Source of the DNA: a virus
Reading direction: 5' to 3' (one strand)
DNA length: 45,484 nucleotides
IMG/VR virus record: IMGVR_UViG_3300036851_000471
Span: 1 to 45,484 of that record
Positions 1 through 45,484 of the stretch are shown piece after piece; within the stretch, counting starts at the first letter, position 1, and every line of letters begins with the position of its first letter. The notes below the pieces were generated by a model. The model was not told the origin of the DNA and made no database searches. It saw nothing but the letters and a program-made list of their open reading frames with translations. The position numbers and the translations under genes were made by a program.

Positions 1-133
1 CTAATGTCTATACCCCCGACATTGTACAACATTGCTCAAGGTTACACAGATCGAGCCCCTACCGGCACTTTGCCCCTGTCCCTTCTTCTTCGTCAAAAAA
101 AAAAAAAAAAAAAAGACTGGAAAGGGTGTAAGG
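1..133. repeat. Left copy of terminal direct repeat
   Basis: This stretch is repeated at 45353-45484. The copies are identical except that the A tract is 20 long here and 19 long at the right end. The genome is therefore circular, circularly permuted, or carries short direct terminal repeats. The homopolymer difference means it is not a simple exact k-mer overlap. The first bases hold a small perfect dyad, AATGTC (3-8) and GACATT (18-23), around TATACCCCC. Confidence 0.9.
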
Positions 134-184
134 GAGGGTAGGGGGGTGCCGATTCTGTGTAATGTTGAGCAATGTTACCCAATG
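19..184. other. Origin-like region: inverted repeat, A tract, CATTG repeats
   Basis: Positions 29-49 and 155-175 form an inverted repeat with 19 of 21 matches; the left arm begins ACATTGCTCAA. Between the arms lie a 20-A tract (95-114) and a G-rich run. Further CATTG-type copies sit at 19-24 and, inverted, at 179-184. The region lies between the divergent leftward (45292) and rightward (346) genes. Iteron-like repeats, an asymmetric A/T tract and a position at the divergence point suggest a replication origin or initiator site. This is inference; no DnaA box was recognised. Confidence 0.5.
124..146 (+). other. G-quadruplex motif
   Basis: Four G runs (124-126, 132-134, 136-138, 141-146) are separated by loops of 5, 1 and 2 nt. 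This satisfies the canonical G3N1-7 rule. It lies 9 nt downstream of the A tract and inside the inverted repeat. Confidence 0.6.
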
Positions 185-246
185 CGGTAGTCATAGATGT
201 TTCACCCGTTGGGCCTGTTAGTACCGGCGGGCGGGGTCCAGCCGAC

Positions 247-275
247 TTGACACCTCCAAAGCGTTTTGGTATTCT
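247..275 (+). promoter_or_regulatory. Sigma70-type promoter for the first rightward gene
   Basis: TTGACA (247-252), a 17-bp spacer and TATTCT (270-275) match the sigma70 consensus. It reads rightward into the gene at 346, leaving a leader of about 65 nt. The motif GACTTGACA is shared with the promoter at 1009. Confidence 0.8.
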
Positions 276-345
276 CGCTTTGGTTGCGGGCATTCGCCCG
301 CGACGTACCCAAAGGTACTAACTCCCAACTGAAAGAGGTGTCCCA

Positions 346-861
346 ATGGCACGAAAGAAAGAGGCGCACGAGGAGAAGCTGAACTACACTCCCGGTGTCG
401 ATGAAGTCACGATCGAGCTGTTCACCGGCGAGGGCTACAATGCGGAGGACAAAAAAGTCCTCGAAGTGCATGTGTTCAAGCTGAATGACCTGCCGGCGAC
501 GCTCGAGTCGGGCGAAGGCCCGAAGTCGATCGCCGCGTACGGCTTGCAGTCGTTGCTGCAAGATCGCACGAGCGAGGTCAAGGAGTCCGCCCGCGCGAAG
601 CTGGAAGCGATGCGCGAGTACTTCGAGATCTTCAAGACCGGCAAGTGGCGCGAGTACAAGGAAGGTGTCGGTCGCAAGGCCAGCATCAATCCGCTGTTCG
701 CGCAGGCCCTGAGCAACATCAAGAAGGCGCCGCTCGCAGCCGTGATGAAGCGACTGACCGAGATGACCAAGGACGAGCGCGATGCGCTGCGTGCCCTGGA
801 GCCCGTTCAGCAAGAGATCGCCCGGCTCGAGGCCGAAGCGAACGTCGACGTTGGCTTCTAA
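346..861 (+). CDS. Early-type hypothetical protein, paralogue A
   Basis: A 171-residue protein of unknown function. It is paralogous to the product of the next gene (1090-1575). Shared features are an N-terminal MARK, a central AYGL..LQDRTSE block (about residues 65-80), a YFE...G.WR segment, a PLAAV.KRL block and a C-terminal VGF. It is charged and probably helical, with no membrane segment or recognised catalytic motif. The ATG is preceded by GAAAGAGGTG. The gene has its own promoter (247-275) and terminator (881-909), so it is a single-gene unit. Strong isolated expression at the edge of the right arm suggests an early or abundant host-interaction or DNA-associated protein, but no function can be assigned. 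Confidence 0.85.
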   Translation: MARKKEAHEEKLNYTPGVDEVTIELFTGEGYNAEDKKVLEVHVFKLNDLPATLESGEGPKSIAAYGLQSLLQDRTSEVKESARAKLEAMREYFEIFKTGKWREYKEGVGRKASINPLFAQALSNIKKAPLAAVMKRLTEMTKDERDALRALEPVQQEIARLEAEANVDVGF

Positions 862-880
862 CACGACGCTGGTGTAATGG

Positions 881-909
881 AGGCCCCGGGGCGACCTGGG
901 GCCTTTTTT
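881..909 (+). terminator. Rho-independent terminator
   Basis: AGGCCCC (881-887) pairs with GGGGCCT (898-904), followed by a six-T tract (904-909). It lies 20 nt after the first early gene and closes that unit. Confidence 0.85.
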
Positions 910-1008
910 ATTCCACGCTGCATAGTTCTCTGTTGAGTTTAATCCCACGCCGCGTGTGTCCGTATGCGCCGGGCAACGGGCGTGCCGGGGCAGGCCGCAA
1001 ACCACGAC

Positions 1009-1037
1009 TTGACATTCCCTTTGGTGTATGCCATAAT
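1009..1037 (+). promoter_or_regulatory. Sigma70-type promoter for the second paralogue
   Basis: TTGACA (1009-1014), a 17-bp spacer and CATAAT (1032-1037). It reads into the gene at 1090. Both this leader and the one at 346 contain an ACTAAC sequence shortly before the ribosome-binding site, so the promoter-leader unit may have been duplicated together with the gene. Confidence 0.8.
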
Positions 1038-1089
1038 CGTTTTGTAGCTGGCGCATTGCGCGCTGGCACTAACCCAGAAGGGGAATCAC

Positions 1090-1575
1090 ATGGCACGAAA
1101 GGAACGGGATGCCAACACGGTGTCCATCAAATACGACTTCACGCCGGAAGGCGTGGTCGCTACCAAATGGAAGGGCGAGGAATTCAAATCCGGCGAAGTG
1201 CTGGATACGGATACCTTCCTTCTGCGCGAACTGCCCTTAGAGTTCGTCCAGCGGCTTACCGCCTACGGACTGGGTAAGTGGCTGCAAGATCGTACCAGCG
1301 AATCGAAGGGCGCGGACGCCAAGCTGGCCGATATGCGTGGCTACTTCGAAAAGGCGTGCGCGGGCGAATGGCGCAAGGCCGCGACGGCCTCTGTGCGCGG
1401 AATCGACCCGCTGCTGGCTGCGGCACTCGCGGAGGTGTACGACGCGCCGTTGGCCGCCGTGCTCAAGCGGCTTTCCGGCATGACGCCCGACGAACGCAAG
1501 GCGATCAACACCGGCGACGTGGCGGTGCGTTACGCCGAGCTGCGGGCGGAAGCCGAAACGGAGGTGGGCTTCTAG
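1090..1575 (+). CDS. Early-type hypothetical protein, paralogue B
   Basis: A 161-residue protein, a diverged tandem copy of the gene at 346. It keeps MARK at the start, an AYGL..WLQDRTSE block (about residues 57-72), a RGYFE...GEWR segment, PLAAVLKRLSGMT..ER and a terminal EVGF. The ribosome-binding site AGAAGGGGA precedes the ATG. It sits between its own promoter and terminator as a second monocistronic unit. The core is conserved while the N-terminal 50 residues differ, suggesting that the paralogues share a fold but differ in partner. Function unknown. Confidence 0.85.
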   Translation: MARKERDANTVSIKYDFTPEGVVATKWKGEEFKSGEVLDTDTFLLRELPLEFVQRLTAYGLGKWLQDRTSESKGADAKLADMRGYFEKACAGEWRKAATASVRGIDPLLAAALAEVYDAPLAAVLKRLSGMTPDERKAINTGDVAVRYAELRAEAETEVGF

Positions 1576-1603
1576 CCTAAGTCCTTGTAATCCCTGCTCA
1601 TTT

Positions 1604-1629
1604 GGGGCGGCTACGGCCGCCCTTTTCTT
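1604..1629 (+). terminator. Rho-independent terminator
   Basis: GGGCGGC (1605-1611) pairs with GCCGCCC (1616-1622) over a TACG loop, followed by TTTTCTTT. It ends the second early unit. Confidence 0.85.
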
Positions 1630-1765
1630 TCGTGCCCCCAAGCGCACCGGCCCAGGCCGGCATCCACCCCCAAGCGGGCGGGCGGGGTCGTCTCATTATA
1701 CCCACGCACGGAATTTTTGCAGGGGAGAAATAAAATGCCCCCTTTATTCCCTCCCTTGCGCGAGC

Positions 1766-1796
1766 GGGGTACAATTATCAGGAATAACTATACCCC
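1766..1796. promoter_or_regulatory. Palindromic operator, copy 1
   Basis: An interrupted palindrome. The left arm GGGGTACAATTAT and the right arm, read on the other strand as GGGGTATAGTTAT, match at 11 of 13 positions, with 5 nt between. It belongs to a dispersed six-copy family. It lies in the non-coding stretch upstream of the terminase promoter. Confidence 0.7.
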
Positions 1797-1933
1797 GTGG
1801 GCCTGTCGGCCCAATCCGCTCTTCGACCGCGCTCTCGGTAACGACCGCGGATTCGGACTGGCACAAGGTTTCGGGCTTGCTACTGATCTTTCCCTGGGGA
1901 ACCTCTTCTCTTAGCTTTTTCTTGCTTTCCAGC

Positions 1934-1964
1934 TGGGCCGTGGGGATTGTACGGCCCACCTTTT
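1934..1964 (+). terminator. Terminator-like hairpin
   Basis: TGGGCCGT (1934-1941) and ACGGCCCA (1951-1958) form a perfect 8-bp stem with a 9-nt loop, followed by CCTTTT. The T tract is short, so strength is uncertain. It lies just upstream of the terminase promoter and would insulate it. Confidence 0.55.
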
Positions 1965-1977
1965 GGGGGCGAATAAC

Positions 1978-2006
1978 TTGACACCGCGCCGCACTCATTA
2001 TATCTT
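1978..2006 (+). promoter_or_regulatory. Sigma70-type promoter of the terminase/structural operon
   Basis: TTGACA (1978-1983), a 17-bp spacer and TATCTT (2001-2006). The expected start of transcription is at about 2012-2013, which coincides with the ATG at 2013. No Shine-Dalgarno sequence precedes that ATG, so the first message may be leaderless. Confidence 0.75.
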
Positions 2007-2012
2007 AGACGC

Positions 2013-2564
2013 ATGGCCGGGATTAACAAATTGCGATACAGGCATCTGGCGATTATGGACTGGATGCTGACGAACCCAGACCGCACTCAGGACGAGTGCT
2101 CGGCGGCGCTCGGCTATACGTCCGCCTGGGTGAGCATCGTTGCCTCGAGCGATTTGTTCCGTGCGGAGTTCGCCCGCCGCCGGAAGGAGTTTGAGGGGTA
2201 TCACAATGCCCGGCTCACCGGCAAGCTCACGGCGCTCGCGGACAAGGCGCTCGACCGGCAGTCGCAGCTGCTCGATCCGGACCCCATTACGAGCGCCTTA
2301 CCCCATCCGCGTGTGGTGCTCGACAGCGCGAATCTCGCCTTGAAGGCCCTTGGGTATCTCGACCCCAAGGCGCCAGCAGGTGGGGTGAATGTCAACGTGA
2401 ACGCAAATATCGACGCCCGGCGTGTAGACCCACAGGCATTGCAGGAGGCTCGGGCGATTTACCGAGCGCTGAATGCCGGGGCTACAACTATCGCTTTGGA
2501 GTCTAAGGTGGAAGATGGACAGAGCAGCACGGCAGGCCCTCTGCCTTCCGCCGCCAAACTTTAA
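2013..2564 (+). CDS. terS: Terminase small subunit (TerS), probable
   Basis: A 183-residue protein. The N-terminal part (about residues 10-55) looks like a helix-turn-helix of the phage terminase small subunit type (a PDRTQDECSAALGYT helix pair followed by FRAEFARRRKEF). A central helical region would support oligomerisation, and the C-terminus is low in complexity. TerS recognises the packaging site and hands DNA to TerL. It lies one gene upstream of TerL, as expected. There is no ribosome-binding site before the ATG, and the promoter -10 ends 7 nt upstream, implying a leaderless start. Its 3' end overlaps the next gene by 50 nt. Confidence 0.7.
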   Translation: MAGINKLRYRHLAIMDWMLTNPDRTQDECSAALGYTSAWVSIVASSDLFRAEFARRRKEFEGYHNARLTGKLTALADKALDRQSQLLDPDPITSALPHPRVVLDSANLALKALGYLDPKAPAGGVNVNVNANIDARRVDPQALQEARAIYRALNAGATTIALESKVEDGQSSTAGPLPSAAKL

Positions 2565-3036
2565 GCCCGTCCGCAAGGTCGACGCCGCGTGGTTTGTCAA
2601 ACCGCCGGGATTCATCTATGGGCGGGGCGCACGCGGCGCGCGGGCCGGCGGCATTCGCTACGAGCGAAAGGCCCAGGAACTACTCCAGCACCGCTACGAT
2701 GGCCGGTATCTCCCCTCGCCGTGGATTCGTTTCTCGACCGAAGGTGGCTTCCGGCTCTGCCAGCCTGACGGCCTCTTGTTCGACGTCAAGCGTGGACGCC
2801 TCACGGTGCTCGAGATTAAGCTTAAGCATACGAGCGACACCTACTATCAGCTCTTGCAGTTTTACGTCCCGGTGCTTGCCTTCCTCTTCCCGCGTGCTCT
2901 CTGGGAGATTCGCTGCTGCGAGATTGTTAAGTGGTACGATCCCGGCGTGGCGTTTCCATTCCCGACGCAGTTGCGGGAGAACCCTGAGGACTCCGAACTT
3001 GATCACATCGGCGTACACATTCTGGGAGTGAGCTAA
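2515..3036 (+). CDS. PD-(D/E)XK-like nuclease-fold protein
   Basis: A 173-residue protein starting at the ATG at 2515, preceded by AAGGTGGAAG; a longer upstream start lacks a good ribosome-binding site. The segment PDGLLFDVKRGRLTVLEIKLKHT (about residues 79-101; key residues the Asp in PDG and the Glu and Lys in EIK) has the spacing of a PD-(D/E)XK nuclease core, followed by a YYQLLQFY helix containing a Gln as in many of these enzymes. It lies between the two terminase genes and overlaps TerL by one base (TAATG). A role in packaging-linked DNA trimming or junction resolution is inference. Confidence 0.6.
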   Translation: MDRAARQALCLPPPNFKPVRKVDAAWFVKPPGFIYGRGARGARAGGIRYERKAQELLQHRYDGRYLPSPWIRFSTEGGFRLCQPDGLLFDVKRGRLTVLEIKLKHTSDTYYQLLQFYVPVLAFLFPRALWEIRCCEIVKWYDPGVAFPFPTQLRENPEDSELDHIGVHILGVS

Positions 3037-4511
3037 TGGAGCAGGACACCGCCCCCGTCGAGGAGATAGTAAAACTCGCCGCGATCGACACACTCTTCTT
3101 CGGGCGGGTGTTCTTCCCGAAGACCTTCCGCCAGCCCTCGCCCGAATTCCATCGGGGGATCATAACGACGGTCGAGGCGGCGGCGAATCGTTATATCGCC
3201 ATTAAGGTATTCCGCGACGGGGCGAAGACTACCCTACTCCGCGTGTTCTGCGCCAAGCGAATTGCCTACGGCCTCTCCCGCACGATTATGATCGTGTCGG
3301 CCTCGCAGAGCCACGCTATCCGCTCCGTGCGGTGGATCAAGAAGCAGATTGAATTCAATACCAACTTCGCTCAGACGTACGGATTGGTGAAGGGGAGCAA
3401 GTGGACGGACGAAGAGCTTGAGATAAAGAACACCGTTCTCGACATTACGATCTCCGTGGTCGCCGCCGGTATTACCGGCCAGACGCGCGGTGTGAACATC
3501 GACGACTATCGCCCAGATCTAATCCTGGTGGACGATCCGTGCGACGAGGAAAATACGAAGACTCCGGAGCAGCGGCAGAAGACAGAGGACCTGCTCGGCT
3601 CCCTGCAGAAGGGCCTCGCGCCGGTGTCGGAGAATCCCGACGCTAAGATGGTGATCCTACAAACCCCGCTCAACCGGGAGGACGCCATCGAGCTTCGCAT
3701 GAAGGATACGCAGTGGGCCTCGCTGGCCTGCTCTTGTTTTGATGCCGAAGGCCGATCGACGTGGGAAGCTCGGCGCTCCACGGCGTGGCTGCAGGCGGAG
3801 AAGGAAGCTCACATTGCACGGAACCAGTTGTCCCTTTGGCTGCGAGAGATGGAGGTTACTGTTGTCTCCCGCGAACTGGCAACGTTCCTGGTAGAGTGGC
3901 TCCAATATTGGGATGTGCTCCCTGAAGGGATGATGGTATATATTGGTGTCGACCCCACGCCGCCGCCGAGGGCCGGACAAGAGAACACCTCCAATGCCCA
4001 CCTCGACGATGCGTGCATCTCCGCTATCGGCCTTTGGCGGGGACGTGTATACCTCATTGAGTATTACGTTTGTAAGTCCCCGAATCCAATGGAGTTTATT
4101 GTAAAGCTCTTCGAAATGGTTCGCCGCTTGCGACCGATCTCTGTGGGAGTAGAAACGATCCTCTTCGCCCGTACACTATCCACGCTCATCAACGATGAGA
4201 TGCAACGACTGCAGTTCTTCTTCCTTGTCATTCCGGTGGAGGACAAACGGAACAAGATGGTGCGTATCACTCAAGCATTGACAGGTCGGGCCTCACAGCA
4301 TATGCTCTACGTCAGCCCGAAGCATACGGAGTTTATCGACCAATTCGCGACGTATCCTGATGTAGCCCACGACGACATTCTGGATGCGGTCTCAATCGCG
4401 CTTGGTCTAATAAACCCATACGCCGAAAGCGGCAACACTTACGATGGGGAGTTTGTGAGGGAACAGGAAAAGTCCCTCGAAAAACTGCCTAACTTCGGGA
4501 GATGTCCGTGA
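3036..4511 (+). CDS. terL: Terminase large subunit (TerL)
   Basis: A 491-residue packaging motor and nuclease. The ATPase half has a variant Walker A RDGAKTT (residues 60-66) and Walker B LILVDDP (162-168). A C-terminal RNase H-fold nuclease carries Asp306 (YIGVDP), Glu373 (GVET) and the DD..D cluster at 446-450 (AHDDILDAV). These are the expected acidic metal ligands. It couples ATP hydrolysis to filling the procapsid through the portal. Translation is coupled upstream (TAATG) and the portal gene starts 10 nt before its stop. Confidence 0.92.
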   Translation: MEQDTAPVEEIVKLAAIDTLFFGRVFFPKTFRQPSPEFHRGIITTVEAAANRYIAIKVFRDGAKTTLLRVFCAKRIAYGLSRTIMIVSASQSHAIRSVRWIKKQIEFNTNFAQTYGLVKGSKWTDEELEIKNTVLDITISVVAAGITGQTRGVNIDDYRPDLILVDDPCDEENTKTPEQRQKTEDLLGSLQKGLAPVSENPDAKMVILQTPLNREDAIELRMKDTQWASLACSCFDAEGRSTWEARRSTAWLQAEKEAHIARNQLSLWLREMEVTVVSRELATFLVEWLQYWDVLPEGMMVYIGVDPTPPPRAGQENTSNAHLDDACISAIGLWRGRVYLIEYYVCKSPNPMEFIVKLFEMVRRLRPISVGVETILFARTLSTLINDEMQRLQFFFLVIPVEDKRNKMVRITQALTGRASQHMLYVSPKHTEFIDQFATYPDVAHDDILDAVSIALGLINPYAESGNTYDGEFVREQEKSLEKLPNFGRCP

Positions 4512-6451
4512 CCGCGTATGAGATTAAGTATGACTCGGACCAGCATCGCAAAGTGCTGCGCGAGATTCAGGAACGTCATCAATTCTCCCGTCGATATATG
4601 GAGCGGCGCTACCCCGAATGGCGCCGTTGCGAGGAACGCTTCCGGGCCTATCGGCCGACGAAGGAAGAGGATGCCTCTCGCAAGGCCAAGCGCGACGCCG
4701 GCACTCCGCAGTATACTACCCTCGAGGTTCCGTACTCCTACGCGATCCTCATGACGGCACATACCTACTGGACGTCGGTGCTGATGGGCCGGAGTCCCAT
4801 CATGCAGTTCGCCGGCCGGCATGGTGAAGCCGAGATGAAGATTCAGGCGATTGAAGCAATCATCGACTATCAGATGCAGGTAGGCAAGCTTCTGCCTTCG
4901 CTCTTTGTCTGGCTTCTCGACACCGGGAAGTACGGCATCGGCGTTCTCGGCACCTATTGGGAGGAAGAAAAGCGCGTCATCTCGAAGATGGCCGACGTGC
5001 CCGTGACCTTCTACGGGATTCCCGTTCCCGGAAAGACCAAGCGGGTGAAGCAGACCGCCGTCGTTCCTGGGTACAAGGGAAACAAGACCTACAACGTCCG
5101 GCCCTACGACTTCTTCCCTGATCCACGTGTGCCCGTGAGCGACTTACAGAAGGGTGAGTTCTGTGGGCGTGCTACGGAGTTAGGTTGGAATCAAATCCTG
5201 AAGCGCAAAGAGCGCGGAATGTATTTCAACACCGACGTGCTCGAGAAGGCTCTCGGCATGCGGGATGATCGTGAACGCGGCTCGGAGCAGGTCGAGCTTC
5301 CTGCGCGGGACGACGATATCCGCACGGTGATGGGCAAGGACGGGAAGAAGAAGAAGGCCTCGGACTTTGTGAACATCCTCGAGATGTATATCGAGCTGGT
5401 GCCGAAGGACTGGGGACTGGGCAACGGCACCTATCCCGAGAAGTGGGTGTTTACACTCGCCAACGACAAGGTCATTATCGGCGCCCAGCCGATGGGCCTA
5501 CTCCACGACAAGTTCCCCTTTGACATTCTCGAGTACGAGGTCGATGGGTACTCGCACACGGCTCGTGGCATGCTCGAGATCTCCAACGACCTCAACGACA
5601 TTCTGACGTGGCTGTTCAATACTCATATGTTCAACATCCGCAAGGCGTTGAACGATATGTTCGTCGTGGACCCCTCACGCGTGACGATGAAGGACTTCGA
5701 GACCGAGGGCGCCGGGCGCCTCATTCGCCTCAAGCCGACGGCCTACGGAAGTGACGTCCGCTCCGTCGTGACGCAGTTCAACGTCGTTGACGTCACCGGC
5801 CAGCATATGAAGAATACGCAGGTCGTCGCGGAGATGATCCAGCGTGTGTTGGGCGTGACGGAGAACATGATGGGCCTCGTGAACGCGGGCGGTCGCAAGA
5901 CGGCGACGGAAGTCCGCACGAGCTCGAGCGCTGGCGCCAATCGTATGAAGACCACCTGCGAGTACTTCTCGGCCTGCGGCTTTGCTCCGTGGGGTGAGAA
6001 AATGGTGTCGAATTCCCAGCAGTTCTACGATCAGGAGATGAACCTTCGCATCGCCGGCGATCTCATTCAAGGACCGGAGTTCTTTAAGGTCACGCCCGAG
6101 CTGATTACAGGGTTCTTTGACTTAGTGCCGGTAGATGGTACACTCCCTATAGACAGGTTTGCACAAGCGAACTTGTGGAAAGAAGTTCTCGTGGGTATGG
6201 CGGATATGCCGCAGCTCGCGATGCAGTACGACATTGGAAAGATTTTCGCGTTTATGGCACAACTTGGCGGACTGAAGAACATCAACCAGTTCAAGATCAA
6301 AGCTGTGCCAGATGCCATGCTCAATGCGAGCGCAGCAGCAGGGAACTCAATTCCCTTAGGAGGCCCGAGTGGCGGACCTGGAACGATTGGTGGAACTGAA
6401 GGCGGAGCTGGTCTCACTCGTCCAATCAGCGGGGTGGGACCAACTGGTTAA
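4502..6451 (+). CDS. Portal protein
   Basis: A 649-residue protein directly after TerL. Length, position, the charged N-terminus and a segment rich in large aromatic and amphipathic helices (about residues 80-160, then ITGxF/LVP-like motifs near the C-terminus) fit podovirus/P22-type portals. The portal forms the dodecameric ring at one capsid vertex and docks TerL. The C-terminal 20-30 residues are Gly/Pro rich. It starts within the TerL gene and its end overlaps the next gene by 83 nt. Confidence 0.85.
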   Translation: MSVTAYEIKYDSDQHRKVLREIQERHQFSRRYMERRYPEWRRCEERFRAYRPTKEEDASRKAKRDAGTPQYTTLEVPYSYAILMTAHTYWTSVLMGRSPIMQFAGRHGEAEMKIQAIEAIIDYQMQVGKLLPSLFVWLLDTGKYGIGVLGTYWEEEKRVISKMADVPVTFYGIPVPGKTKRVKQTAVVPGYKGNKTYNVRPYDFFPDPRVPVSDLQKGEFCGRATELGWNQILKRKERGMYFNTDVLEKALGMRDDRERGSEQVELPARDDDIRTVMGKDGKKKKASDFVNILEMYIELVPKDWGLGNGTYPEKWVFTLANDKVIIGAQPMGLLHDKFPFDILEYEVDGYSHTARGMLEISNDLNDILTWLFNTHMFNIRKALNDMFVVDPSRVTMKDFETEGAGRLIRLKPTAYGSDVRSVVTQFNVVDVTGQHMKNTQVVAEMIQRVLGVTENMMGLVNAGGRKTATEVRTSSSAGANRMKTTCEYFSACGFAPWGEKMVSNSQQFYDQEMNLRIAGDLIQGPEFFKVTPELITGFFDLVPVDGTLPIDRFAQANLWKEVLVGMADMPQLAMQYDIGKIFAFMAQLGGLKNINQFKIKAVPDAMLNASAAAGNSIPLGGPSGGPGTIGGTEGGAGLTRPISGVGPTG

Positions 6452-6689
6452 CGCCGCCAACATGCAGGTCCAGATGCGCCGCCGGCAGATTTTCGAGATG
6501 CCGGGACGTTCGCTGGAGGACCTGCTCGAGATGCAGGCGTCGAAGAACGAGGTTGCGGGGATACAGCTATTCCTGAACCTACCGAATCTGATGATCGAGG
6601 ACCTAACGATCTCGATCCAGAAACTGAGAGAGGAAGAGAAAAATGGACCCGAAAGAGACGCAAAACCAGCCGGCCCCGTCGCCCCCTGA
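6369..6689 (+). CDS. Small helical head-region protein
   Basis: A 106-residue protein starting at GTG 6369, placed 5 nt after a strong TTAGGAGG, so the unusual start and the long overlap with the portal gene look genuine. It is predicted to be helical and charged, with a Pro/Ala tail. No catalytic motif was recognised. Its place between portal and scaffold, overlapping both, suggests an accessory head-assembly factor. Function unknown. Confidence 0.7.
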   Translation: MADLERLVELKAELVSLVQSAGWDQLVNAANMQVQMRRRQIFEMPGRSLEDLLEMQASKNEVAGIQLFLNLPNLMIEDLTISIQKLREEEKNGPERDAKPAGPVAP

Positions 6690-7578
6690 GGCAGCGGAGC
6701 CCACGCCGAAGGAACTTGAAGGCAATCCCTTCGAGGCCCTTGCGGACGAAATTTCCCGCGACGACGATAGCGTCGAGGCGGAAGCTCCTCCTGTTGCCCT
6801 TGAGATAACGGCTGAGGCGGCTCCCGCTGCGACGGCTCCGGCGCCCTCAGCTCCTCCTGCGAAGGAAACGCCGCCCACTCCGGTAGTCCCGGACCCTGCG
6901 GCAACGCCTCCGCCTACACAGCCCGCAGTCGTGACTGCGCCTGTGACCCCACCGGCTACGCCTCCGGCTCAGCCGACGACCCCACCTGTAGCGCCGCCTG
7001 CTCCAGCGCCGACACCAGAGGCTCAACAGCCGCCTGCTGCTCCGGCGCCCGACATGAAGGCATTGCGGGAACAGGCCGTCAGCGAGCTTACAAAGGTGTA
7101 CGCAATTCCGGAGGAAGATATTCCGAGGATCATGACAGAGCCGGAGACGGTTCTGCCTCGCCTTATGGCCCAAATGCACGCGAACATCTACGAAGCTGCG
7201 GTGCAGACTGTCGTCAGTCAGCTCCCGCAGATTATGCAGATGGTGACTACGCGAGAGACGGAGAGTGCGAAGGCCAAGTCGGCGTTCTTTGAGCGCTGGC
7301 CTGATCTTGCTCCCTTCGAGCAGGAATTGATCCCGATGGTGCAAACCTATCGGGCACTCAATCCTGGGGCTCCGGTGCAGACCTTGATTGAACAAGTCGG
7401 CGCGAGCGCCATGTTCATGAAGGGCTTGGTACCAGCTGACGGTGCGCCTCCGGCTCCGGCAGGGACCCCGTTCACTCCCGCGACTGCACAAGGCGGACGG
7501 CCTGCGGCGGCGCCGAACATGGCTCCGGCAAACCCATTCACGGATCTCACAAACGAGATCCTTCAAGAGGATATGTAA
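6643..7578 (+). CDS. Capsid scaffolding protein, probable
   Basis: A 311-residue acidic protein. The first 140 residues are Pro/Ala/Thr rich and low in complexity. The middle (about residues 140-260) is helical, and the end is short and Pro rich. Disorder plus a helical core immediately before the major capsid gene is typical of scaffold proteins, which template the procapsid and then leave it. The ATG is preceded by GAGGAAGAG and the stop directly abuts the capsid ATG. A long antisense frame over this gene is a composition artefact. Confidence 0.75.
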   Translation: MDPKETQNQPAPSPPEAAEPTPKELEGNPFEALADEISRDDDSVEAEAPPVALEITAEAAPAATAPAPSAPPAKETPPTPVVPDPAATPPPTQPAVVTAPVTPPATPPAQPTTPPVAPPAPAPTPEAQQPPAAPAPDMKALREQAVSELTKVYAIPEEDIPRIMTEPETVLPRLMAQMHANIYEAAVQTVVSQLPQIMQMVTTRETESAKAKSAFFERWPDLAPFEQELIPMVQTYRALNPGAPVQTLIEQVGASAMFMKGLVPADGAPPAPAGTPFTPATAQGGRPAAAPNMAPANPFTDLTNEILQEDM

Positions 7579-8775
7579 ATGCCGACCATCGCAGGCCTTC
7601 GAGGCACAGGTGATTGGGCCACCGACGAGCGCCCGAAAAACTTTCGAGAATCGATCCTGTTTCTCGATCCCAACGGCGAGGCGCCCCTTACGGCGCTTCT
7701 TTCGAAAATGGCCTCCGAGTCCGTGGATGACCCGGAGTTCGCATGGTGGGAAGAGCGTAATGACCACGTTCGCCTCCAGGTGAACGGTGCGCTTATCGAC
7801 TCGGCAACCACGATGGTGGTCGACGCCGAGGCGGCCCCGCTCTCCGGAGCGCTTTCGCTCGTGGCAGGTGACCTGCTGCTGGTGGACAGCACCTCGGGGC
7901 AGGGTGAAATCGTGGAGGTGACGGCGAATCCGACCACGGATACGTCGTTGACCATTGCTCGTGGTGTCGCCGGCTCGACTGCCGCCGCCATTGCGGACAA
8001 TGCGCAGATCACGAAGATCGGCAACGCATTCGAGGAAGGTTCCCCGGCGCCGAAGGCGACGAACAAGAACCCGACGAAGGTGAAGAACTACTGCCAAATC
8101 TTCAAGACCACCTACGACATTACCGAAACCGCAGTCCGCACAACCGTCCGCACTGGCGATCCGCTGAAGAACGACAAGAAGAGGAAGATGTTCGCGCACG
8201 CGCGCGACATGGAAATGGCCTTCCTCTTCGGTCGGGCCTTCGAAACCACCGGCACGAACGGGAAGCCGAAACGCTATACCGCTGGACTCAACTCGTTCAT
8301 CACGACAAACCGTACGGTCTTCAGTGGCGGCACGCCGTTCACCGAGGACAACTTCATCACGGCGATTGCACCGATGTTCGATCGGCGTGGTGAAGGTGCG
8401 GGCGATGAGCGCATCGGGTTCGTCGGGAACAGCGGGCTGACGGCGCTCAACAAGCTGGCGCGGACAAGCTCCAGCACCCGAGTGAACTTCGACGGCGTGG
8501 TGAAGACGTACGGTATGAACCTCCAGCGGTGGATTCTGCCGCAGGGCTCGGTGTACCTCCGTACGCATCCGCTCATGAACACCCACCCGGTGTTCAAGAG
8601 CAGCGCGTTCTTCATCAACCCGAAGGGGATGACCTATCGGTATCTCCGCGACACGGCGATGAAGGATAACATCCAGCCGCCGGACGAGGATCACCGGAAG
8701 GGCCAGTGGCTCACGGAGTGTGGACTTGAGGTCCACCACGAGAGCACCATGACCTATCTCGGGAACATGGCGTAA
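7579..8775 (+). CDS. Major capsid protein, SU10-like (DUF5309 type)
   Basis: A 398-residue protein in the expected place after the scaffold. The sequence has an N-terminal arm with LFLDPNGEAPLTALL, an inserted beta-rich domain (about residues 70-150) and a central QIFKTTYDITETA segment. The C-terminal half resembles HK97-fold capsid proteins of the SU10/DUF5309 group. It is the shell subunit. A very stable hairpin follows the stop (8781-8800). Confidence 0.85.
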   Translation: MPTIAGLRGTGDWATDERPKNFRESILFLDPNGEAPLTALLSKMASESVDDPEFAWWEERNDHVRLQVNGALIDSATTMVVDAEAAPLSGALSLVAGDLLLVDSTSGQGEIVEVTANPTTDTSLTIARGVAGSTAAAIADNAQITKIGNAFEEGSPAPKATNKNPTKVKNYCQIFKTTYDITETAVRTTVRTGDPLKNDKKRKMFAHARDMEMAFLFGRAFETTGTNGKPKRYTAGLNSFITTNRTVFSGGTPFTEDNFITAIAPMFDRRGEGAGDERIGFVGNSGLTALNKLARTSSSTRVNFDGVVKTYGMNLQRWILPQGSVYLRTHPLMNTHPVFKSSAFFINPKGMTYRYLRDTAMKDNIQPPDEDHRKGQWLTECGLEVHHESTMTYLGNMA

Positions 8776-8780
8776 TCGGC

Positions 8781-8800
8781 AGGGGGACTTCGGTCCCCCT
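8781..8800 (+). terminator. UUCG-tetraloop hairpin after the capsid gene
   Basis: An 8-bp perfect stem (AGGGGGAC with GTCCCCCT) closes a TTCG loop, the exceptionally stable C(UUCG)G type, followed by TCCCTTTC. The T tract is poor. It may act as a partial terminator or a 3'-end stabiliser that sets the ratio of capsid to downstream messages. Confidence 0.65.
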
Positions 8801-8824
8801 TCCCTTTCTACAAGGAGTACTGAC

Positions 8825-9349
8825 ATGACAGTTCGAGTGTTGATTCATCACGAGGGCCTCCCGCCGGGGAAGCGCCTGCGTGTTTCGGGCTCGGTGCGAT
8901 TCGACCGGGATCGGACGCAGAAGGAAATCTCCGAGGAGAGCGTAACGCTCCTCACGGACGAGAACTTCAAGGACCAGCTCACGGCCGGCACGCTCAAGGA
9001 GAAGCCGACCCGTACGGAGCAGGTGGAAGGGAAGATGACGGAAATCTTCCTCCGCTCCGGCGAGGAAATGCCGGTCTACGTCGATGAGGACAAGGGCTCC
9101 GTGGAGTTCGCGCTCGTCGACGAAGAGCCGGTGACGCGGGATGAGGAAGAGCGGCGCCAAGCCCAGGTCGTGCAGGAGCAGAACGAGGCGAAGGCGAAAG
9201 GCACGAAGCCGGCCATCACGAAAACGACCGATCTCGCGGGTGGGCGTCCGCCCCCGACGGAAGTCGTGGTGAAGGTCAAGCCCGGGCAGTCGGCGACAGC
9301 GAGTGTGGCGCCGCCGTCGGGTATGAAAAGCTCGAAGGACGTGAAGTAG
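8825..9349 (+). CDS. Head protein of unknown function, decoration candidate
   Basis: A 174-residue protein right after the major capsid gene, with a CAAGGAG ribosome-binding site. It begins with a beta-rich segment, has a charged helix-forming middle (DEEERRQAQVVQEQNEAKAK), and ends in a Gly/Pro/Lys-rich tail. No known domain was recognised. Because it lies between two ultra-stable hairpins (8781-8800 and 9355-9378), its message may be separately stabilised. A head decoration or cement role is inference from position only. Confidence 0.6.
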   Translation: MTVRVLIHHEGLPPGKRLRVSGSVRFDRDRTQKEISEESVTLLTDENFKDQLTAGTLKEKPTRTEQVEGKMTEIFLRSGEEMPVYVDEDKGSVEFALVDEEPVTRDEEERRQAQVVQEQNEAKAKGTKPAITKTTDLAGGRPPPTEVVVKVKPGQSATASVAPPSGMKSSKDVK

Positions 9350-9354
9350 CATCT

Positions 9355-9378
9355 GGGAGGGGGCGAAAGTCCCCTCCC
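9355..9378 (+). terminator. GAAA-tetraloop hairpin
   Basis: A 10-bp stem (GGGAGGGGGC with GTCCCCTCCC, one G-T pair) closes a GAAA loop of the GNRA class. It is followed by CCTTCCC and then the GGAGG of the next gene. It mirrors the UUCG hairpin at 8781, so the gene between them is bracketed. Confidence 0.6.
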
Positions 9379-9395
9379 CCTTCCCGGAGGTTGGT

Positions 9396-9686
9396 ATGAA
9401 GTCCATGAAGTACAAGGAACAGGATATGGGTCCGGCAATCGCTGCCGAGCCCGCAAAGCCAACTCTTTATATCCCTCTCACGCCGGCAATAGTGAAGTCC
9501 GTCGACCTGGGCGATGAGGTGGTGCTCACGATCCGTGGGATTGTGAAAGGTAGCTCGGTGAGAGAAGACCGTTCGGAGCTACAACTGGAGCTGCATGAGA
9601 GCAAAATCAAGCGCGGCGAAGTGAAGGAGCCGGAAGAAAAGGCGGCCGAGCAGTTCAAGGAAATGGCCGACGAGGAGATGGGCTAG
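9396..9686 (+). CDS. Small structural-region protein
   Basis: A 96-residue protein with a strong CCCGGAGG ribosome-binding site. The N-terminus has hydrophobic beta segments (TLYIPLTPAIVKSVDLGDEVVLTIRGIV) and the C-terminus is strongly charged and helical, rich in Glu and Lys. No known family was recognised. It is coupled to the next gene by a TAGTG stop/start overlap, so it is part of the head-completion block. Confidence 0.65.
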   Translation: MKSMKYKEQDMGPAIAAEPAKPTLYIPLTPAIVKSVDLGDEVVLTIRGIVKGSSVREDRSELQLELHESKIKRGEVKEPEEKAAEQFKEMADEEMG

Positions 9687-10315
9687 TGCTTCGGGATCTC
9701 GCACGCGACCTTATCGCGGAGCGGATTGGCTCCCGTACGGATATGAACGACCGCATCGTGCGGGAGATGCAGCTAACGCAAATTCGTCTTGAGCAATTCC
9801 CCGAGTTGCCGTGGTTCTTGCAGTCACTTGAGACCGTCGCGAAGCCTGCTGGTGGGACAGCTGTTTCGCTTCCCACTGGATTCCTCCGGGAGGTCGAGAG
9901 CGGGGAGAATGACGAGAGCGCGATGTGGTATCTCAATGCCGATGGGTATCCCATTCCCATCGGGAAGCGAGACTTCGGCAATGCGCGCTCCTACCTGCCG
10001 AACACCTCCGGATCAGGGGTGCCGAGTTTCTACTCGGCGGTGGGGCCGAACATCCATGTCTTTCCACAGAGCGATGTCGCGTACACGCTCCAGTTTCTCA
10101 TCTACAAAGCCGACGCGGTTCTCAGCACGAATATCGAGAACCAGTGGCTCATCCATGCGCCCGATTTGCTGATTGCGGAAACCTGCAAGATTATGGGCAA
10201 GCATCTCCAATACCCGGTGGACTTCTCCGACGACGTCCAAGAAGCCCGTCAACGGCTTACGACCGCCACTGTTGCTCGGGAAGAGGCGAACAGAAGCCGT
10301 ACTCTTGGGGGGTGA
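9686..10315 (+). CDS. Head-tail adaptor protein (SU10/P22 gp4-like), probable
   Basis: A 209-residue protein starting at GTG 9686, which overlaps the preceding TAG by one base. It has an N-terminal helix pair (LARDLIAERIGSR...IVREMQLTQIRLEQ), then a beta-rich middle with YPIPIGKRDF, and a late helix with LLIAETCKIMG. This pattern and its position fit adaptor proteins that extend the portal channel in SU10- and P22-like phages. There is a 3-nt gap to the next gene. Confidence 0.65.
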   Translation: MLRDLARDLIAERIGSRTDMNDRIVREMQLTQIRLEQFPELPWFLQSLETVAKPAGGTAVSLPTGFLREVESGENDESAMWYLNADGYPIPIGKRDFGNARSYLPNTSGSGVPSFYSAVGPNIHVFPQSDVAYTLQFLIYKADAVLSTNIENQWLIHAPDLLIAETCKIMGKHLQYPVDFSDDVQEARQRLTTATVAREEANRSRTLGG

Positions 10316-10318
10316 CCT

Positions 10319-10612
10319 GTGGGCGCCACGACGCATGCTCAGCGACAGGAATTCACCGCCGCTGGGCAGTCGGCAACTCATCGGCTCGAATGGCCACGTG
10401 GGCAAGACGGGCTGGATATATCCTTCTCGGGAACCTTCGAGGCCGTCATCGCCATTCAGGCCAAGCGGCCGGACCAGCCGGATAGCGACTATCGTACCAT
10501 CCGTGAGGTGACAGCGCCGCTCGAGACCGTTCTTGAGGCGCGTGGGGACTACATGCTGCGCTTCCTCGTCACGTCGTACGTCTCTGGGACGGCAATCCTG
10601 GAGGTGCGCTAA
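10319..10612 (+). CDS. Hypothetical beta-rich structural protein
   Basis: A 97-residue protein with a GTG start 3 nt after the adaptor stop, and a TAATG overlap with the next gene. It appears to be an all-beta small protein (FSGTFEAVIAIQAKR, then YMLRFLVTSY.SGTAILEV at the end) resembling immunoglobulin-like or stopper-type modules. The specific role is unknown. A head-tail completion or tail-decoration role is inferred from context. Confidence 0.6.
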   Translation: MGATTHAQRQEFTAAGQSATHRLEWPRGQDGLDISFSGTFEAVIAIQAKRPDQPDSDYRTIREVTAPLETVLEARGDYMLRFLVTSYVSGTAILEVR

Positions 10613-11163
10613 TGTTCTTTCGGGATAGAACGGGCTCGGCGACGATCACGATATCCGAATCGGGGCTAGCGAAGGAAACGACGCAAGTCTCGGGGAACTC
10701 GAAGCTCGAGGATATCAAGGCCCTCCTTACGACTGTTCGGGATAACGCCGACACGGTAGAGGCCCTTCTCACGGCGCTTGGGCTCTACCTTGACACTGTT
10801 GAAACTGTGCTCGGTACGGAGACCGCTGCGCCCCCCACCGGGACGAGGATAAACGGTTGGCTGCAGTCGATTTACAATACGCTTTCGTCCCTGCTCACAA
10901 GAACTCCGGATGGGCAGGCAGAGCTTACGGCGCGGATGCTCGCAAAGTTGCCTGCTACTGGCTATCGTCTTTGGTTCGACACGGCGAATGCGTCGCACAT
11001 TTACATCCTCGAGGCACCTGCCGCAAACGGAGCTGGTACTGTAGGGTTCCTCGGCATTCGTGTGACGAAGGACGCTGATGGGAATCCACTCGGTAAGGTC
11101 CAGGTCAATACGAGTGCGACGCTTACCTTTGATAATCGCACAAGCGATCCGGGGTGGGCATGA
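10612..11163 (+). CDS. Hypothetical structural protein
   Basis: A 183-residue protein, translationally coupled to its neighbours (TAATG at the start, ATGA at the end). The centre is a long amphipathic helix, possibly a coiled coil (LEDIKALLTTV.DNADTVEALLTAL). The C-terminal part is beta rich and contains GVTKDADG/NPLGKV-type loops. This could be a trimeric fibre or tail-appendage component. No recognised family. Confidence 0.6.
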   Translation: MFFRDRTGSATITISESGLAKETTQVSGNSKLEDIKALLTTVRDNADTVEALLTALGLYLDTVETVLGTETAAPPTGTRINGWLQSIYNTLSSLLTRTPDGQAELTARMLAKLPATGYRLWFDTANASHIYILEAPAANGAGTVGFLGIRVTKDADGNPLGKVQVNTSATLTFDNRTSDPGWA

Positions 11164-11333
11164 ATCCGGCATGTGGTTTTATCCGCGAGGACGGGACGCG
11201 CTGCGACTCGCCTGCGACCTGCATGGCGCTGGTGGAGTCGTTGGGCGAGTACCTGCCAGCGTGTGACGAGTGCTGTGTCGGCCGACAGACGCGGCGCGCG
11301 AACACACCGGAACCTGACCAGGAGCCGCAGTAG
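11160..11333 (+). CDS. Small cysteine-rich (zinc-ribbon-like) protein
   Basis: A 57-residue protein that overlaps the preceding stop (ATGA) and whose TAG overlaps the next start (TAGTG). Seven cysteines (CGF, RCDS, TCMA, ACDECC) include CxxCC near residue 35-39, which suggests metal binding. Exact stop-start coupling on both sides argues that it is a genuine gene despite its size. It has no homology I can name. Confidence 0.65.
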   Translation: MNPACGFIREDGTRCDSPATCMALVESLGEYLPACDECCVGRQTRRANTPEPDQEPQ

Positions 11334-13084
11334 TGGCTACCTATAAAGGGGTTGCCAGTGCGGGCGTCTCGGTAACTGGCATCACCGGCACGCGTACTGC
11401 GTACCTGACGACCGGCTCCGATGGCACGTTGAGCGACAGGCCAGTGTGGGAGCTAAACGCGGGCGACAGCGTAACGCTGACGTTTCTCGACCTGACAACA
11501 GACGCGCCGCCAAACGCGTTCGACAGTCTTACGTTGGCGGTTTACTACGAAACCGCTTTCGGAACTCTCGTACGGACCCTGAGTTCGGGAGCGCCGCCCG
11601 CAAGTGGCACTACATACACCTTCTATGCTACGTCGGACGGCCTTGTTGGCGGCACGCCGCGCGCCGGAACCCTGCGGCTCTACATTCGGTATCTGTTTGA
11701 TGAAGGCGTTGGTGGAATAGTAGAGGCTGACAGCGATGGCACGACCTTTCAGGACTCAGCGGCTACCGTTAACCCAGCCGCGCTGAACATCGGCGTCCTG
11801 CGCTCCAACAAGAAAGTCACCGACATCACCGTCAACGCCTATCCGGCCGGCGCGACCTTTGCCAACCCAGACACGGTGATGATAACCGTCGCTGGCACGC
11901 AGCGCTTCGCCGATCGCAATAACGAAATGGTCCGCGTCGATCTGCTGGACGGCGCGGCACAGCAGGCTGCTGGCTTGTCGCAGGAGGTCGGCGCGGGCAC
12001 GACCGCGCAGAACTTCACCTGCAACGAGACCTTCGACGCTGCGAGCAAGAGCTACGGCGCGCGCCTCGTGGTCGTGAACAATGCGCTGCTGGTGCCGACC
12101 TCGGGTGCGATCAAGTGGACCAAGCTGATCGATGACGGCGCCAATGTCACCGTGAACGGCGCGGGCGACGAGGCCGAGCGGCAGAGTTTCTTCACCGCCG
12201 ATCCGCGCCTGTCAGGCAAGGGGGGCGACGGCAGTGCGGGCTTCCACTTCCAGGTGAACCGCGCGAGCTTCGATACCAGCTTCCACGAGCCTTCCATGCA
12301 GGGCCTTGCGCCAGACTCGATGCAGGCGGCGATAATTATCGTCAACGCGCGCGGCGAAGGGCAGAACGGCCTTAGCGTAACGCTGACGGCTGACCCGGCA
12401 AATCCCGGCAGTACGGTAACGCTGAACACAACCACCTCAACGCAAGATGGTCAGGCTGGCGTTACCGAGTTGATAGACGTCTGCCCATCCGGAAAACCTG
12501 GCGGCTCCTGGGCGCTCGCGGCTGACATCACGGCGCCGAGCACCATCGACGACCCTGCCTACTTCCTGAACAACACCGATGCGGTGAGCGTCATTCTCGA
12601 CGATCCGCGCATGTCGCTGCGGATCGAGGCTGGCGACCCGACCACGCCGACAGACCATTGGCGCCCAGGCAAGCAGCTTGTGGTTGGTATGGCCGCTGTG
12701 CGCCTCGAGGGGAACGCGGGTTCGCAGTTGGCTACGCGCGTCGCCTACGACACCAATTCAGCGGTGTTCCTCGTGGCTAGTTTCAACGTCGCGCTGGGCC
12801 GTCTGGAAACACTGGCGTCTGACGAAGTGACCTGGCAGGTGACCGACACGCCGCACCTGTTTTCCGTGACGCTGTCGGCAGGTGATTTGAAACTGGGGCT
12901 GCGGACCTTCAGCGCCGTCAATACTGCCCTGTGGGGGGGTCGCGATGTCTTCGTGCAGGGCTACTGTCTTGTGAACGGTGTACCGAAGATCGGCGGCGGC
13001 ACGACGAGCATGGCGGGCGATAAAAACCGGCATGACCGCTATGCGTTCGATGGCCCCGGTTTTGTAGGCTTTCCAACTAGGTGA
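11333..13084 (+). CDS. Large beta-rich virion protein, tail spike/fibre or decoration candidate
   Basis: A 583-residue protein with a GTG start at 11333. It is dominated by Thr/Gly/Ala-rich beta strands, with several possible immunoglobulin-like repeats (SVTLTFLDL..DAPPNAF, LSVTLTADPANPGSTVTLNTTTS). Base composition from about 11800 is richer in GC with fewer rare codons than the flanking genes, and the gene may be modular. It lies just before the lysis genes. A receptor-binding or decoration role is inference. Confidence 0.65.
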   Translation: MATYKGVASAGVSVTGITGTRTAYLTTGSDGTLSDRPVWELNAGDSVTLTFLDLTTDAPPNAFDSLTLAVYYETAFGTLVRTLSSGAPPASGTTYTFYATSDGLVGGTPRAGTLRLYIRYLFDEGVGGIVEADSDGTTFQDSAATVNPAALNIGVLRSNKKVTDITVNAYPAGATFANPDTVMITVAGTQRFADRNNEMVRVDLLDGAAQQAAGLSQEVGAGTTAQNFTCNETFDAASKSYGARLVVVNNALLVPTSGAIKWTKLIDDGANVTVNGAGDEAERQSFFTADPRLSGKGGDGSAGFHFQVNRASFDTSFHEPSMQGLAPDSMQAAIIIVNARGEGQNGLSVTLTADPANPGSTVTLNTTTSTQDGQAGVTELIDVCPSGKPGGSWALAADITAPSTIDDPAYFLNNTDAVSVILDDPRMSLRIEAGDPTTPTDHWRPGKQLVVGMAAVRLEGNAGSQLATRVAYDTNSAVFLVASFNVALGRLETLASDEVTWQVTDTPHLFSVTLSAGDLKLGLRTFSAVNTALWGGRDVFVQGYCLVNGVPKIGGGTTSMAGDKNRHDRYAFDGPGFVGFPTR

Positions 13085-13091
13085 AATAACA

Positions 13092-13460
13092 ATGTCGCCA
13101 AAAGAACCTAAAGGAGATCCCTCGAGCCTCTACGAAATCGCCATGAGTATCGGGCGAATGGACGAGAAGCTTATCGGCATTGCTCTACTTATAGAAAAGA
13201 GCGCGACGAAGGAAAGCATGCATGCCCTAAAGGAGGATGTGGACGGCGTCGCGGCCTTGATGCGAGAGAATCAGGCGATCATCAGCGCCCGACTTGATCA
13301 GCAGGGGCTCCGAATTTCTGCGCTCGAAAATACGCAGACCAAACTACAGTCTGAGCAGACAAGCCAAGGAACAACGCTTAAGAATCTATTGGATATTGTA
13401 TTCAAGATAGTCGCAGCGGGCATGATTGCCCTGCTCGGCTGGGACAAGTTCACTCGGTGA
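13092..13460 (+). CDS. Membrane-anchored coiled-coil protein, lysis region
   Basis: A 122-residue protein. A long coiled-coil-like region (residues 20-95) precedes one hydrophobic segment near the C-terminus (IVFKIVAAGMIALLGW, about 102-117) with a short charged tail. It lies directly upstream of the endolysin. Similar single-TM coiled-coil proteins occur in phage lysis cassettes as holin-associated or antiholin-like factors. That assignment is inference. Confidence 0.6.
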   Translation: MSPKEPKGDPSSLYEIAMSIGRMDEKLIGIALLIEKSATKESMHALKEDVDGVAALMRENQAIISARLDQQGLRISALENTQTKLQSEQTSQGTTLKNLLDIVFKIVAAGMIALLGWDKFTR

Positions 13461-13472
13461 AGGAGAGGTCTT

Positions 13473-13943
13473 ATGCCATCCTATGGGAAGAAGTCAGCGC
13501 AAAACCTCGCGACATGTGATCGTGGAATTCAAGTCGTGATGAATGATGTTATCCAGTGGTGGGATAACAGCATTATCACAGGGCACCGGAATAAGGAGGA
13601 TCAGGAAGATGCCTTCCGGCGTGGCACGACGAAGCTCCATTGGCCGCACGGGAATCACAACAAGTACCCGTCGATGGCGGTGGACGTCGCACCGTATCAT
13701 ATCCGTTATGGAGCGCTCATTGGCACGAAGGCGGACATCGAGAAAATTGCTCGGGATACGGGCAAGTCGCTCGCGTGGGCAGAGGCCATGCTCCGGGAGA
13801 CCTACTGTGTCCAGGCCGGGATCGTTCTCTCGACCGCCCGCAAGTACGGGATGATATTCCGGTGGGGTGGCGACTGGGATAAGGACAACGACTTTATGGA
13901 TAACAACTTCGACGATCTACCGCACTTCGAGCGAATCCAGTGA
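13473..13943 (+). CDS. Endolysin, M15-type L-Ala-D-Glu peptidase
   Basis: A 156-residue enzyme expected to cut the peptide stem of peptidoglycan. Signature residues are His62 in HGNHNKYPSMAVDVAPY, Asp71 in the MAVDV segment, and His152 in DLPHFE near the C-terminus, following GGDWD. This is the zinc-ligand layout of the peptidase M15 (VanY-like) family. There is no signal peptide, so export needs a holin. The GGAGAGG ribosome-binding site is well placed, and the stop overlaps the next gene start (GTGA). Confidence 0.85.
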   Translation: MPSYGKKSAQNLATCDRGIQVVMNDVIQWWDNSIITGHRNKEDQEDAFRRGTTKLHWPHGNHNKYPSMAVDVAPYHIRYGALIGTKADIEKIARDTGKSLAWAEAMLRETYCVQAGIVLSTARKYGMIFRWGGDWDKDNDFMDNNFDDLPHFERIQ

Positions 13944-14263
13944 AACCCTACGCCAACCCGAAGGAGCGTTTTGCAGCATCATCGAGGATGGTATGGACCG
14001 TCATTTGGGCGGCTATCATCTTGCAGGCGGCGGCGCTCATTGTCGGCGTGGCGGTGGGTGAGGTGGCTTCGGCCATGACTGTTCTCGTTGTGGGAGTTCC
14101 TTCTCTCATCGGCGCGGGCTTGGCGTGGACAGGGGTTACGAATTGGGCGGAGGTGCGGGGGATGGACGTCGGGTACGGACCCGCTCCCATCGATCAGTCT
14201 CGGCAGCAGGTGAACGTCCAGCCGGTCGCTGCCATTAAGCCTATTGAAGGGCAGGAGAGTTGA
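13940..14263 (+). CDS. Putative holin (two transmembrane segments)
   Basis: A 107-residue protein with a GTG start overlapping the endolysin stop. Two hydrophobic segments (about residues 18-40 and 45-66: VWTVIWAAIILQAAALIV and SAMTVLVVGVPSLIGAGLAW) are separated by a short turn. A hydrophilic C-terminal tail follows. Size, topology and position next to the endolysin fit a class II-like holin that permeabilises the inner membrane at lysis. Confidence 0.65.
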   Translation: MKPYANPKERFAASSRMVWTVIWAAIILQAAALIVGVAVGEVASAMTVLVVGVPSLIGAGLAWTGVTNWAEVRGMDVGYGPAPIDQSRQQVNVQPVAAIKPIEGQES

Positions 14264-14264
14264 T

Positions 14265-14408
14265 ATGCCAAAGCAAAACTGGTTCCAGCGTGCGACGAAC
14301 AATGTCCTAACCAACAAAGGAAAGGTCATTTGGATCGTCGTCCTTTTGAGCATCGGTTACACGCTCGGACAGGTATTCCCCTGGTCCGAAGTGAAGGCGA
14401 TGTTTTGA
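14265..14408 (+). CDS. Small single-TM protein, lysis region
   Basis: A 47-residue protein with GGGCAGGAG upstream of the ATG. It has a basic N-terminal region and one hydrophobic segment (VIWIVVLLSIGYTLG, about residues 21-35), with a short C-terminus. It is only 1 nt from the holin candidate and immediately precedes the operator at 14410, so it is part of the lysis cassette. It could be an antiholin or pinholin-like partner. No family was recognised. Confidence 0.6.
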   Translation: MPKQNWFQRATNNVLTNKGKVIWIVVLLSIGYTLGQVFPWSEVKAMF

Positions 14409-14409
14409 C

Positions 14410-14457
14410 GGAGAAAAGGGGGTAAGTTATTGGCAATAATTTGCCCCCTTTATCTCC
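14410..14457. promoter_or_regulatory. Palindromic operator, copy 2 (extended dyad)
   Basis: Core 14418-14448: GGGGGTAAGTTATT and, on the other strand, GGGGGCAAATTATT. The flanking GGAGA (14410-14414) and TCTCC (14453-14457) also pair, giving arms of about 23 nt with few mismatches. It sits in the gap before the spanin gene, just ahead of its ribosome-binding site. It may act as a DNA operator or as an RNA attenuator hairpin. It shares TGCCCCCTTTAT with 1735-1747. Confidence 0.7.
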
Positions 14458-14468
14458 TCGGAGGCTAT

Positions 14469-15026
14469 ATGACCTGGCTGAAGATTCTTAGCTCGCTCGT
14501 CGTGGTGCTTGCCTACTCCAGCGGACTTCTGTATGCTGGCTTCGATTACGGAAGGGCGAGGACTTCGTCCGAGTTTCTCGAGGCGAAGGTGAAGGACGCC
14601 GGGAAGCAAGCGGATGCCGAAGGAAGGCTTCGCGCTCAGCTCCGTACCGCAAAGGCGACGCGTCAAAAGGAACTCGACGCGGCCAATGCTAAGGCTCGAG
14701 CGGCAGCGCGTGACCTGCAGAAGAAGGAACACGAGCACGCTAATGAGTTTCGGAGCCTGCAAAATGAATACCTCGCACTCAAGGCCGCTGGCGATACTTC
14801 TCGCTGTGAGCTTACTCCCCGGATGCGCTGCGTTTGGGATCGGTCGAACCGAGTGTCCTGTCGGCCCGGCGGACTTGGAGGAACTAGCGAAGCTCCCGCG
14901 GATTCATATCGAGAACAGCCTCCTCGAGCCGTGCCCGGAGAAAGGGATACCGCTCTCTGGCGACCCGGTGTTGAACCATACTCAGAACATGGACCTCTTG
15001 TGGCCCTGCGCCGACAGGCACAATGA
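14469..15026 (+). CDS. i-spanin (Rz-like)
   Basis: A 185-residue protein starting at ATG 14469, preceded by CTCGGAGG. An N-terminal signal anchor (about residues 3-25, WLKILSSLVVVLAYSSGLLYAG) is followed by a long charged coiled-coil-like region (RTAKATRQKELDAANAKARAA). This is the inner-membrane partner of the spanin pair, which spans the periplasm and disrupts the outer membrane. The last third overlaps the o-spanin frame and is Pro/Arg rich, probably constrained by the overlap. A longer start at 14430 lies inside the operator and is less likely. Confidence 0.75.
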   Translation: MTWLKILSSLVVVLAYSSGLLYAGFDYGRARTSSEFLEAKVKDAGKQADAEGRLRAQLRTAKATRQKELDAANAKARAAARDLQKKEHEHANEFRSLQNEYLALKAAGDTSRCELTPRMRCVWDRSNRVSCRPGGLGGTSEAPADSYREQPPRAVPGERDTALWRPGVEPYSEHGPLVALRRQAQ

Positions 15027-15063
15027 GCTGATTCGGGCGGTCGAGCCGTTCGTGGAGAAATGA
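14764..15063 (+). CDS. o-spanin (Rz1-like lipoprotein), overlapping
   Basis: A 99-residue protein in another frame, starting inside the i-spanin gene and ending 37 nt past it. The signal peptide LAILLAVSLLPGC ends in a lipobox with the conserved Cys at residue 21, so it should be a lipidated outer-membrane protein. CGGAG precedes the ATG at about 12 nt. The nested layout is the classic Rz/Rz1 arrangement and indicates a Gram-negative host. It has a Cys-containing C-terminal part and is longer than lambda Rz1. Confidence 0.75.
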   Translation: MNTSHSRPLAILLAVSLLPGCAAFGIGRTECPVGPADLEELAKLPRIHIENSLLEPCPEKGIPLSGDPVLNHTQNMDLLWPCADRHNELIRAVEPFVEK

Positions 15064-15064
15064 A

Positions 15065-16438
15065 ATGCCAGTCGAAGCCGCGACGTATATCTCCCAGCTG
15101 AGCCCGGCCGATCCGCCGGGAGGGGACCCCAAGTCGCAGGGCGACAATCATCTGCGGCTCATTAAGCAAGTCCTGCAGAACACCTTTCCAAATGCGAGTG
15201 GGGCAATCAATCTTACGCCCGCGCAGGCGAACGAGGTAATCAATGGGCTCTACCCCGAGTGGCGCTCGCAGCCTTACTCCGTCATTTTCGTCGACGCGAA
15301 TACCATCCGCGTAACGGATGTCAACGCGACTAGCGTCTTCTACGTCGGCCGACGGGTGCGCGTCAACGACAACGGCACGATCCGATATGGGACGATCTCC
15401 GTCGTTGCCTTCGTCACGGATACGAACATCGACGTCGTACTCGACACCGGCAGCTTCATCGGGCCGATTACAGAAGTCCTCGTCGGCGGCGGGCATCCGA
15501 ACAAATCGCTCGAGGCAACGCTCATCAAGAATGTGGCGAGCATTATCGTCGACAACGCGTTCCAAGTCGCGCAGAGCTTCCTCGCGGCGATTAACGAGGC
15601 CGATCGTGTCGATGTCGCTTCAGCAACTTCTCCGAATCTCGACACCGCAGCGTCGAATTACATTCGATTTACCGGCACGACAACAATTGCGACTCCGGTA
15701 CTCTCGAATGGGAACCGAAGACACGTCCTTTTTGCTGGAATTCTTCAGCTGACGAATGGAGCGAACTTCATCCTCCCTAGCGGCGCGAACATTACGACGG
15801 CTGCTGGCGACACCTGCATTATGATTGGAGAAGCAAGCGGTGTCGTCCGAGTTGTTGAGTTCACACGGGCGAGCGGAAAGGCTGTTGTGGAGTCTCCCCC
15901 AGCGGCAGCGGCCGGCGCGTCGATGGTTCTCATCGAAACGAAAGAGGCAAACGGCAGTAGCGCCAATCTCGACTTCACGACCGGGATTGACGGAACCTAC
16001 GATAAATATCTCTTCGTTATATCCGGAATTCGGGCATCCGTGGCGAATGACTTTGTCATGCGGATGAGCACAGATGGAGGCGCAAACTACGACGCGACAG
16101 GTGTATACGCATGGGGTGGTGCTGCCGAGACTGTGACTACTCTTGGGGCAGCCGCCGGTTCGTCGACTTCCGGCTCTATTCTGTTAAACGGCGGCGCTAA
16201 CTTATCCACTACCCATGCCTTTAATGGCGAGGTCGAGCTTTATAACCCGTCTGCTGCGGGCCTTCGCAAGTCGGTGTTGATGAAGGCGAGTTTTATCGAC
16301 AGCGCGCCGACTATCAGAGGGTTTTATGGATTTGGCTCCTACAACAACACCGCTGCCGCCGTCAATGCTGTTCGATTCCTGATGCTGAGCGGCGTGCTCA
16401 ATGCTGGTCGTATTAGCCTTTATGGGATTCGGAAATAA
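15065..16438 (+). CDS. Tail fibre / receptor-binding protein, probable
   Basis: A 457-residue protein. The N-terminus has PKSQGDNHLRLIKQVLQNTFPN (about residues 23-44), a motif often seen at the start of phage tail-fibre proteins and likely part of the virion anchor. The rest is Thr/Ala/Gly-rich beta structure with alternating short helices, ending in a small beta domain (LMLSGVLNAGRISLYGI). The ATG follows the o-spanin stop by 1 nt, and the gene ends in a TAATG overlap with the next gene. Confidence 0.7.
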   Translation: MPVEAATYISQLSPADPPGGDPKSQGDNHLRLIKQVLQNTFPNASGAINLTPAQANEVINGLYPEWRSQPYSVIFVDANTIRVTDVNATSVFYVGRRVRVNDNGTIRYGTISVVAFVTDTNIDVVLDTGSFIGPITEVLVGGGHPNKSLEATLIKNVASIIVDNAFQVAQSFLAAINEADRVDVASATSPNLDTAASNYIRFTGTTTIATPVLSNGNRRHVLFAGILQLTNGANFILPSGANITTAAGDTCIMIGEASGVVRVVEFTRASGKAVVESPPAAAAGASMVLIETKEANGSSANLDFTTGIDGTYDKYLFVISGIRASVANDFVMRMSTDGGANYDATGVYAWGGAAETVTTLGAAAGSSTSGSILLNGGANLSTTHAFNGEVELYNPSAAGLRKSVLMKASFIDSAPTIRGFYGFGSYNNTAAAVNAVRFLMLSGVLNAGRISLYGIRK

Positions 16439-18030
16439 TGCCACTCATCGGTATTAAGGACTCCGGAAAGCACGGCGTTCATAAGGACCGCCCGGCTTAT
16501 GAGCTGCCTGTCGCCGCGTGGAGCGAGGCCAGGAATATTCGCTTTCGAGAGGGCGCGGCTCGGCTTATGGAGGGGCACGCCGCCGTACTCGGGACACCCA
16601 CCGTAACGCCGAAGTGGCTTCTGCCGGTCAAGACGTCGACGAATTCCTTCTGGATTTACGCCGGGAATACGAAAGTCTACGCGGTGGAGGGGGTGACGCA
16701 CACAAATATCACTCGGCAATCTGCCGGCGTGGATGTGGACTATGCCGCTCCGGCGGAGCCGCCGTGGAATGGCGGCGTCTTGAACGGCGTGCCGATACTC
16801 AATAACAGTGTCGACGTGCCGCAGATGTGGCTTCCGGTGTCGGCGGCGCAGCGATTGCAGAACCTTTCTAGCTGGCCGGCTACTCTGCGCGCGAAGTCGG
16901 TGCGACCCTTTAAGAATTTCCTCGTCGCTATGCACTTGCAGAAGAGCGCGGTGGATTATCCATATCTCGTCAAGTGGAGCGACGCTGCGGACCCTGGTAC
17001 GGTACCATCGTCGTGGAACGAGGCTGATCCGACGACAATTTCTGGCGAATCGGCCACTCTTGCAGAGACTGGCGATTTCATCGTGGATGGTCATCCCCTC
17101 CGCGACATCTTTGTGATTTACAAGGAGTCGTCGACTTGGGGTATGCAGTTCATCGGTGGACAGTTTATCTTCCGTTTCTACAAGATGTTCGACGATTTCG
17201 GTATGCTCACGCACGAGTGTACACGGGAGTTCAAAGGGCGGCATTTCGTAGTGACTCGCGACGATATCGTTGTGCATGACGGCAATCAGTGGGAAAGTGT
17301 CGGACATCAGCGATACCGCAGGAATCTCTTCTCGCGGATCGACGGCACAAACTATCATCGTACGTTCGTCACGGCAGACTATAATGCGAAGGAGATGTGG
17401 ATTTGTTTCCCGGAAACGGGGCAGAGCACCTGCACGCGGGCGCTCATCTGGAATTGGGAATCGAATACCTTCACCGAGCGTGAGTTGCCCGGCGTAAATC
17501 ATGTCGCCTTCGGAAACGTGCGGACTAGCGGTGAAGAGTCCTGGGACACTGGAGCGGATACTTGGGAGACCGGGACCGACGCGTGGGACACCGCTGGAAT
17601 CTCCGCCGCAACGGAGACTGTGCTCTTTGCGAAGGAAAGCACAGCTGCGCTCCTTGAGGGGAACAACGGCTACACCTTCGACGGGGCGCCCATCAGCGCC
17701 ATTCTCGAGCGGACGGGCATCCCCCTTGTGGGACAGGATAAGGAAGGGAATCCCCTTGTCGATCCCACAGTGGTAAAGCTCTGCCGAGGTATTTATCCCA
17801 AGCTACAGGCCGCCCCCGGCGCGACGTTCACCGTACAGCTTGGCGGCCAGATGTTCCAAGACGGGCCTGTAACGTGGCAACCCGAGCAAACGTTCGATCC
17901 GGCGACGCAGTTCAAGATCGACTCGCTCTTCTCAGCGAAGTATCTCGCCATTCGTTGGATGTCAACTGGTAGTCAATCCTGGCAGCTCGACAGCATGCAG
18001 TGGGATATTGAGCGGGCGGGGAGGTACTAG
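16438..18030 (+). CDS. Tail/stabilisation protein (P22 gp10-like beta-propeller), probable
   Basis: A 530-residue protein. It begins with IKDSGKHGVHKDRPAYELPVAAWSEARN and has repeated W-containing beta segments throughout (WLLPVKTSTNSFWIYAG, WNWESNTFTERELPGVNHVAF). This pattern resembles P22 gp10-like packaged-DNA stabilisation/tail-nozzle proteins, which seal the portal after packaging. A local 7-residue repeat (SWDTGAD, TWETGTD, AWDTAGI) lies at about nt 17539-17600. Coupled by TAATG at the start and TAGTG at the end. Confidence 0.7.
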   Translation: MPLIGIKDSGKHGVHKDRPAYELPVAAWSEARNIRFREGAARLMEGHAAVLGTPTVTPKWLLPVKTSTNSFWIYAGNTKVYAVEGVTHTNITRQSAGVDVDYAAPAEPPWNGGVLNGVPILNNSVDVPQMWLPVSAAQRLQNLSSWPATLRAKSVRPFKNFLVAMHLQKSAVDYPYLVKWSDAADPGTVPSSWNEADPTTISGESATLAETGDFIVDGHPLRDIFVIYKESSTWGMQFIGGQFIFRFYKMFDDFGMLTHECTREFKGRHFVVTRDDIVVHDGNQWESVGHQRYRRNLFSRIDGTNYHRTFVTADYNAKEMWICFPETGQSTCTRALIWNWESNTFTERELPGVNHVAFGNVRTSGEESWDTGADTWETGTDAWDTAGISAATETVLFAKESTAALLEGNNGYTFDGAPISAILERTGIPLVGQDKEGNPLVDPTVVKLCRGIYPKLQAAPGATFTVQLGGQMFQDGPVTWQPEQTFDPATQFKIDSLFSAKYLAIRWMSTGSQSWQLDSMQWDIERAGRY

Positions 18031-18290
18031 TGGACTACGTCCCAGGCCTTATCCCACTCGACATTCCTCCCGCACTTTCGGAGTACCTCCAGCGTGAGCT
18101 TCAGACGCTGTCTGGCATCCTTGCCGCGGAGCAGATGAGTGGGCCAATTATCAAGGAGTATCATGTCGAGCCGCCGAAGCCCAAGCACGGGCTCGTGGTT
18201 CTCGCCGACGGTTCGAACTGGAATCCAGGCTCTGGGCGGGGACTTTATTGGTACGACGATGTCGTTCCGGCGTGGAAGTTTATCGCATGA
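18030..18290 (+). CDS. Small tail-associated protein
   Basis: An 86-residue protein, GTG start overlapping the preceding TAG. The C-terminal DGSNWNPGSGRGLYWYDD.VPAW signature resembles short beta modules found with podovirus tail genes. An N-terminal helix (PPALSEYLQRELQTLSGILAAE) may mediate oligomerisation. The stop overlaps the next start (ATGA). Function unknown. Confidence 0.6.
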   Translation: MDYVPGLIPLDIPPALSEYLQRELQTLSGILAAEQMSGPIIKEYHVEPPKPKHGLVVLADGSNWNPGSGRGLYWYDDVVPAWKFIA

Positions 18291-18700
18291 ACGGGCTCTT
18301 CTTAGTCGACTATCGTGCGGTGCTGCCGATATGGCCGGTGCTGGAGCCGGAGCTTCGAAAGCTGGCAAAACACTCGGCGAATGAACTCACGCCGGCGGAT
18401 ATTTTCCGTCAGCTCGAGGCCGAGAAGATGCAGCTCTGGACTGTAGTGAAGGACGACGTTGTGACGTCCTACATGCTCACGCAGGTGCTGGACTACTCCA
18501 CGCATAGGTGCTGCAATGTCGTTTTCCTCGTCGGCAAGGACTTGCCAGAGACTCTAAAGGGATTCGATACGCTGAAGTCGTGGTGCCGCCGGCTTGGGAT
18601 TAGCAGGATTACATGCTATGCTCGCAAAGGGTTGATGAGGAAGCTAGCTCCAGCCGGGTTTAAACTTCGCTATTTCGTGCTGGATGCAGAGGTGGGCTGA
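18287..18700 (+). CDS. Hypothetical protein, GNAT-like candidate
   Basis: A 137-residue protein starting at ATG 18287, 4 nt overlap with the preceding gene (ATGA). The central strands LWTVVKDDVVTSYMLTQVLDYS and CCNVVFLVGKD, followed by LKSWCRRLGISRITCYARKG, resemble the fold order of small acetyltransferase-like (GNAT) proteins that often occur next to phage tail genes. No acetyl-CoA-binding motif is clear, so this remains tentative. Confidence 0.5.
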   Translation: MNGLFLVDYRAVLPIWPVLEPELRKLAKHSANELTPADIFRQLEAEKMQLWTVVKDDVVTSYMLTQVLDYSTHRCCNVVFLVGKDLPETLKGFDTLKSWCRRLGISRITCYARKGLMRKLAPAGFKLRYFVLDAEVG

Positions 18701-18701
18701 A

Positions 18702-19646
18702 ATGAAAATCTATACCCGCACCGTTTGGGATATGAACACAGGGGAAATCCTTGAGGAGGACTTCCACGAGTATCACGGTCCCGTTGCGGAGGCGAAGGGC
18801 GGCGGAGGTGGCTCTCAGGGCGGCACGCAGACATCGACAACGGAGCCGTGGAGTCCTACGCATCGGCATCTTCGTCGCACGTTCAATGAAGCGGAGCGGC
18901 TTTACAATCAGGGCCCACCGCAATACTTCCAAGGACAGCAAGTCGCCGGCCTGAACGCGCAGGATACGTGGGCACAGAACTATCTCACGAATTACGCGCA
19001 GGGCGGAGCGGCCGGCATGGCCGATCAGCTCGGAGGGGCTATGACCTTCGGACTGAACGCGATGGATTTGTCGCGGAATCCCTACGTTGCCGACTATGCC
19101 GCAGCGGCGACTCGACCGTTACAGCAGAATCTGGCCGAGAACATCATGCCGCAGATCACCAACGACGCGGTGAGCACCGGCGGCGTGGGTTCGAGCCGGC
19201 AGGGAATTGCCCAGGGTCTCGCGGCGGGACGTACACAACAGGCAATCGGCGACACCACGGCGAAGATTTACGGGGATGCCTACTCTAAGGGCCTCGATAC
19301 GTTCGGCCGCACGCTCGCGCTCGCGCCGCAGACGATCCAGGCAGGCGCTATGCCAGCTCAATTTGCCGGCGCCGCGGGCGAGTTCCAGCGGCAGTATGAG
19401 CAATCCCTCATCGACGCTGCGATGCAGCAATGGGCCTTCGAGCAGCAAGCTCCGTGGGCGAATCTCGCGCAGTATCAGGGCGCGGTGACGGGGAATTACG
19501 GCGGCACAACGACGGCGACGTCGACACCAAATCAGGCGCGGGGCTCACGGTGGGGATCGGCGCTTGGTGGGGCCCTCTCTGGCTTCGCCGCCGGTGGGCC
19601 TTGGGGCGCACTCGCGGGCGGCGTGCTCGGCGCTGCAACAGGATAG
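18702..19646 (+). CDS. Internal virion / DNA-ejection protein candidate
   Basis: A 314-residue protein. The preferred start is ATG 18702, 1 nt after the previous stop; an in-frame start at 18684 is less likely. After a Gly-rich linker (GGGGGSQGGTQT), a helical Ala/Gln-rich body (residues 60-260) is followed by a Gly/Ala-rich C-terminus with two GxxxG-like hydrophobic stretches (WGSALGGALSGFAAGG, WGALAGGVLGAATG). This layout, with hydrophobic glycine zippers, matches podovirus ejection proteins that form a trans-envelope channel. Confidence 0.65.
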   Translation: MKIYTRTVWDMNTGEILEEDFHEYHGPVAEAKGGGGGSQGGTQTSTTEPWSPTHRHLRRTFNEAERLYNQGPPQYFQGQQVAGLNAQDTWAQNYLTNYAQGGAAGMADQLGGAMTFGLNAMDLSRNPYVADYAAAATRPLQQNLAENIMPQITNDAVSTGGVGSSRQGIAQGLAAGRTQQAIGDTTAKIYGDAYSKGLDTFGRTLALAPQTIQAGAMPAQFAGAAGEFQRQYEQSLIDAAMQQWAFEQQAPWANLAQYQGAVTGNYGGTTTATSTPNQARGSRWGSALGGALSGFAAGGPWGALAGGVLGAATG

Positions 19647-19655
19647 GAGACAATC

Positions 19656-20090
19656 ATGCGGGATTTCATGTCAAAGCTTCAGGGCGCTCTTTCGGGCGGG
19701 CTCGACTTGAAGACGGCTCTGAACGACGACAACATCAACTACCTCGCCGGGGAGATGGCAAATAAGGGGATTCAGCCGCCTACAAGTGAACTCACGTCGG
19801 GCATGGCGATGCCAACTGATCCGAGGGCAACGCAAGATCCGTTCGGCCAGCCGGGGGTTGTCGATCCGGTGGCCGAGGAAGCGAAGAAGCGGCGTGCGGC
19901 AATCATCGCAGGGATGACGGGCTCGTTGCAAGGCGCCCCCGGCCCTCGTCCGCAGCATATGCCGACGCTCGGCGGCGTTGCCGTCGGGAATGCCACCCCC
20001 CTCCAGCTAGCCACCCCGGCGCTCTACAATGCGCGAGTCGGCACTCCAGCGGCTGTGCCAAGTCTGGGACGGGCTATTCTCGGGAGATAG
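19656..20090 (+). CDS. Hypothetical internal virion protein
   Basis: A 144-residue protein with a GGATAGGAG ribosome-binding site. It is Pro/Gly/Ala rich and mostly disordered, except for a short helix (EEAKKRRAAIIAGM, about residues 72-85). It lies between two ejection-protein candidates, so an internal or virion-assembly role is likely. No recognised domain. The next ATG is 2 nt away. Confidence 0.6.
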   Translation: MRDFMSKLQGALSGGLDLKTALNDDNINYLAGEMANKGIQPPTSELTSGMAMPTDPRATQDPFGQPGVVDPVAEEAKKRRAAIIAGMTGSLQGAPGPRPQHMPTLGGVAVGNATPLQLATPALYNARVGTPAAVPSLGRAILGR

Positions 20091-20092
20091 TC

Positions 20093-21199
20093 ATGCCGTA
20101 TATGAATGACCCTTTTGGGATGCTCATCGCGCAGCAGCAGCAGCCGCCGATGGCTATTGCTCCTCCGCCTCCCACGCCGCAAATGGGACAGGCGATGATG
20201 CCCCTTCCTGGTGCGGTGGACCCCACGACAGCGACGCCGGAGGCGAAGGAACACCTCGCGACTGGGTGGAGAGGCATCCTGCAAAGTATTCGGGACAATC
20301 CACAGCTGCTGTCCTTCATTGGCGGCGCCGGGCTGGCGATGACGAATCCCGAGACACAGAACGCGCATGACATCCTTGCCGGAGGCTTCCGCTCCACGGT
20401 GGGGTATGGGAAGGAAATCCAAGCGATGGAGGATCGCGATCGGGCGCAAGCGATTGAGGACAAAAAGCTCAATCTGCAAGAGCGTAGTGTGGAAGCCGAT
20501 ATCAAGCAGGGCGAGGCGCAGACGGAGTACAATCTGGGCCGGCTCGACATCGAGAAGGAAAAGGCCGCACGGGAGAAGGAAGCGGAATTGCGCAAGCTCA
20601 CGCCGGGAACGGCGGAGTACCAGAAGGTCATGCTCGAGCTTGGGGCGATTCAGGCGGACATTTCGCAGAGTCAGGCCTCAGCAGAGGCGAGTCGTGCGAA
20701 TGCCGAACAGAGCCGAGCGGACGTTGGATTGAATCCCTTACGGCAGGAAGCGCTCCGGGCGGATATTGGCCGGACGCAAGCAGACACCGAGCGGCTCAAG
20801 CGGCAGGGCGAGATCGAGAGCCGCGGCATCGATCCGAATGTGACGAAATTCGTCGATGATCAAATTCCCCTTCCGGCAGCGCCGAAGCGGGATGATTACT
20901 ACGATGACGAGTCGTACAAAGCGGACGTCGAAACGTACCGGCGAGACGCCGAGGCAGCTCGAGATGCCCGTCGTATGCTCACGAATCAAATGCAGGAGAA
21001 GTCGAATCGCCCAGGATTCTACGAAACGATCTCGCAGGACAAGATCGAACGTGCGGCACAGAACGCCATCAAGAATCCGGCGAAGGAAGCCGATGCGGCG
21101 AATCTCATCCGCTGGAAGTACGGCCCCGAGGCTTACGACGCGTACAAGACTCGCCTTGAGGAACTCCGCAAGAAGCCGGCTCCGGCAGCGAGCAAGTAA
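20093..21199 (+). CDS. Internal virion protein, coiled-coil rich
   Basis: A 368-residue protein. A Gln/Pro-rich N-terminus (IAQQQQPP, then PPPPTPQ) precedes a hydrophobic helix (LLSFIGGAGLAMTN, about 69-82). A very long charged coiled-coil stretch (about 110-330) has Ala/Arg/Glu periodicity (SRANAEQSRADVGLN, RADIGRTQADTERL). The type matches podovirus ejection/inner-core proteins that leave the capsid with the DNA. It overlaps the giant gene by one base (TAATG). Confidence 0.65.
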   Translation: MPYMNDPFGMLIAQQQQPPMAIAPPPPTPQMGQAMMPLPGAVDPTTATPEAKEHLATGWRGILQSIRDNPQLLSFIGGAGLAMTNPETQNAHDILAGGFRSTVGYGKEIQAMEDRDRAQAIEDKKLNLQERSVEADIKQGEAQTEYNLGRLDIEKEKAAREKEAELRKLTPGTAEYQKVMLELGAIQADISQSQASAEASRANAEQSRADVGLNPLRQEALRADIGRTQADTERLKRQGEIESRGIDPNVTKFVDDQIPLPAAPKRDDYYDDESYKADVETYRRDAEAARDARRMLTNQMQEKSNRPGFYETISQDKIERAAQNAIKNPAKEADAANLIRWKYGPEAYDAYKTRLEELRKKPAPAASK

Positions 21200-24100
21200 T
21201 GGTCGATGATATCGACCGGCTCTTTGCGGCGCCAACACTACCGGAGCAGCCGCTACTCGATGAAATGGATGACGTCGATCGGCTCTTCTATGAGCCGCCA
21301 GCGGCCCCTGTTGAGGCTGCTCTTCCCCCGAAGAAACCTGGGCTCGTTAAGAGTACCGTAGTCGCTCCTGTTCGCGGTGGGGCGACGGCGATAGCCTCTG
21401 TGGGTCGTGGGTCGGAGCTTATCGACGAGACGCTCGGCCCGGCGGCGAGTGCCGCGCATAAGGCGACGCATCCCGGTTATGCTGTCGTTTCGACGCTCGC
21501 GGAAGTTCTTCGGAAGCCGGCGGAGAAATACGTCGAGACGCATCCCCGTGCGGTGGAGGATATCCTTGAACCGGGCTCGGCAATGGGCTTCCTCCAGGGG
21601 GCCCTCGAGCGAATTGGAGAGGTCGGCGGCCAGTTCGTTGCAATGCCAGCGGCCCCCTTACAGCATATCGGTGAGCAGGCAGAGACACTCGAGCGAAAGG
21701 AGATTAAGCCTACGCTCGCAAATGTTGCTATTCCGGCGGCGATTAACACCGGGCTTGATTACTTGGGCTTCCTCAAGGTGCTTAAGTTCGCTGGGATAAC
21801 AGGCGATGCCGCGGAAAAGACTGCGAAATCCCTGCGACAAGTCGGCGTGGATTACCTCACGACGACCGGAATTGAAACTGGCACGGAGGTCGTGCAGGAA
21901 CTTGTTACGCTCTACAATGCGAAGCTTCAGGCGGACGAGTCCTTAGCGCTGACGCCGGAGGAAAGGTATCAGCTGGTCCAAGTCGGCGTCGACACGATGA
22001 TCGGCATGGCCGGCTTGGGAGCGCCGAGTGCCTACTCGCAGGCGCGAGATGCGCAGCAGGGCGTCAATCCCGACGGCACGAATATCTTTGACAACGATCC
22101 GAAACTGAGCACCGAGCCGGGGGGAACTCCTCCGACGACGACAGAGGCTTCCTCCCTACCTCCGCCGTCGACGCCCGTCCTCCCGGCTCCCCTTACGGAG
22201 GGGGCACCTCCGCTAACCCCTGGAGTTACTCCAAATGCCGAAGCGCAAGAAAGGCAAGGGCAAGGACCGAGTTCCACCCCCGCCGTACCTCAGCAAGTAG
22301 CGACAACGGAGAAGCCGCCGGAGCCGATTGAGCCGGCGGCAACTCCTACTCCTTCCGAGGAAAAGCCAACTATCGGCAGCATGGGAGATATGGCCTTCAC
22401 GCAGTTGACGGAGGAGGAAAAGACATTCGCCTACGGGAAGACGGATTTGAACTTCGGTCCGTATGTGCAAATCGGGCCGCAGTTGGGAACGACTCTTGGC
22501 GGCAAGTTCATCGATATTGAGTCCGGCGATAAGTCCTACATCAAGTTCGACGACAATGCCGACCGCCTGAAGAATGAGGAACTGGCCGGGAAGCTCTACG
22601 AGTTGGCCGGCGTGCGGACACTCGAGCCGCGGATCGTCCCGGATGTGGAAGGGAAGCAGGCGCTTCAGACCTTTTGGGCAGAGGACCTCGGCTCGACTGA
22701 ACAGGTCGTTTGGAAAGCGAAGCGCGGGTTTGTCGTTGACGCCTGGCTCGCCAACTGGGATGTCGTTGGGCTCGACTTCACGAATATTCAAGCCGATCCT
22801 GCAGGGAACCTCGTTCGGACGGACGTAGGCGGCGCGCTGCGATATCGGGCGATGGGGGCTCCAAAGCCGCCGCTAACGGCGGAAGTGCAAGAGCTTACCT
22901 CTCTACGCGATCCAAATGTAAATCCACAGGCGGCGGCTGTTTTTGCGAATGTCACCTCGGCGGACATCGTACAGGGCGCGCAAGAGCTTGCAAAGATTTC
23001 GGACGATGATATTCGATCTCTTGTGATTCAGTATGGACCGGAAGGTGCGTTGCAGAAGGAAGGACTTGCAGACCTACTTATCGCCCGCAAGAGCTGGATC
23101 GTGGAGAATTGGGCAGTTAAGGAGCCAGAGGACAGCTACTTCAATGAGCCGGAGGACATTGACGAGGATGCAATCCCGGTCAACACGAAGCTGTCTACTG
23201 ATGATCCCTCGCTGTGGCCTGTCCCCCAGGCCGCGCAGACGGAGTTGGGCGGATCGCTTGACGAGGTGCATGCGGAGCTTATTAACGAGGTAGATGCTCA
23301 CCTTCGGTTCCTTTCGTTGCAGGGGAAGACGGCGCAAGGGCCGATCGAAGTTGCGGGAATGAAGACGAAGTCGATGGAGCCGAAATACTCCAAGGCTACG
23401 CCGTCGCTGTTCGACGGTGACGTGTCGGAGAAACACCTTCCGGCTGGTGGTGTTGTAGCTGGTCCGTACGATGCGGCTACTCATGCACCGGGCACAGTTG
23501 TCGAGATTGGAATCAAGGAGGCACTCGCCGAGAACCCCACGGCGCCAATCCGGTTCATCCGGCCGCTACTCGAGAATTTCATCAAGACTCTCGCCCCGGA
23601 TATGAAGGTCGTGCTGACGACTCTTCAGGTGCTCAACACGAAGACGAAAAAGCAGGAGCCCATCGGCAGCACCTGGGGGGCGCACGTTAGCTTCGATAAG
23701 GCGAACGGACTCGTCGCAATTGCGATCAATATCCCGGCGATTCAGGCATCGCCGCTCCTCAGCAAAGCGGATGCCGCAAAGCGGGAGGTTGCAGAGCGTC
23801 AGCTCCTGTTCGCCACGGTGGCGCATGAGTTCGGTCACGCCCTGATGAACAATGCGTTCTTCCGGGCGGCGAATTACACGAAGATCGCCGTGATGAAGGA
23901 GTACCGTACTTGGCTCTCCTTCATGAAGAACGCCTCGGTTGCGGAGTTCTATCGTGAGTTCCCGACGGGGCCGCACTCCGAGCTGATGCTCGACTTCATC
24001 AAGAAGGAGAAGCCGGGCGCCGCGACGATGAAGGTGCTCGACTACTTTAAGGAGGCGGACCTCAACTACGCGCTGTCCTTCAACGAGTGGTTTGCTATGC

Positions 24101-27100
24101 AGGTCGCGCGTTGGGCGACGCAGCGGCAGGAAATGCTCAGGGTTAAGACCGTTGATCCCGAGGCACGAAAGTTTTGGATCGGCGTGGCGGAGCTGCTGAA
24201 GCAGTTCTATACGAAGTTCCTGAAGAAGTTTGCTCCGAGCGGTACGATGGCGACGTATCTCGACGCGCTCGTTGCGGAGGTCCACGCGCAGGCGAAGGCG
24301 AAGGAACTAGGATTGACTCCTGGCACGCAGCGGGCGGCAGACCTTGGGCTCGCTGTTCCAAAGACTATCGTACAGACTTCTGGGAAGACGAAGAAGGGTA
24401 AGCCTCCGGCAGTCAAGACGGACGATACGCTGGCACCTAAGATGTTGGCAGCGCAGCGGCTCAAGAATCTCATGGCGTGGTTCGGCGACGGGGCTGTGAA
24501 GAAGGCCGACGGCACGCCGAAGCCGCTCTATCGTGGGCAGAAAGTTCTTACTCGCTACTTCAAACCGAGCAGCACTTACGCCCACGCGATTTTCCTGTCA
24601 GAGAAGAAGGGCTTCTCTGCCGGCTGGAAGTCGGCGCATCCGGAGATCGAGTGGGAACACGAGTACGACGACAAGATTCAGTGGTCCGACAAGTGGGGTC
24701 CGGAGAAGGGACTCTACAAGGTCTATACGAATATCAAGAATCCCTTCGACTTCCGCAATCCGCAGCATGTCGCCATGCTCGAGAAGAAGTTGAAGGACAA
24801 GAAGATCATCGCCGTCAAGCAACAGAGCGGCGGGACGCTTCCGGTCGCGTCGGCAATGAAAGCGGTGAAGGAAGGCGGCTGGCCTGTCCTCGAGGGACAG
24901 ACGGTACAGAACATCATCCGGTTTGAGCTTGGGCACGACGGTTTCTACATGCAGGAGGGTGGCGCCGTCAATCTCGGCGTCTACGACCCAACGAGTGTGA
25001 AGTCCGTTTCCGCGAACGTGGGGACGTTTAGTAAGGAACACGTCGAGCTAGATCTCCAGAGCGATCCGACGTCGCAGGGCGCACAGGACGCAAGGAACAC
25101 CGGAGCCACGCCGCGGATGGTTCGGGACGTGGATAACTTCACGTCAGCAAATGTGGGATGGGGTAAATTATGGGGCATAATTGATCCCCTAAACTTTCTC
25201 ACGCCGTTGCAGATTGCCGAGCGCTTCGGCATCAAGATGTTTAAGGAATACATCAATCGCGTGCAGCAGTACGCGAATACGAAGGCGAAGATTCAAGAGC
25301 AGGCCGCGGAGCTTACAGACGATGTGCGGAAGCTCTCGTCGGCGCAGAACCGCCGTTTGACGACCTTCACCTACGACGTCAGCACGTCGAGCGATGAACT
25401 CGGTCGTCGGCTCACGGAGGAGGAACTCGCCAAGCTCCGTCAGCGGCATGGCGTTACGGATCACGAGATGGAGATCTGGCGGAAGATCGACGCGTCGTTT
25501 ACGAAGGTCCTAACGGACTATGAAAGCGCGATGGTCTATGAGGCTGGCCGTCTGTTCACTCGAGACGGGAAGCAGTTCCGTCAGGCGTGGATCGCGGCAA
25601 AGGATCAGGCACAGCAGACAGCACTCATCAAGCTGCTCGCGAAGGATACGAAGGCCGGCACTGCCCTACTCGCGCAGATGAACAAGATTCAAGAGCAGTT
25701 CGGAAAGCTTCGGGAGAAGAACTACTTCCCGCGCTCACGCTTTGGCCAGTATGCGCTCCGGCTTGTGGCGACGCAGGACGGCGTGCAGTACGACGGCAAG
25801 ACGTTCAAGAAGGGCGAGACGATGGACTTCCGGCAGTACGAGTCCGAGAAGGACCGGCTGGCGGATGCGCGGCTCGTTAAGAGGGATGCACCAGCGGGTT
25901 CGCGCGTGAGCGTCGGGCTGATTGACGACACAACGTACTCCTTCATGGGCGTGCCACAGGTCGTCATTGAGATGCTCAAGAACAGCGATCTGTTGAATCT
26001 AACGGACGTGCAGAAGAACCGACTGAATGACATCGCGCTGTCGATGCTGCCTGGGCGCTCGTTCATGAAGCACCTCAAAGAGCGCAAGGGCGTCAAGGGC
26101 TATTCCGAGGATTTGCTCCGTACATACTCCAACTATATGCTCAAGGCCAGCGGGCACATCGCACGCGCGGAGCATGCACAGGACATGAGTGAGGCGCTTG
26201 CGCTCTTCAACGCGGAGACGAAGAGCTTACAGCTCGAGGACACAGATACACGGGACGCCCTGTTGTCCTACGGGAAGCGACATCTCGACTACTTGTTCAA
26301 TCCCGACAATGACCTCGCAGCGCTTCGCGCCATCGGCTTTCAGTGGTACCTGGGATTCAGCGTCAAGTCCGCCCTCGTGAACCTCACACAGGTTCCGCTC
26401 GTGACGTATCCCGTGCTCGCCGCCCGCTTCGGTGACGGAGCCGCGGTGAAGCAAATCACTCGGGCGTATAAGGACGTACGGCTCTCGCTGCACAAGATGA
26501 AACAGCTCGAAGCTCAAGTTGTTCAGGCACTCCAACAGGCTAACGCCGAAGGACTAACGAATGAATCCTTTGCGAATTCCCTCGCCGGCGCGGATGAGAA
26601 TATTGTCCTTCAGAATCTCGCGCCCAAGGGAGTCACGGATAGCATCTTGCAGAAGGCCACCTACTACGGCGGCTGGATGTTCCGGCACGCAGAAGAGTAC
26701 AACCGGCGGGTCACGCTCGTAGCCGGCATGCGCGCTGCGCTCGATGAAGGGTTGCCGTACGAGCAGGCGTACGCGGCGGCGAAGGAGGCGGTGCAGAAGT
26801 CGCAGTTCGAGTATGCGAAGTGGAATCGTCCGGAATTCATGCGTGGGAAGAAAAGCGCACTCTTTCTCTTCTGGCAGTACATTCAGCATGCGAGCTATCT
26901 CGCCTTTAATGGCGCGAATTCGAAGGAAGGGCGTCGGGCAGCGGTGCGGTATATGCTCCTGATGCTGCTCGTCGGCGGGACGCAGGGCCTCCCCTTTATG
27001 GAGACCTTGATGGACATCCTCGACTTCACGGGCACGAAAGCGAAGGAGCTGTTGGGGGTGTCGAATCCCCGTATGGCACTACGAGAGGATTTGCGCGAGC

Positions 27101-27900
27101 TGCTCGTGGAGTTGGACGTCAATCCTGACTTGGCGATGTATGGGCTCTCGAGTCACTACGGACTCGGGCCTCTGCACGCCCTGGGCCTGGCCGGCGTCCC
27201 TGTGCCCAACGTCGACATTAGCGGAAGCGTGTCGATGGGCCGGCCGATTCCGTGGTTTAATGATCTATTCACGGAGACGACGAACGTCGACGCGAAGGTT
27301 GGGAAGAACCTCTTGAACGTCCTCGGCCCGATCGCGGCAATCCCGTATCAGGTCATCCGGGCGGTGGAAAGTAACGATCCGAATACGTGGAAGAATGTAG
27401 AGCGCACGCTGCCGGTGTTCCTGAAGAACATCTCGAAGGGATATCGCTGGCTTTCGGAGGGACAGGAAACCTCGCTCGGAAGGGCAGAATTGATGAGCTT
27501 CACGGATACTCAAGGTCGCGCCGAGGCTATCGCACAGACCCTAGGCTTCACGCCGGCTCGTTTGAGCCGCAAGTACGACCTCATCGGTTCGCAGAAGGAA
27601 GCCAGTCTCTACTGGAACGTCAAGCGGAAGATGGTAATGGACGACATCGCCGATGCGTTTGCCTCGGGCGACCTGGACGCCATCAACGCGGCGATGCAGG
27701 AGATGCGGACCTTCAACTCCCAGCTGCACGACGTGCCGGAATTGCGCCCGCTGATGCTCTCCCCGCGCACGATCAAACGCAGTATGGATATGCGGGCTAA
27801 GTCCCGCCGGCAGCGGGAGATGGGACTTCCGGTAGAGCGGATGTACCGGCCACTATACCAGGAGATTGCAAAACAGCACCCCGGAGCGGATACACCATAA
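21199..27900 (+). CDS. Giant multidomain 'polyvalent-type' ejected protein (2233 aa)
   Basis: One reading frame of 2233 residues at the end of the virion operon. Seen in order: a disordered Pro-rich linker (about 290-390); a kinase-like region (about 415-620) with KSYIKFDD, VVDAWLANWDVVGLD and RTDVGGALRYRAMG; a zinc-metalloprotease motif HEFGH at residues 876-880; an ADP-ribosyltransferase-like region (about 1105-1280) from PLYRGQK to YDPTSVKSVSANVGTF; and a helical C-terminal half (1700-2200) resembling large-polyvalent-protein-associated domains. Co-injected polyvalent proteins combine such domains to counter host defence and aid entry. Assignment of each domain is inference from motifs. 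The gene contains operator copy 3, and its 3' end overlaps the opposing gene by 104 nt. It is not a recognisable N4-type virion RNA polymerase. Confidence 0.75.
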   Translation: MVDDIDRLFAAPTLPEQPLLDEMDDVDRLFYEPPAAPVEAALPPKKPGLVKSTVVAPVRGGATAIASVGRGSELIDETLGPAASAAHKATHPGYAVVSTLAEVLRKPAEKYVETHPRAVEDILEPGSAMGFLQGALERIGEVGGQFVAMPAAPLQHIGEQAETLERKEIKPTLANVAIPAAINTGLDYLGFLKVLKFAGITGDAAEKTAKSLRQVGVDYLTTTGIETGTEVVQELVTLYNAKLQADESLALTPEERYQLVQVGVDTMIGMAGLGAPSAYSQARDAQQGVNPDGTNIFDNDPKLSTEPGGTPPTTTEASSLPPPSTPVLPAPLTEGAPPLTPGVTPNAEAQERQGQGPSSTPAVPQQVATTEKPPEPIEPAATPTPSEEKPTIGSMGDMAFTQLTEEEKTFAYGKTDLNFGPYVQIGPQLGTTLGGKFIDIESGDKSYIKFDDNADRLKNEELAGKLYELAGVRTLEPRIVPDVEGKQALQTFWAEDLGSTEQVVWKAKRGFVVDAWLANWDVVGLDFTNIQADPAGNLVRTDVGGALRYRAMGAPKPPLTAEVQELTSLRDPNVNPQAAAVFANVTSADIVQGAQELAKISDDDIRSLVIQYGPEGALQKEGLADLLIARKSWIVENWAVKEPEDSYFNEPEDIDEDAIPVNTKLSTDDPSLWPVPQAAQTELGGSLDEVHAELINEVDAHLRFLSLQGKTAQGPIEVAGMKTKSMEPKYSKATPSLFDGDVSEKHLPAGGVVAGPYDAATHAPGTVVEIGIKEALAENPTAPIRFIRPLLENFIKTLAPDMKVVLTTLQVLNTKTKKQEPIGSTWGAHVSFDKANGLVAIAINIPAIQASPLLSKADAAKREVAERQLLFATVAHEFGHALMNNAFFRAANYTKIAVMKEYRTWLSFMKNASVAEFYREFPTGPHSELMLDFIKKEKPGAATMKVLDYFKEADLNYALSFNEWFAMQVARWATQRQEMLRVKTVDPEARKFWIGVAELLKQFYTKFLKKFAPSGTMATYLDALVAEVHAQAKAKELGLTPGTQRAADLGLAVPKTIVQTSGKTKKGKPPAVKTDDTLAPKMLAAQRLKNLMAWFGDGAVKKADGTPKPLYRGQKVLTRYFKPSSTYAHAIFLSEKKGFSAGWKSAHPEIEWEHEYDDKIQWSDKWGPEKGLYKVYTNIKNPFDFRNPQHVAMLEKKLKDKKIIAVKQQSGGTLPVASAMKAVKEGGWPVLEGQTVQNIIRFELGHDGFYMQEGGAVNLGVYDPTSVKSVSANVGTFSKEHVELDLQSDPTSQGAQDARNTGATPRMVRDVDNFTSANVGWGKLWGIIDPLNFLTPLQIAERFGIKMFKEYINRVQQYANTKAKIQEQAAELTDDVRKLSSAQNRRLTTFTYDVSTSSDELGRRLTEEELAKLRQRHGVTDHEMEIWRKIDASFTKVLTDYESAMVYEAGRLFTRDGKQFRQAWIAAKDQAQQTALIKLLAKDTKAGTALLAQMNKIQEQFGKLREKNYFPRSRFGQYALRLVATQDGVQYDGKTFKKGETMDFRQYESEKDRLADARLVKRDAPAGSRVSVGLIDDTTYSFMGVPQVVIEMLKNSDLLNLTDVQKNRLNDIALSMLPGRSFMKHLKERKGVKGYSEDLLRTYSNYMLKASGHIARAEHAQDMSEALALFNAETKSLQLEDTDTRDALLSYGKRHLDYLFNPDNDLAALRAIGFQWYLGFSVKSALVNLTQVPLVTYPVLAARFGDGAAVKQITRAYKDVRLSLHKMKQLEAQVVQALQQANAEGLTNESFANSLAGADENIVLQNLAPKGVTDSILQKATYYGGWMFRHAEEYNRRVTLVAGMRAALDEGLPYEQAYAAAKEAVQKSQFEYAKWNRPEFMRGKKSALFLFWQYIQHASYLAFNGANSKEGRRAAVRYMLLMLLVGGTQGLPFMETLMDILDFTGTKAKELLGVSNPRMALREDLRELLVELDVNPDLAMYGLSSHYGLGPLHALGLAGVPVPNVDISGSVSMGRPIPWFNDLFTETTNVDAKVGKNLLNVLGPIAAIPYQVIRAVESNDPNTWKNVERTLPVFLKNISKGYRWLSEGQETSLGRAELMSFTDTQGRAEAIAQTLGFTPARLSRKYDLIGSQKEASLYWNVKRKMVMDDIADAFASGDLDAINAAMQEMRTFNSQLHDVPELRPLMLSPRTIKRSMDMRAKSRRQREMGLPVERMYRPLYQEIAKQHPGADTP
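25160..25189. promoter_or_regulatory. Palindromic operator, copy 3 (inside the giant gene)
   Basis: GGGGTAAATTATG, GGG-type centre, then CATAATTGATCCCC. It lies within the coding sequence of the 2233-residue protein, so it may work as a stoperator-like roadblock rather than at a promoter. The dyad is nearly perfect (one inserted base). Confidence 0.6.
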
Positions 27901-29062
27901 GCTTCGATCCGAGCTGCCGCATCTCCATCTTCCCCGCGAACACCGCCGCGATACAACAAGCCTCGAAGGACTCATGTCCCATCCGCGTAGAAAGCTCGCA
28001 GTAAAGGTGCTGCTTCGTCGTGGCGCCGATCCGGTTGAGTACGGTGAGGAAGACTCCGAGGTCCTTGACGTCGTCCCGGTCTGTGATGGTGTCGAAGACC
28101 TTCGTCATATTTTCTTCGATTGTCCCGAGCATAGTGAGAGCCTTCTCGAAGTCCTCGGGCTGTATTAGCATGTCGTCTCGTTGCGCGGCCGAGAGGATCA
28201 TGGCAATCTTGTGCATGTGTGTCTGCTTGCGCGCAGAGTAGCCGGCGATACGGTCGCCTTTTAGGTGATCGGGAGTTTCAATCCAGTGGTCGTTATACCA
28301 CTTCTCGCCCAGAGCGTAGGCTTCTTTCGTAATCTGGAATCTGCCCCGCATTTTTGAGATGTGGATTAGGTCCTCGATCAATAGCTTGCGCTGGTCTTTG
28401 AACTCCACGGGGATGTGATTGCCGGGATAGGCCACGAGTTGATACTTCGAATCCGCGTAGACGAATACCGTGCGGGAAGTGAAGCCGCCGCCGATTGCGT
28501 ACTCGGGGATGTTCTCGCGAATCCAAGCGGGCGTGGTGCCGGCGATGATGTTGATCCAGGGATTGGGGATTACTTCCTCGCCGTCCATCTTCGTCCGCTT
28601 CGTCCACGGCACGTTGCGGCCGTCCCAGAGGTCGACGAGAACGTCGATCATCTCTCGGTTCCGCATGTCGAGAAAGGTGCCAAGCTCACTCGCGGCGATA
28701 GTAAGGCAGCTCATGGGGAAGAGCTCGCCCGTGCCCATATCTACCATTTCGGTCTTTTGCGAGAAGCTCTGGGTGAGGGCTTGCCACGTTACGGAGTCGG
28801 GGCCGAAATTAACTCCCGGCACCTGACGTAAGAGGTCCATTCCCACGCCGGAGGTGGTGGACTTGTTCACAATCCCAGGCGGTGCGACAAGTACGATGAA
28901 GAAATTGGGCTTCCATGTGAAGTAGCCCATGTCGACCCAACACTTGCCACGGAGTGCCCCCGCGAGGGTACTCACGGCGGTCCAGAAATGGAACTGTGGT
29001 GGCGCTTCGAGATGCTTCGTGTATTCGATATACGCCTGGATCCAGTCGCTATGGTGTCTCAC
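27797..29062 (-). CDS. Primase/helicase-like ATPase (DUF3987-like)
   Basis: A 421-residue protein. The N-terminus (FWTAVSTLAGALRGK, about 26-40) and a variant Walker A PPGIVNKSTT (61-70, Asn where Gly is usual) are typical of DUF3987-like D5-type phage replication ATPases. Downstream, LTIAASELGTFL (acidic Walker B-like) and NIIAGTTPAWIREN (sensor-like) follow. It is likely the replicative helicase of the module. Its start overlaps the DUF1937 gene by 14 nt, and its 3' end runs 104 nt into the opposing giant gene. Confidence 0.75.
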   Translation of the reverse strand: MRHHSDWIQAYIEYTKHLEAPPQFHFWTAVSTLAGALRGKCWVDMGYFTWKPNFFIVLVAPPGIVNKSTTSGVGMDLLRQVPGVNFGPDSVTWQALTQSFSQKTEMVDMGTGELFPMSCLTIAASELGTFLDMRNREMIDVLVDLWDGRNVPWTKRTKMDGEEVIPNPWINIIAGTTPAWIRENIPEYAIGGGFTSRTVFVYADSKYQLVAYPGNHIPVEFKDQRKLLIEDLIHISKMRGRFQITKEAYALGEKWYNDHWIETPDHLKGDRIAGYSARKQTHMHKIAMILSAAQRDDMLIQPEDFEKALTMLGTIEENMTKVFDTITDRDDVKDLGVFLTVLNRIGATTKQHLYCELSTRMGHESFEACCIAAVFAGKMEMRQLGSKLMVYPLRGAVLQSPGIVAGTSALPEVPSPAAGGT

Positions 29063-29402
29063 TCAACGCACCGCTGAGGTCGACATAGCGGACAGGCATG
29101 TCCTTAGACACGGCGTATTCGATCTCCAACCGCACGCCGGTGGATTGGTCCCAGCCGGGGAGCTTGAGTATCCACAATTCGTCCGCCGCCTTGATCATCG
29201 CGTGGTTGACCTTCTCCCAGAAGAAGTAATCTCCAGGCAGCTGGCACATGCGGGAGAGCGGGTGAAAGTGCAGGATTGGGGAGTATAGTGCCCTCCCCTC
29301 CCGACAGAACTTGGCGACGAACTGCGCTACGGCCTCGAAGCGGTCCTCGACTACCGCTGGGTCTTGCGAGGAATATGGTGATGCGATGTAGATGTAGCCC
29401 AT
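29049..29402 (-). CDS. DUF1937-like nucleoside 2-deoxyribosyltransferase-fold protein
   Basis: A 117-residue protein starting at ATG 29402, with GTGGAG upstream (a longer upstream start is less likely). The start MGYIYIASPYSS, the pair W..D..GV and E in RLEIEYA match the DUF1937 group, related to nucleoside deoxyribosyltransferases acting on nucleotide precursors. It starts 2 nt after the polymerase fragment ends. A role in DNA-precursor salvage or base modification is plausible but not shown. Confidence 0.7.
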   Translation of the reverse strand: MGYIYIASPYSSQDPAVVEDRFEAVAQFVAKFCREGRALYSPILHFHPLSRMCQLPGDYFFWEKVNHAMIKAADELWILKLPGWDQSTGVRLEIEYAVSKDMPVRYVDLSGALSETP

Positions 29403-29404
29403 TC

Positions 29405-30148
29405 TTATCTCCACTGAGTTTTCTGACAGTTGCCCCACGAGGCGGGGGAACACTTCAATCCCATTGGGATGATCAGCAGGTCGGGATAGGGAACGGGGAC
29501 TTTGGTAAGCTCGAAGGCAGTGGGAAGGACCAATGCTCGATCACTTTCACGGAGTTGGAATACAAGTGAATCGTGAACTTGGAGTAGGACTTGGATGATG
29601 GGAAGGTGAGTATCGAAAGCTTTCCAGATTCGGTTGATAACAAGAGCAACGGTGGATTGAGGAATCCAAGCAAGGGCCTCTTTGAGCAGCTTGTCGTCGA
29701 TGCGGGTGAGATATTTCCGTCGGTTGCCGAAGGCATTTCGCACCTCGCGGGTGGTTTGGAGTTGTTGTTCGATTCGATTGTGCCAGCGGGCGATGTCCGG
29801 GTGGGCGGCGAACCACGAGTCGATAAAGTGCTCGGCCTCGCGAAGGGAGATTTTAAGGATCGTGGATACGGTATTCGGTTGGGCTCCGTAATTCACCATG
29901 TGGACGCCCTGCTTGGCGCGGTAGTAGCGGATGTCGGAATTGTCCTCCTTGTCACAGCCGCCAAAGATGGCGATGGCATTTTCAAGGTGGAGATTTTTCC
30001 CTGAACGGAAGACTTCCTTTAGCTTTTCATCTCCGGCGTCCCACGCTACGACTTGCGCATCGGCCTTCGAAAGATCGCCTTCGAAGATAAAGTAGCCGGG
30101 GTCCGGGCGGAACAGCTTGCGGACGTTTGGAAGCTCAAGAGGTTGCAT
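29405..30148 (-). CDS. DNA polymerase A, C-terminal polymerase fragment
   Basis: A 247-residue protein with the catalytic palm and fingers of family A DNA polymerase: motif A GDLSKADAQ (Asp25), motif B K79...YG (QGVHMVNYG), motif C QVHDSLVF (His192-Asp193). It lacks exonuclease and N-terminal polymerase parts, which are in the upstream gene. The ATG overlaps that gene's stop (TAATG), with GGAGGG 6 nt upstream as its own ribosome-binding site. All polymerase residues are intact, so a two-chain enzyme is likely rather than a decayed gene. Confidence 0.85.
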   Translation of the reverse strand: MQPLELPNVRKLFRPDPGYFIFEGDLSKADAQVVAWDAGDEKLKEVFRSGKNLHLENAIAIFGGCDKEDNSDIRYYRAKQGVHMVNYGAQPNTVSTILKISLREAEHFIDSWFAAHPDIARWHNRIEQQLQTTREVRNAFGNRRKYLTRIDDKLLKEALAWIPQSTVALVINRIWKAFDTHLPIIQVLLQVHDSLVFQLRESDRALVLPTAFELTKVPVPYPDLLIIPMGLKCSPASWGNCQKTQWR

Positions 30149-31821
30149 TAGCCACCCTCCGGGATGTTCTGTAAGTTCAATCCATAGCCGAAGGCGTCCT
30201 TCGAGGAGGAGAGCCGGAACGTTTCCGTCCCGCCCAAGTTATACGAACAACGGACTTTTGAATCCGCTTCTACCCGAGCTGATACGAAGGTCGAGTAGAA
30301 AACCCCAAGGCTACGATACTCGAGGATACGCTTGCACAGCGGAGTTAGCAAGGGCTCCTTTCGCATGAGCTTGGTCAGGGCCTCATCGTCGGTGGACGGC
30401 TGACGAGTTTTACGATTGAGAATCGGATCGAATCCCAGGCAGGTGTAGAAGAGCGACGCAAGTTGCGTCGGCGAGCGGAAGAACGGCACCTTGCCCTTCG
30501 GCAGGATTCCCTCCGGGAGGATGGAGTGGAACCACGCTTCGTACTCGGACATCTTCGCCTGGAGGACGAGCGCGTATTCGCCGGCGAGCTTACGATCCCA
30601 TGTCACACCGCGGAGCATCGTGCGGAGGACTGGCTGGAACATCGACATCTGGAAGCAGTACTGCTCGTGGAGCTTTTCCCTCTGGATGATCTTCTCGATG
30701 TTCTCGCTGATTTCCCACGTTGAGACACAGTCCTTGCAGTTGTAAATCCACAGCTGCTCCTCTCCGACACCCGGTTCCCAGTCCTTCCCCTCATCCTTCC
30801 AATACATATGATAGTCGCAGTAGAGCGACGACAGCGTGTTGAGGTCCTTCGCCATGTCGCCAGGGAAAATCGTGTGCTGTGCAAGCATCGTGTCGCAATA
30901 CATGCTTATCAAGAAGTGCCAGAAGCGGGCGATATACTGCGAATCGTAGAGGAAGTTTTGGCCTACGATACGGGCATTGGGGTGCGTCAGGACATCACGC
31001 AGCGCAAGGATTATGGCGAATTCGGTCTCGAAGGGCCAATAGCCAGCGGGATTGTCCGTACACATGAGCGGGATGCACAGCGCCCGCGTCTTCGACGTCG
31101 CGATGCCGATGCAGGCGATGTGCCCGAGGCGAGTCTCAATGTCCACGGCGAGGCGCGTCGGGCCTGCGACGAGGTCTCGCTTAATGTCCGCAAGGAAGGC
31201 GAACACGGCGTCCTCGTTCGGCCTTACTGTGAAGTCAAAAGCAGGAGAAGGCCATGAGCCTTGCCTTAGCCCCATCATGGCCCGACGCAGATCATGGGTC
31301 AGCAGGATGCGCCATTGCCACTGGCGTAGCACGGCGGCTGGATGAATCGTTGGCAGTACCATTGGCAACGTCGGAAGAGAAGAAGCAAGAGAAGAGCGAA
31401 GATGCATCATCGAGCCGCGGTACTTCGTGATTCCGCTTTCGCCCGTCAGTGCCCAAAGGGCCGTGTCGCCGAGGGCGATGATTATTTTCGGTTTGACCTC
31501 CTCAATTTCGCGATTAAGTTCCAGAAGGCCAGATACAATATGAGGATGAGGATAGCGGTCGCCATAGGGAGCAATACCTCGCTTTTTCGCCTCGGTCTTT
31601 TTGTAGAAGAAATTGCCAATCTTATTCGCCGGCGGGCGATGGCGGCAGACATTCGTCACGAAGCACTGGCGTCGGTCGATCCCGGCTTCGCCTAGCATCC
31701 GCGTGAGTTCGATGCCGCTCGCGCCTACGAAGGGCTGGCCGGTTTCCTCCTCCGTCTCGCCGGGGGCTTCGCCGACGATCATTATCTCCGCGTCACGCGG
31801 TCCGCACGGGGACACCTTCAT
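30148..31821 (-). CDS. Uracil-DNA glycosylase fused to polymerase A exonuclease/N-terminal part
   Basis: A 557-residue fusion. Residues about 10-180 look like a family 4/5-type uracil-DNA glycosylase (GEAPGETEEETGQPFVG near 17-33, NVCRHRPP at 57-64, IALGD, and the HP motif at 160-161). The four Fe-S cysteines of classical family 4 are not all visible. Residues about 220-370 carry a 3'-5' exonuclease: VDIET (226-230), VGQNFLYD (286-293) and Y..KDC..T (360-368). The end (531-554: TETFRLSSS...NLQNIP) is the start of the polymerase domain, which stops just before motif A. The remainder is the next gene. Confidence 0.85.
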   Translation of the reverse strand: MKVSPCGPRDAEIMIVGEAPGETEEETGQPFVGASGIELTRMLGEAGIDRRQCFVTNVCRHRPPANKIGNFFYKKTEAKKRGIAPYGDRYPHPHIVSGLLELNREIEEVKPKIIIALGDTALWALTGESGITKYRGSMMHLRSSLASSLPTLPMVLPTIHPAAVLRQWQWRILLTHDLRRAMMGLRQGSWPSPAFDFTVRPNEDAVFAFLADIKRDLVAGPTRLAVDIETRLGHIACIGIATSKTRALCIPLMCTDNPAGYWPFETEFAIILALRDVLTHPNARIVGQNFLYDSQYIARFWHFLISMYCDTMLAQHTIFPGDMAKDLNTLSSLYCDYHMYWKDEGKDWEPGVGEEQLWIYNCKDCVSTWEISENIEKIIQREKLHEQYCFQMSMFQPVLRTMLRGVTWDRKLAGEYALVLQAKMSEYEAWFHSILPEGILPKGKVPFFRSPTQLASLFYTCLGFDPILNRKTRQPSTDDEALTKLMRKEPLLTPLCKRILEYRSLGVFYSTFVSARVEADSKVRCSYNLGGTETFRLSSSKDAFGYGLNLQNIPEGG

Positions 31822-33140
31822 GGCGCCACTTCCTTCCCGATCCCGGCGATTGTCTCAACGGACATGGCGTGATACTTCTCAGATATTTCAATTCCTGTCG
31901 CGCGGCATTTAAGTCTTGTCGCTGCCGGGAATATAGGCCCGCTCCCACAAAAAGGATCGAGCACGCTATCGCCAGGATTAACAGTTCTCTTGAGGAGATT
32001 GTGATAGACCTCGGAGGGCTTGCCGGCAGGATGGTCATGCTTTAGCTCCTGTGGGATGTCGATGACATCGTGATATAGGGCAGTAACCTTTCGCTGTCCC
32101 TTATTAGCGAAAAGGATACACTCGTATGTGTAGCGGGGTCCGAGCTCTGGGGAAGGATAAGCACCGACGTTTCCTTTGTACCAGATAAACGGACGCGGCC
32201 AGACGTCCCAGCCGGCGAGGGTGAAGAGGGCATTGAGCTTTTGAAAATTCGAAAGGTCACAGAATAGATACAAATGTGCCTGTCGTTTCGCCACTCGGAA
32301 AAAGTCGTCAGCGAGATGCTGAAAGAGAGTGAGGAAAGTTTCCGGCGAGTCGTCGTATTCATGCATGCTCCCGTCCCAGGATACGTCCTTGTGCATGTCG
32401 ACTCCATAGGGCGGGTCGGAGCAGATGACGTCGAAGGACTCGACTTCGAAGCGATGGACCTCCTGCCCGGCGTCGCCGCGAATGAGGAAGTGATCGCTCG
32501 AGGAAATGTCGATGGTCTTCCCGAGCTCGATGCGGTGGTTATCGGTGAGCTTCTTCTTGAGAATCTTCACGGCCTCGCGTTGGGACTTCGCCCGCTTCAC
32601 GTCGGGGTCGTCGAGATGCTTAACGAGGGCGATTGATTCCGATACCTCATTCGCCTCGCTGTTTAGGGCTGGAGCGCCCTTGATCTCCGACGCCGTATCG
32701 GCGTAGGTCCAGCCGGAACGACGGCCGCTGCCCCCAGTGCCGTGCTGTTCCTTCCGCATGGCGTCGAGTTCGGAGATGGCTCGAGCGCGCTCCTGCCATG
32801 TCAGGTCCACACGGAGGATGTTCTCCGTTAGCTCCGCCTCGCGGACACCGATTGGGTCGAGGTCGGAGATGGTGCTGAAGGGAATCTCGCCAGGCAGGAC
32901 ATGGCACCCGTCGTGAGTGATGGTAGAGCCAAGCTCGTGGAGTTCCTTCACGGCACGGAGACGGCGCTCACCAGCGACGAGATACCAAATGTCCTCTTCC
33001 TTGTTGTAGCGAATGACGATTGGGTGCAACAGCCCCTGCTTGAGGATGCCATTAGCCAGCTCGGTGATAGCGGCTGGCAGGAACTCCCGGCGCTGACGGT
33101 TATCGGCGACGACGATTCTATCGAGCGGAATTGTTTTCAT
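31818..33140 (-). CDS. ParB-like nuclease/CTPase-type domain fused to DNA methyltransferase
   Basis: A 440-residue protein. Residues 1-110 form a ParB/Srx domain with the LVAGERRLRA box (54-63) and N-terminal RIVVADNRQRR. Residues about 230-430 form a class beta DNA methyltransferase: DPPYG (242-246) precedes DPFCGSG (395-401), with a KP motif near 374. Such ParB-methyltransferase fusions are known in phages and may read or protect specific sites. Its start overlaps the preceding gene by 23 nt, and its stop overlaps the polymerase gene (ATGA). Confidence 0.85.
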   Translation of the reverse strand: MKTIPLDRIVVADNRQRREFLPAAITELANGILKQGLLHPIVIRYNKEEDIWYLVAGERRLRAVKELHELGSTITHDGCHVLPGEIPFSTISDLDPIGVREAELTENILRVDLTWQERARAISELDAMRKEQHGTGGSGRRSGWTYADTASEIKGAPALNSEANEVSESIALVKHLDDPDVKRAKSQREAVKILKKKLTDNHRIELGKTIDISSSDHFLIRGDAGQEVHRFEVESFDVICSDPPYGVDMHKDVSWDGSMHEYDDSPETFLTLFQHLADDFFRVAKRQAHLYLFCDLSNFQKLNALFTLAGWDVWPRPFIWYKGNVGAYPSPELGPRYTYECILFANKGQRKVTALYHDVIDIPQELKHDHPAGKPSEVYHNLLKRTVNPGDSVLDPFCGSGPIFPAATRLKCRATGIEISEKYHAMSVETIAGIGKEVAP

Positions 33141-33333
33141 TCTCTACCTCGTGGACTTGCCAATGGACCTGACGGCAGAATAGCTTGAGGTTATCCAAGC
33201 CGGTCTCGTCCGTCTCGATGTGGAAGTAACCAGTCGCTCGGTTGTATTCACCGAACTTAATACCGGCATCCTCAAGCGCGCCGCGGGGGAGCGTGCCTAT
33301 CCCAGAGCGAAGCCAGCCGCGATAGAGGGTCAT
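33118..33333 (-). CDS. Hypothetical protein
   Basis: A 71-residue protein starting at ATG 33333, with GAGGACG upstream; a longer upstream frame is unsupported. It contains a basic N-terminal segment (LYRGWLRSGIG), an acidic middle and a Glu/Asn-rich C-terminus. Coupled to its neighbour upstream (4-nt overlap) and to the ParB gene (23 nt). Function unknown. Confidence 0.6.
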   Translation of the reverse strand: MTLYRGWLRSGIGTLPRGALEDAGIKFGEYNRATGYFHIETDETGLDNLKLFCRQVHWQVHEVENENNSAR

Positions 33334-33563
33334 GCGTCCTCCTCCCAGAAGTGATCGAGAATGTCCTGCTGACGGCGCTTCAGCTCGCGGTCGATGTACC
33401 ACTTCGCCTTCTGGAGGTCTTGCACGCCGTTCTTCAGGTCCGCGCGCCAGAGGTACTTGATGGCGTTGCCGACGTTGAAGTTGTAGTGCTCGGTAATGTC
33501 TATGCACTCGACGCCGGATGGGTGCGAGGTGTAGTGCTTCGGATGATTGACTGGATCGCTCAC
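33330..33563 (-). CDS. DUF3310 family protein
   Basis: A 77-residue protein with a GTG start overlapping the previous stop (GTGA). VNHPKHYTSHPSGVECIDI followed by NAIKYLWRA..K.G..DLQKAKWYI is the DUF3310 signature, common in phage nucleotide-metabolism/replication blocks. Its exact function is unresolved. The 15 bases at its start are identical to those at the start of the gene at 36487-36870 (both begin MSDPV), suggesting local recombination between the two. Confidence 0.8.
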   Translation of the reverse strand: MSDPVNHPKHYTSHPSGVECIDITEHYNFNVGNAIKYLWRADLKNGVQDLQKAKWYIDRELKRRQQDILDHFWEEDA

Positions 33564-33751
33564 GGATTCTGCTCCTGCATGGGGGCGGTTGGGACGCGAA
33601 GGATTTTCACCGACTCGAGGATATGCACCTTGAGATTCGGCTGCTGGTTCGCGATGTTCTCGGCCTGCATCCGTGCGCTTGCGAGGTCGGTGTAGACCGT
33701 CTTCACGAGGGCTTCCTTCCCCTCGACGTAGACTGCATAAAACTTCGCCAT
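33560..33751 (-). CDS. Small hypothetical protein
   Basis: A 63-residue protein with GGAGGAATAAG directly upstream of the ATG. A beta-hairpin-like N-terminus (FYAVYVEGKEALVKTVYT) is followed by a short helix (SARMQAENIANQQ) and a beta strand (LKVHILESV). The stop overlaps the DUF3310 start. No family assigned. Confidence 0.6.
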   Translation of the reverse strand: MAKFYAVYVEGKEALVKTVYTDLASARMQAENIANQQPNLKVHILESVKILRVPTAPMQEQNP

Positions 33752-33752
33752 C

Positions 33753-33947
33753 TTATTCCTCCAAAAAAGAGAGCGCCGTACAGCGGGCCTTTAAGGAGTC
33801 CGCCCAGCGCTCGAGTTGGGATAGGTATCGCATCGTGTCTTCGACGGCGCTGTGGAGCAGCGGGTCGCGCTGAATCGTCGGGGAATCCTCCAGCTCGCAT
33901 AGCCGGTGCAGCGATTCGTCTGGCTCAGGCGCCAGTGGAGGCAACAT
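33753..33947 (-). CDS. Small hypothetical protein
   Basis: A 64-residue protein starting at ATG 33947 behind GGGAGAG (a TTG start 5 codons earlier is possible). It is acidic, with a helical C-terminal half (VEDTMRYLSQLERWADSL). It is the first gene after the terminator at 33971-34000, so it needs read-through or its own promoter, which I do not see clearly. Confidence 0.5.
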   Translation of the reverse strand: MLPPLAPEPDESLHRLCELEDSPTIQRDPLLHSAVEDTMRYLSQLERWADSLKARCTALSFLEE

Positions 33948-33970
33948 AAAACACTCTCCCAAGTGTCAGG

Positions 33971-34000
33971 AAAAAAGAGGAGGGGCGCGAACCCCTCCTC
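33971..34000 (-). terminator. Rho-independent terminator, leftward
   Basis: Perfect 9-bp stem (GAGGAGGGG with CCCCTCCTC, loop of 6) followed on the - strand by six T (33971-33976). It closes the unit of the ATPase and ssDNA-binding genes. Confidence 0.9.
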
Positions 34001-34015
34001 AACACCACGGCCAAC

Positions 34016-34447
34016 TTAGAGTCGGGTGACGGCCTTCACGTCGACGTAGATTTGTCCCTGATCACCGATGCGGTGAGAGGTCCGAATCTTCGCCGCCTGG
34101 CCGACGAGCATGTTGAAGTTCCACGGGCGCGATGGGTCGTTCTGGCCCACCGCGTCGCGGAGCTTGCCGAGCTGCACGTTCTTGCCCTTGCCGAGATCGA
34201 TGTTGTCGGTCTCGGTGAGGTCCAGGAAAATGCTCTGGCGAACGACCGGCTCTTTCATGCCGGTGACTTCTGCTGCCTTCTCGTCCTGAACGCCCCATTG
34301 GACGTCCACGATCGTCTGGCCTCTCTCCGTCACCCGCGCGGTGACTTTCTTGATCTGCGCGGGGTATTCGCCTTCGGGTACGGGGGTGTACTCGGTCGAG
34401 TTGGCGCCGACGGTATCGGAATTGAGGAAGGAATCGAGATCGAACAT
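34016..34447 (-). CDS. DUF669-like ssDNA-binding protein
   Basis: A 143-residue protein. The N-terminal motif PVPEGEYPAQI and the following beta-rich OB-like body are typical of DUF669 proteins, which act as phage single-stranded DNA-binding proteins and pair with Sak4-type recombinases. The acidic N-terminus (MFDLDSFLNS) may contact the partner. GGAGAAAG precedes the ATG by 6 nt. A terminator follows 16 nt after the stop. Confidence 0.7.
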   Translation of the reverse strand: MFDLDSFLNSDTVGANSTEYTPVPEGEYPAQIKKVTARVTERGQTIVDVQWGVQDEKAAEVTGMKEPVVRQSIFLDLTETDNIDLGKGKNVQLGKLRDAVGQNDPSRPWNFNMLVGQAAKIRTSHRIGDQGQIYVDVKAVTRL

Positions 34448-34564
34448 TTGAACTTTCTCCGGTTAGTGACCTGGCTCTTCAGGACAGGCAGGTCAAGGTT
34501 CCTGTCGACGACGAGAAGGTGGGAGCCTCCCCGCCGTTTCGCCGCGAGTAGGGGAAACTGTGAA

Positions 34565-35431
34565 TTAACCTCCCGCGGGCGAAACCGAATAGAGCTTGCG
34601 CCATTTGTCAATGAGCGGCACGAAGCTCGGGGTGATCCCCTTCTGCCGGGGCATAAGCCGAGCCTTGGTCTGGATGTTGCCTTCCGCCGTGCTCCAGAGG
34701 AACTTGTCCCCTTCGAGGTAGGCGAAGATGACCTCGTCGAAGACTCTGGGTAACGTTGGGGCGAGCTTCTTTCCAAGTGTGGACAGCATGAGATCGATGC
34801 GGCCGGTGGTCTCGTCGCGCTCCGGCTCGATGTGGCCAGTGAGCAGGAAGTGTGCGTTCGTATCGCCGCAAATCTTCATGATGATGCGGGAAAGATTGTC
34901 CATTGCCATGCCCCACTGGGCCATTGACTTCATCGGCGAGCCACCCGCTACAAGGTCCAGTGCCATTGTGTTCAGGCCGGACATGGAATCGACCACTATC
35001 GCGCGCGAGGAATCCCATTTGGAGACGTCACCGAACTGCTCACCATTCTGATCGACGAAGTTGTTGAACTGCGTCACGAAGTCGATGAACTGCGAGTACT
35101 CGTTGCGGTTCAGTCCTTCCATCTTCTGGAGGGCGCTTTGGGAAAGCGTGTTCACCTTCCGCGCGTTGTCGATGATCGTGGCGAAAGAGGGCGCGGCGGG
35201 CGCGATGTAGCGATAGTGAAACTTGCTGGTGTCGATCTTGAAGTCGACGGCCGCCTGCATGATTGTGTTCAGACCACCCGGCTCCGTGAAGATCACGAAG
35301 ACCTCGAGGCCGGCTTGGAGCAGGGTGAGAATCGAGTGCGTCTTTCCGACGCCGTAGGAACCCATCAGGAGGATTTTCAATCCGGGCGGCATGGGTGCGG
35401 TGGACGGGACAACGGCGAGTTGGGCTGTCAT
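34565..35431 (-). CDS. Sak4-like RecA-family ATPase (recombinase)
   Basis: A 288-residue protein. Walker A GSYGVGKT (residues 24-31) and Walker B AIVVDS (144-149) sit in a P-loop ATPase core of the Sak4/AAA_24 group that catalyses single-strand annealing or strand exchange in phages. Direct neighbourhood with the DUF669-like ssDNA-binding gene supports this. It is preceded by operator copy 4 and the leftward promoter at 35500-35528, so it is a regulated first gene. Confidence 0.8.
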   Translation of the reverse strand: MTAQLAVVPSTAPMPPGLKILLMGSYGVGKTHSILTLLQAGLEVFVIFTEPGGLNTIMQAAVDFKIDTSKFHYRYIAPAAPSFATIIDNARKVNTLSQSALQKMEGLNRNEYSQFIDFVTQFNNFVDQNGEQFGDVSKWDSSRAIVVDSMSGLNTMALDLVAGGSPMKSMAQWGMAMDNLSRIIMKICGDTNAHFLLTGHIEPERDETTGRIDLMLSTLGKKLAPTLPRVFDEVIFAYLEGDKFLWSTAEGNIQTKARLMPRQKGITPSFVPLIDKWRKLYSVSPAGG

Positions 35432-35453
35432 GAAAAACTCCTGGTTCGGTTTG

Positions 35454-35484
35454 AGGGTAGAATTATTAGGGGGAAATATACCCT
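35454..35484. promoter_or_regulatory. Palindromic operator, copy 4
   Basis: AGGGTAGAATTATT ... AAATATACCCT around a G-rich centre. It lies between the promoter at 35500-35528 and the ATPase start, about where early transcribed sequence begins, so binding would block this promoter's transcription. A further AGGGTATA half-site overlaps the -10 side of the promoter. Confidence 0.65.
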
Positions 35485-35499
35485 AAAATTCATAGAGCG

Positions 35500-35528
35500 A
35501 GTATACCCTGCGCTTGGGGACAGGTCAA
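35500..35528 (-). promoter_or_regulatory. Leftward sigma70-type promoter for the ATPase/SSB genes
   Basis: Read on the - strand: TTGACC (35528-35523), 17-bp spacer, TATACT (35505-35500). Downstream are operator copy 4 and the ATPase gene at 35431. Confidence 0.8.
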
Positions 35529-35541
35529 GGCGGGCATCGAT

Positions 35542-35742
35542 TTATCTCCTTCGCACATATCGTTTCGTTCTCCTTTCCTCCGCTCGTTCTAGCGCCTGTA
35601 TCTGCTTTAGAAGGAAGTCAATAGCAATAGCAGAACGGAGCATAAGGTATGCCGTGACTTCCCAAGTCTCTGGCTCCTTTTCTACGGCGGCACGAAGGCA
35701 GGCGCTTAGTTCTTCCGCCTCTCTTATGCTACTCTCGCTCAC
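35542..35742 (-). CDS. Small helical hypothetical protein
   Basis: A 66-residue protein with a GTG start at 35742 preceded by GGGAGAAGG; a longer upstream start is less likely. It is helical and charged (SIREAEELSACLRAAVE, then IDFLLKQIQALERAEERR), with a very basic C-terminus. It overlaps the zinc-ribbon gene by 14 nt. Function unknown. Confidence 0.55.
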   Translation of the reverse strand: MSESSIREAEELSACLRAAVEKEPETWEVTAYLMLRSAIAIDFLLKQIQALERAEERRTKRYVRRR

Positions 35743-35902
35743 TAGCCTTCTCCCGTTCCTGATAGGCGTGGAGGGCATCAAGGCGAATGTCGTTGTGGTA
35801 GTTGTAGCGACAGGCCTTCGAGCAAAAGACTTGCCAGTAGCGTTTCGTCTCGAATGGAGACTGACACTTCTTGCAAATCAATTTTTGCTTTACTCGAGCC
35901 AT
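35729..35902 (-). CDS. Small zinc-ribbon-like protein
   Basis: A 57-residue protein. Two cysteine pairs (CKKC near residue 10-13, CSKAC near 27-31) form a treble-clef or zinc-ribbon pattern common in phage transcription and nucleic-acid-binding proteins. It has a TTGGAGG ribosome-binding site 10 nt upstream. Missed by a length cutoff but well supported. Confidence 0.7.
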   Translation of the reverse strand: MARVKQKLICKKCQSPFETKRYWQVFCSKACRYNYHNDIRLDALHAYQEREKASERE

Positions 35903-35922
35903 TCTACGACCTCCAAGGATAT

Positions 35923-35987
35923 GCGTTTATTTGCAATTGGATTGCTAGTGGGGCATTACCGCCGTCTAGGGTGTAAACGCAAATAAA
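35923..35987. repeat. TTTATTTGC inverted repeat upstream of the zinc-ribbon gene
   Basis: TTTATTTGC (35926-35934) pairs with GCAAATAAA (35979-35987). GCGTTTA (35923-35929) also pairs with TAAACGC (35974-35980). The AT-rich overlapping arms resemble a binding or melting site. It lies downstream of the leftward promoter at 36004. Confidence 0.5.
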
Positions 35988-36003
35988 TGGGTATTCCTTA
36001 TGT

Positions 36004-36031
36004 ATTATACGCATATAATGCGAGTACACAA
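36004..36031 (-). promoter_or_regulatory. Leftward sigma70-type promoter
   Basis: On the - strand: TTGTGT (36031-36026), 16-bp spacer, TATAAT (36009-36004). It reads into the zinc-ribbon gene at 35902. The -10 is part of a local dyad ATTATA-CGCA-TATAAT. Confidence 0.7.
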
Positions 36032-36041
36032 GTCAGTGGGG

Positions 36042-36422
36042 TCAGGCCGCGACGGCGGTCCCCGTTATCGACTCATCTTTTCTGCGAGCATTCCAAAAGA
36101 ACGCCAGCCAGTAGCGGTCACCCCACTCAACAGCCCGGAGGAACTCATATTGCAGCGCACGAAGTGGGGGCTGGTCCTCGCGGATGTCCGGCATGTCCTG
36201 ACAGCGGAGCGTTCCGTTGCCGTGCCGCAGGCAGTAACGATTCTCCCCGCAGGCGTCGTGGCCGTCGACGAGGATGCGCGCCCAGATGTCGGCGCACGCC
36301 GGACAGAAGTAAACGCGGCCGGGCGTCCTCCCACAGGTCCACGTTGGGTCGAGCAGCACGCGCCCCTCACCCATATACTCCTGGCCGACGAACCAGTGGG
36401 CGACGTACTCGTGCGTCAACAT
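36042..36422 (-). CDS. Hypothetical protein with cysteine pairs
   Basis: A 126-residue protein, ATG 36422, with GGAG 11 nt upstream. The centre has CGRTPG, CPAC and C..NRYC spacing, suggesting a zinc-binding treble clef. The rest is mixed charged and aromatic (YWLAFFWNARRK near the end). Function unknown. It overlaps the tiny membrane-peptide gene by 7 nt. Confidence 0.6.
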   Translation of the reverse strand: MLTHEYVAHWFVGQEYMGEGRVLLDPTWTCGRTPGRVYFCPACADIWARILVDGHDACGENRYCLRHGNGTLRCQDMPDIREDQPPLRALQYEFLRAVEWGDRYWLAFFWNARRKDESITGTAVAA

Positions 36423-36490
36423 GGAATGAACTCCAGTGCGGTGTCGATCACGACGGCGAAACAAAGGAGGAGGAACATGCCGAGTGTCAT
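36416..36490 (-). CDS. Tiny hydrophobic membrane-peptide gene
   Basis: A 24-residue predicted single-pass membrane peptide (core LGMFLLLCFAVVID). The start ATG overlaps the stop of the upstream gene (ATGA), and an AGGG sequence is just upstream. It fits the tightly coupled left-arm pattern, but coding status is unproven. Confidence 0.45.
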   Translation of the reverse strand: MTLGMFLLLCFAVVIDTALEFIPC

Positions 36491-36870
36491 AGTGTAGCCC
36501 TCACCAGTTGGTAGATTGCGCGTCCGGCCTGCCAGAGGATGAACCAAAGCAGGATGCAGATAGGAATTACCGTCCATAGGAGGTCGATTTTCCTAACTTT
36601 CTTGTACTTCCGCCAACCGATGAAGTCGTGAGTGAGCCAGCGGAGTTTCCGTTGGCGCCACGCCGCGATGGACGCAAGGTTCCGTTCGGACTTAAGATAG
36701 GTGCCGTGTTTGAGCCAGTAGCAATAGTCGTCGAGAGCTTGGTAGGCTTGCTCCTCGGAGAGGAACGGCCCGTGGAGTTCGGTCCAAGTTTCGTCGTAGA
36801 AGAACCAGCCCACATCGGTGTGGTCTGAGACTGCTGGATCGACCTTGACGCAAATGACTGGATCGCTCAT
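36487..36870 (-). CDS. Hypothetical protein with C-terminal TM segment
   Basis: A 127-residue protein starting at ATG 36870, which overlaps the upstream stop (ATGA) and follows GGAGAACAAA. The C-terminus has one membrane segment (LLWTVIPICILLWFILWQAG, about 101-120). The N-terminal half is acidic with W/Y. The first 15 bases match the DUF3310 gene start at 33563. Function unknown. Confidence 0.65.
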   Translation of the reverse strand: MSDPVICVKVDPAVSDHTDVGWFFYDETWTELHGPFLSEEQAYQALDDYCYWLKHGTYLKSERNLASIAAWRQRKLRWLTHDFIGWRKYKKVRKIDLLWTVIPICILLWFILWQAGRAIYQLVRATL

Positions 36871-37106
36871 TTTGTTCTCCATACTCGGACACCTTCAGGT
36901 ACTTGACGAACTGCGAATATCCAATCGGGATGATTGCGGAGCTTCCAAAAGCGTGCCGAGTAGCGCACTTGCTCCCGCATTCGGCGCCGTTCGTGAGATT
37001 GGCACGGCACGAGGAATGAGTCGCCCACTACCATGACCTTAAATGGATACGGTGTGGGCTGCGCCCGTCCCACTACCGGCATGTTCTTCTCGATGACGTA
37101 TGTCAT
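36867..37106 (-). CDS. Hypothetical phage protein
   Basis: A 79-residue protein. Central FKVMVVGDSFLVPC followed by a basic RRRMREQVRY stretch recurs in small phage proteins of unknown function. The stop couples to the next gene (ATGA). There is no recognised catalytic residue set. Confidence 0.6.
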   Translation of the reverse strand: MTYVIEKNMPVVGRAQPTPYPFKVMVVGDSFLVPCQSHERRRMREQVRYSARFWKLRNHPDWIFAVRQVPEGVRVWRTK

Positions 37107-37621
37107 TTCCGGAGGAACACCGGCGCAGGCGGGGCTGCGGCTATGTCGCTTACTAACTCGAATAGAACTCTACGTAACCAGTCACGGCGGGCGTCCATGC
37201 TCGATATTGAAAATTTTTGGCCGTCGGGCTTTGTGACTGTGAACGTATGCGACAGCAGATCCTCGTGGTCGAATCGTTCTACTCGCCACCCCACTGCGGG
37301 CCGCTTGGCGTCAAGCTGCCTGATGCGGGCGATGGCGTCATTCAGTTCGCGCTCAAGCTGTTTCGCAAGAGCGAGCATTTCATCTTTGTCAAAATATGGC
37401 ACCTGTTTACAATCTGGCAGGCAGCCTTCGACCATACTCACAAGGGAGTCTACTCGCGGCGTTGCATCCGCCGTCATCGCATCCGCAGGGGGTGGGGTTG
37501 TGGACTTTTGAATTCTTATGGCGGCTTTCAGGTTTATCCAATCAACGCACATCGTTAGTGGGCCGCCCTCAGATTCAAACGGGTAACTTTCTATTTTCTG
37601 TATCAGAGCCTCGAAGTTCAT
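37103..37621 (-). CDS. Hypothetical protein
   Basis: A 172-residue protein starting at ATG 37621, which overlaps the upstream stop (ATGA). It is acidic/helical in the middle (EMLALAKQLERELNDAIARIRQL, coiled-coil like) with a beta-rich C-terminal segment (HTFTVTKPDGQKFSISS). No family recognised. Sequence around here is less tightly packed in codon use than the replication core, so it may be an accessory gene. Confidence 0.55.
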   Translation of the reverse strand: MNFEALIQKIESYPFESEGGPLTMCVDWINLKAAIRIQKSTTPPPADAMTADATPRVDSLVSMVEGCLPDCKQVPYFDKDEMLALAKQLERELNDAIARIRQLDAKRPAVGWRVERFDHEDLLSHTFTVTKPDGQKFSISSMDARRDWLRRVLFELVSDIAAAPPAPVFLRK

Positions 37622-37797
37622 GTCCGATACTCTTTCCACTCGATTTCATTTTCAGACACGACTACGCCGTGTGTGTAGTCGCCGTTGTAGGCGCCCATAC
37701 GAACAAGCCCGGCACCTTTTGCATCTGAGCAAAAACCGAAGCTCCACTCCTTGTCTCCTTTGAAGCGCCACCAGACCATTCCGTTCGGTGTGGTCAT
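37618..37797 (-). CDS. Small hypothetical protein
   Basis: A 59-residue protein, ATG 37797, flanked on both sides by ATGA overlaps with its neighbours, which strongly supports coding. Beta-rich with several Trp/Tyr (MVWWRFKGDKEWSFGFC, YNGDYTHGVVV). Function unknown. Confidence 0.6.
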   Translation of the reverse strand: MTTPNGMVWWRFKGDKEWSFGFCSDAKGAGLVRMGAYNGDYTHGVVVSENEIEWKEYRT

Positions 37798-38081
37798 GAC
37801 ACAGCCCTCACAATTCCGGTGACGGTGCCAGCCCTTTCGTTTGCGTACTCGCTGGCGTCGAGTATGGACATGGTTTCTAGCGGCGACTCAATGTCCGCGT
37901 TACGGATCATTTCGATAGCCAGATCAACACCCATGCCGTAATAGCCTTCGGCGCGAGCCTCAAAGGACAGCGAGTTCAGGCGTGAGATTAATCGCGGACG
38001 CTCAACCTTCATGCGCTCAACCGAACCCGGAGCGCCAACAGCGAAGACAGACTGGCCGTAGTCGTTCGTTATGTAGTTCAC
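37794..38081 (-). CDS. Hypothetical protein
   Basis: A 95-residue protein with GTG start at 38081, overlapping the previous stop (GTGA) and preceded by GGGGAGG. An earlier upstream start would use an unsupported extension. Helical C-terminus (LAIEMIRNADIES), acidic. No recognised family. Confidence 0.55.
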   Translation of the reverse strand: MNYITNDYGQSVFAVGAPGSVERMKVERPRLISRLNSLSFEARAEGYYGMGVDLAIEMIRNADIESPLETMSILDASEYANERAGTVTGIVRAVS

Positions 38082-39064
38082 CCCGCCTCCCCGCCCGCAG
38101 GCTTGGTGTGAGGGGTAAGGGCGCGAGTAGTGCCGCAACCAGCTAGGCAACAGAGTTTTCCGTTGTCTTTCCCGTAGTGCTTTTCTAGAAGCCACCAGCC
38201 CATGTTGTGCTGGCAGCAAGAATCGCAAATCGTGCTGTGATTCTCGTCATAGTTGTAGCGGCCTTTGCCACCACACTTGGAGCAATCGGGCTTGGCGTGA
38301 CGCGCAGCGTTCTCAAACTTATCTGTGGTCTTTGTATAAGCGTCGTACTTCCCGCGTTCGTAACCAGCCTCCCAAATATTGTCACGCACTCGCGCCTCCA
38401 CTACCTTGGTCGCGCGTGAACTGGATTGCATAGCTGCGATTCGCTTTTGCTCGGCCCACCACTCCATCGGATTTGCGTCCCACGGATAGTCGTCAGAGCG
38501 AACCTCCTTGCCGTCCACGATCACCACCTCGGTCGCTGCTGGGGGTGGGGATGTGTAGAGGGGGCGCAGCTCGAATCGTTTCGGCCGTACACGGTAACCT
38601 TCGTATGAATCGTCATCGTCTGGGATGAACCACTCGCCGCCGTATTCGCGCACCTGCCACGCCACCGGCTCTACCTCTCCCGCCGTCGCAGGTGGGCGGG
38701 CGAGGGCGGCGGCGGCTTTATCAAGGTCGGCAACCAGTGTTTGCAGATGGCTGTGCCTGTTCAGGTCAGCATGCCTGCGCAGCCGTGCGACCAGATCGTC
38801 GGTATCGGTGTCAGCGATATGTCGAATCCACTGGTTCCCGGCCTTGTCGTAGCGCCACCAGTTGCCGTCCATGTTTGGGGCGTGCGTCTCTGGAATGGCG
38901 AGATCCTTGATGAAGTCGAGGACCATGTTTTGACCCGTCTTTTGTCTGTTCTCCATCGCGCTGGGATCGAGTCCCAGGGTACGACAGAGGTCCCATACAG
39001 CTCGCCACGCCGTTTCTATCTGACGGGAGGATTCATCATAGAGGTTCATGTCGTCGTATCTCAT
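38078..39064 (-). CDS. Large accessory protein with zinc-knuckle segment
   Basis: A 328-residue protein starting at ATG 39064 (ATGA with its upstream neighbour); an upstream extension would run through another gene. It looks modular: helical N-terminal half (ETAWRAVWDLCRTLG), a central PPATAGEVEPVAW segment and DDDDSYEGYRVRPKRFELRPLY, then CSKCGGKG...CDSCC (about residues 265-285), a DnaJ-like zinc-knuckle pattern. Variable modular structure suggests an ead/ea22-like accessory (moron-type) protein. Function unknown. Confidence 0.6.
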   Translation of the reverse strand: MRYDDMNLYDESSRQIETAWRAVWDLCRTLGLDPSAMENRQKTGQNMVLDFIKDLAIPETHAPNMDGNWWRYDKAGNQWIRHIADTDTDDLVARLRRHADLNRHSHLQTLVADLDKAAAALARPPATAGEVEPVAWQVREYGGEWFIPDDDDSYEGYRVRPKRFELRPLYTSPPPAATEVVIVDGKEVRSDDYPWDANPMEWWAEQKRIAAMQSSSRATKVVEARVRDNIWEAGYERGKYDAYTKTTDKFENAARHAKPDCSKCGGKGRYNYDENHSTICDSCCQHNMGWWLLEKHYGKDNGKLCCLAGCGTTRALTPHTKPAGGEAG

Positions 39065-39264
39065 GCTGCCTCCCAGAGGACATCTTTTAGGACGAGTTTT
39101 CGCAACCGTAGGACGTCCTTTGCACGGTAGTCTCGAAAGGCATCGAGCAATTGTCCATCCTTCAAGTCGACGTTCCTTCCATAGACTGACAACCCTAGGT
39201 CTTTTTCGAGGTGCTTGATAACTCGCGCAACTGTCTTTTCTGCCGGCCAACGATTCGTGCTCAT
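39061..39264 (-). CDS. Small hypothetical protein
   Basis: A 67-residue protein starting at ATG 39264 (ATGA overlap with the nuclease stop). Charged, with a helical stretch (KTVARVIKHLEKDLGL) and a basic C-terminal helix. An extended frame into the nuclease gene is unsupported. Function unknown. Confidence 0.55.
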   Translation of the reverse strand: MSTNRWPAEKTVARVIKHLEKDLGLSVYGRNVDLKDGQLLDAFRDYRAKDVLRLRKLVLKDVLWEAA

Positions 39265-40214
39265 GCTGCCTCCAACATGCGTGCGAGACGCTGCTCGTCG
39301 GATAGCGTCGGGTCCCACTCCTGAATGCGGTAGTTCCTCTCGATCCAGGCCTCGGGGTTGTTGCTGGTGCAGAGCTTAACGAAGGAGCATCCGCCGAAGG
39401 CCGCGCAGGAGTCGGAGAGGTTCAAGTCCCAGTGCTGATCCTGCCAGCATTGCTTCATGCGACGGATGTCCCGGTGCAACTGCTCGTACCAGCGCTCGAT
39501 CTCCCAATCGGGGCGATAGGTGATGACTTGTCCGTGCTTGATACCCGTCTTGAGAAGGCAGCACCCACGCACAATCGCAGCGTTCACGGGGAGATTGTAC
39601 TGCTTGGCTCCCCAAATGTAGCCAGTGAATTGGGCGCGGAGGTCCCACTGCTTGCTCCACGTTGGGCCGAGCTGCGAGCAGGTCTTCTCATCGACGACGA
39701 ATAGCGTGTCGTTCTTCTCCCCGAGCATGTCGAAGCGGATGGAGTAGAGCAATGGCTCGCCCGTCATAGGATGTTTTTCCTCGAGCGGCAGCACTGCGTT
39801 GAACTCGACGGCCGGCTTGCCGTCCATCATGTGCGGGGAGAGGTAGTCGACCTCCGGGCGGTACTCGTGCCAGTAGTCGACATAGCCAGCCGCCACGCGG
39901 TCGAAGGTCTTGTTGGAGTTCAGCCAGAACTCTGTCAGCTCCCGATCGGGATCGTAGCGGTACGCCTTGATGAGAGCGTAGAAGCCGGCGAGGAGCGCTT
40001 TGTCGAAGCCGCCGCCTTGCTCGGGGTCCCAGTAGACGCGGCGGAACACCTCGACACCCTTGGCGAAGGCGGCTCCGGCGTGGAGATGTACGGAGTCAAA
40101 CGGGGGCGCGAGGTGGCGGTGATGCGCCCAATACATCTTCGTCGGGCATGCCACGAAGGCTGAGCGCATGGTGTTGTCGAGCACGCGCGGGAACGGTAGG
40201 GGATTTGGGTTCAC
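39261..40214 (-). CDS. PD-(D/E)XK nuclease with possible 4Fe-4S cluster
   Basis: A 317-residue nuclease of the Cas4/AddB-like group. Core residues are His45 in the HAGAAF box, Asp162 (RFDMLGE), Asp175-Glu176-Lys177 (VVDEKT) and Gln195 (RAQFTGYIWG). Four cysteines, Cys23 near the start and Cys270, Cys276 and Cys282 near the end, have the split N/C layout seen in Fe-S-stabilised members, though spacing (CX5CX5C) is unusual. It probably acts in recombination-dependent replication or end processing with the ATPase and ssDNA-binding protein. GTG start overlaps the upstream stop (GTGA). Confidence 0.75.
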   Translation of the reverse strand: MNPNPLPFPRVLDNTMRSAFVACPTKMYWAHHRHLAPPFDSVHLHAGAAFAKGVEVFRRVYWDPEQGGGFDKALLAGFYALIKAYRYDPDRELTEFWLNSNKTFDRVAAGYVDYWHEYRPEVDYLSPHMMDGKPAVEFNAVLPLEEKHPMTGEPLLYSIRFDMLGEKNDTLFVVDEKTCSQLGPTWSKQWDLRAQFTGYIWGAKQYNLPVNAAIVRGCCLLKTGIKHGQVITYRPDWEIERWYEQLHRDIRRMKQCWQDQHWDLNLSDSCAAFGGCSFVKLCTSNNPEAWIERNYRIQEWDPTLSDEQRLARMLEAA

Positions 40215-40375
40215 TTCTTTCGTCTCCGGTAAGAGCCGTTCGCGTCGACTATGTATTCAGTACCGTCGGCGGCGCGTCGGGCGGGGTGCATTTCTCCCTC
40301 ATGCATGACGAAGCCGTGCTGGAAGTCGCCGGCTGGTCGGAGGGGGAGCTTATCTTTAGCTTTACGGCGACGCAT
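40211..40375 (-). CDS. Small basic protein
   Basis: A 54-residue protein, ATG 40375, with GGAGAGG upstream. The N-terminus (RRRKAKDKL) and end (YRRRKK) are strongly basic, with a short mixed middle, suggesting nucleic-acid binding. The stop overlaps the nuclease start. Too short for length-filtered gene calls but tightly coupled. Confidence 0.6.
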   Translation of the reverse strand: MRRRKAKDKLPLRPAGDFQHGFVMHEGEMHPARRAADGTEYIVDANGSYRRRKK

Positions 40376-40673
40376 TGGCGTCCTCTCCAAAGAGTGCGCG
40401 GTGCATCTCCTCCCGCAGGGCGGTTTTGCTCACCAGCTCTACGGTGTTCTCGCGCGTGACGAAAATGCGGATGTTGTCCATAAAGAGAACGACTGAGGGG
40501 TAGTATGACGGCGCCTTCCTTAGCGCCGTCCGGAAGTTATAAAGCTCCCGCTGAAGATAGCTCGCCTCATTGTGAGTCTTGCACTGGACGCGCGCCGAGC
40601 CGTCGCGCTCTGCCCGGAGGAAGAGCTCGGAGTACTCGACGGGATAGCGCTCGATTCGCTTGAGGCGGGACAT
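40362..40673 (-). CDS. Hypothetical protein
   Basis: A 103-residue protein coupled upstream by a TGATG overlap. Charged, with a helical segment (NEASYLQRELYNFRTALRK) and a beta segment (SVVLFMDNIRIFVTREN). It overlaps the small basic gene by 14 nt. No family recognised. Confidence 0.55.
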   Translation of the reverse strand: MSRLKRIERYPVEYSELFLRAERDGSARVQCKTHNEASYLQRELYNFRTALRKAPSYYPSVVLFMDNIRIFVTRENTVELVSKTALREEMHRALFGEDANASP

Positions 40674-40879
40674 CAGATTTCGCCGAGCTTCTCGAGGGTG
40701 TCGTTGAGTTCGTCGACGACGCCTCCCAAATTGGTGATGTCGCCCTCGAGATCTTCGTCTTCTTCCTCATCGTCGTCGAGGTCGCTCTGCATGTCGTCCT
40801 TCAGGGCTTCGGCCTTGTGGATGACGTCCTCGAGATCGGAAGACACATCCTTGACACGGTCTTTGTATTTCGCTTTCAC
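40673..40879 (-). CDS. Small acidic protein
   Basis: A 68-residue protein, GTG start with AGGAGC upstream. It is helical and very acidic, with an extreme cluster (DDDEEEDEDLE, about residues 35-45). DNA-mimic or protein-inhibitor phage proteins can look like this, but no specific function can be assigned. Confidence 0.55.
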   Translation of the reverse strand: MKAKYKDRVKDVSSDLEDVIHKAEALKDDMQSDLDDDEEEDEDLEGDITNLGGVVDELNDTLEKLGEI

Positions 40880-40889
40880 GATTGGCTCC

Positions 40890-41147
40890 TTAGATGAAGT
40901 TTTTGAGCAAGTCGTTAGCTTGCTCGGGGCTGAGGGCAGGCTTCTTTGGAGCCTTGGGCTCCTTCGTCTTCGCGCCTAAGACGGCCTGCCCCCGGAGGGC
41001 AACGTAATAGGCGAGTGCGGCTTTGAATTCCTCCGTGGGGACTTCCTCGCCAGCGGCGACACGCCGGCGGAGATCGTTGATGCGCTCGCCATTCATCGGG
41101 GGCGGCGTGGGCGCAGGAGTTTGTGTTCCGGGTTCGCTCATAGTCAT
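40890..41147 (-). CDS. Hypothetical protein
   Basis: An 85-residue protein. Pro/Thr-rich N-terminus followed by a helix (RINDLRRRVAAGEEVPTEEFKAAL) and a Lys/Pro-rich linker. It overlaps the ribbon-helix-helix gene stop (ATGA) and is likely co-regulated with it. Function unknown. Confidence 0.55.
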   Translation of the reverse strand: MTMSEPGTQTPAPTPPPMNGERINDLRRRVAAGEEVPTEEFKAALAYYVALRGQAVLGAKTKEPKAPKKPALSPEQANDLLKNFI

Positions 41148-41362
41148 GCTCCAATGCTGTCGAGGGTTTTCTGTCCGGCCTTTCGGAGCCGGGCTAGATG
41201 CTCACGCAGGAGTTGCTCAATGAGCAAGCTCCAGGCGCCGTGCTCTGGACGCTGGTGCAGGGGGTCGAGGAGGACAATGTCGACCTCGCGGACGAGCGAC
41301 TTCGGAAGCGAGATCCGCTTCTTCTCCATCACTTCGAGTTTGCGTGGGCGTCCAGCGGGCAT
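41144..41362 (-). CDS. Ribbon-helix-helix (CopG/MetJ-like) DNA-binding protein
   Basis: A 72-residue protein. After GRPRK, the strand MEKKRISLPKSLVREVDIVL and the helix pair (GAWSLLIEQLLREHLARL) form a ribbon-helix-helix, the fold of dimeric repressors such as Arc and MetJ. It is the first gene behind the promoter at 41401-41429, which overlaps operator copy 5. It is therefore the prime candidate to recognise the dispersed palindromes and regulate itself. Confidence 0.65.
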   Translation of the reverse strand: MPAGRPRKLEVMEKKRISLPKSLVREVDIVLLDPLHQRPEHGAWSLLIEQLLREHLARLRKAGQKTLDSIGA

Positions 41363-41383
41363 AGGGGAAACTCCGTGGGTCTT

Positions 41384-41412
41384 GGGGGAATAATGGGGAA
41401 ATTATAGCCCCC
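41384..41412. promoter_or_regulatory. Palindromic operator, copy 5, on the RHH promoter
   Basis: GGGGG-AATAAT ... ATTATAG-CCCCC, 29 bp, with a GGGG centre. It spans the -10 (41401-41406) and the expected start of the leftward promoter, so a bound protein would occlude RNA polymerase. Confidence 0.7.
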
Positions 41413-41429
41413 AAAACCCGACGGGTCAA
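41401..41429 (-). promoter_or_regulatory. Leftward sigma70-type promoter of the RHH gene
   Basis: On the - strand: TTGACC (41429-41424), 17-bp spacer, TATAAT (41406-41401). It overlaps operator copy 5 and reads into the RHH gene at 41362 with a leader of about 30 nt. The -35 and spacer match the design of the promoter at 35500. Confidence 0.85.
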
Positions 41430-41432
41430 CTC

Positions 41433-41954
41433 CTAGTCGACATCCAGCGTCCCGAGTTCGGCCGGCTCTGGGTCGACGTCGAGGGTGTTGTCGTCGCACA
41501 CGAGCTTCGAGCGGGTGGCGGTGTATTCCTCCGTCACGATGTGGCAGTTCTTGCTCTTGTTCGTCCAGACAGTGACGTAAAGTACCACACGTTTGTCCTG
41601 TCGGGCCTGCGCGGTCCAGCTGAAGTATTCACCGGTGTCGGAGCCCGTACATCTGAAGCCCGCGCAGACGATGTCCTCGAGTAGGGACTCGATAATGTCC
41701 TTAACAGTGTCCTGCTCGCCGAGGTGGATGTCCAAGTTGATGTAGTCGGCGCCGAGCACGAGGCTCAGGTGCCGCTGTTTGTCGAAGTTCCCGGCGTGGG
41801 GGTCTTTCTCCAGCCAGTTATTGAGGATTTCGACGAGGCGCTCGGCATAGAACTTCGCGCGGGGGAGGCCCTCAACGACGAGGGCGCGGTATTCCTCCAG
41901 AGAGCGCAGGCCCTCCTGCACCTGTAGCTCGAGATCGACGTATTTGATTTTCAT
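41433..41954 (-). CDS. Hypothetical protein
   Basis: A 173-residue protein coupled upstream by ATGA. Mixed alpha/beta, with a coiled-coil-like N-terminal helix (LELQVQEGLRSLEEY) and an acidic C-terminus. Four Cys are scattered and not in a clear metal site. No family recognised. Confidence 0.6.
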   Translation of the reverse strand: MKIKYVDLELQVQEGLRSLEEYRALVVEGLPRAKFYAERLVEILNNWLEKDPHAGNFDKQRHLSLVLGADYINLDIHLGEQDTVKDIIESLLEDIVCAGFRCTGSDTGEYFSWTAQARQDKRVVLYVTVWTNKSKNCHIVTEEYTATRSKLVCDDNTLDVDPEPAELGTLDVD

Positions 41955-42271
41955 GGTTCTTTATCCTCGGTTGGGGTAAGGTCATCGGACTGGTCCTCGA
42001 AGTCGTCGCGGTCCTCGCGGTCTTCGTCCGCGTTGGGATAGCGGGAATTCTGCTCGTCTTCCTCGACGCGCTCGCGGAGGGTTTGAACCTTCTCCTCGCT
42101 GAGCAGGTCGTAGATGTCGACGTCGTGGCCGCTGAGCTTTATGGATAGGATACTAGTCTCGGGGTACTCAGCGGGCGTCTCTCGCGTCGCGGCGTGGTAT
42201 CGGCCGGAGATGACGTATTCGACGTCGAGTTCGACGCCCTTGTAGGTGGTGGTCAGAATGCGATTGGGCAT
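41951..42271 (-). CDS. Acidic hypothetical protein
   Basis: A 106-residue protein with AGGAG 9 nt upstream of the ATG. Beta-rich N-terminal half (TTYKGVELDVEYVISGRYH), then a strongly acidic C-terminal tail rich in Asp and Glu. No family recognised. Confidence 0.6.
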   Translation of the reverse strand: MPNRILTTTYKGVELDVEYVISGRYHAATRETPAEYPETSILSIKLSGHDVDIYDLLSEEKVQTLRERVEEDEQNSRYPNADEDREDRDDFEDQSDDLTPTEDKEP

Positions 42272-42283
42272 GGCGGCAGGCTC

Positions 42284-42889
42284 CTAAAAGTGGAAGGCAT
42301 CGAGCGGGTTCGAGCGCTCGGCCGAGGTATTGACCTTAACGAGGTCAACGTTCGTTTCAAGCTTGCGCTCGAAGTGAGTGTGCATGATCGTCGCGTTGTC
42401 GGTGATGTGGAAGCACCCGCCGCAGGTCTTACAGGATTCATCATAGACCTCGACGTCCTTGGGGAGGTCGAGCGGGAGCACGGTCTGCGGCCGTGTGGTG
42501 TCCATGATGAGCGTACGGTCCTTACGGCAGCGATAGCGGACGAAGGTGCCAGCGGGATATTCATACTCCTGTCCGCAGGCGCAACGGAGACGGATGATCC
42601 GCAGGATCAGGGCTTCTACTTGCCAGTCTGGGCCGGCGGGAACTGCGAGCGGCGGGACGTAGCGCTCGGTTATTGCGGGCAGCTCGACGCTGGCCTTCTT
42701 CTTGTCCTTCGGGGGTTTGATCTTGCCCTTGGCGTAGAGGTCGCGCAAGAGGTCGTCGATGCCACCGATCCCTTGCCGTCCCGGCATAGGACAGGCGTTG
42801 TACGCCGTCGTTGCTGGCGGAGGTGTGACTTCCGGCGTCGCAGGTGGCTCCGCGTTTGCGACGATGGGTTCTGCTAGAACTGCACTCAT
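42284..42889 (-). CDS. Zinc-ribbon-containing hypothetical protein
   Basis: A 201-residue protein starting at ATG 42889, with GAGGAG 7-12 nt upstream. N-terminal Pro-rich region, then Cys-rich motifs CACGQ, YRCRKD and CKTCGGC, giving a likely zinc ribbon, plus His-rich end (MHTHFERK). Could be a nucleic-acid-binding or regulator protein. Function unknown. Confidence 0.6.
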   Translation of the reverse strand: MSAVLAEPIVANAEPPATPEVTPPPATTAYNACPMPGRQGIGGIDDLLRDLYAKGKIKPPKDKKKASVELPAITERYVPPLAVPAGPDWQVEALILRIIRLRCACGQEYEYPAGTFVRYRCRKDRTLIMDTTRPQTVLPLDLPKDVEVYDESCKTCGGCFHITDNATIMHTHFERKLETNVDLVKVNTSAERSNPLDAFHF

Positions 42890-42902
42890 TTTAGTCTCCT
42901 CG

Positions 42903-43289
42903 TTATTCATTGGCTTCGGCTTCATGGCGCATCGCGCGCTCGGCGTCGCGAGCCATAACTTCCTGTAGCATCTTGGCGTAGTCGCCGCGGAAGGAAAGGA
43001 CAGGGACCATGCCGCCCCGCTCTTGGCGCACGCGCAGATAGGCCTCTAGGACTGTGAGCAGGCACAAGTGGTATACTCGGGAGGTCAGGCGGTTCGGCGC
43101 CGTGATGGACATCTTGAAGTAGTCCAGCACGCGGTGATGGAATCCGTCGTAGAAGCCTTCCCAGTCCAAGTCGACCTCGTGGTACAGGGCGTCGATGTCT
43201 TTGTTGAGAAGCTTCTCGACACACTTGTGTAGGACTTGAACGGGCGTGAGGCCGCTCACGTCGATTTCCTCGGTTTCGTAGTGTCCCAT
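42903..43289 (-). CDS. Hypothetical protein
   Basis: A 128-residue protein from ATG 43289. Helical, with FYDGFHHRVLDYFKM and a VYHLCLLTVLEAYLRVRQ segment. Acidic N-terminus. A longer upstream start lacks a convincing ribosome-binding site. No family recognised. Confidence 0.6.
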   Translation of the reverse strand: MGHYETEEIDVSGLTPVQVLHKCVEKLLNKDIDALYHEVDLDWEGFYDGFHHRVLDYFKMSITAPNRLTSRVYHLCLLTVLEAYLRVRQERGGMVPVLSFRGDYAKMLQEVMARDAERAMRHEAEANE

Positions 43290-43290
43290 G

Positions 43291-43479
43291 TTAGCGGCTC
43301 CTGTCGACGCGGAGGGAGCCCATGCCGAGTCCGCCGTTCGCGGCTTGGAGGCGGCGGGATTCACGCTTCGCGGCGTTGATGGAGGCGCCTCCGTGGGGCG
43401 AGCGGCCCTCGAAGAGGACGTTGCCGTCGACGTCGCGGATGATGTGCTTCTTGCGGATGAACTTGGTCTGAGGTTTCAC
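43291..43479 (-). CDS. Small basic hypothetical protein
   Basis: A 62-residue protein with GTG start at 43479 and AGGAGA upstream. Basic N-terminus (KPQTKFIRKKHIIR), then NVLFEGRSPHGG and a basic helix. Possibly nucleic-acid binding. Coupled to its neighbour. Confidence 0.55.
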   Translation of the reverse strand: MKPQTKFIRKKHIIRDVDGNVLFEGRSPHGGASINAAKRESRRLQAANGGLGMGSLRVDRSR

Positions 43480-43700
43480 GTTTGGGTCTCCTCTTGGATG
43501 GCGGAAATGGCGTATCGGTAGCCGGGCGATCTTTCCTGGTAGCATGCCGGATAGGGGACTACCCGGAGGCGCTCACTAAGAGCGAAGATTGGGTGTCGTG
43601 TCGTGAAGCTAACCTCCTTTGCATAATGTCCTTTGATATGGAGAGCAGTCGCGTCCCTTGGGATAAGGGGGAGAATTTCTTCAAGTTGTGCTCTGTTCAT
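43476..43700 (-). CDS. Small hypothetical protein
   Basis: A 74-residue protein starting at ATG 43700, overlapping the upstream stop (ATGA). Contains a helix (RAQLEEILPLI) and a beta segment (YAKEVSFTTRH). An upstream extension lacks support. Function unknown. Confidence 0.55.
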   Translation of the reverse strand: MNRAQLEEILPLIPRDATALHIKGHYAKEVSFTTRHPIFALSERLRVVPYPACYQERSPGYRYAISAIQEETQT

Positions 43701-43999
43701 TGAATTGTCTCCGTGTATGTTGGAGCCTCCATGAGGGCGATCTTCGGGATCATGTCCGCCGGGACGTAGTTCATCACTTTGTCCCTTGGGCCGGAGTTCA
43801 CGAGGATTTGCCGCTCGTAGAAGCGGACTAGGGCGCATGAGGCGTCGGCAAAGCGGAGGAAGATTTCCCCGGTCGGCTCTCGGACGACTATGTGCGCTGC
43901 GTTAATCGCGACTGCGCTTACCCAGAGCAAGTCTGAGGGACTGCGACAGGCTTTGATGTCGGCGGCGAAGCGGTCGGCCTGGAGCGGTGGGATGCTCAT
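43697..43999 (-). CDS. Hypothetical protein
   Basis: A 100-residue protein starting at ATG 43999, preceded by AGGAGA and overlapping the upstream stop (ATGA). Alpha/beta, with AINAAHIVVREPTGEIFLRFAD in the middle. No family recognised. Confidence 0.55.
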   Translation of the reverse strand: MSIPPLQADRFAADIKACRSPSDLLWVSAVAINAAHIVVREPTGEIFLRFADASCALVRFYERQILVNSGPRDKVMNYVPADMIPKIALMEAPTYTETIQ

Positions 44000-44073
44000 G
44001 CGCGCATCTCCTGCCAAGTGCCATAGGCGAGCTTGAGCCAGAAGAGGAAGACGGCGAAGCGTGTTAGCTTCAT
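43996..44073 (-). CDS. Tiny hydrophobic peptide gene
   Basis: A 25-residue peptide (core RFAVFLFWLKLAYG) between two ATGA overlaps. The coupling favours coding, but the size means this remains tentative. Likely membrane-associated if made. Confidence 0.4.
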   Translation of the reverse strand: MKLTRFAVFLFWLKLAYGTWQEMRA

Positions 44074-44255
44074 GGCTTGCACCTTGCGAGCAGGGCGCGG
44101 GCTTCCTTCTGGATGTCGTCCAGCCGCTCCCGGTCTGAACGCCAGTGCCGCATTGTCAGCGCGAGAATGTCATCAACGACGCGCAGGCATTCCTCCCGCG
44201 TCGGCGATGGCGGCGCGCAGACCCGCGCCGCTTCCAGTAGTGGTGATTTGTTCAT
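44070..44255 (-). CDS. Small hypothetical protein
   Basis: A 61-residue protein, helical and charged (REECLRVVDDILALTMRHW), coupled on both sides by ATGA overlaps. Three Cys, no clear metal motif. Function unknown. Confidence 0.55.
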   Translation of the reverse strand: MNKSPLLEAARVCAPPSPTREECLRVVDDILALTMRHWRSDRERLDDIQKEARALLARCKP

Positions 44256-44425
44256 TCGGCCTGCTCCTTAATGCTGGCCTGCAGCTCAGCTACAAGGGCT
44301 TCGACTTGGTCTTTCGGAATGGCGAGGGTAGCGACGATGACTACGGTGCCTGTCCTTTCGTACTCGGCGTTAGCTTCGATAATGGTGAAGCCGGGATCAC
44401 TGTCGGTGTTTATGGAGAAGTGCAT
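44252..44425 (-). CDS. Small hypothetical protein
   Basis: A 57-residue protein with TAAGGAG 5 nt before the ATG. Beta-rich (GFTIIEANAEYERTGTVVIVATLAI), then a helix (KDQVEALVAELQASIKE). The stop overlaps the next start. Missed by length cutoffs. Function unknown. Upstream (44426-44524) is a short gap with a GGGTA-GTT-TACCC dyad at 44496-44508. Confidence 0.6.
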   Translation of the reverse strand: MHFSINTDSDPGFTIIEANAEYERTGTVVIVATLAIPKDQVEALVAELQASIKEQAE

Positions 44426-44524
44426 GGGGACTCCTTATAGTCGCTGTAGCCGGTCTAGTCGGGCCGGCACGATTAGGGTGCTATTGGGCACCTTTGGGTA
44501 GTTTACCCGCCTTTGCCCCGTATG

Positions 44525-45292
44525 TCAAGCGTGTGTCGTTTCTTTCGCCGGCGGGACTGCGGTGCGGGCGATGGCTTTCTCGCGGTCCCAGCCGTCGGGG
44601 AGGAGGTGTGTGGGAGTGTACTTGTCGGTGTCGGTCGCTGGACCAGTTTGGCCGGGGAACCTGCCCTCGCGCCAGAGGCGGTCCATTGTCCGGATTTCGA
44701 TCTCGGAATAGACTTTCGGCCCTGCGGGCACTGCAGCGGTGGGCGGTGTCTCGTCGAGGCCCTGGGCACGGCGGACGACTTCGGGAGGCACCGGCACGTC
44801 GCTGCTGTATGCTTCTTCCCGAGCTTCCTGAGGGGTAGAATTATCCCCTATAATTTGACCCCGCTTCCCGTCGCCCTGGCCGTACATCTCGAGTACCTTT
44901 CCACCGCCGCTCATACGTCCTTTGATCTCTGAGGCTTCTTGATAGGCGACTGTGTTGATGAATTCCTCCTGGGCTTTCGCGGCTTTGAGCTGTGGTAGCA
45001 GCTGCTCCATGAGGCTCATCTCTTGTTCGTCTGTGCCGCGGTTCACGGCGATGCATTTCTTCCCGATGAGCTTGATCATGTATCCGGCCGCGGCCCTTCG
45101 CTGCGCAAGGAGTTTCTCGTCGGGCGAGCGGGTGCAGGCTTTGAGGTAGGAGTACCACTTCAAGCGAAAGTTCCTCGCGGCCTTCTCGGTGGCGAATTCG
45201 AGCTCGACGGGCTCGAGGGGAAATTGCGAGAGGGTGTCGAGCAGGAGCTTGTAGCTTGGAGGGTAGTATTCGGGGGATTTGGGGTGCGGCAT
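44525..45292 (-). CDS. First leftward gene, hypothetical
   Basis: A 255-residue protein behind the leftward promoter 45323-45351, so probably the earliest left-arm product. The first two thirds is helical and charged (AARNFRLKWYSYLKACTRS, EEFINTVAYQEASEIKGRM). The C-terminal part is Pro-rich with an IEIRTMDRLWREGRFPG segment. No recognised domain. It contains operator copy 6 in its coding sequence. Confidence 0.7.
   Translation of the reverse strand: MPHPKSPEYYPPSYKLLLDTLSQFPLEPVELEFATEKAARNFRLKWYSYLKACTRSPDEKLLAQRRAAAGYMIKLIGKKCIAVNRGTDEQEMSLMEQLLPQLKAAKAQEEFINTVAYQEASEIKGRMSGGGKVLEMYGQGDGKRGQIIGDNSTPQEAREEAYSSDVPVPPEVVRRAQGLDETPPTAAVPAGPKVYSEIEIRTMDRLWREGRFPGQTGPATDTDKYTPTHLLPDGWDREKAIARTAVPPAKETTHA
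44832..44862. promoter_or_regulatory. Palindromic operator, copy 6 (inside the first leftward gene)
   Basis: GGGGTAGAATTAT, CCCCT-type centre, then ATAATTTGACCCC: 11 of 13 arm positions match. It lies in coding sequence, about 460 bp downstream of the left-arm promoter, a position suited to a transcription roadblock. Confidence 0.65.
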
Positions 45293-45322
45293 GTCGTGGC
45301 GCCTTGGGGGATGGGTGGGATC

Positions 45323-45351
45323 AGTATAAGCGGGCTAGCGGGGCAAAGCAA
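45323..45351 (-). promoter_or_regulatory. Left-arm early promoter
   Basis: On the - strand: TTGCTT (45351-45346), 17-bp spacer, TATACT (45328-45323). It drives the gene at 45292, with a leader of about 25 nt. It borders the origin-like repeats across the junction. Confidence 0.75.
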
Positions 45352-45352
45352 C

Positions 45353-45484
45353 CTAATGTCTATACCCCCGACATTGTACAACATTGCTCAAGGTTACACA
45401 GATCGAGCCCCTACCGGCACTTTGCCCCTGTCCCTTCTTCTTCGTCAAAAAAAAAAAAAAAAAAAGACTGGAAAGGGTGTAAGG
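45353..45484. repeat. Right copy of terminal direct repeat
   Basis: Same sequence as 1-133, with one A fewer in the homopolymer (19 against 20). See the left copy. The unit length of the molecule is therefore about 45.35 kb. Confidence 0.9.

Follow-up and report, generated by a model that had tools for sequence, protein, structure and literature searches.

The origins oriS and oriL of herpes simplex virus and the core origin of SV40 are made of inverted binding boxes around an A/T tract in non-coding DNA. Archaeal oriC regions hold inverted ORB elements around a DUE, together with G-rich strings, and the iteron origins of lambda and P4 hold short phased repeats as direct arrays on one side of A/T-rich DNA. 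For most phages known only from metagenomes, the origins are unmapped. The element described here is similar to the herpes and SV40 origins in that inverted boxes in non-coding DNA enclose an A/T tract, but its arms are longer tandem arrays, its apex is a homopolymer of A, and it lies in a bacterial virus with no homologous initiator known. It shares with archaeal oriC, where the A/T-rich part is the unwinding element, the inverted arrays around A/T-rich DNA and the G-rich strings, whereas its repeats differ in every phage. On the one hand, it has short phased repeats beside A/T-rich DNA as in lambda and P4; on the other hand, these form mirror-image arrays on both sides instead of a one-sided direct array. 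It is also similar to the terminal-repeat junction of T7 and of Caulobacter phage Kuura, where, in the concatemer, a palindrome or an A-tract element is placed immediately to the left of the terminal repeat, although the T7 palindrome was weak in our scan (score 15) and, unlike the element, has no A-tract. In the open PMC papers that we searched, the element is not described.

The window, meaning the whole stretch of 45,484 bases that was analyzed, is an IMG/VR virus record and has ends that overlap in 132/133 bases, with A20 versus A19 as the sole difference. Its map is circular, about 45,352 bp long, and opened at the element; because the ends overlap at the element, the cut falls there, and the start of the window is an assembly cut. 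The features of this region are as follows.

7–50, no strand: left arm of the inverted repeat, ungapped 44 nt (gapped arm, 45324–45352 plus 1–90)
20–49, plus strand: three direct repeats of 10 bp within the left arm, degenerate and CATTGNNCAA-like, read from the sequence
95–114, plus strand: A20 apex tract, with a second copy as A19 at 45447–45465
124–146, plus strand: G-rich part of the right arm with the G-quadruplex (G4) motif, by regex match
154–197, no strand: right arm of the inverted repeat, ungapped 44 nt (gapped arm extends to 224)
155–184, minus strand: 10-bp repeats of the right arm, mirror image of the left, read from the sequence and the arm alignment
247–275, plus strand: strong sigma-70-like promoter towards the gene at 346–861, from the promoter scan
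45323–45351, minus strand: TTGCTT-17-TATACT, resembling a promoter for the leftward gene, by eye only
45353–45484, plus strand: contig-end repeat of 1–133, an overlap of the circular map, not taken as a physical end

The initial annotation had proposed an origin-like element in which a 19/21 inverted repeat (30–50 versus 154–174) encloses a 20-nt A tract and a G4 motif. All three parts are present, the G4 motif being the only G4-regex match of the whole window, and they form the core of a larger imperfect palindrome, which with gaps starts at 45324, crosses the join, and ends at 224, and which has 85/110 aligned positions identical between its arms. It is the strongest palindrome of the circularized genome, with a score of 37 against 21–22 for the next best; none of 300 dinucleotide shuffles reached this score (highest, 17), and the DNA fold of the element showed a z of −6.9, with 0/200 shuffles as good. 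Considering that an energy scan with 160-nt windows failed to single out the element in the loci because GC content dominates, we replaced it by aligning one arm locally with the other arm's reverse complement. A search of the window against Rfam gave zero matches. The extra CATTG copies that had been reported were found (CATTG/CAATG at 20, 30, 170, 180, and 344), but the elements of relatives do not conserve these words. The absence of standard DnaA boxes also held: no TTATNCACA within one mismatch occurs in 1–1695, and the genome total is 19 versus 13 expected.

To find relatives, a terL search and terL alignment yielded 78 loci in viral_contigs; 56 loci were scanned for palindromes, 31 were listed, and 28 elements were used in the statistics. 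Three loci (L066, L077, and L084) were left out since the best palindrome in each lacks an A-rich apex, the near-duplicate contigs L007, L024, L026, L033, and L092 were not counted, and L030, seen by eye, was kept despite its weak score of 15. In addition, 21 circularized genomes were compared, namely 18 contigs, Mel-JY34, VS-ABTNL-3, and the window itself. The element of Mel-JY34, a Microcystis phage, is at about 44030–44380, and that of the Vibrio phage VS-ABTNL-3 is at 40647–40805. In 19/21 of them, the best palindrome of the genome is the element, upstream of terL (18 clear, G017 borderline), and in 19/21 the apex carries an AT run of at least 10. The remaining two, G018 and G019, failed the palindrome scan and show weaker versions by eye next to the gene c1; the refuting case of relatives that keep the flanking genes without the repeats thus did not arise in most of the genomes tested, these two being the misses among the 21. 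The distance from the element to terL is 2.0–4.6 kb except in VS-ABTNL-3 (7.0 kb) and G008 (9.3 kb), where the element, though far from terL, still adjoins c1. In the Desulfofustis phage, an A17 element is present but does not rank as the top palindrome in the scan. Among unrelated or distant comparison phages, we found no dominating palindrome in PaMx41 (22/22), Tiera (19/18), Vibrio 1.119.O (19/18), EBPR podovirus 3 (25/24), or CRP-810 (21/19).

The arms are wholly different between phages, yet match within each phage. Accordingly, what is conserved is an architecture without sequence similarity: mirror-image arms of short repeats with a period of 10–11 bp and an A-rich apex. In 48 arms of the 28 elements, direct repeats peak at a period of 10 (z 11.2), then at 11 (z 8.5), and more weakly at about 20–22 and 31; therefore, the arms are arrays with one repeat per helical turn, mirrored on both sides. 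The arms are roughly 30–170 nt long and the elements 191–379 bp, except L082 (158) and L055 (125). Each phage has its own repeat unit, CATTGNNCAA-like in the window, AGGCCACTGG-like in L074, and GCTACCTAACATC-like in L165. The A-tract is longer than the T-tract on the terL-coding strand in 24/28 elements, and T is longer in L008, L025, L069, and L081. When we sought a shared sequence word beyond the A-runs, GGGGTAT was found in 16/38 elements versus 4.2 expected, a modest signal for an inner box. The G4 motif, always on the plus strand, occurs in only 7/28 elements, though 0.47 were expected; it is enriched but dispensable and not a constant part.

In 18/19 genomes, no ORF of at least 80 aa starting with ATG crosses the center of the element. 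In the window, it lies between a leftward gene (44525–45292) and a rightward gene (346–861). The position at the divergence of the two genome arms, which had been pointed out before, is thus true of this genome; in relatives, by mechanical ORF calls, the flanking genes diverge (left minus, right plus) in 7/19 and are both leftward in 8/19. From the origin-like description, the non-coding position, the conserved architecture, and the retention with replication genes have stood, but neither the G4 motif nor the divergent position is constant. The genes that are needed for the following comparison are these.

346–861, plus strand: c1 (phrog_28928), function not assigned, beside the element in most relatives
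1090–1575, plus strand: c1 paralogue, by family comparison
2013–2564, plus strand: c0, a TerS-like HTH protein that accompanies the element
3036–4511, plus strand: terL, terminase large subunit, by family match
27797–29062, minus strand: primase/helicase (phrog_14296, DUF3987), marker of the replication module
29405–31821, minus strand: family A DNA polymerase in two ORFs, the upstream one also carrying the UDG and 3'-5' exonuclease domains
34565–35431, minus strand: Sak4-like annealing ATPase, replication module
39261–40214, minus strand: PD-(D/E)XK nuclease, replication module, used as independent search bait

The plus strand of the window encodes c0, terL, portal, and capsid, and the minus strand encodes the primase, the polymerase with UDG and exonuclease, a ParB_N-methylase, SSB, Sak4, and the nuclease. 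The UDG-exonuclease-polymerase is fused and split over two ORFs, with the uracil-DNA glycosylase, the 3'-5' exonuclease, and the start of the family A polymerase in 30148–31821 and the rest in 29405–30148. At 31818–33140, inside the replication module, a ParB_N domain is fused to an N6/N4 DNA methylase.

Searching with the nuclease gave 554 encoding stretches, of which the best 80 were taken on; 38 of these 80 loci were examined (at least 6 kb long, nuclease at least 4.5 kb from the left end). The element was the top palindrome (score at least 22, AT run at least 9) in 24/38; of the 38, at least 7 come from contigs that the terL set already contained, and many of the misses are short or truncated loci. 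MW202489 (L149) combines the replication module of the clade with a set of capsid and terminase genes that appears to be unrelated. Its sequence shows no match to terL, portal, or MCP of the window, while its primase, polymerase, methylase, Sak4, and nuclease are 36–48% identical to those of the window; its element scores 39 (next, 22) and is flanked by two c1 genes. There were 13 near-whole records without the window-type MCP, and L217/G043 was left out for too little upstream sequence. Among the remaining 12, the element is present in MW202489 and in 8/11 other contigs (L179, L191, L194, L196, L198, L205, L210, and L218), that is, in 9/12; four of these eight also have no window-type terL. 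It was not found in L206, L212, and L216. CRP-810 is the opposite chimera, with a related capsid (35%) and portal (26%) but no match to the replication module and no element. Since the element is kept with foreign capsid and TerL and is missing from CRP-810, it goes with the replication module rather than with the capsid or TerL. The element is real, widespread, and linked to this module; as seen in the capsid chimeras, it travels together with the replication genes.

Based on these results, we consider the element a candidate cis-acting replication origin with inverted iterons in a clade of polA/primase podovirus-like phages. This reading leads, held with slightly less than even confidence; a packaging or terminus site is its main rival, and the two may coincide. 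As an origin, the two mirror-image arrays, with one initiator-binding repeat per helical turn, would flank an A/T tract that opens. A phage initiator would bind both arrays and melt the A/T apex, and the melted apex would load the phage helicase-primase and polymerase. The A strand, which is usually the terL-coding strand, would give the element its polarity. The signature of one dominant palindrome with an A-rich apex and helically phased mirror repeats locates a candidate for an origin or end site without the help of sequence similarity, and it does so for most genomes in a large clade (554 stretches that encode the nuclease). Since almost every phage has its own repeats, the protein that binds them should co-vary with them, which would make the initiator identifiable. 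The suggestion of a new initiator type went further than our data, as no new initiator was identified.

The conserved neighbor of the element, c1, was considered in this respect. In most loci, c1 lies beside the element, frequently in two paralogous copies (a cluster with 28 loci), and it occurs in 24/25 replication-module records. It is acidic (median pI 5.3), and its model (pLDDT 85.8) gave no PDB fold match at E ≤0.001, with a best VIA Z of 3.6; therefore, c1 is a poor initiator candidate. By HMM, it was absent from Kuura, the Desulfofustis phage, and G015. Since G015 has the element, c1 is a companion and not an obligatory partner. A single-sequence c1 search found zero relatives and one c1 against GenBank phages zero matches, because the family is too divergent. 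The acidic tails of c1 are reminiscent of SSB tips, and paralogous pairs flank the element; a strong sigma-70-like promoter precedes each c1 copy of the window (346–861 and 1090–1575).

Besides the poor fit of c1 as initiator, several observations speak against an origin. The classic bidirectional GC-skew switch is missing in most genomes: in coding-strand terms, plus-strand genes average a GC3 skew of +0.146 and minus-strand genes −0.101, the latter being negative in 16/19 genomes. Thus, in most genomes, G is enriched on the terL strand along both arms, a pattern better matched by one-way copying, or by an origin placed at a genome end, than by a bidirectional origin. A sign switch at the element was seen by bins in G008, G009, G017, and VS-ABTNL-3, where gene direction tends to change as well. 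No element was found in PaMx41 or Tiera either, though they distantly share primase, TerS, and TerL. Two further observations, c0 and Kuura, lead to the main rival.

In that explanation, TerS rings would bind the phased repeats and TerL would cut nearby, making the left genome end. Fold-back of a palindrome, duplicating the terminal repeat, has been proposed for T7 concatemers, and the palindrome of the element may fold back likewise. We regard a packaging site as unlikely, but closer to the origin reading than any other separate function. It gains from c0, which is present in 24/25 replication-module records; c0 accompanies the module too, so the linkage is compatible with a TerS site as well. 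In 9/24 members, the c0 family matches the terminase small subunit phrog_2538, and the best fold match of the c0 model (E 0.016) is 2ao9, a phage protein that we take to be TerS-like. In T7, the best palindrome of the last 1.1 kb (39535–39638) is likewise left of the terminal repeat. For Kuura, a distant relative, the published report gives 606-bp direct terminal repeats determined by PhageTerm (PMC9959647). The Kuura record shows these repeats exactly, and the right copy starts at 43208, which is 55 bp right of an A12 tract (43141–43152). By eye, GGGCAGTT occurs left of A12 at 43037, 43056, and 43066 and its reverse complement right of it at 43241 and 43314; thus, the genome end is inside the apparent right arm.

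On the other hand, the Kuura region is not significantly palindromic (9/200 shuffles reach its score; fold z 0.1), and its homology to the element is therefore uncertain. The element persists with foreign TerL and capsid, it is as far as 9.3 kb (G008) and 7.0 kb (VS-ABTNL-3) from terL, and mirror symmetry is, to our knowledge, not usual in pac or cos sites. The contig ends were considered as physical ends and rejected, as their exact overlaps of 89–141 bp resemble those made by assembly, and contigs that are nearly identical do not end at the same place.

We give a somewhat lower probability to a joint role that overlaps with both readings, in which one element is origin and genome end. Copying would start at the A/T apex and run one way round, and TerS/TerL would cut the concatemer within the same palindrome. 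If true, a fast-evolving self-complementary site would couple replication to packaging, and this dual site would pass from one capsid lineage to another in a cassette that also holds primase, polymerase, TerS, and c1.

It is improbable that the element is a divergent early promoter/operator region with a symmetric site for a regulator. The strong promoter at 247–275 beside it and the apparently early-type genes on both sides would suit such a region, but the flanking genes are often co-directional, the leftward c1 on the right side reads into the element in L010, L088, and L030, and the size (mostly 191–379 bp) and homopolymer apex exceed what an operator needs. Very improbable is a partition or DNA-architecture site similar to R1 parC, which is an array of about 11-bp repeats. 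Helically phased repeats and a ParB_N-methylase gene in the replication module are consistent with partition; however, this ParB_N is fused to a methylase and has no ParA next to it, family scans covering part of the window's genes showed no partition ATPase, and the phages appear to be lytic. Compared with the N15-type telomere (tos), the center of the element is a homopolymer loop and not a perfect palindrome, and no protelomerase was among the families scanned in the same part. An assembly or composition artefact, suggested by contigs that, like the window, sometimes end in or near the element, is refuted by its intact passage in many independent contigs and the GenBank records Mel-JY34, VS-ABTNL-3, and MW202489.

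In some genomes, second and third strong palindromes were seen, namely in L063 (G009) at 8572 and 1372 (scores 32 and 28) and in L077 at 2380 (score 46). In L066 (1100–1270) and L084 (3149–3306), a palindrome without A-apex lies 1.4 kb upstream of terL; this is a different element, and each of its arms has a TCTTGACAG motif, the two forming promoter-like sites that face each other.

Follow-up and report, generated by a model that had tools for sequence, protein, structure and literature searches.

A Phage Family A DNA Polymerase Encoded as Two Overlapping Reading Frames, and the Recurrence of Its Break Site among Relatives

Naturally split phage polymerases are already known. The T4-like Aeromonas phages 44RR and 25 encode a family B polymerase as two chains, 43A and 43B, which reportedly co-purify and are active; a homing endonuclease is associated with the split in one phage (PMC2988022). 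In the OM43 phages MEP401 and MEP402, a family A polymerase (PolA) occupies two open reading frames (ORFs) with a small ORF between them, and the authors suspected an intron (PMC10580990). Essential phage enzymes of another kind can also be made as two chains. For example, the ribonucleotide reductase (RNR) gene nrdA of Aeh1 was split by insertion of the homing endonuclease gene mobE and kept its function (PMC2988022). Bacillus phage SPO1 gp31 is a fusion of a uracil-DNA glycosylase (UDG) with PolA in which a homing element adjoins the NLQNIP region.

Here, we describe a UDG-PolA gene that is read as two ORFs in the window, a 45,484-nt viral DNA stretch (IMG/VR record IMGVR_UViG_3300036851_000471, positions 1 to 45,484), and compare it with its relatives. 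As with 43A/43B, a phage replicative polymerase is laid out as two ORFs; in contrast to the window, 43A/43B belongs to family B, is broken elsewhere, lacks a UDG, and is not presented as a recurrent same-site split with metabolic cargo (PMC2988022). The MEP401/402 gene (locus L169) is likewise a PolA broken between NLQN and motif A, but its break lies about 14 residues downstream of that in the window (its first chain ends in NLQNFDGEIKTLFLSRYGE and its second starts with MILNADAKALEW) and it has no UDG; the window shows neither a break just before motif A nor the absence of a UDG. In SPO1 gp31, unlike the window, a group I intron that carries an HNH gene is spliced out to give a single polypeptide, and the insertion is about 10 residues upstream of the break. 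This stretch of the gene is thus a long-known neighbourhood of homing elements. There is also a sequenced isolate, Vibrio phage vB_VspS_VS-ABTNL-3 (VS-ABTNL-3; PVS_29/PVS_28/PVS_27, MF497422), whose UDG-exonuclease-PolA is broken at the loop used in the window (NLQNLPKGDG, then a stop, with TAATG), although here a 184-aa gene separates the halves and the three were deposited as separate genes. In open-licence papers we found no description of a split UDG-PolA, of a split recurring at the same loop with changing cargo, or of dUTPase cargo.

Two chains and their junction in the window

The polymerase lies on the minus strand, which the earlier note on this locus had not stated. Its parts are as follows.

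31818..33140, minus strand: upstream gene with a ParB-like N-terminus and an N6/N4 DNA methyltransferase domain, overlapping the chain N start as ATGA
30148..31821, minus strand: chain N, 557 aa, with UDG domain, 3'-5' exonuclease, thumb, and first part of the palm; C-terminus NLQNIPEGG, then a stop
31315..31803, minus strand: family-4-type UDG domain, residues 7-169 (PF03167, 1.9e-27), with a GEAPGETEE...GQPFVG motif
30685..31188, minus strand: 3'-5' exonuclease domain, residues 212-379 (PF01612, DNA_pol_A_exo1, 1e-9), with DIET, NFLYD, and YNCKD motifs
30160..30480, minus strand: first part of the polymerase domain, residues 448-554, up to NLQNIP (PF00476 profile positions 32-132)
30155..30160, minus strand: Shine-Dalgarno-like GGAGGG within the last chain N codons (P-E-G-G), also compared with relatives
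30146..30150, minus strand: TAATG, in which the chain N stop and the chain C start share one base; the same overlap, or ATGA or TGATG, occurs in relatives
29405..30148, minus strand: chain C, 247 aa, with the remainder of the palm and the fingers; motif A Asp25, O-helix Lys79/Tyr87, motif C His192-Asp193

Chain N covers positions 32-132 of the 381-position Pfam profile DNA_pol_A (PF00476) and chain C covers positions 140-347 (3e-25). Since the matches are to successive segments of one profile, the ORFs encode a single family A polymerase between them, one part after the other. The junction, AACTTACAGAACATCCCGGAGGGTGGCTAATGCAACCT on the minus strand, reads NLQNIP-E-G-G-stop, with GGAGGG at 30160-30155 and a spacing of 6 nt to the chain C ATG. 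The earlier note had described this anatomy correctly: a 557-residue chain ending after NLQNIP, a next gene that begins TAATG and bears motifs A, B, and C, and a strong GGAGGG 6 nt upstream of the second ATG.

That note also placed a glycosylase in front of the polymerase, where Pfam indeed finds the UDG domain, with the GEAPGxxE...PFVG motif of the superfamily; the best PDB profile matches of the domain are UDGs, several of them named type-4. The four Fe-S cysteines of family 4 UDGs are absent, the first 200 residues of chain N having only Cys6, Cys53, and Cys59. As these usual cysteines are missing, uracil excision by chain N is putative. The UDG fusion is not peculiar to the window phage, as nearly all relatives (126 of 130 loci compared for the domain) and SPO1 gp31 carry one. 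Three of the four loci without a UDG are contig fragments or truncated, and the remaining one (L053) may lack it. The exonuclease DxE, NxxxD, and YxxxD signatures are present in chain N as DIET, NFLYD, and YNCKD.

A break within the palm domain could inactivate the polymerase, in which case the gene would be decaying and a host enzyme would replicate the phage. This is very unlikely, because even divergent split loci retain the catalytic residues in both halves and the splits persist in well-supported clades made up entirely of split loci. Asp25, Lys79, Tyr87, and His192-Asp193 are all present in the window; across 35 split chain C sequences, Asp25 and His192-Asp193 are invariant and Lys79 and Tyr87 are conserved at 90% or more. 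Chain C modelled alone (pLDDT 96.7) matches Bacillus Pol I (3hpo) with a Z of 24.5 and an rmsd of 2.0 over 236 residues, and is thus predicted to have the Pol I palm/fingers fold. A fused relative (L089) was modelled with AlphaFold from a 33-row alignment (mean pLDDT 93.2), and Foldseek matched the model to Pol I structures. Its pLDDT is lowest in two ten-residue blocks (66 and 71) that make up residues 541-560 and contain NLQNIPKGGEAASGLDLPN, the break point. The break is therefore predicted to sit in the least confident, flexible loop of the fold.

The polymerase is very probably a genuine two-polypeptide enzyme, in which initiation of the second chain is coupled to termination of the first at a Shine-Dalgarno encoded by the loop and the chains assemble non-covalently. 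Translation of a single mRNA up to the first stop would give the UDG-exonuclease-thumb chain. At the overlapping ATG, that ribosome or one close by would then initiate the palm/fingers chain, with its catalytic aspartates, by means of the Shine-Dalgarno that the Pro-x-Gly codons of the loop encode. Assembly of the two chains would centre on the conserved palm core, with the break placed in a flexible loop. An RNA hairpin that pairs GGAGG with a downstream CCUC and covers the Shine-Dalgarno and ATG shows no extra stability over shuffled sequences (z 0.12), so that structure-dependent coupling at the window junction is not supported.

Split and fused relatives

Single-sequence scans of viral contigs with either chain returned no relatives, and megablast of the whole window (first 25 kb) against phage records gave no match. 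With tblastn, three phage records matched both chains at roughly 37-48% identity: Manatee Spring phage MW202489 and Microcystis phage Mel-JY34, which have a one-chain polymerase, and VS-ABTNL-3, whose TAATG junction is followed by the 184-aa gene and then the palm gene. Profile scans of IMG/VR with a four-sequence alignment per half yielded 160 loci (best 80 hits per scan). After repeated contigs and near-identical genes were dropped, and with the window and the fetched phage records included, 133 distinct loci or records remained, of which 86 are fused and 47 are split at one loop; these are the best-scoring hits to the window plus phage records, and the ratio is not a population frequency. 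All 47 breaks fall just past NLQN(I/L/W/S)(P/T/S)xG, within a span of about 25 residues, and chain C restarts a few residues ahead of LPN(V/I)R. The earlier note had proposed a comparison with relatives for the same split, and 46 others, the isolate among them, share the break loop. It had also counted unsplit relatives against its reading; most of those retrieved are unsplit, yet with 46 others split the reading is not refuted.

Four contigs assigned to bacterial or archaeal MAGs also carry this polymerase. In two of the four it is split, and the intervening genes are a Lon-like gene and a class II RNR. These two (L172 and L173, in Ignavibacteria and Dokdonella bins) are probably phage contigs or prophages and give a hint of the host. 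Caulobacter phage Kuura (L004:4977-8381) has a related UDG-PolA that is split at a different site, within the exonuclease domain, and its parts are separated by two small ORFs.

The recurrence bears on whether the split is an artifact, that is, an intact gene divided by a single-base indel introduced in sequencing or assembly. The window is a single contig and many relatives are fused, as such an error would have it. The 46 other distinct loci, from many metagenomes and an isolate, nevertheless share the break loop, the ATGA, TAATG, or TGATG overlaps, and the Shine-Dalgarno, and 36 of the 46 have a measurable insert or other gap beyond about 60 nt. We consider an error extremely unlikely.

Counting ORFs of at least 45 codons, a start codon overlaps the chain N stop, or is no more than 5 nt away from it, in 36 of the 47 split loci. 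The overlap is ATGA or GTGA in 22 of these and TAATG or TGATG, the type seen in the window, in seven. The start is that of chain C itself in 11 loci that have no insert, the window among them, and elsewhere it is usually that of the first inserted gene. The Shine-Dalgarno is formed by the last codons of chain N, which specify Pro-Lys-Gly-Asp and variants (CCN AAR GGN GAY). GGAG occurs in the loop codons of 31 of 47 split loci vs 25 of 80 fused ones (Fisher p=2e-4, a test that ignores relatedness), and the mean duplex energy of the Shine-Dalgarno differs weakly between the two groups (p=0.02). In fused relatives, the codons of the PKGG or PKGD loop read AAGGxGG or AAGGxGA, PKGG genes often containing AAGGxGG. 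Because these loops already contain Shine-Dalgarno-like codons, part of the ribosome site is already in place before any split. The earlier note had called the break designed reinitiation and not a random stop. Coupled reinitiation is in keeping with the recurrence of the Shine-Dalgarno and overlap at the junction, while the word "designed" goes too far, given such codons in fused relatives.

Programmed -1 ribosomal frameshifting could instead yield a full-length chain besides the short one. It is formally possible in the window genome, where the frame of chain C is -1 relative to chain N and is open for 88 nt upstream of the chain N stop. The frame overlap, however, contains no slippery heptamer of the form X XXY YYZ, as the earlier note had already remarked. 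Across loci, all three frames are represented for the chain C start relative to chain N, and the chain C frame is closed within 4 nt before the chain N stop in five of the 11 no-insert loci (L010, L023, L028, L033, and L053), so frameshifting cannot be the general mechanism. In other loci, whole genes separate the halves. Frameshifting is thus highly improbable, and chain C would most simply be made by coupled initiation or reinitiation, rather than through a random stop or a frameshift. Locus L057 alone has two formal slippery heptamers.

The split/fused label changes 14-15 times on FastTree and IQ-TREE trees, with 10-11 changes forced by well-supported branches, and eight changes are forced on trees of each half alone. 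Constraining all splits to one clade is worse by 859 log units (AU p=3e-6). The splits are therefore rejected as one clade, and at least about 8-11 changes have occurred. Each change could be a split or a re-fusion through recombination with a fused homologue, and both kinds may have occurred. Rooting on distant phage polymerases that are fused (Desulfofustis phage, vir526) favours a fused ancestor, with the two outgroup rows not cleanly grouped; a count made after weak branches were collapsed, which gives the same 14 changes as the uncollapsed tree, is given no weight here. It appears that the loop was broken many times across the phage group, which would be because a cut is tolerated there and because its codons are already similar to a ribosome-binding site.

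Genes inserted between the halves

The gap between the halves ranges from nothing, in the 11 loci that include the window, to about 2.8 kb. The inserted genes recognized with Pfam and PHROGs are as follows.

L047, L065, L068, L078, L081, L083: dUTPase
L022, L031, L032, L133, L157: HNH endonuclease
L014, L049, L072: MazG-like pyrophosphatase
L076, L173: class II RNR
L030, L066: methyltransferase
L011, L012: DUF7768
L019: DnaQ-like exonuclease
L070: Lon_C
L047: DUF3310

HNH genes within several inserts, together with the intron and homing endonuclease of SPO1 gp31, a distant UDG-PolA, raise the idea that the halves are rejoined, as RNA by a group I intron or as protein by a split intein. Against an intron, the window has no intervening sequence at its junction, and Rfam found none in the 35 related split or MAG loci scanned. 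Against an intein, both chains have their own start and stop and end within a few residues of conserved motifs (chain N stops three residues past NLQNIP and chain C begins five residues before LPNVR), leaving no room for an intein domain. Either form of rejoining has a close to negligible probability, and the two-polypeptide enzyme remains the preferred reading.

Some loci offer a closer view of the insertions. L022 and L023 have flanks that are 88-90% identical on both sides and differ by one extra HNH gene between the L022 halves; an ATGA start opens chain C in L023 but the HNH gene in L022. This difference at the coupled start codon marks a gene gained or lost recently. The HNH gene of L133 (L133:7843-8331) opens with MPMPNI, which is the chain C start, and chain C restarts as MPLPNIRS at the 3' end of the HNH gene. 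It is as if the endonuclease gene had entered just inside chain C, with MPMPNI copied or captured.

An opened junction would accept genes, among them those for HNH homing endonucleases, dUTPase, and RNR, and their starts would come to occupy the coupled position. It is possible, though we lean slightly against it, that the post-NLQNIP loop of UDG-PolA is a recurrent gene-docking site in a broad phage group, its codons serving as a ready-made ribosome-binding site. Genes that serve nucleotide supply and DNA handling (dUTPase, RNR, pyrophosphatase, and methyltransferase) would then enter after or with HNH endonucleases and have their translation coupled to the first chain.

The family-wide pattern is of more interest than the single case in the window. 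One replicative enzyme has been broken at a single loop on what appear to be many separate occasions, and near-identical pairs of loci differ in nothing but the inserted gene, which amounts to a natural experiment. The fission of essential genes, colonisation by homing endonucleases, and the tolerance of a polymerase for a two-chain build thereby become testable, and the break point is a natural site for two-part family A polymerases.

Where a dUTPase lies between the halves of a UDG-bearing polymerase, two uracil-avoidance functions share one translational unit.

Gene neighbourhood of the split polymerase

Other genes around the polymerase in the window are as follows.

29049..29453, minus strand: downstream nucleoside 2-deoxyribosyltransferase-like gene (DUF1937/DUF7768)
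27797..29062, minus strand: downstream DNA primase-like gene (DUF3987, phrog_14296), in an order common to relatives
34016-34447, minus strand: SSB-like gene
34565-35431, minus strand: Sak4-like annealing protein gene
39261-40214, minus strand: exonuclease gene

The SSB-like, Sak4-like, and exonuclease genes form a phage replication and recombination block (34016-40214, minus strand). Methyltransferase genes also precede the polymerase in relatives L001-L003. On the plus strand, positions 21199-27900 hold a single ORF of 2233 residues that faces the replication genes, and in several relatives, too, the primase is followed by large genes on the opposite strand.

Follow-up and report, generated by a model that had tools for sequence, protein, structure and literature searches.

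A probable autorepressor and candidate reader of a genome-wide palindrome array in a lineage of phages

A strong promoter whose -10 box lies inside a palindrome, followed directly by a gene for a small protein with a predicted DNA-binding fold, raises the question of whether one phage protein controls its own synthesis and, through further copies of the palindrome, other genes of the same genome. We have investigated this question in a single viral IMG/VR record, 45,484 bases long and hereafter called the window. The same 132 bp are found at both window ends (1-132 and 45353-45484), indicating a circular or permuted assembly; the identical ends make the genome circular as assembled, with a length of ~45,352 bp. 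Genes are divided by strand, late genes being located on the plus and early genes on the minus strand. A minus-strand gap of 70 bp (41363-41432), between the ORFs at 41433-41954 and 41144-41362, holds a promoter composed of a -35 box, TTGACC (41429-41424, minus), a 17-bp spacer and a -10 box, TATAAT (41406-41401, minus), matching 11 of 12 consensus bases. When sites were ranked genome-wide, this promoter received the highest sigma70-like score in the window (14.6, the next being 13.1), in which only 8 sites score at least 10.8. The downstream ORF starts ~40 nt from the -10 and is preceded by a likely ribosome-binding site, GGAG (41374-41371, minus), read from the sequence 8 nt before the ATG. 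It encodes a ribbon-helix-helix-like protein of 72 aa, MPAGRPRKLEVMEKKRISLPKSLVREVDIVLLDPLHQRPEHGAWSLLIEQLLREHLARLRKAGQKTLDSIGA (41144-41362, minus), proposed here as autorepressor and array reader. This gene is the first behind the promoter and is followed in the same operon by a conserved 85-aa gene (40890-41147, minus), which overlaps its end by 4 bp, and further on by a PD-(D/E)XK nuclease gene (39261-40214, minus; Pfam PF12705, E 4e-6). The -10 box is contained within the palindrome copy termed S5, exactly as the original prediction stated. The autorepressor layout which that prediction deduced, consisting of a regulator gene placed first behind its own promoter with an operator on the -10, is likewise seen in the sequence and is supported by comparison with related phages.

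Six palindrome copies were computed from the window sequence. S1 (GGGGTACAATTATCAGGAATAACTATACCCC, 1766-1796) is centred 232 bp upstream of the start of a small-terminase-like gene, terS (2013-2564, plus), which precedes TerL (phrog_38). S2 (GGGGGTAAGTTATTGGCAATAATTTGCCCCC, 14418-14448) is located between late genes and adjoins the lysis cassette, S3 (TGGGGTAAATTATGGGGCATAATTGATCCCC, 25159-25189) lies within an ORF of 2233 aa, S4 (GAGGGTAGAATTATTAGGGGGAAATATACCC, 35453-35483) is positioned just downstream of the promoter TTGACC-17-TATACT (35528-35500, minus) and upstream of a Sak4-like gene (phrog_124), and S6 (GGGGTAGAATTATCCCCTATAATTTGACCCC, 44832-44862) lies within a 255-aa ORF (44525-45292, minus). 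S5 (41381-41412, with GGGGGAATAATGGGGAAATTATAGCCCCC at 41384-41412) is a degenerate copy over the -10 of the 72-aa gene promoter. The half-site consensus, GGGGTAnAATTAT, is matched at 11 or more of 12 positions five times against 0.05 expected, and at 10 or more positions eight times against 0.8 expected. Ranking by convergent half-site pairs places S6, S1, S3, S2 and S4 first to fifth genome-wide, paired scores of 16 or above being absent from random sequence. S5 is the weakest copy of the array, ranking sixth in a tie with two other sites at a score that turns up 2.8 times in a random genome. What makes this copy credible is its place in the 70-bp gap between two genes, on the promoter that scores best, for which the local chance, estimated after the fact, is ~0.004; being weak, its case rests partly on this position over the promoter. 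A weak S5 would suit an autorepressor site that is filled last. Neither of the intragenic copies, S3 and S6, coincides with a strong promoter, and the array thus includes copies that are not promoter operators. According to the original prediction, a protein that reads all six copies would be a global regulator acting on terminase, lysis, recombination and early genes; comparison supports one regulator for several units, but a view of the array as six promoters is too simple.

The 72-aa product had been described as a small ribbon-helix-helix protein encoded by the first gene behind the promoter. The gene order stands, while the fold is a prediction. Searches of Pfam, PHROG and PDB sequences return no significant match either with the 72-aa protein alone or with an alignment of its homologues, and no single homologue has a significant Pfam or PHROG match. 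Neither tblastn against an annotated phage collection nor a direct search of viral contigs with the 72-aa protein yields a match; the relatives carrying homologues were located through the large terminase, TerL. Homologues with 27-47% identity are present in 12 related phage records, in the early operon and at the same place before the 85-aa and PD-(D/E)XK genes. A homologue profile adds Vibrio phage VS-ABTNL-3, Microcystis phage Mel-JY34, MW202489, G022 and G034; our literature search found no paper on the isolates VS-ABTNL-3 and Mel-JY34 and none on such arrays in the lineage. The family alignment reveals a basic N-terminal segment and a strand-like segment in which hydrophobic and polar residues alternate, followed by the start of a helix; on inspection of the alignment, the strand-like segments read KKRISLPKSL, KKLSLRSSL and VTFRISESL in different homologues. 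A glycine, G42, is invariant in 14 homologues, precedes the second helix and is mostly followed by A-x-S; the family thus possesses the Gly-x-Ser-like turn of the ribbon-helix-helix superfamily, with an inter-helix loop longer than that of Arc or CopG. An AF2 monomer model built from 14 sequences is extended to residue 20 with helices at 21-30 and 43-70 (pLDDT 78), the look that would be expected of a ribbon-helix-helix monomer; the strand of this fold pairs only in the dimer. Alignment with hhalign against six known ribbon-helix-helix sequences places strand on strand as a weak match (P 0.067). Foldseek and VIA-align searches with two AF2 models find no significant PDB match, and two viral models were matched in the structure search with TM values of 0.71 and 0.58 (E 0.02-0.05).

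Related phages contain comparable arrays. Families of mutually similar 33-bp palindromes were sought de novo, with no use of gene positions, and the sites were then listed by profile scans; many relatives were found to possess their own family of 2-8 dispersed palindromes of 31-33 bp. Half-site sequence varies from phage to phage and the 31-33-bp frame is constant. The profile scans describe families with GGGGCRGATTAT (G030/G031), GACCTRATTACTC (G029), ACCGTnnTTTAATC (G011), ATTGCATnTT (G021/G032/G028), ACAAGTAGTTT (G010), ATTGTAnnGTTGCC (G020) and CCGCCGGGTTTAC (MW202489, 8 sites), among others, and the family of G045, CCCGCGGGGATAT, has one site 77 bp upstream of terS. The isolate VS-ABTNL-3 likewise possesses an array. 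The G030/G031 family does not exceed the de novo control alone and rests on the profile scan together with corresponding positions in both genomes. G034 encodes the protein and has two or three palindromes, a number not above control, and G025, in which the protein accompanies a GC-rich palindrome family that could represent terminators, was left out of the count. Palindrome families are also present in G016, G028, G019, G013, G014 and G035, contigs from which the nuclease (regulator) region is missing and which are uninformative on the reader. The window motif gave no hit in a scan of viral contigs, and the same scan with the G021/G032 motif retrieved, besides those two, records from which both TerL and the regulator are absent, so that the operator-first search is uninformative.

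The sites recur at fixed gene positions. Of 18 phages, 15 have a site at or just before the terS start, with a centre between 7 bp inside the gene and 232 bp ahead of it (chance 0.034 per genome, P 6e-20), a site follows the capsid gene by no more than 500 bp in 8 of 16 genomes (P 7e-7), and 13 of 69 sites overlap a top-ranked promoter against 1.4 expected at random positions (permutation P <0.0005), P values that are optimistic because the phages are partly related. Promoter-overlapping sites besides S5 include those at 27135 in G021 (TTGACA-17-TAGAAT), 41145 in G032 and 3660 in G010, and in the first two the -10 is located four bases before the palindrome centre. S1 lies ~220 bp upstream of the -10 of the terS promoter, its counterparts in G021 and G032 being 65 and 91 bp upstream of theirs. 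The recurrent site at terS, a gene near which packaging often starts, the intragenic copies and the presence of an encoded protein with a ParB_N domain would also be compatible with parS-like or pac-like sites that serve segregation, packaging or replication of the DNA and not its transcription. We give this explanation a very low probability, as the sites are enriched on strong promoters, the copies are few and widely spaced, and the array is kept in MW202489 though this phage has only TerS and replication genes, not TerL or virion genes, in common with the window.

Palindromes can also act in RNA. S2 has the potential for a stem with 16 of 18 pairs, and several sites, such as those after the capsid gene, separate genes that belong to one operon, as would be seen if the palindromes were hairpins involved in termination, processing or attenuation and overlapped promoters by chance. 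In nearly every phage, however, arm identity between copies is about equal to complementarity within a copy, indicating conservation of the half-site sequence itself, which is expected where a protein binds and not in an RNA stem. Pairing that is kept while the sequence varies between copies, the signature of hairpins and terminators, was not observed, and the sites occur on -10 boxes and in both directions of transcription. The hairpin reading was rejected by this comparison of arms and retains, in our judgement, only a slight chance of being correct.

If the palindromes are protein sites, the question becomes which protein reads them. G005 and G008, in which the early operon region is intact, are without the 72-aa gene at its usual place and have kept homologues of TerS, Sak4 and the nuclease; no array was detected genome-wide in either phage and no site upstream of terS. 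Of all protein families, three occur in the array-positive phages but in neither G005 nor G008: the 72-aa protein, a 171-aa protein and a ParB-methyltransferase. BLAST clustering places the 72-aa family in 8 of the 9 array-positive phages and the profile finds a diverged copy in the ninth. Among these families only the 72-aa protein has the look of an operator binder. A search by regulator alone, using the MW202489 homologue, fetched a further phage, G045, in which the predicted array was found. Over 13 phages, the rank correlation with operator similarity is 0.35 for the 72-aa protein, a lead of small margin over the 0.07-0.28 of eight other proteins, and a covariation test on 9 phages did not single it out. 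No array was detected in G009, G022 and Microcystis phage Mel-JY34, all of which have the 72-aa protein; the G022 homologue was detected by the improved profile and G022 is outside the negative set. In most relatives no palindrome immediately precedes the regulator gene; one is located at the 3' end of the gene in G011 and one ~0.7 kb upstream of it in G020. From this co-occurrence and comparison, we consider it moderately probable that the 72-aa protein reads the palindromes.

Alternatively, a real array could be read by another phage protein, the 171-aa family, the ParB-methyltransferase or the small-terminase-like protein with its HTH, the 72-aa gene being just one of the genes under control. 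The first two share the presence pattern of the 72-aa protein (9/9 array-positive phages, 0/2 negatives), the terS-upstream site is a closer tie than any with the 72-aa gene, and the Mantel test on 9 phages is equal for TerS, the nuclease and the 72-aa protein. However, the TerS homologue is present in G005 and G008 where the array is absent, folds known to bind long operators are seen neither in the methyltransferase nor in the 171-aa family (without a Pfam match and with a PHROG of unknown function), and the 72-aa protein provides the best rank correlation over the 13 phages. G008 is a fragment, and the absence of a methyltransferase from it therefore carries little weight. We regard another phage reader as unlikely. 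A host transcription factor could read the palindromes if the phages had borrowed a host regulon, and the motifs would then differ because the hosts do, which for the relatives include Vibrio and Microcystis. This appears improbable: the arrays keep to the same phage gene positions, relatives without one early gene have no array, and the window motif in its 20-base-specified exact form occurs 0 times in genomes of 84,980 species, a weak point as it concerns the exact form only.

Two of the genes named above have features of their own. The 171-aa protein (346-861, plus; a phrog_28928 match of unknown function) has a 161-aa paralogue at 1090-1575 (plus), and each of the two genes has a strong TTGACA promoter of its own, with the -10 at 270 and 1032, respectively. 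The methyltransferase gene (31818-33140, minus) encodes an N6/N4 DNA methyltransferase fused with a ParB_N domain, is conserved in the lineage and is missing in G005.

The 72-aa protein is a probable autorepressor and genome-wide regulator, with a putative binding to the palindromes. On balance we favour an explanation in which this ribbon-helix-helix-type protein would shut down the promoter of its gene and also act at the five remaining palindromes, providing feedback and timed repression. Its synthesis would start early, from the strongest phage promoter, and the protein would bind as one dimer per half-site, two dimers occupying each 31-bp operator. The palindromes of high affinity, S1 before terS, S2, S6 and S3, would be filled first and the weak S5 last. 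At S5 the protein would cover its own -10 and stop RNA polymerase, resulting in negative feedback on the regulator-recombination operon. Timed repression could reach the recombination gene via S4 at the Sak4 promoter and packaging and late genes via S1 and S2, and activation instead at some late promoters is also possible. The intragenic copies may serve as elongation roadblocks, looping partners or reservoir sites. A wider reading, which we hold only tentatively, is that of a lineage-wide private code: one small ribbon-helix-helix-like regulator, not described before, and its 31-33-bp operators would co-diversify quickly while retaining the same positions in each phage, at terS, after the capsid gene, in the recombination operon and at the regulator itself, with intragenic copies acting as roadblocks or in looping.

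Parts of this arrangement are known from other viruses. Arc and Mnt of phage P22 are small ribbon-helix-helix repressors with an operator at a promoter. The window protein, with its predicted fold, resembles them in these respects, whereas they use one local operator of ~20 bp in a temperate switch, have no genome-wide array and possess no significant sequence similarity to it beyond a weak profile match. Closer in layout is SvtR of the archaeal virus SIRV1, a small ribbon-helix-helix protein that is a repressor of its own promoter and also binds at three further places in the viral genome; the strongest of these sites belongs to a structural gene and lies ~80 nt away from the promoter elements (PMC5569661). 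As in the window array, its own promoter is combined with distant structural-gene sites; SvtR differs in its archaeal host and promoter elements, in site sequence and in the absence of a sequence match, and its binding has been shown whereas that of the window protein is predicted. F55 of the archaeal virus SSV1, also a ribbon-helix-helix protein, binds its own promoter and several early ones, the affinity being graded (PMC5569661), but its sites are tandem repeats, not 31-bp palindromes, and it maintains lysogeny in an archaeal system. Cluster O mycobacteriophages such as Corndog contain more than 30 copies of dispersed 17-bp palindromic repeats whose reader is unknown (PMC4351075). Like the window array these repeats are dyad-symmetric, similarly positioned in related phages and partly intragenic; unlike it, they have invariant arms and are mostly located away from promoters, whereas the sites of the window lineage are 31-33 bp long, number 2-8, are phage-specific and are enriched at promoters. 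The stoperators of Cluster A mycobacteriophages are repressor sites found in large number along the genome, including inside transcribed regions (PMC4351075). They are asymmetric and oriented with transcription, whereas the window sites are palindromic, and the array therefore does not fit the stoperator class.

What is new is the occurrence of operator arrays that are lineage-wide, conserved in position and private in sequence, linked to one small unclassified protein family. They offer a testable scheme in which the timing of early, recombination, packaging and late genes would be set by one protein of 72 aa. If this protein is the reader, its natural variants are different regulator-operator pairs on a fixed scaffold, useful for studying the evolution of DNA specificity in small beta-strand binders whose 2-8 operators must all change in concert. 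A true private code would amount to a natural series of orthogonal repressor-operator pairs, with a possible use as orthogonal parts for gene circuits.

MW202489 (L098, phage ctMlz233) has replication-recombination genes, the TerS homologue, the regulator and the array in common with the window, and TerL, portal and capsid not; G045 is similar to MW202489, and no match to the TerL, portal or capsid protein of the window was found in it. By gene content, the array travels with the early module. The region upstream of terS (1640-2000) contains several hairpins and a C-rich block, and a similar CCCCCACCC-type block is located upstream of terS in many relatives, possibly marking the packaging start. 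The PolA-like polymerase of the window (29405-31821, minus) is encoded by two adjacent ORFs of 557 and 247 aa, a split also observed in several relatives, the gene being a single ORF in others.
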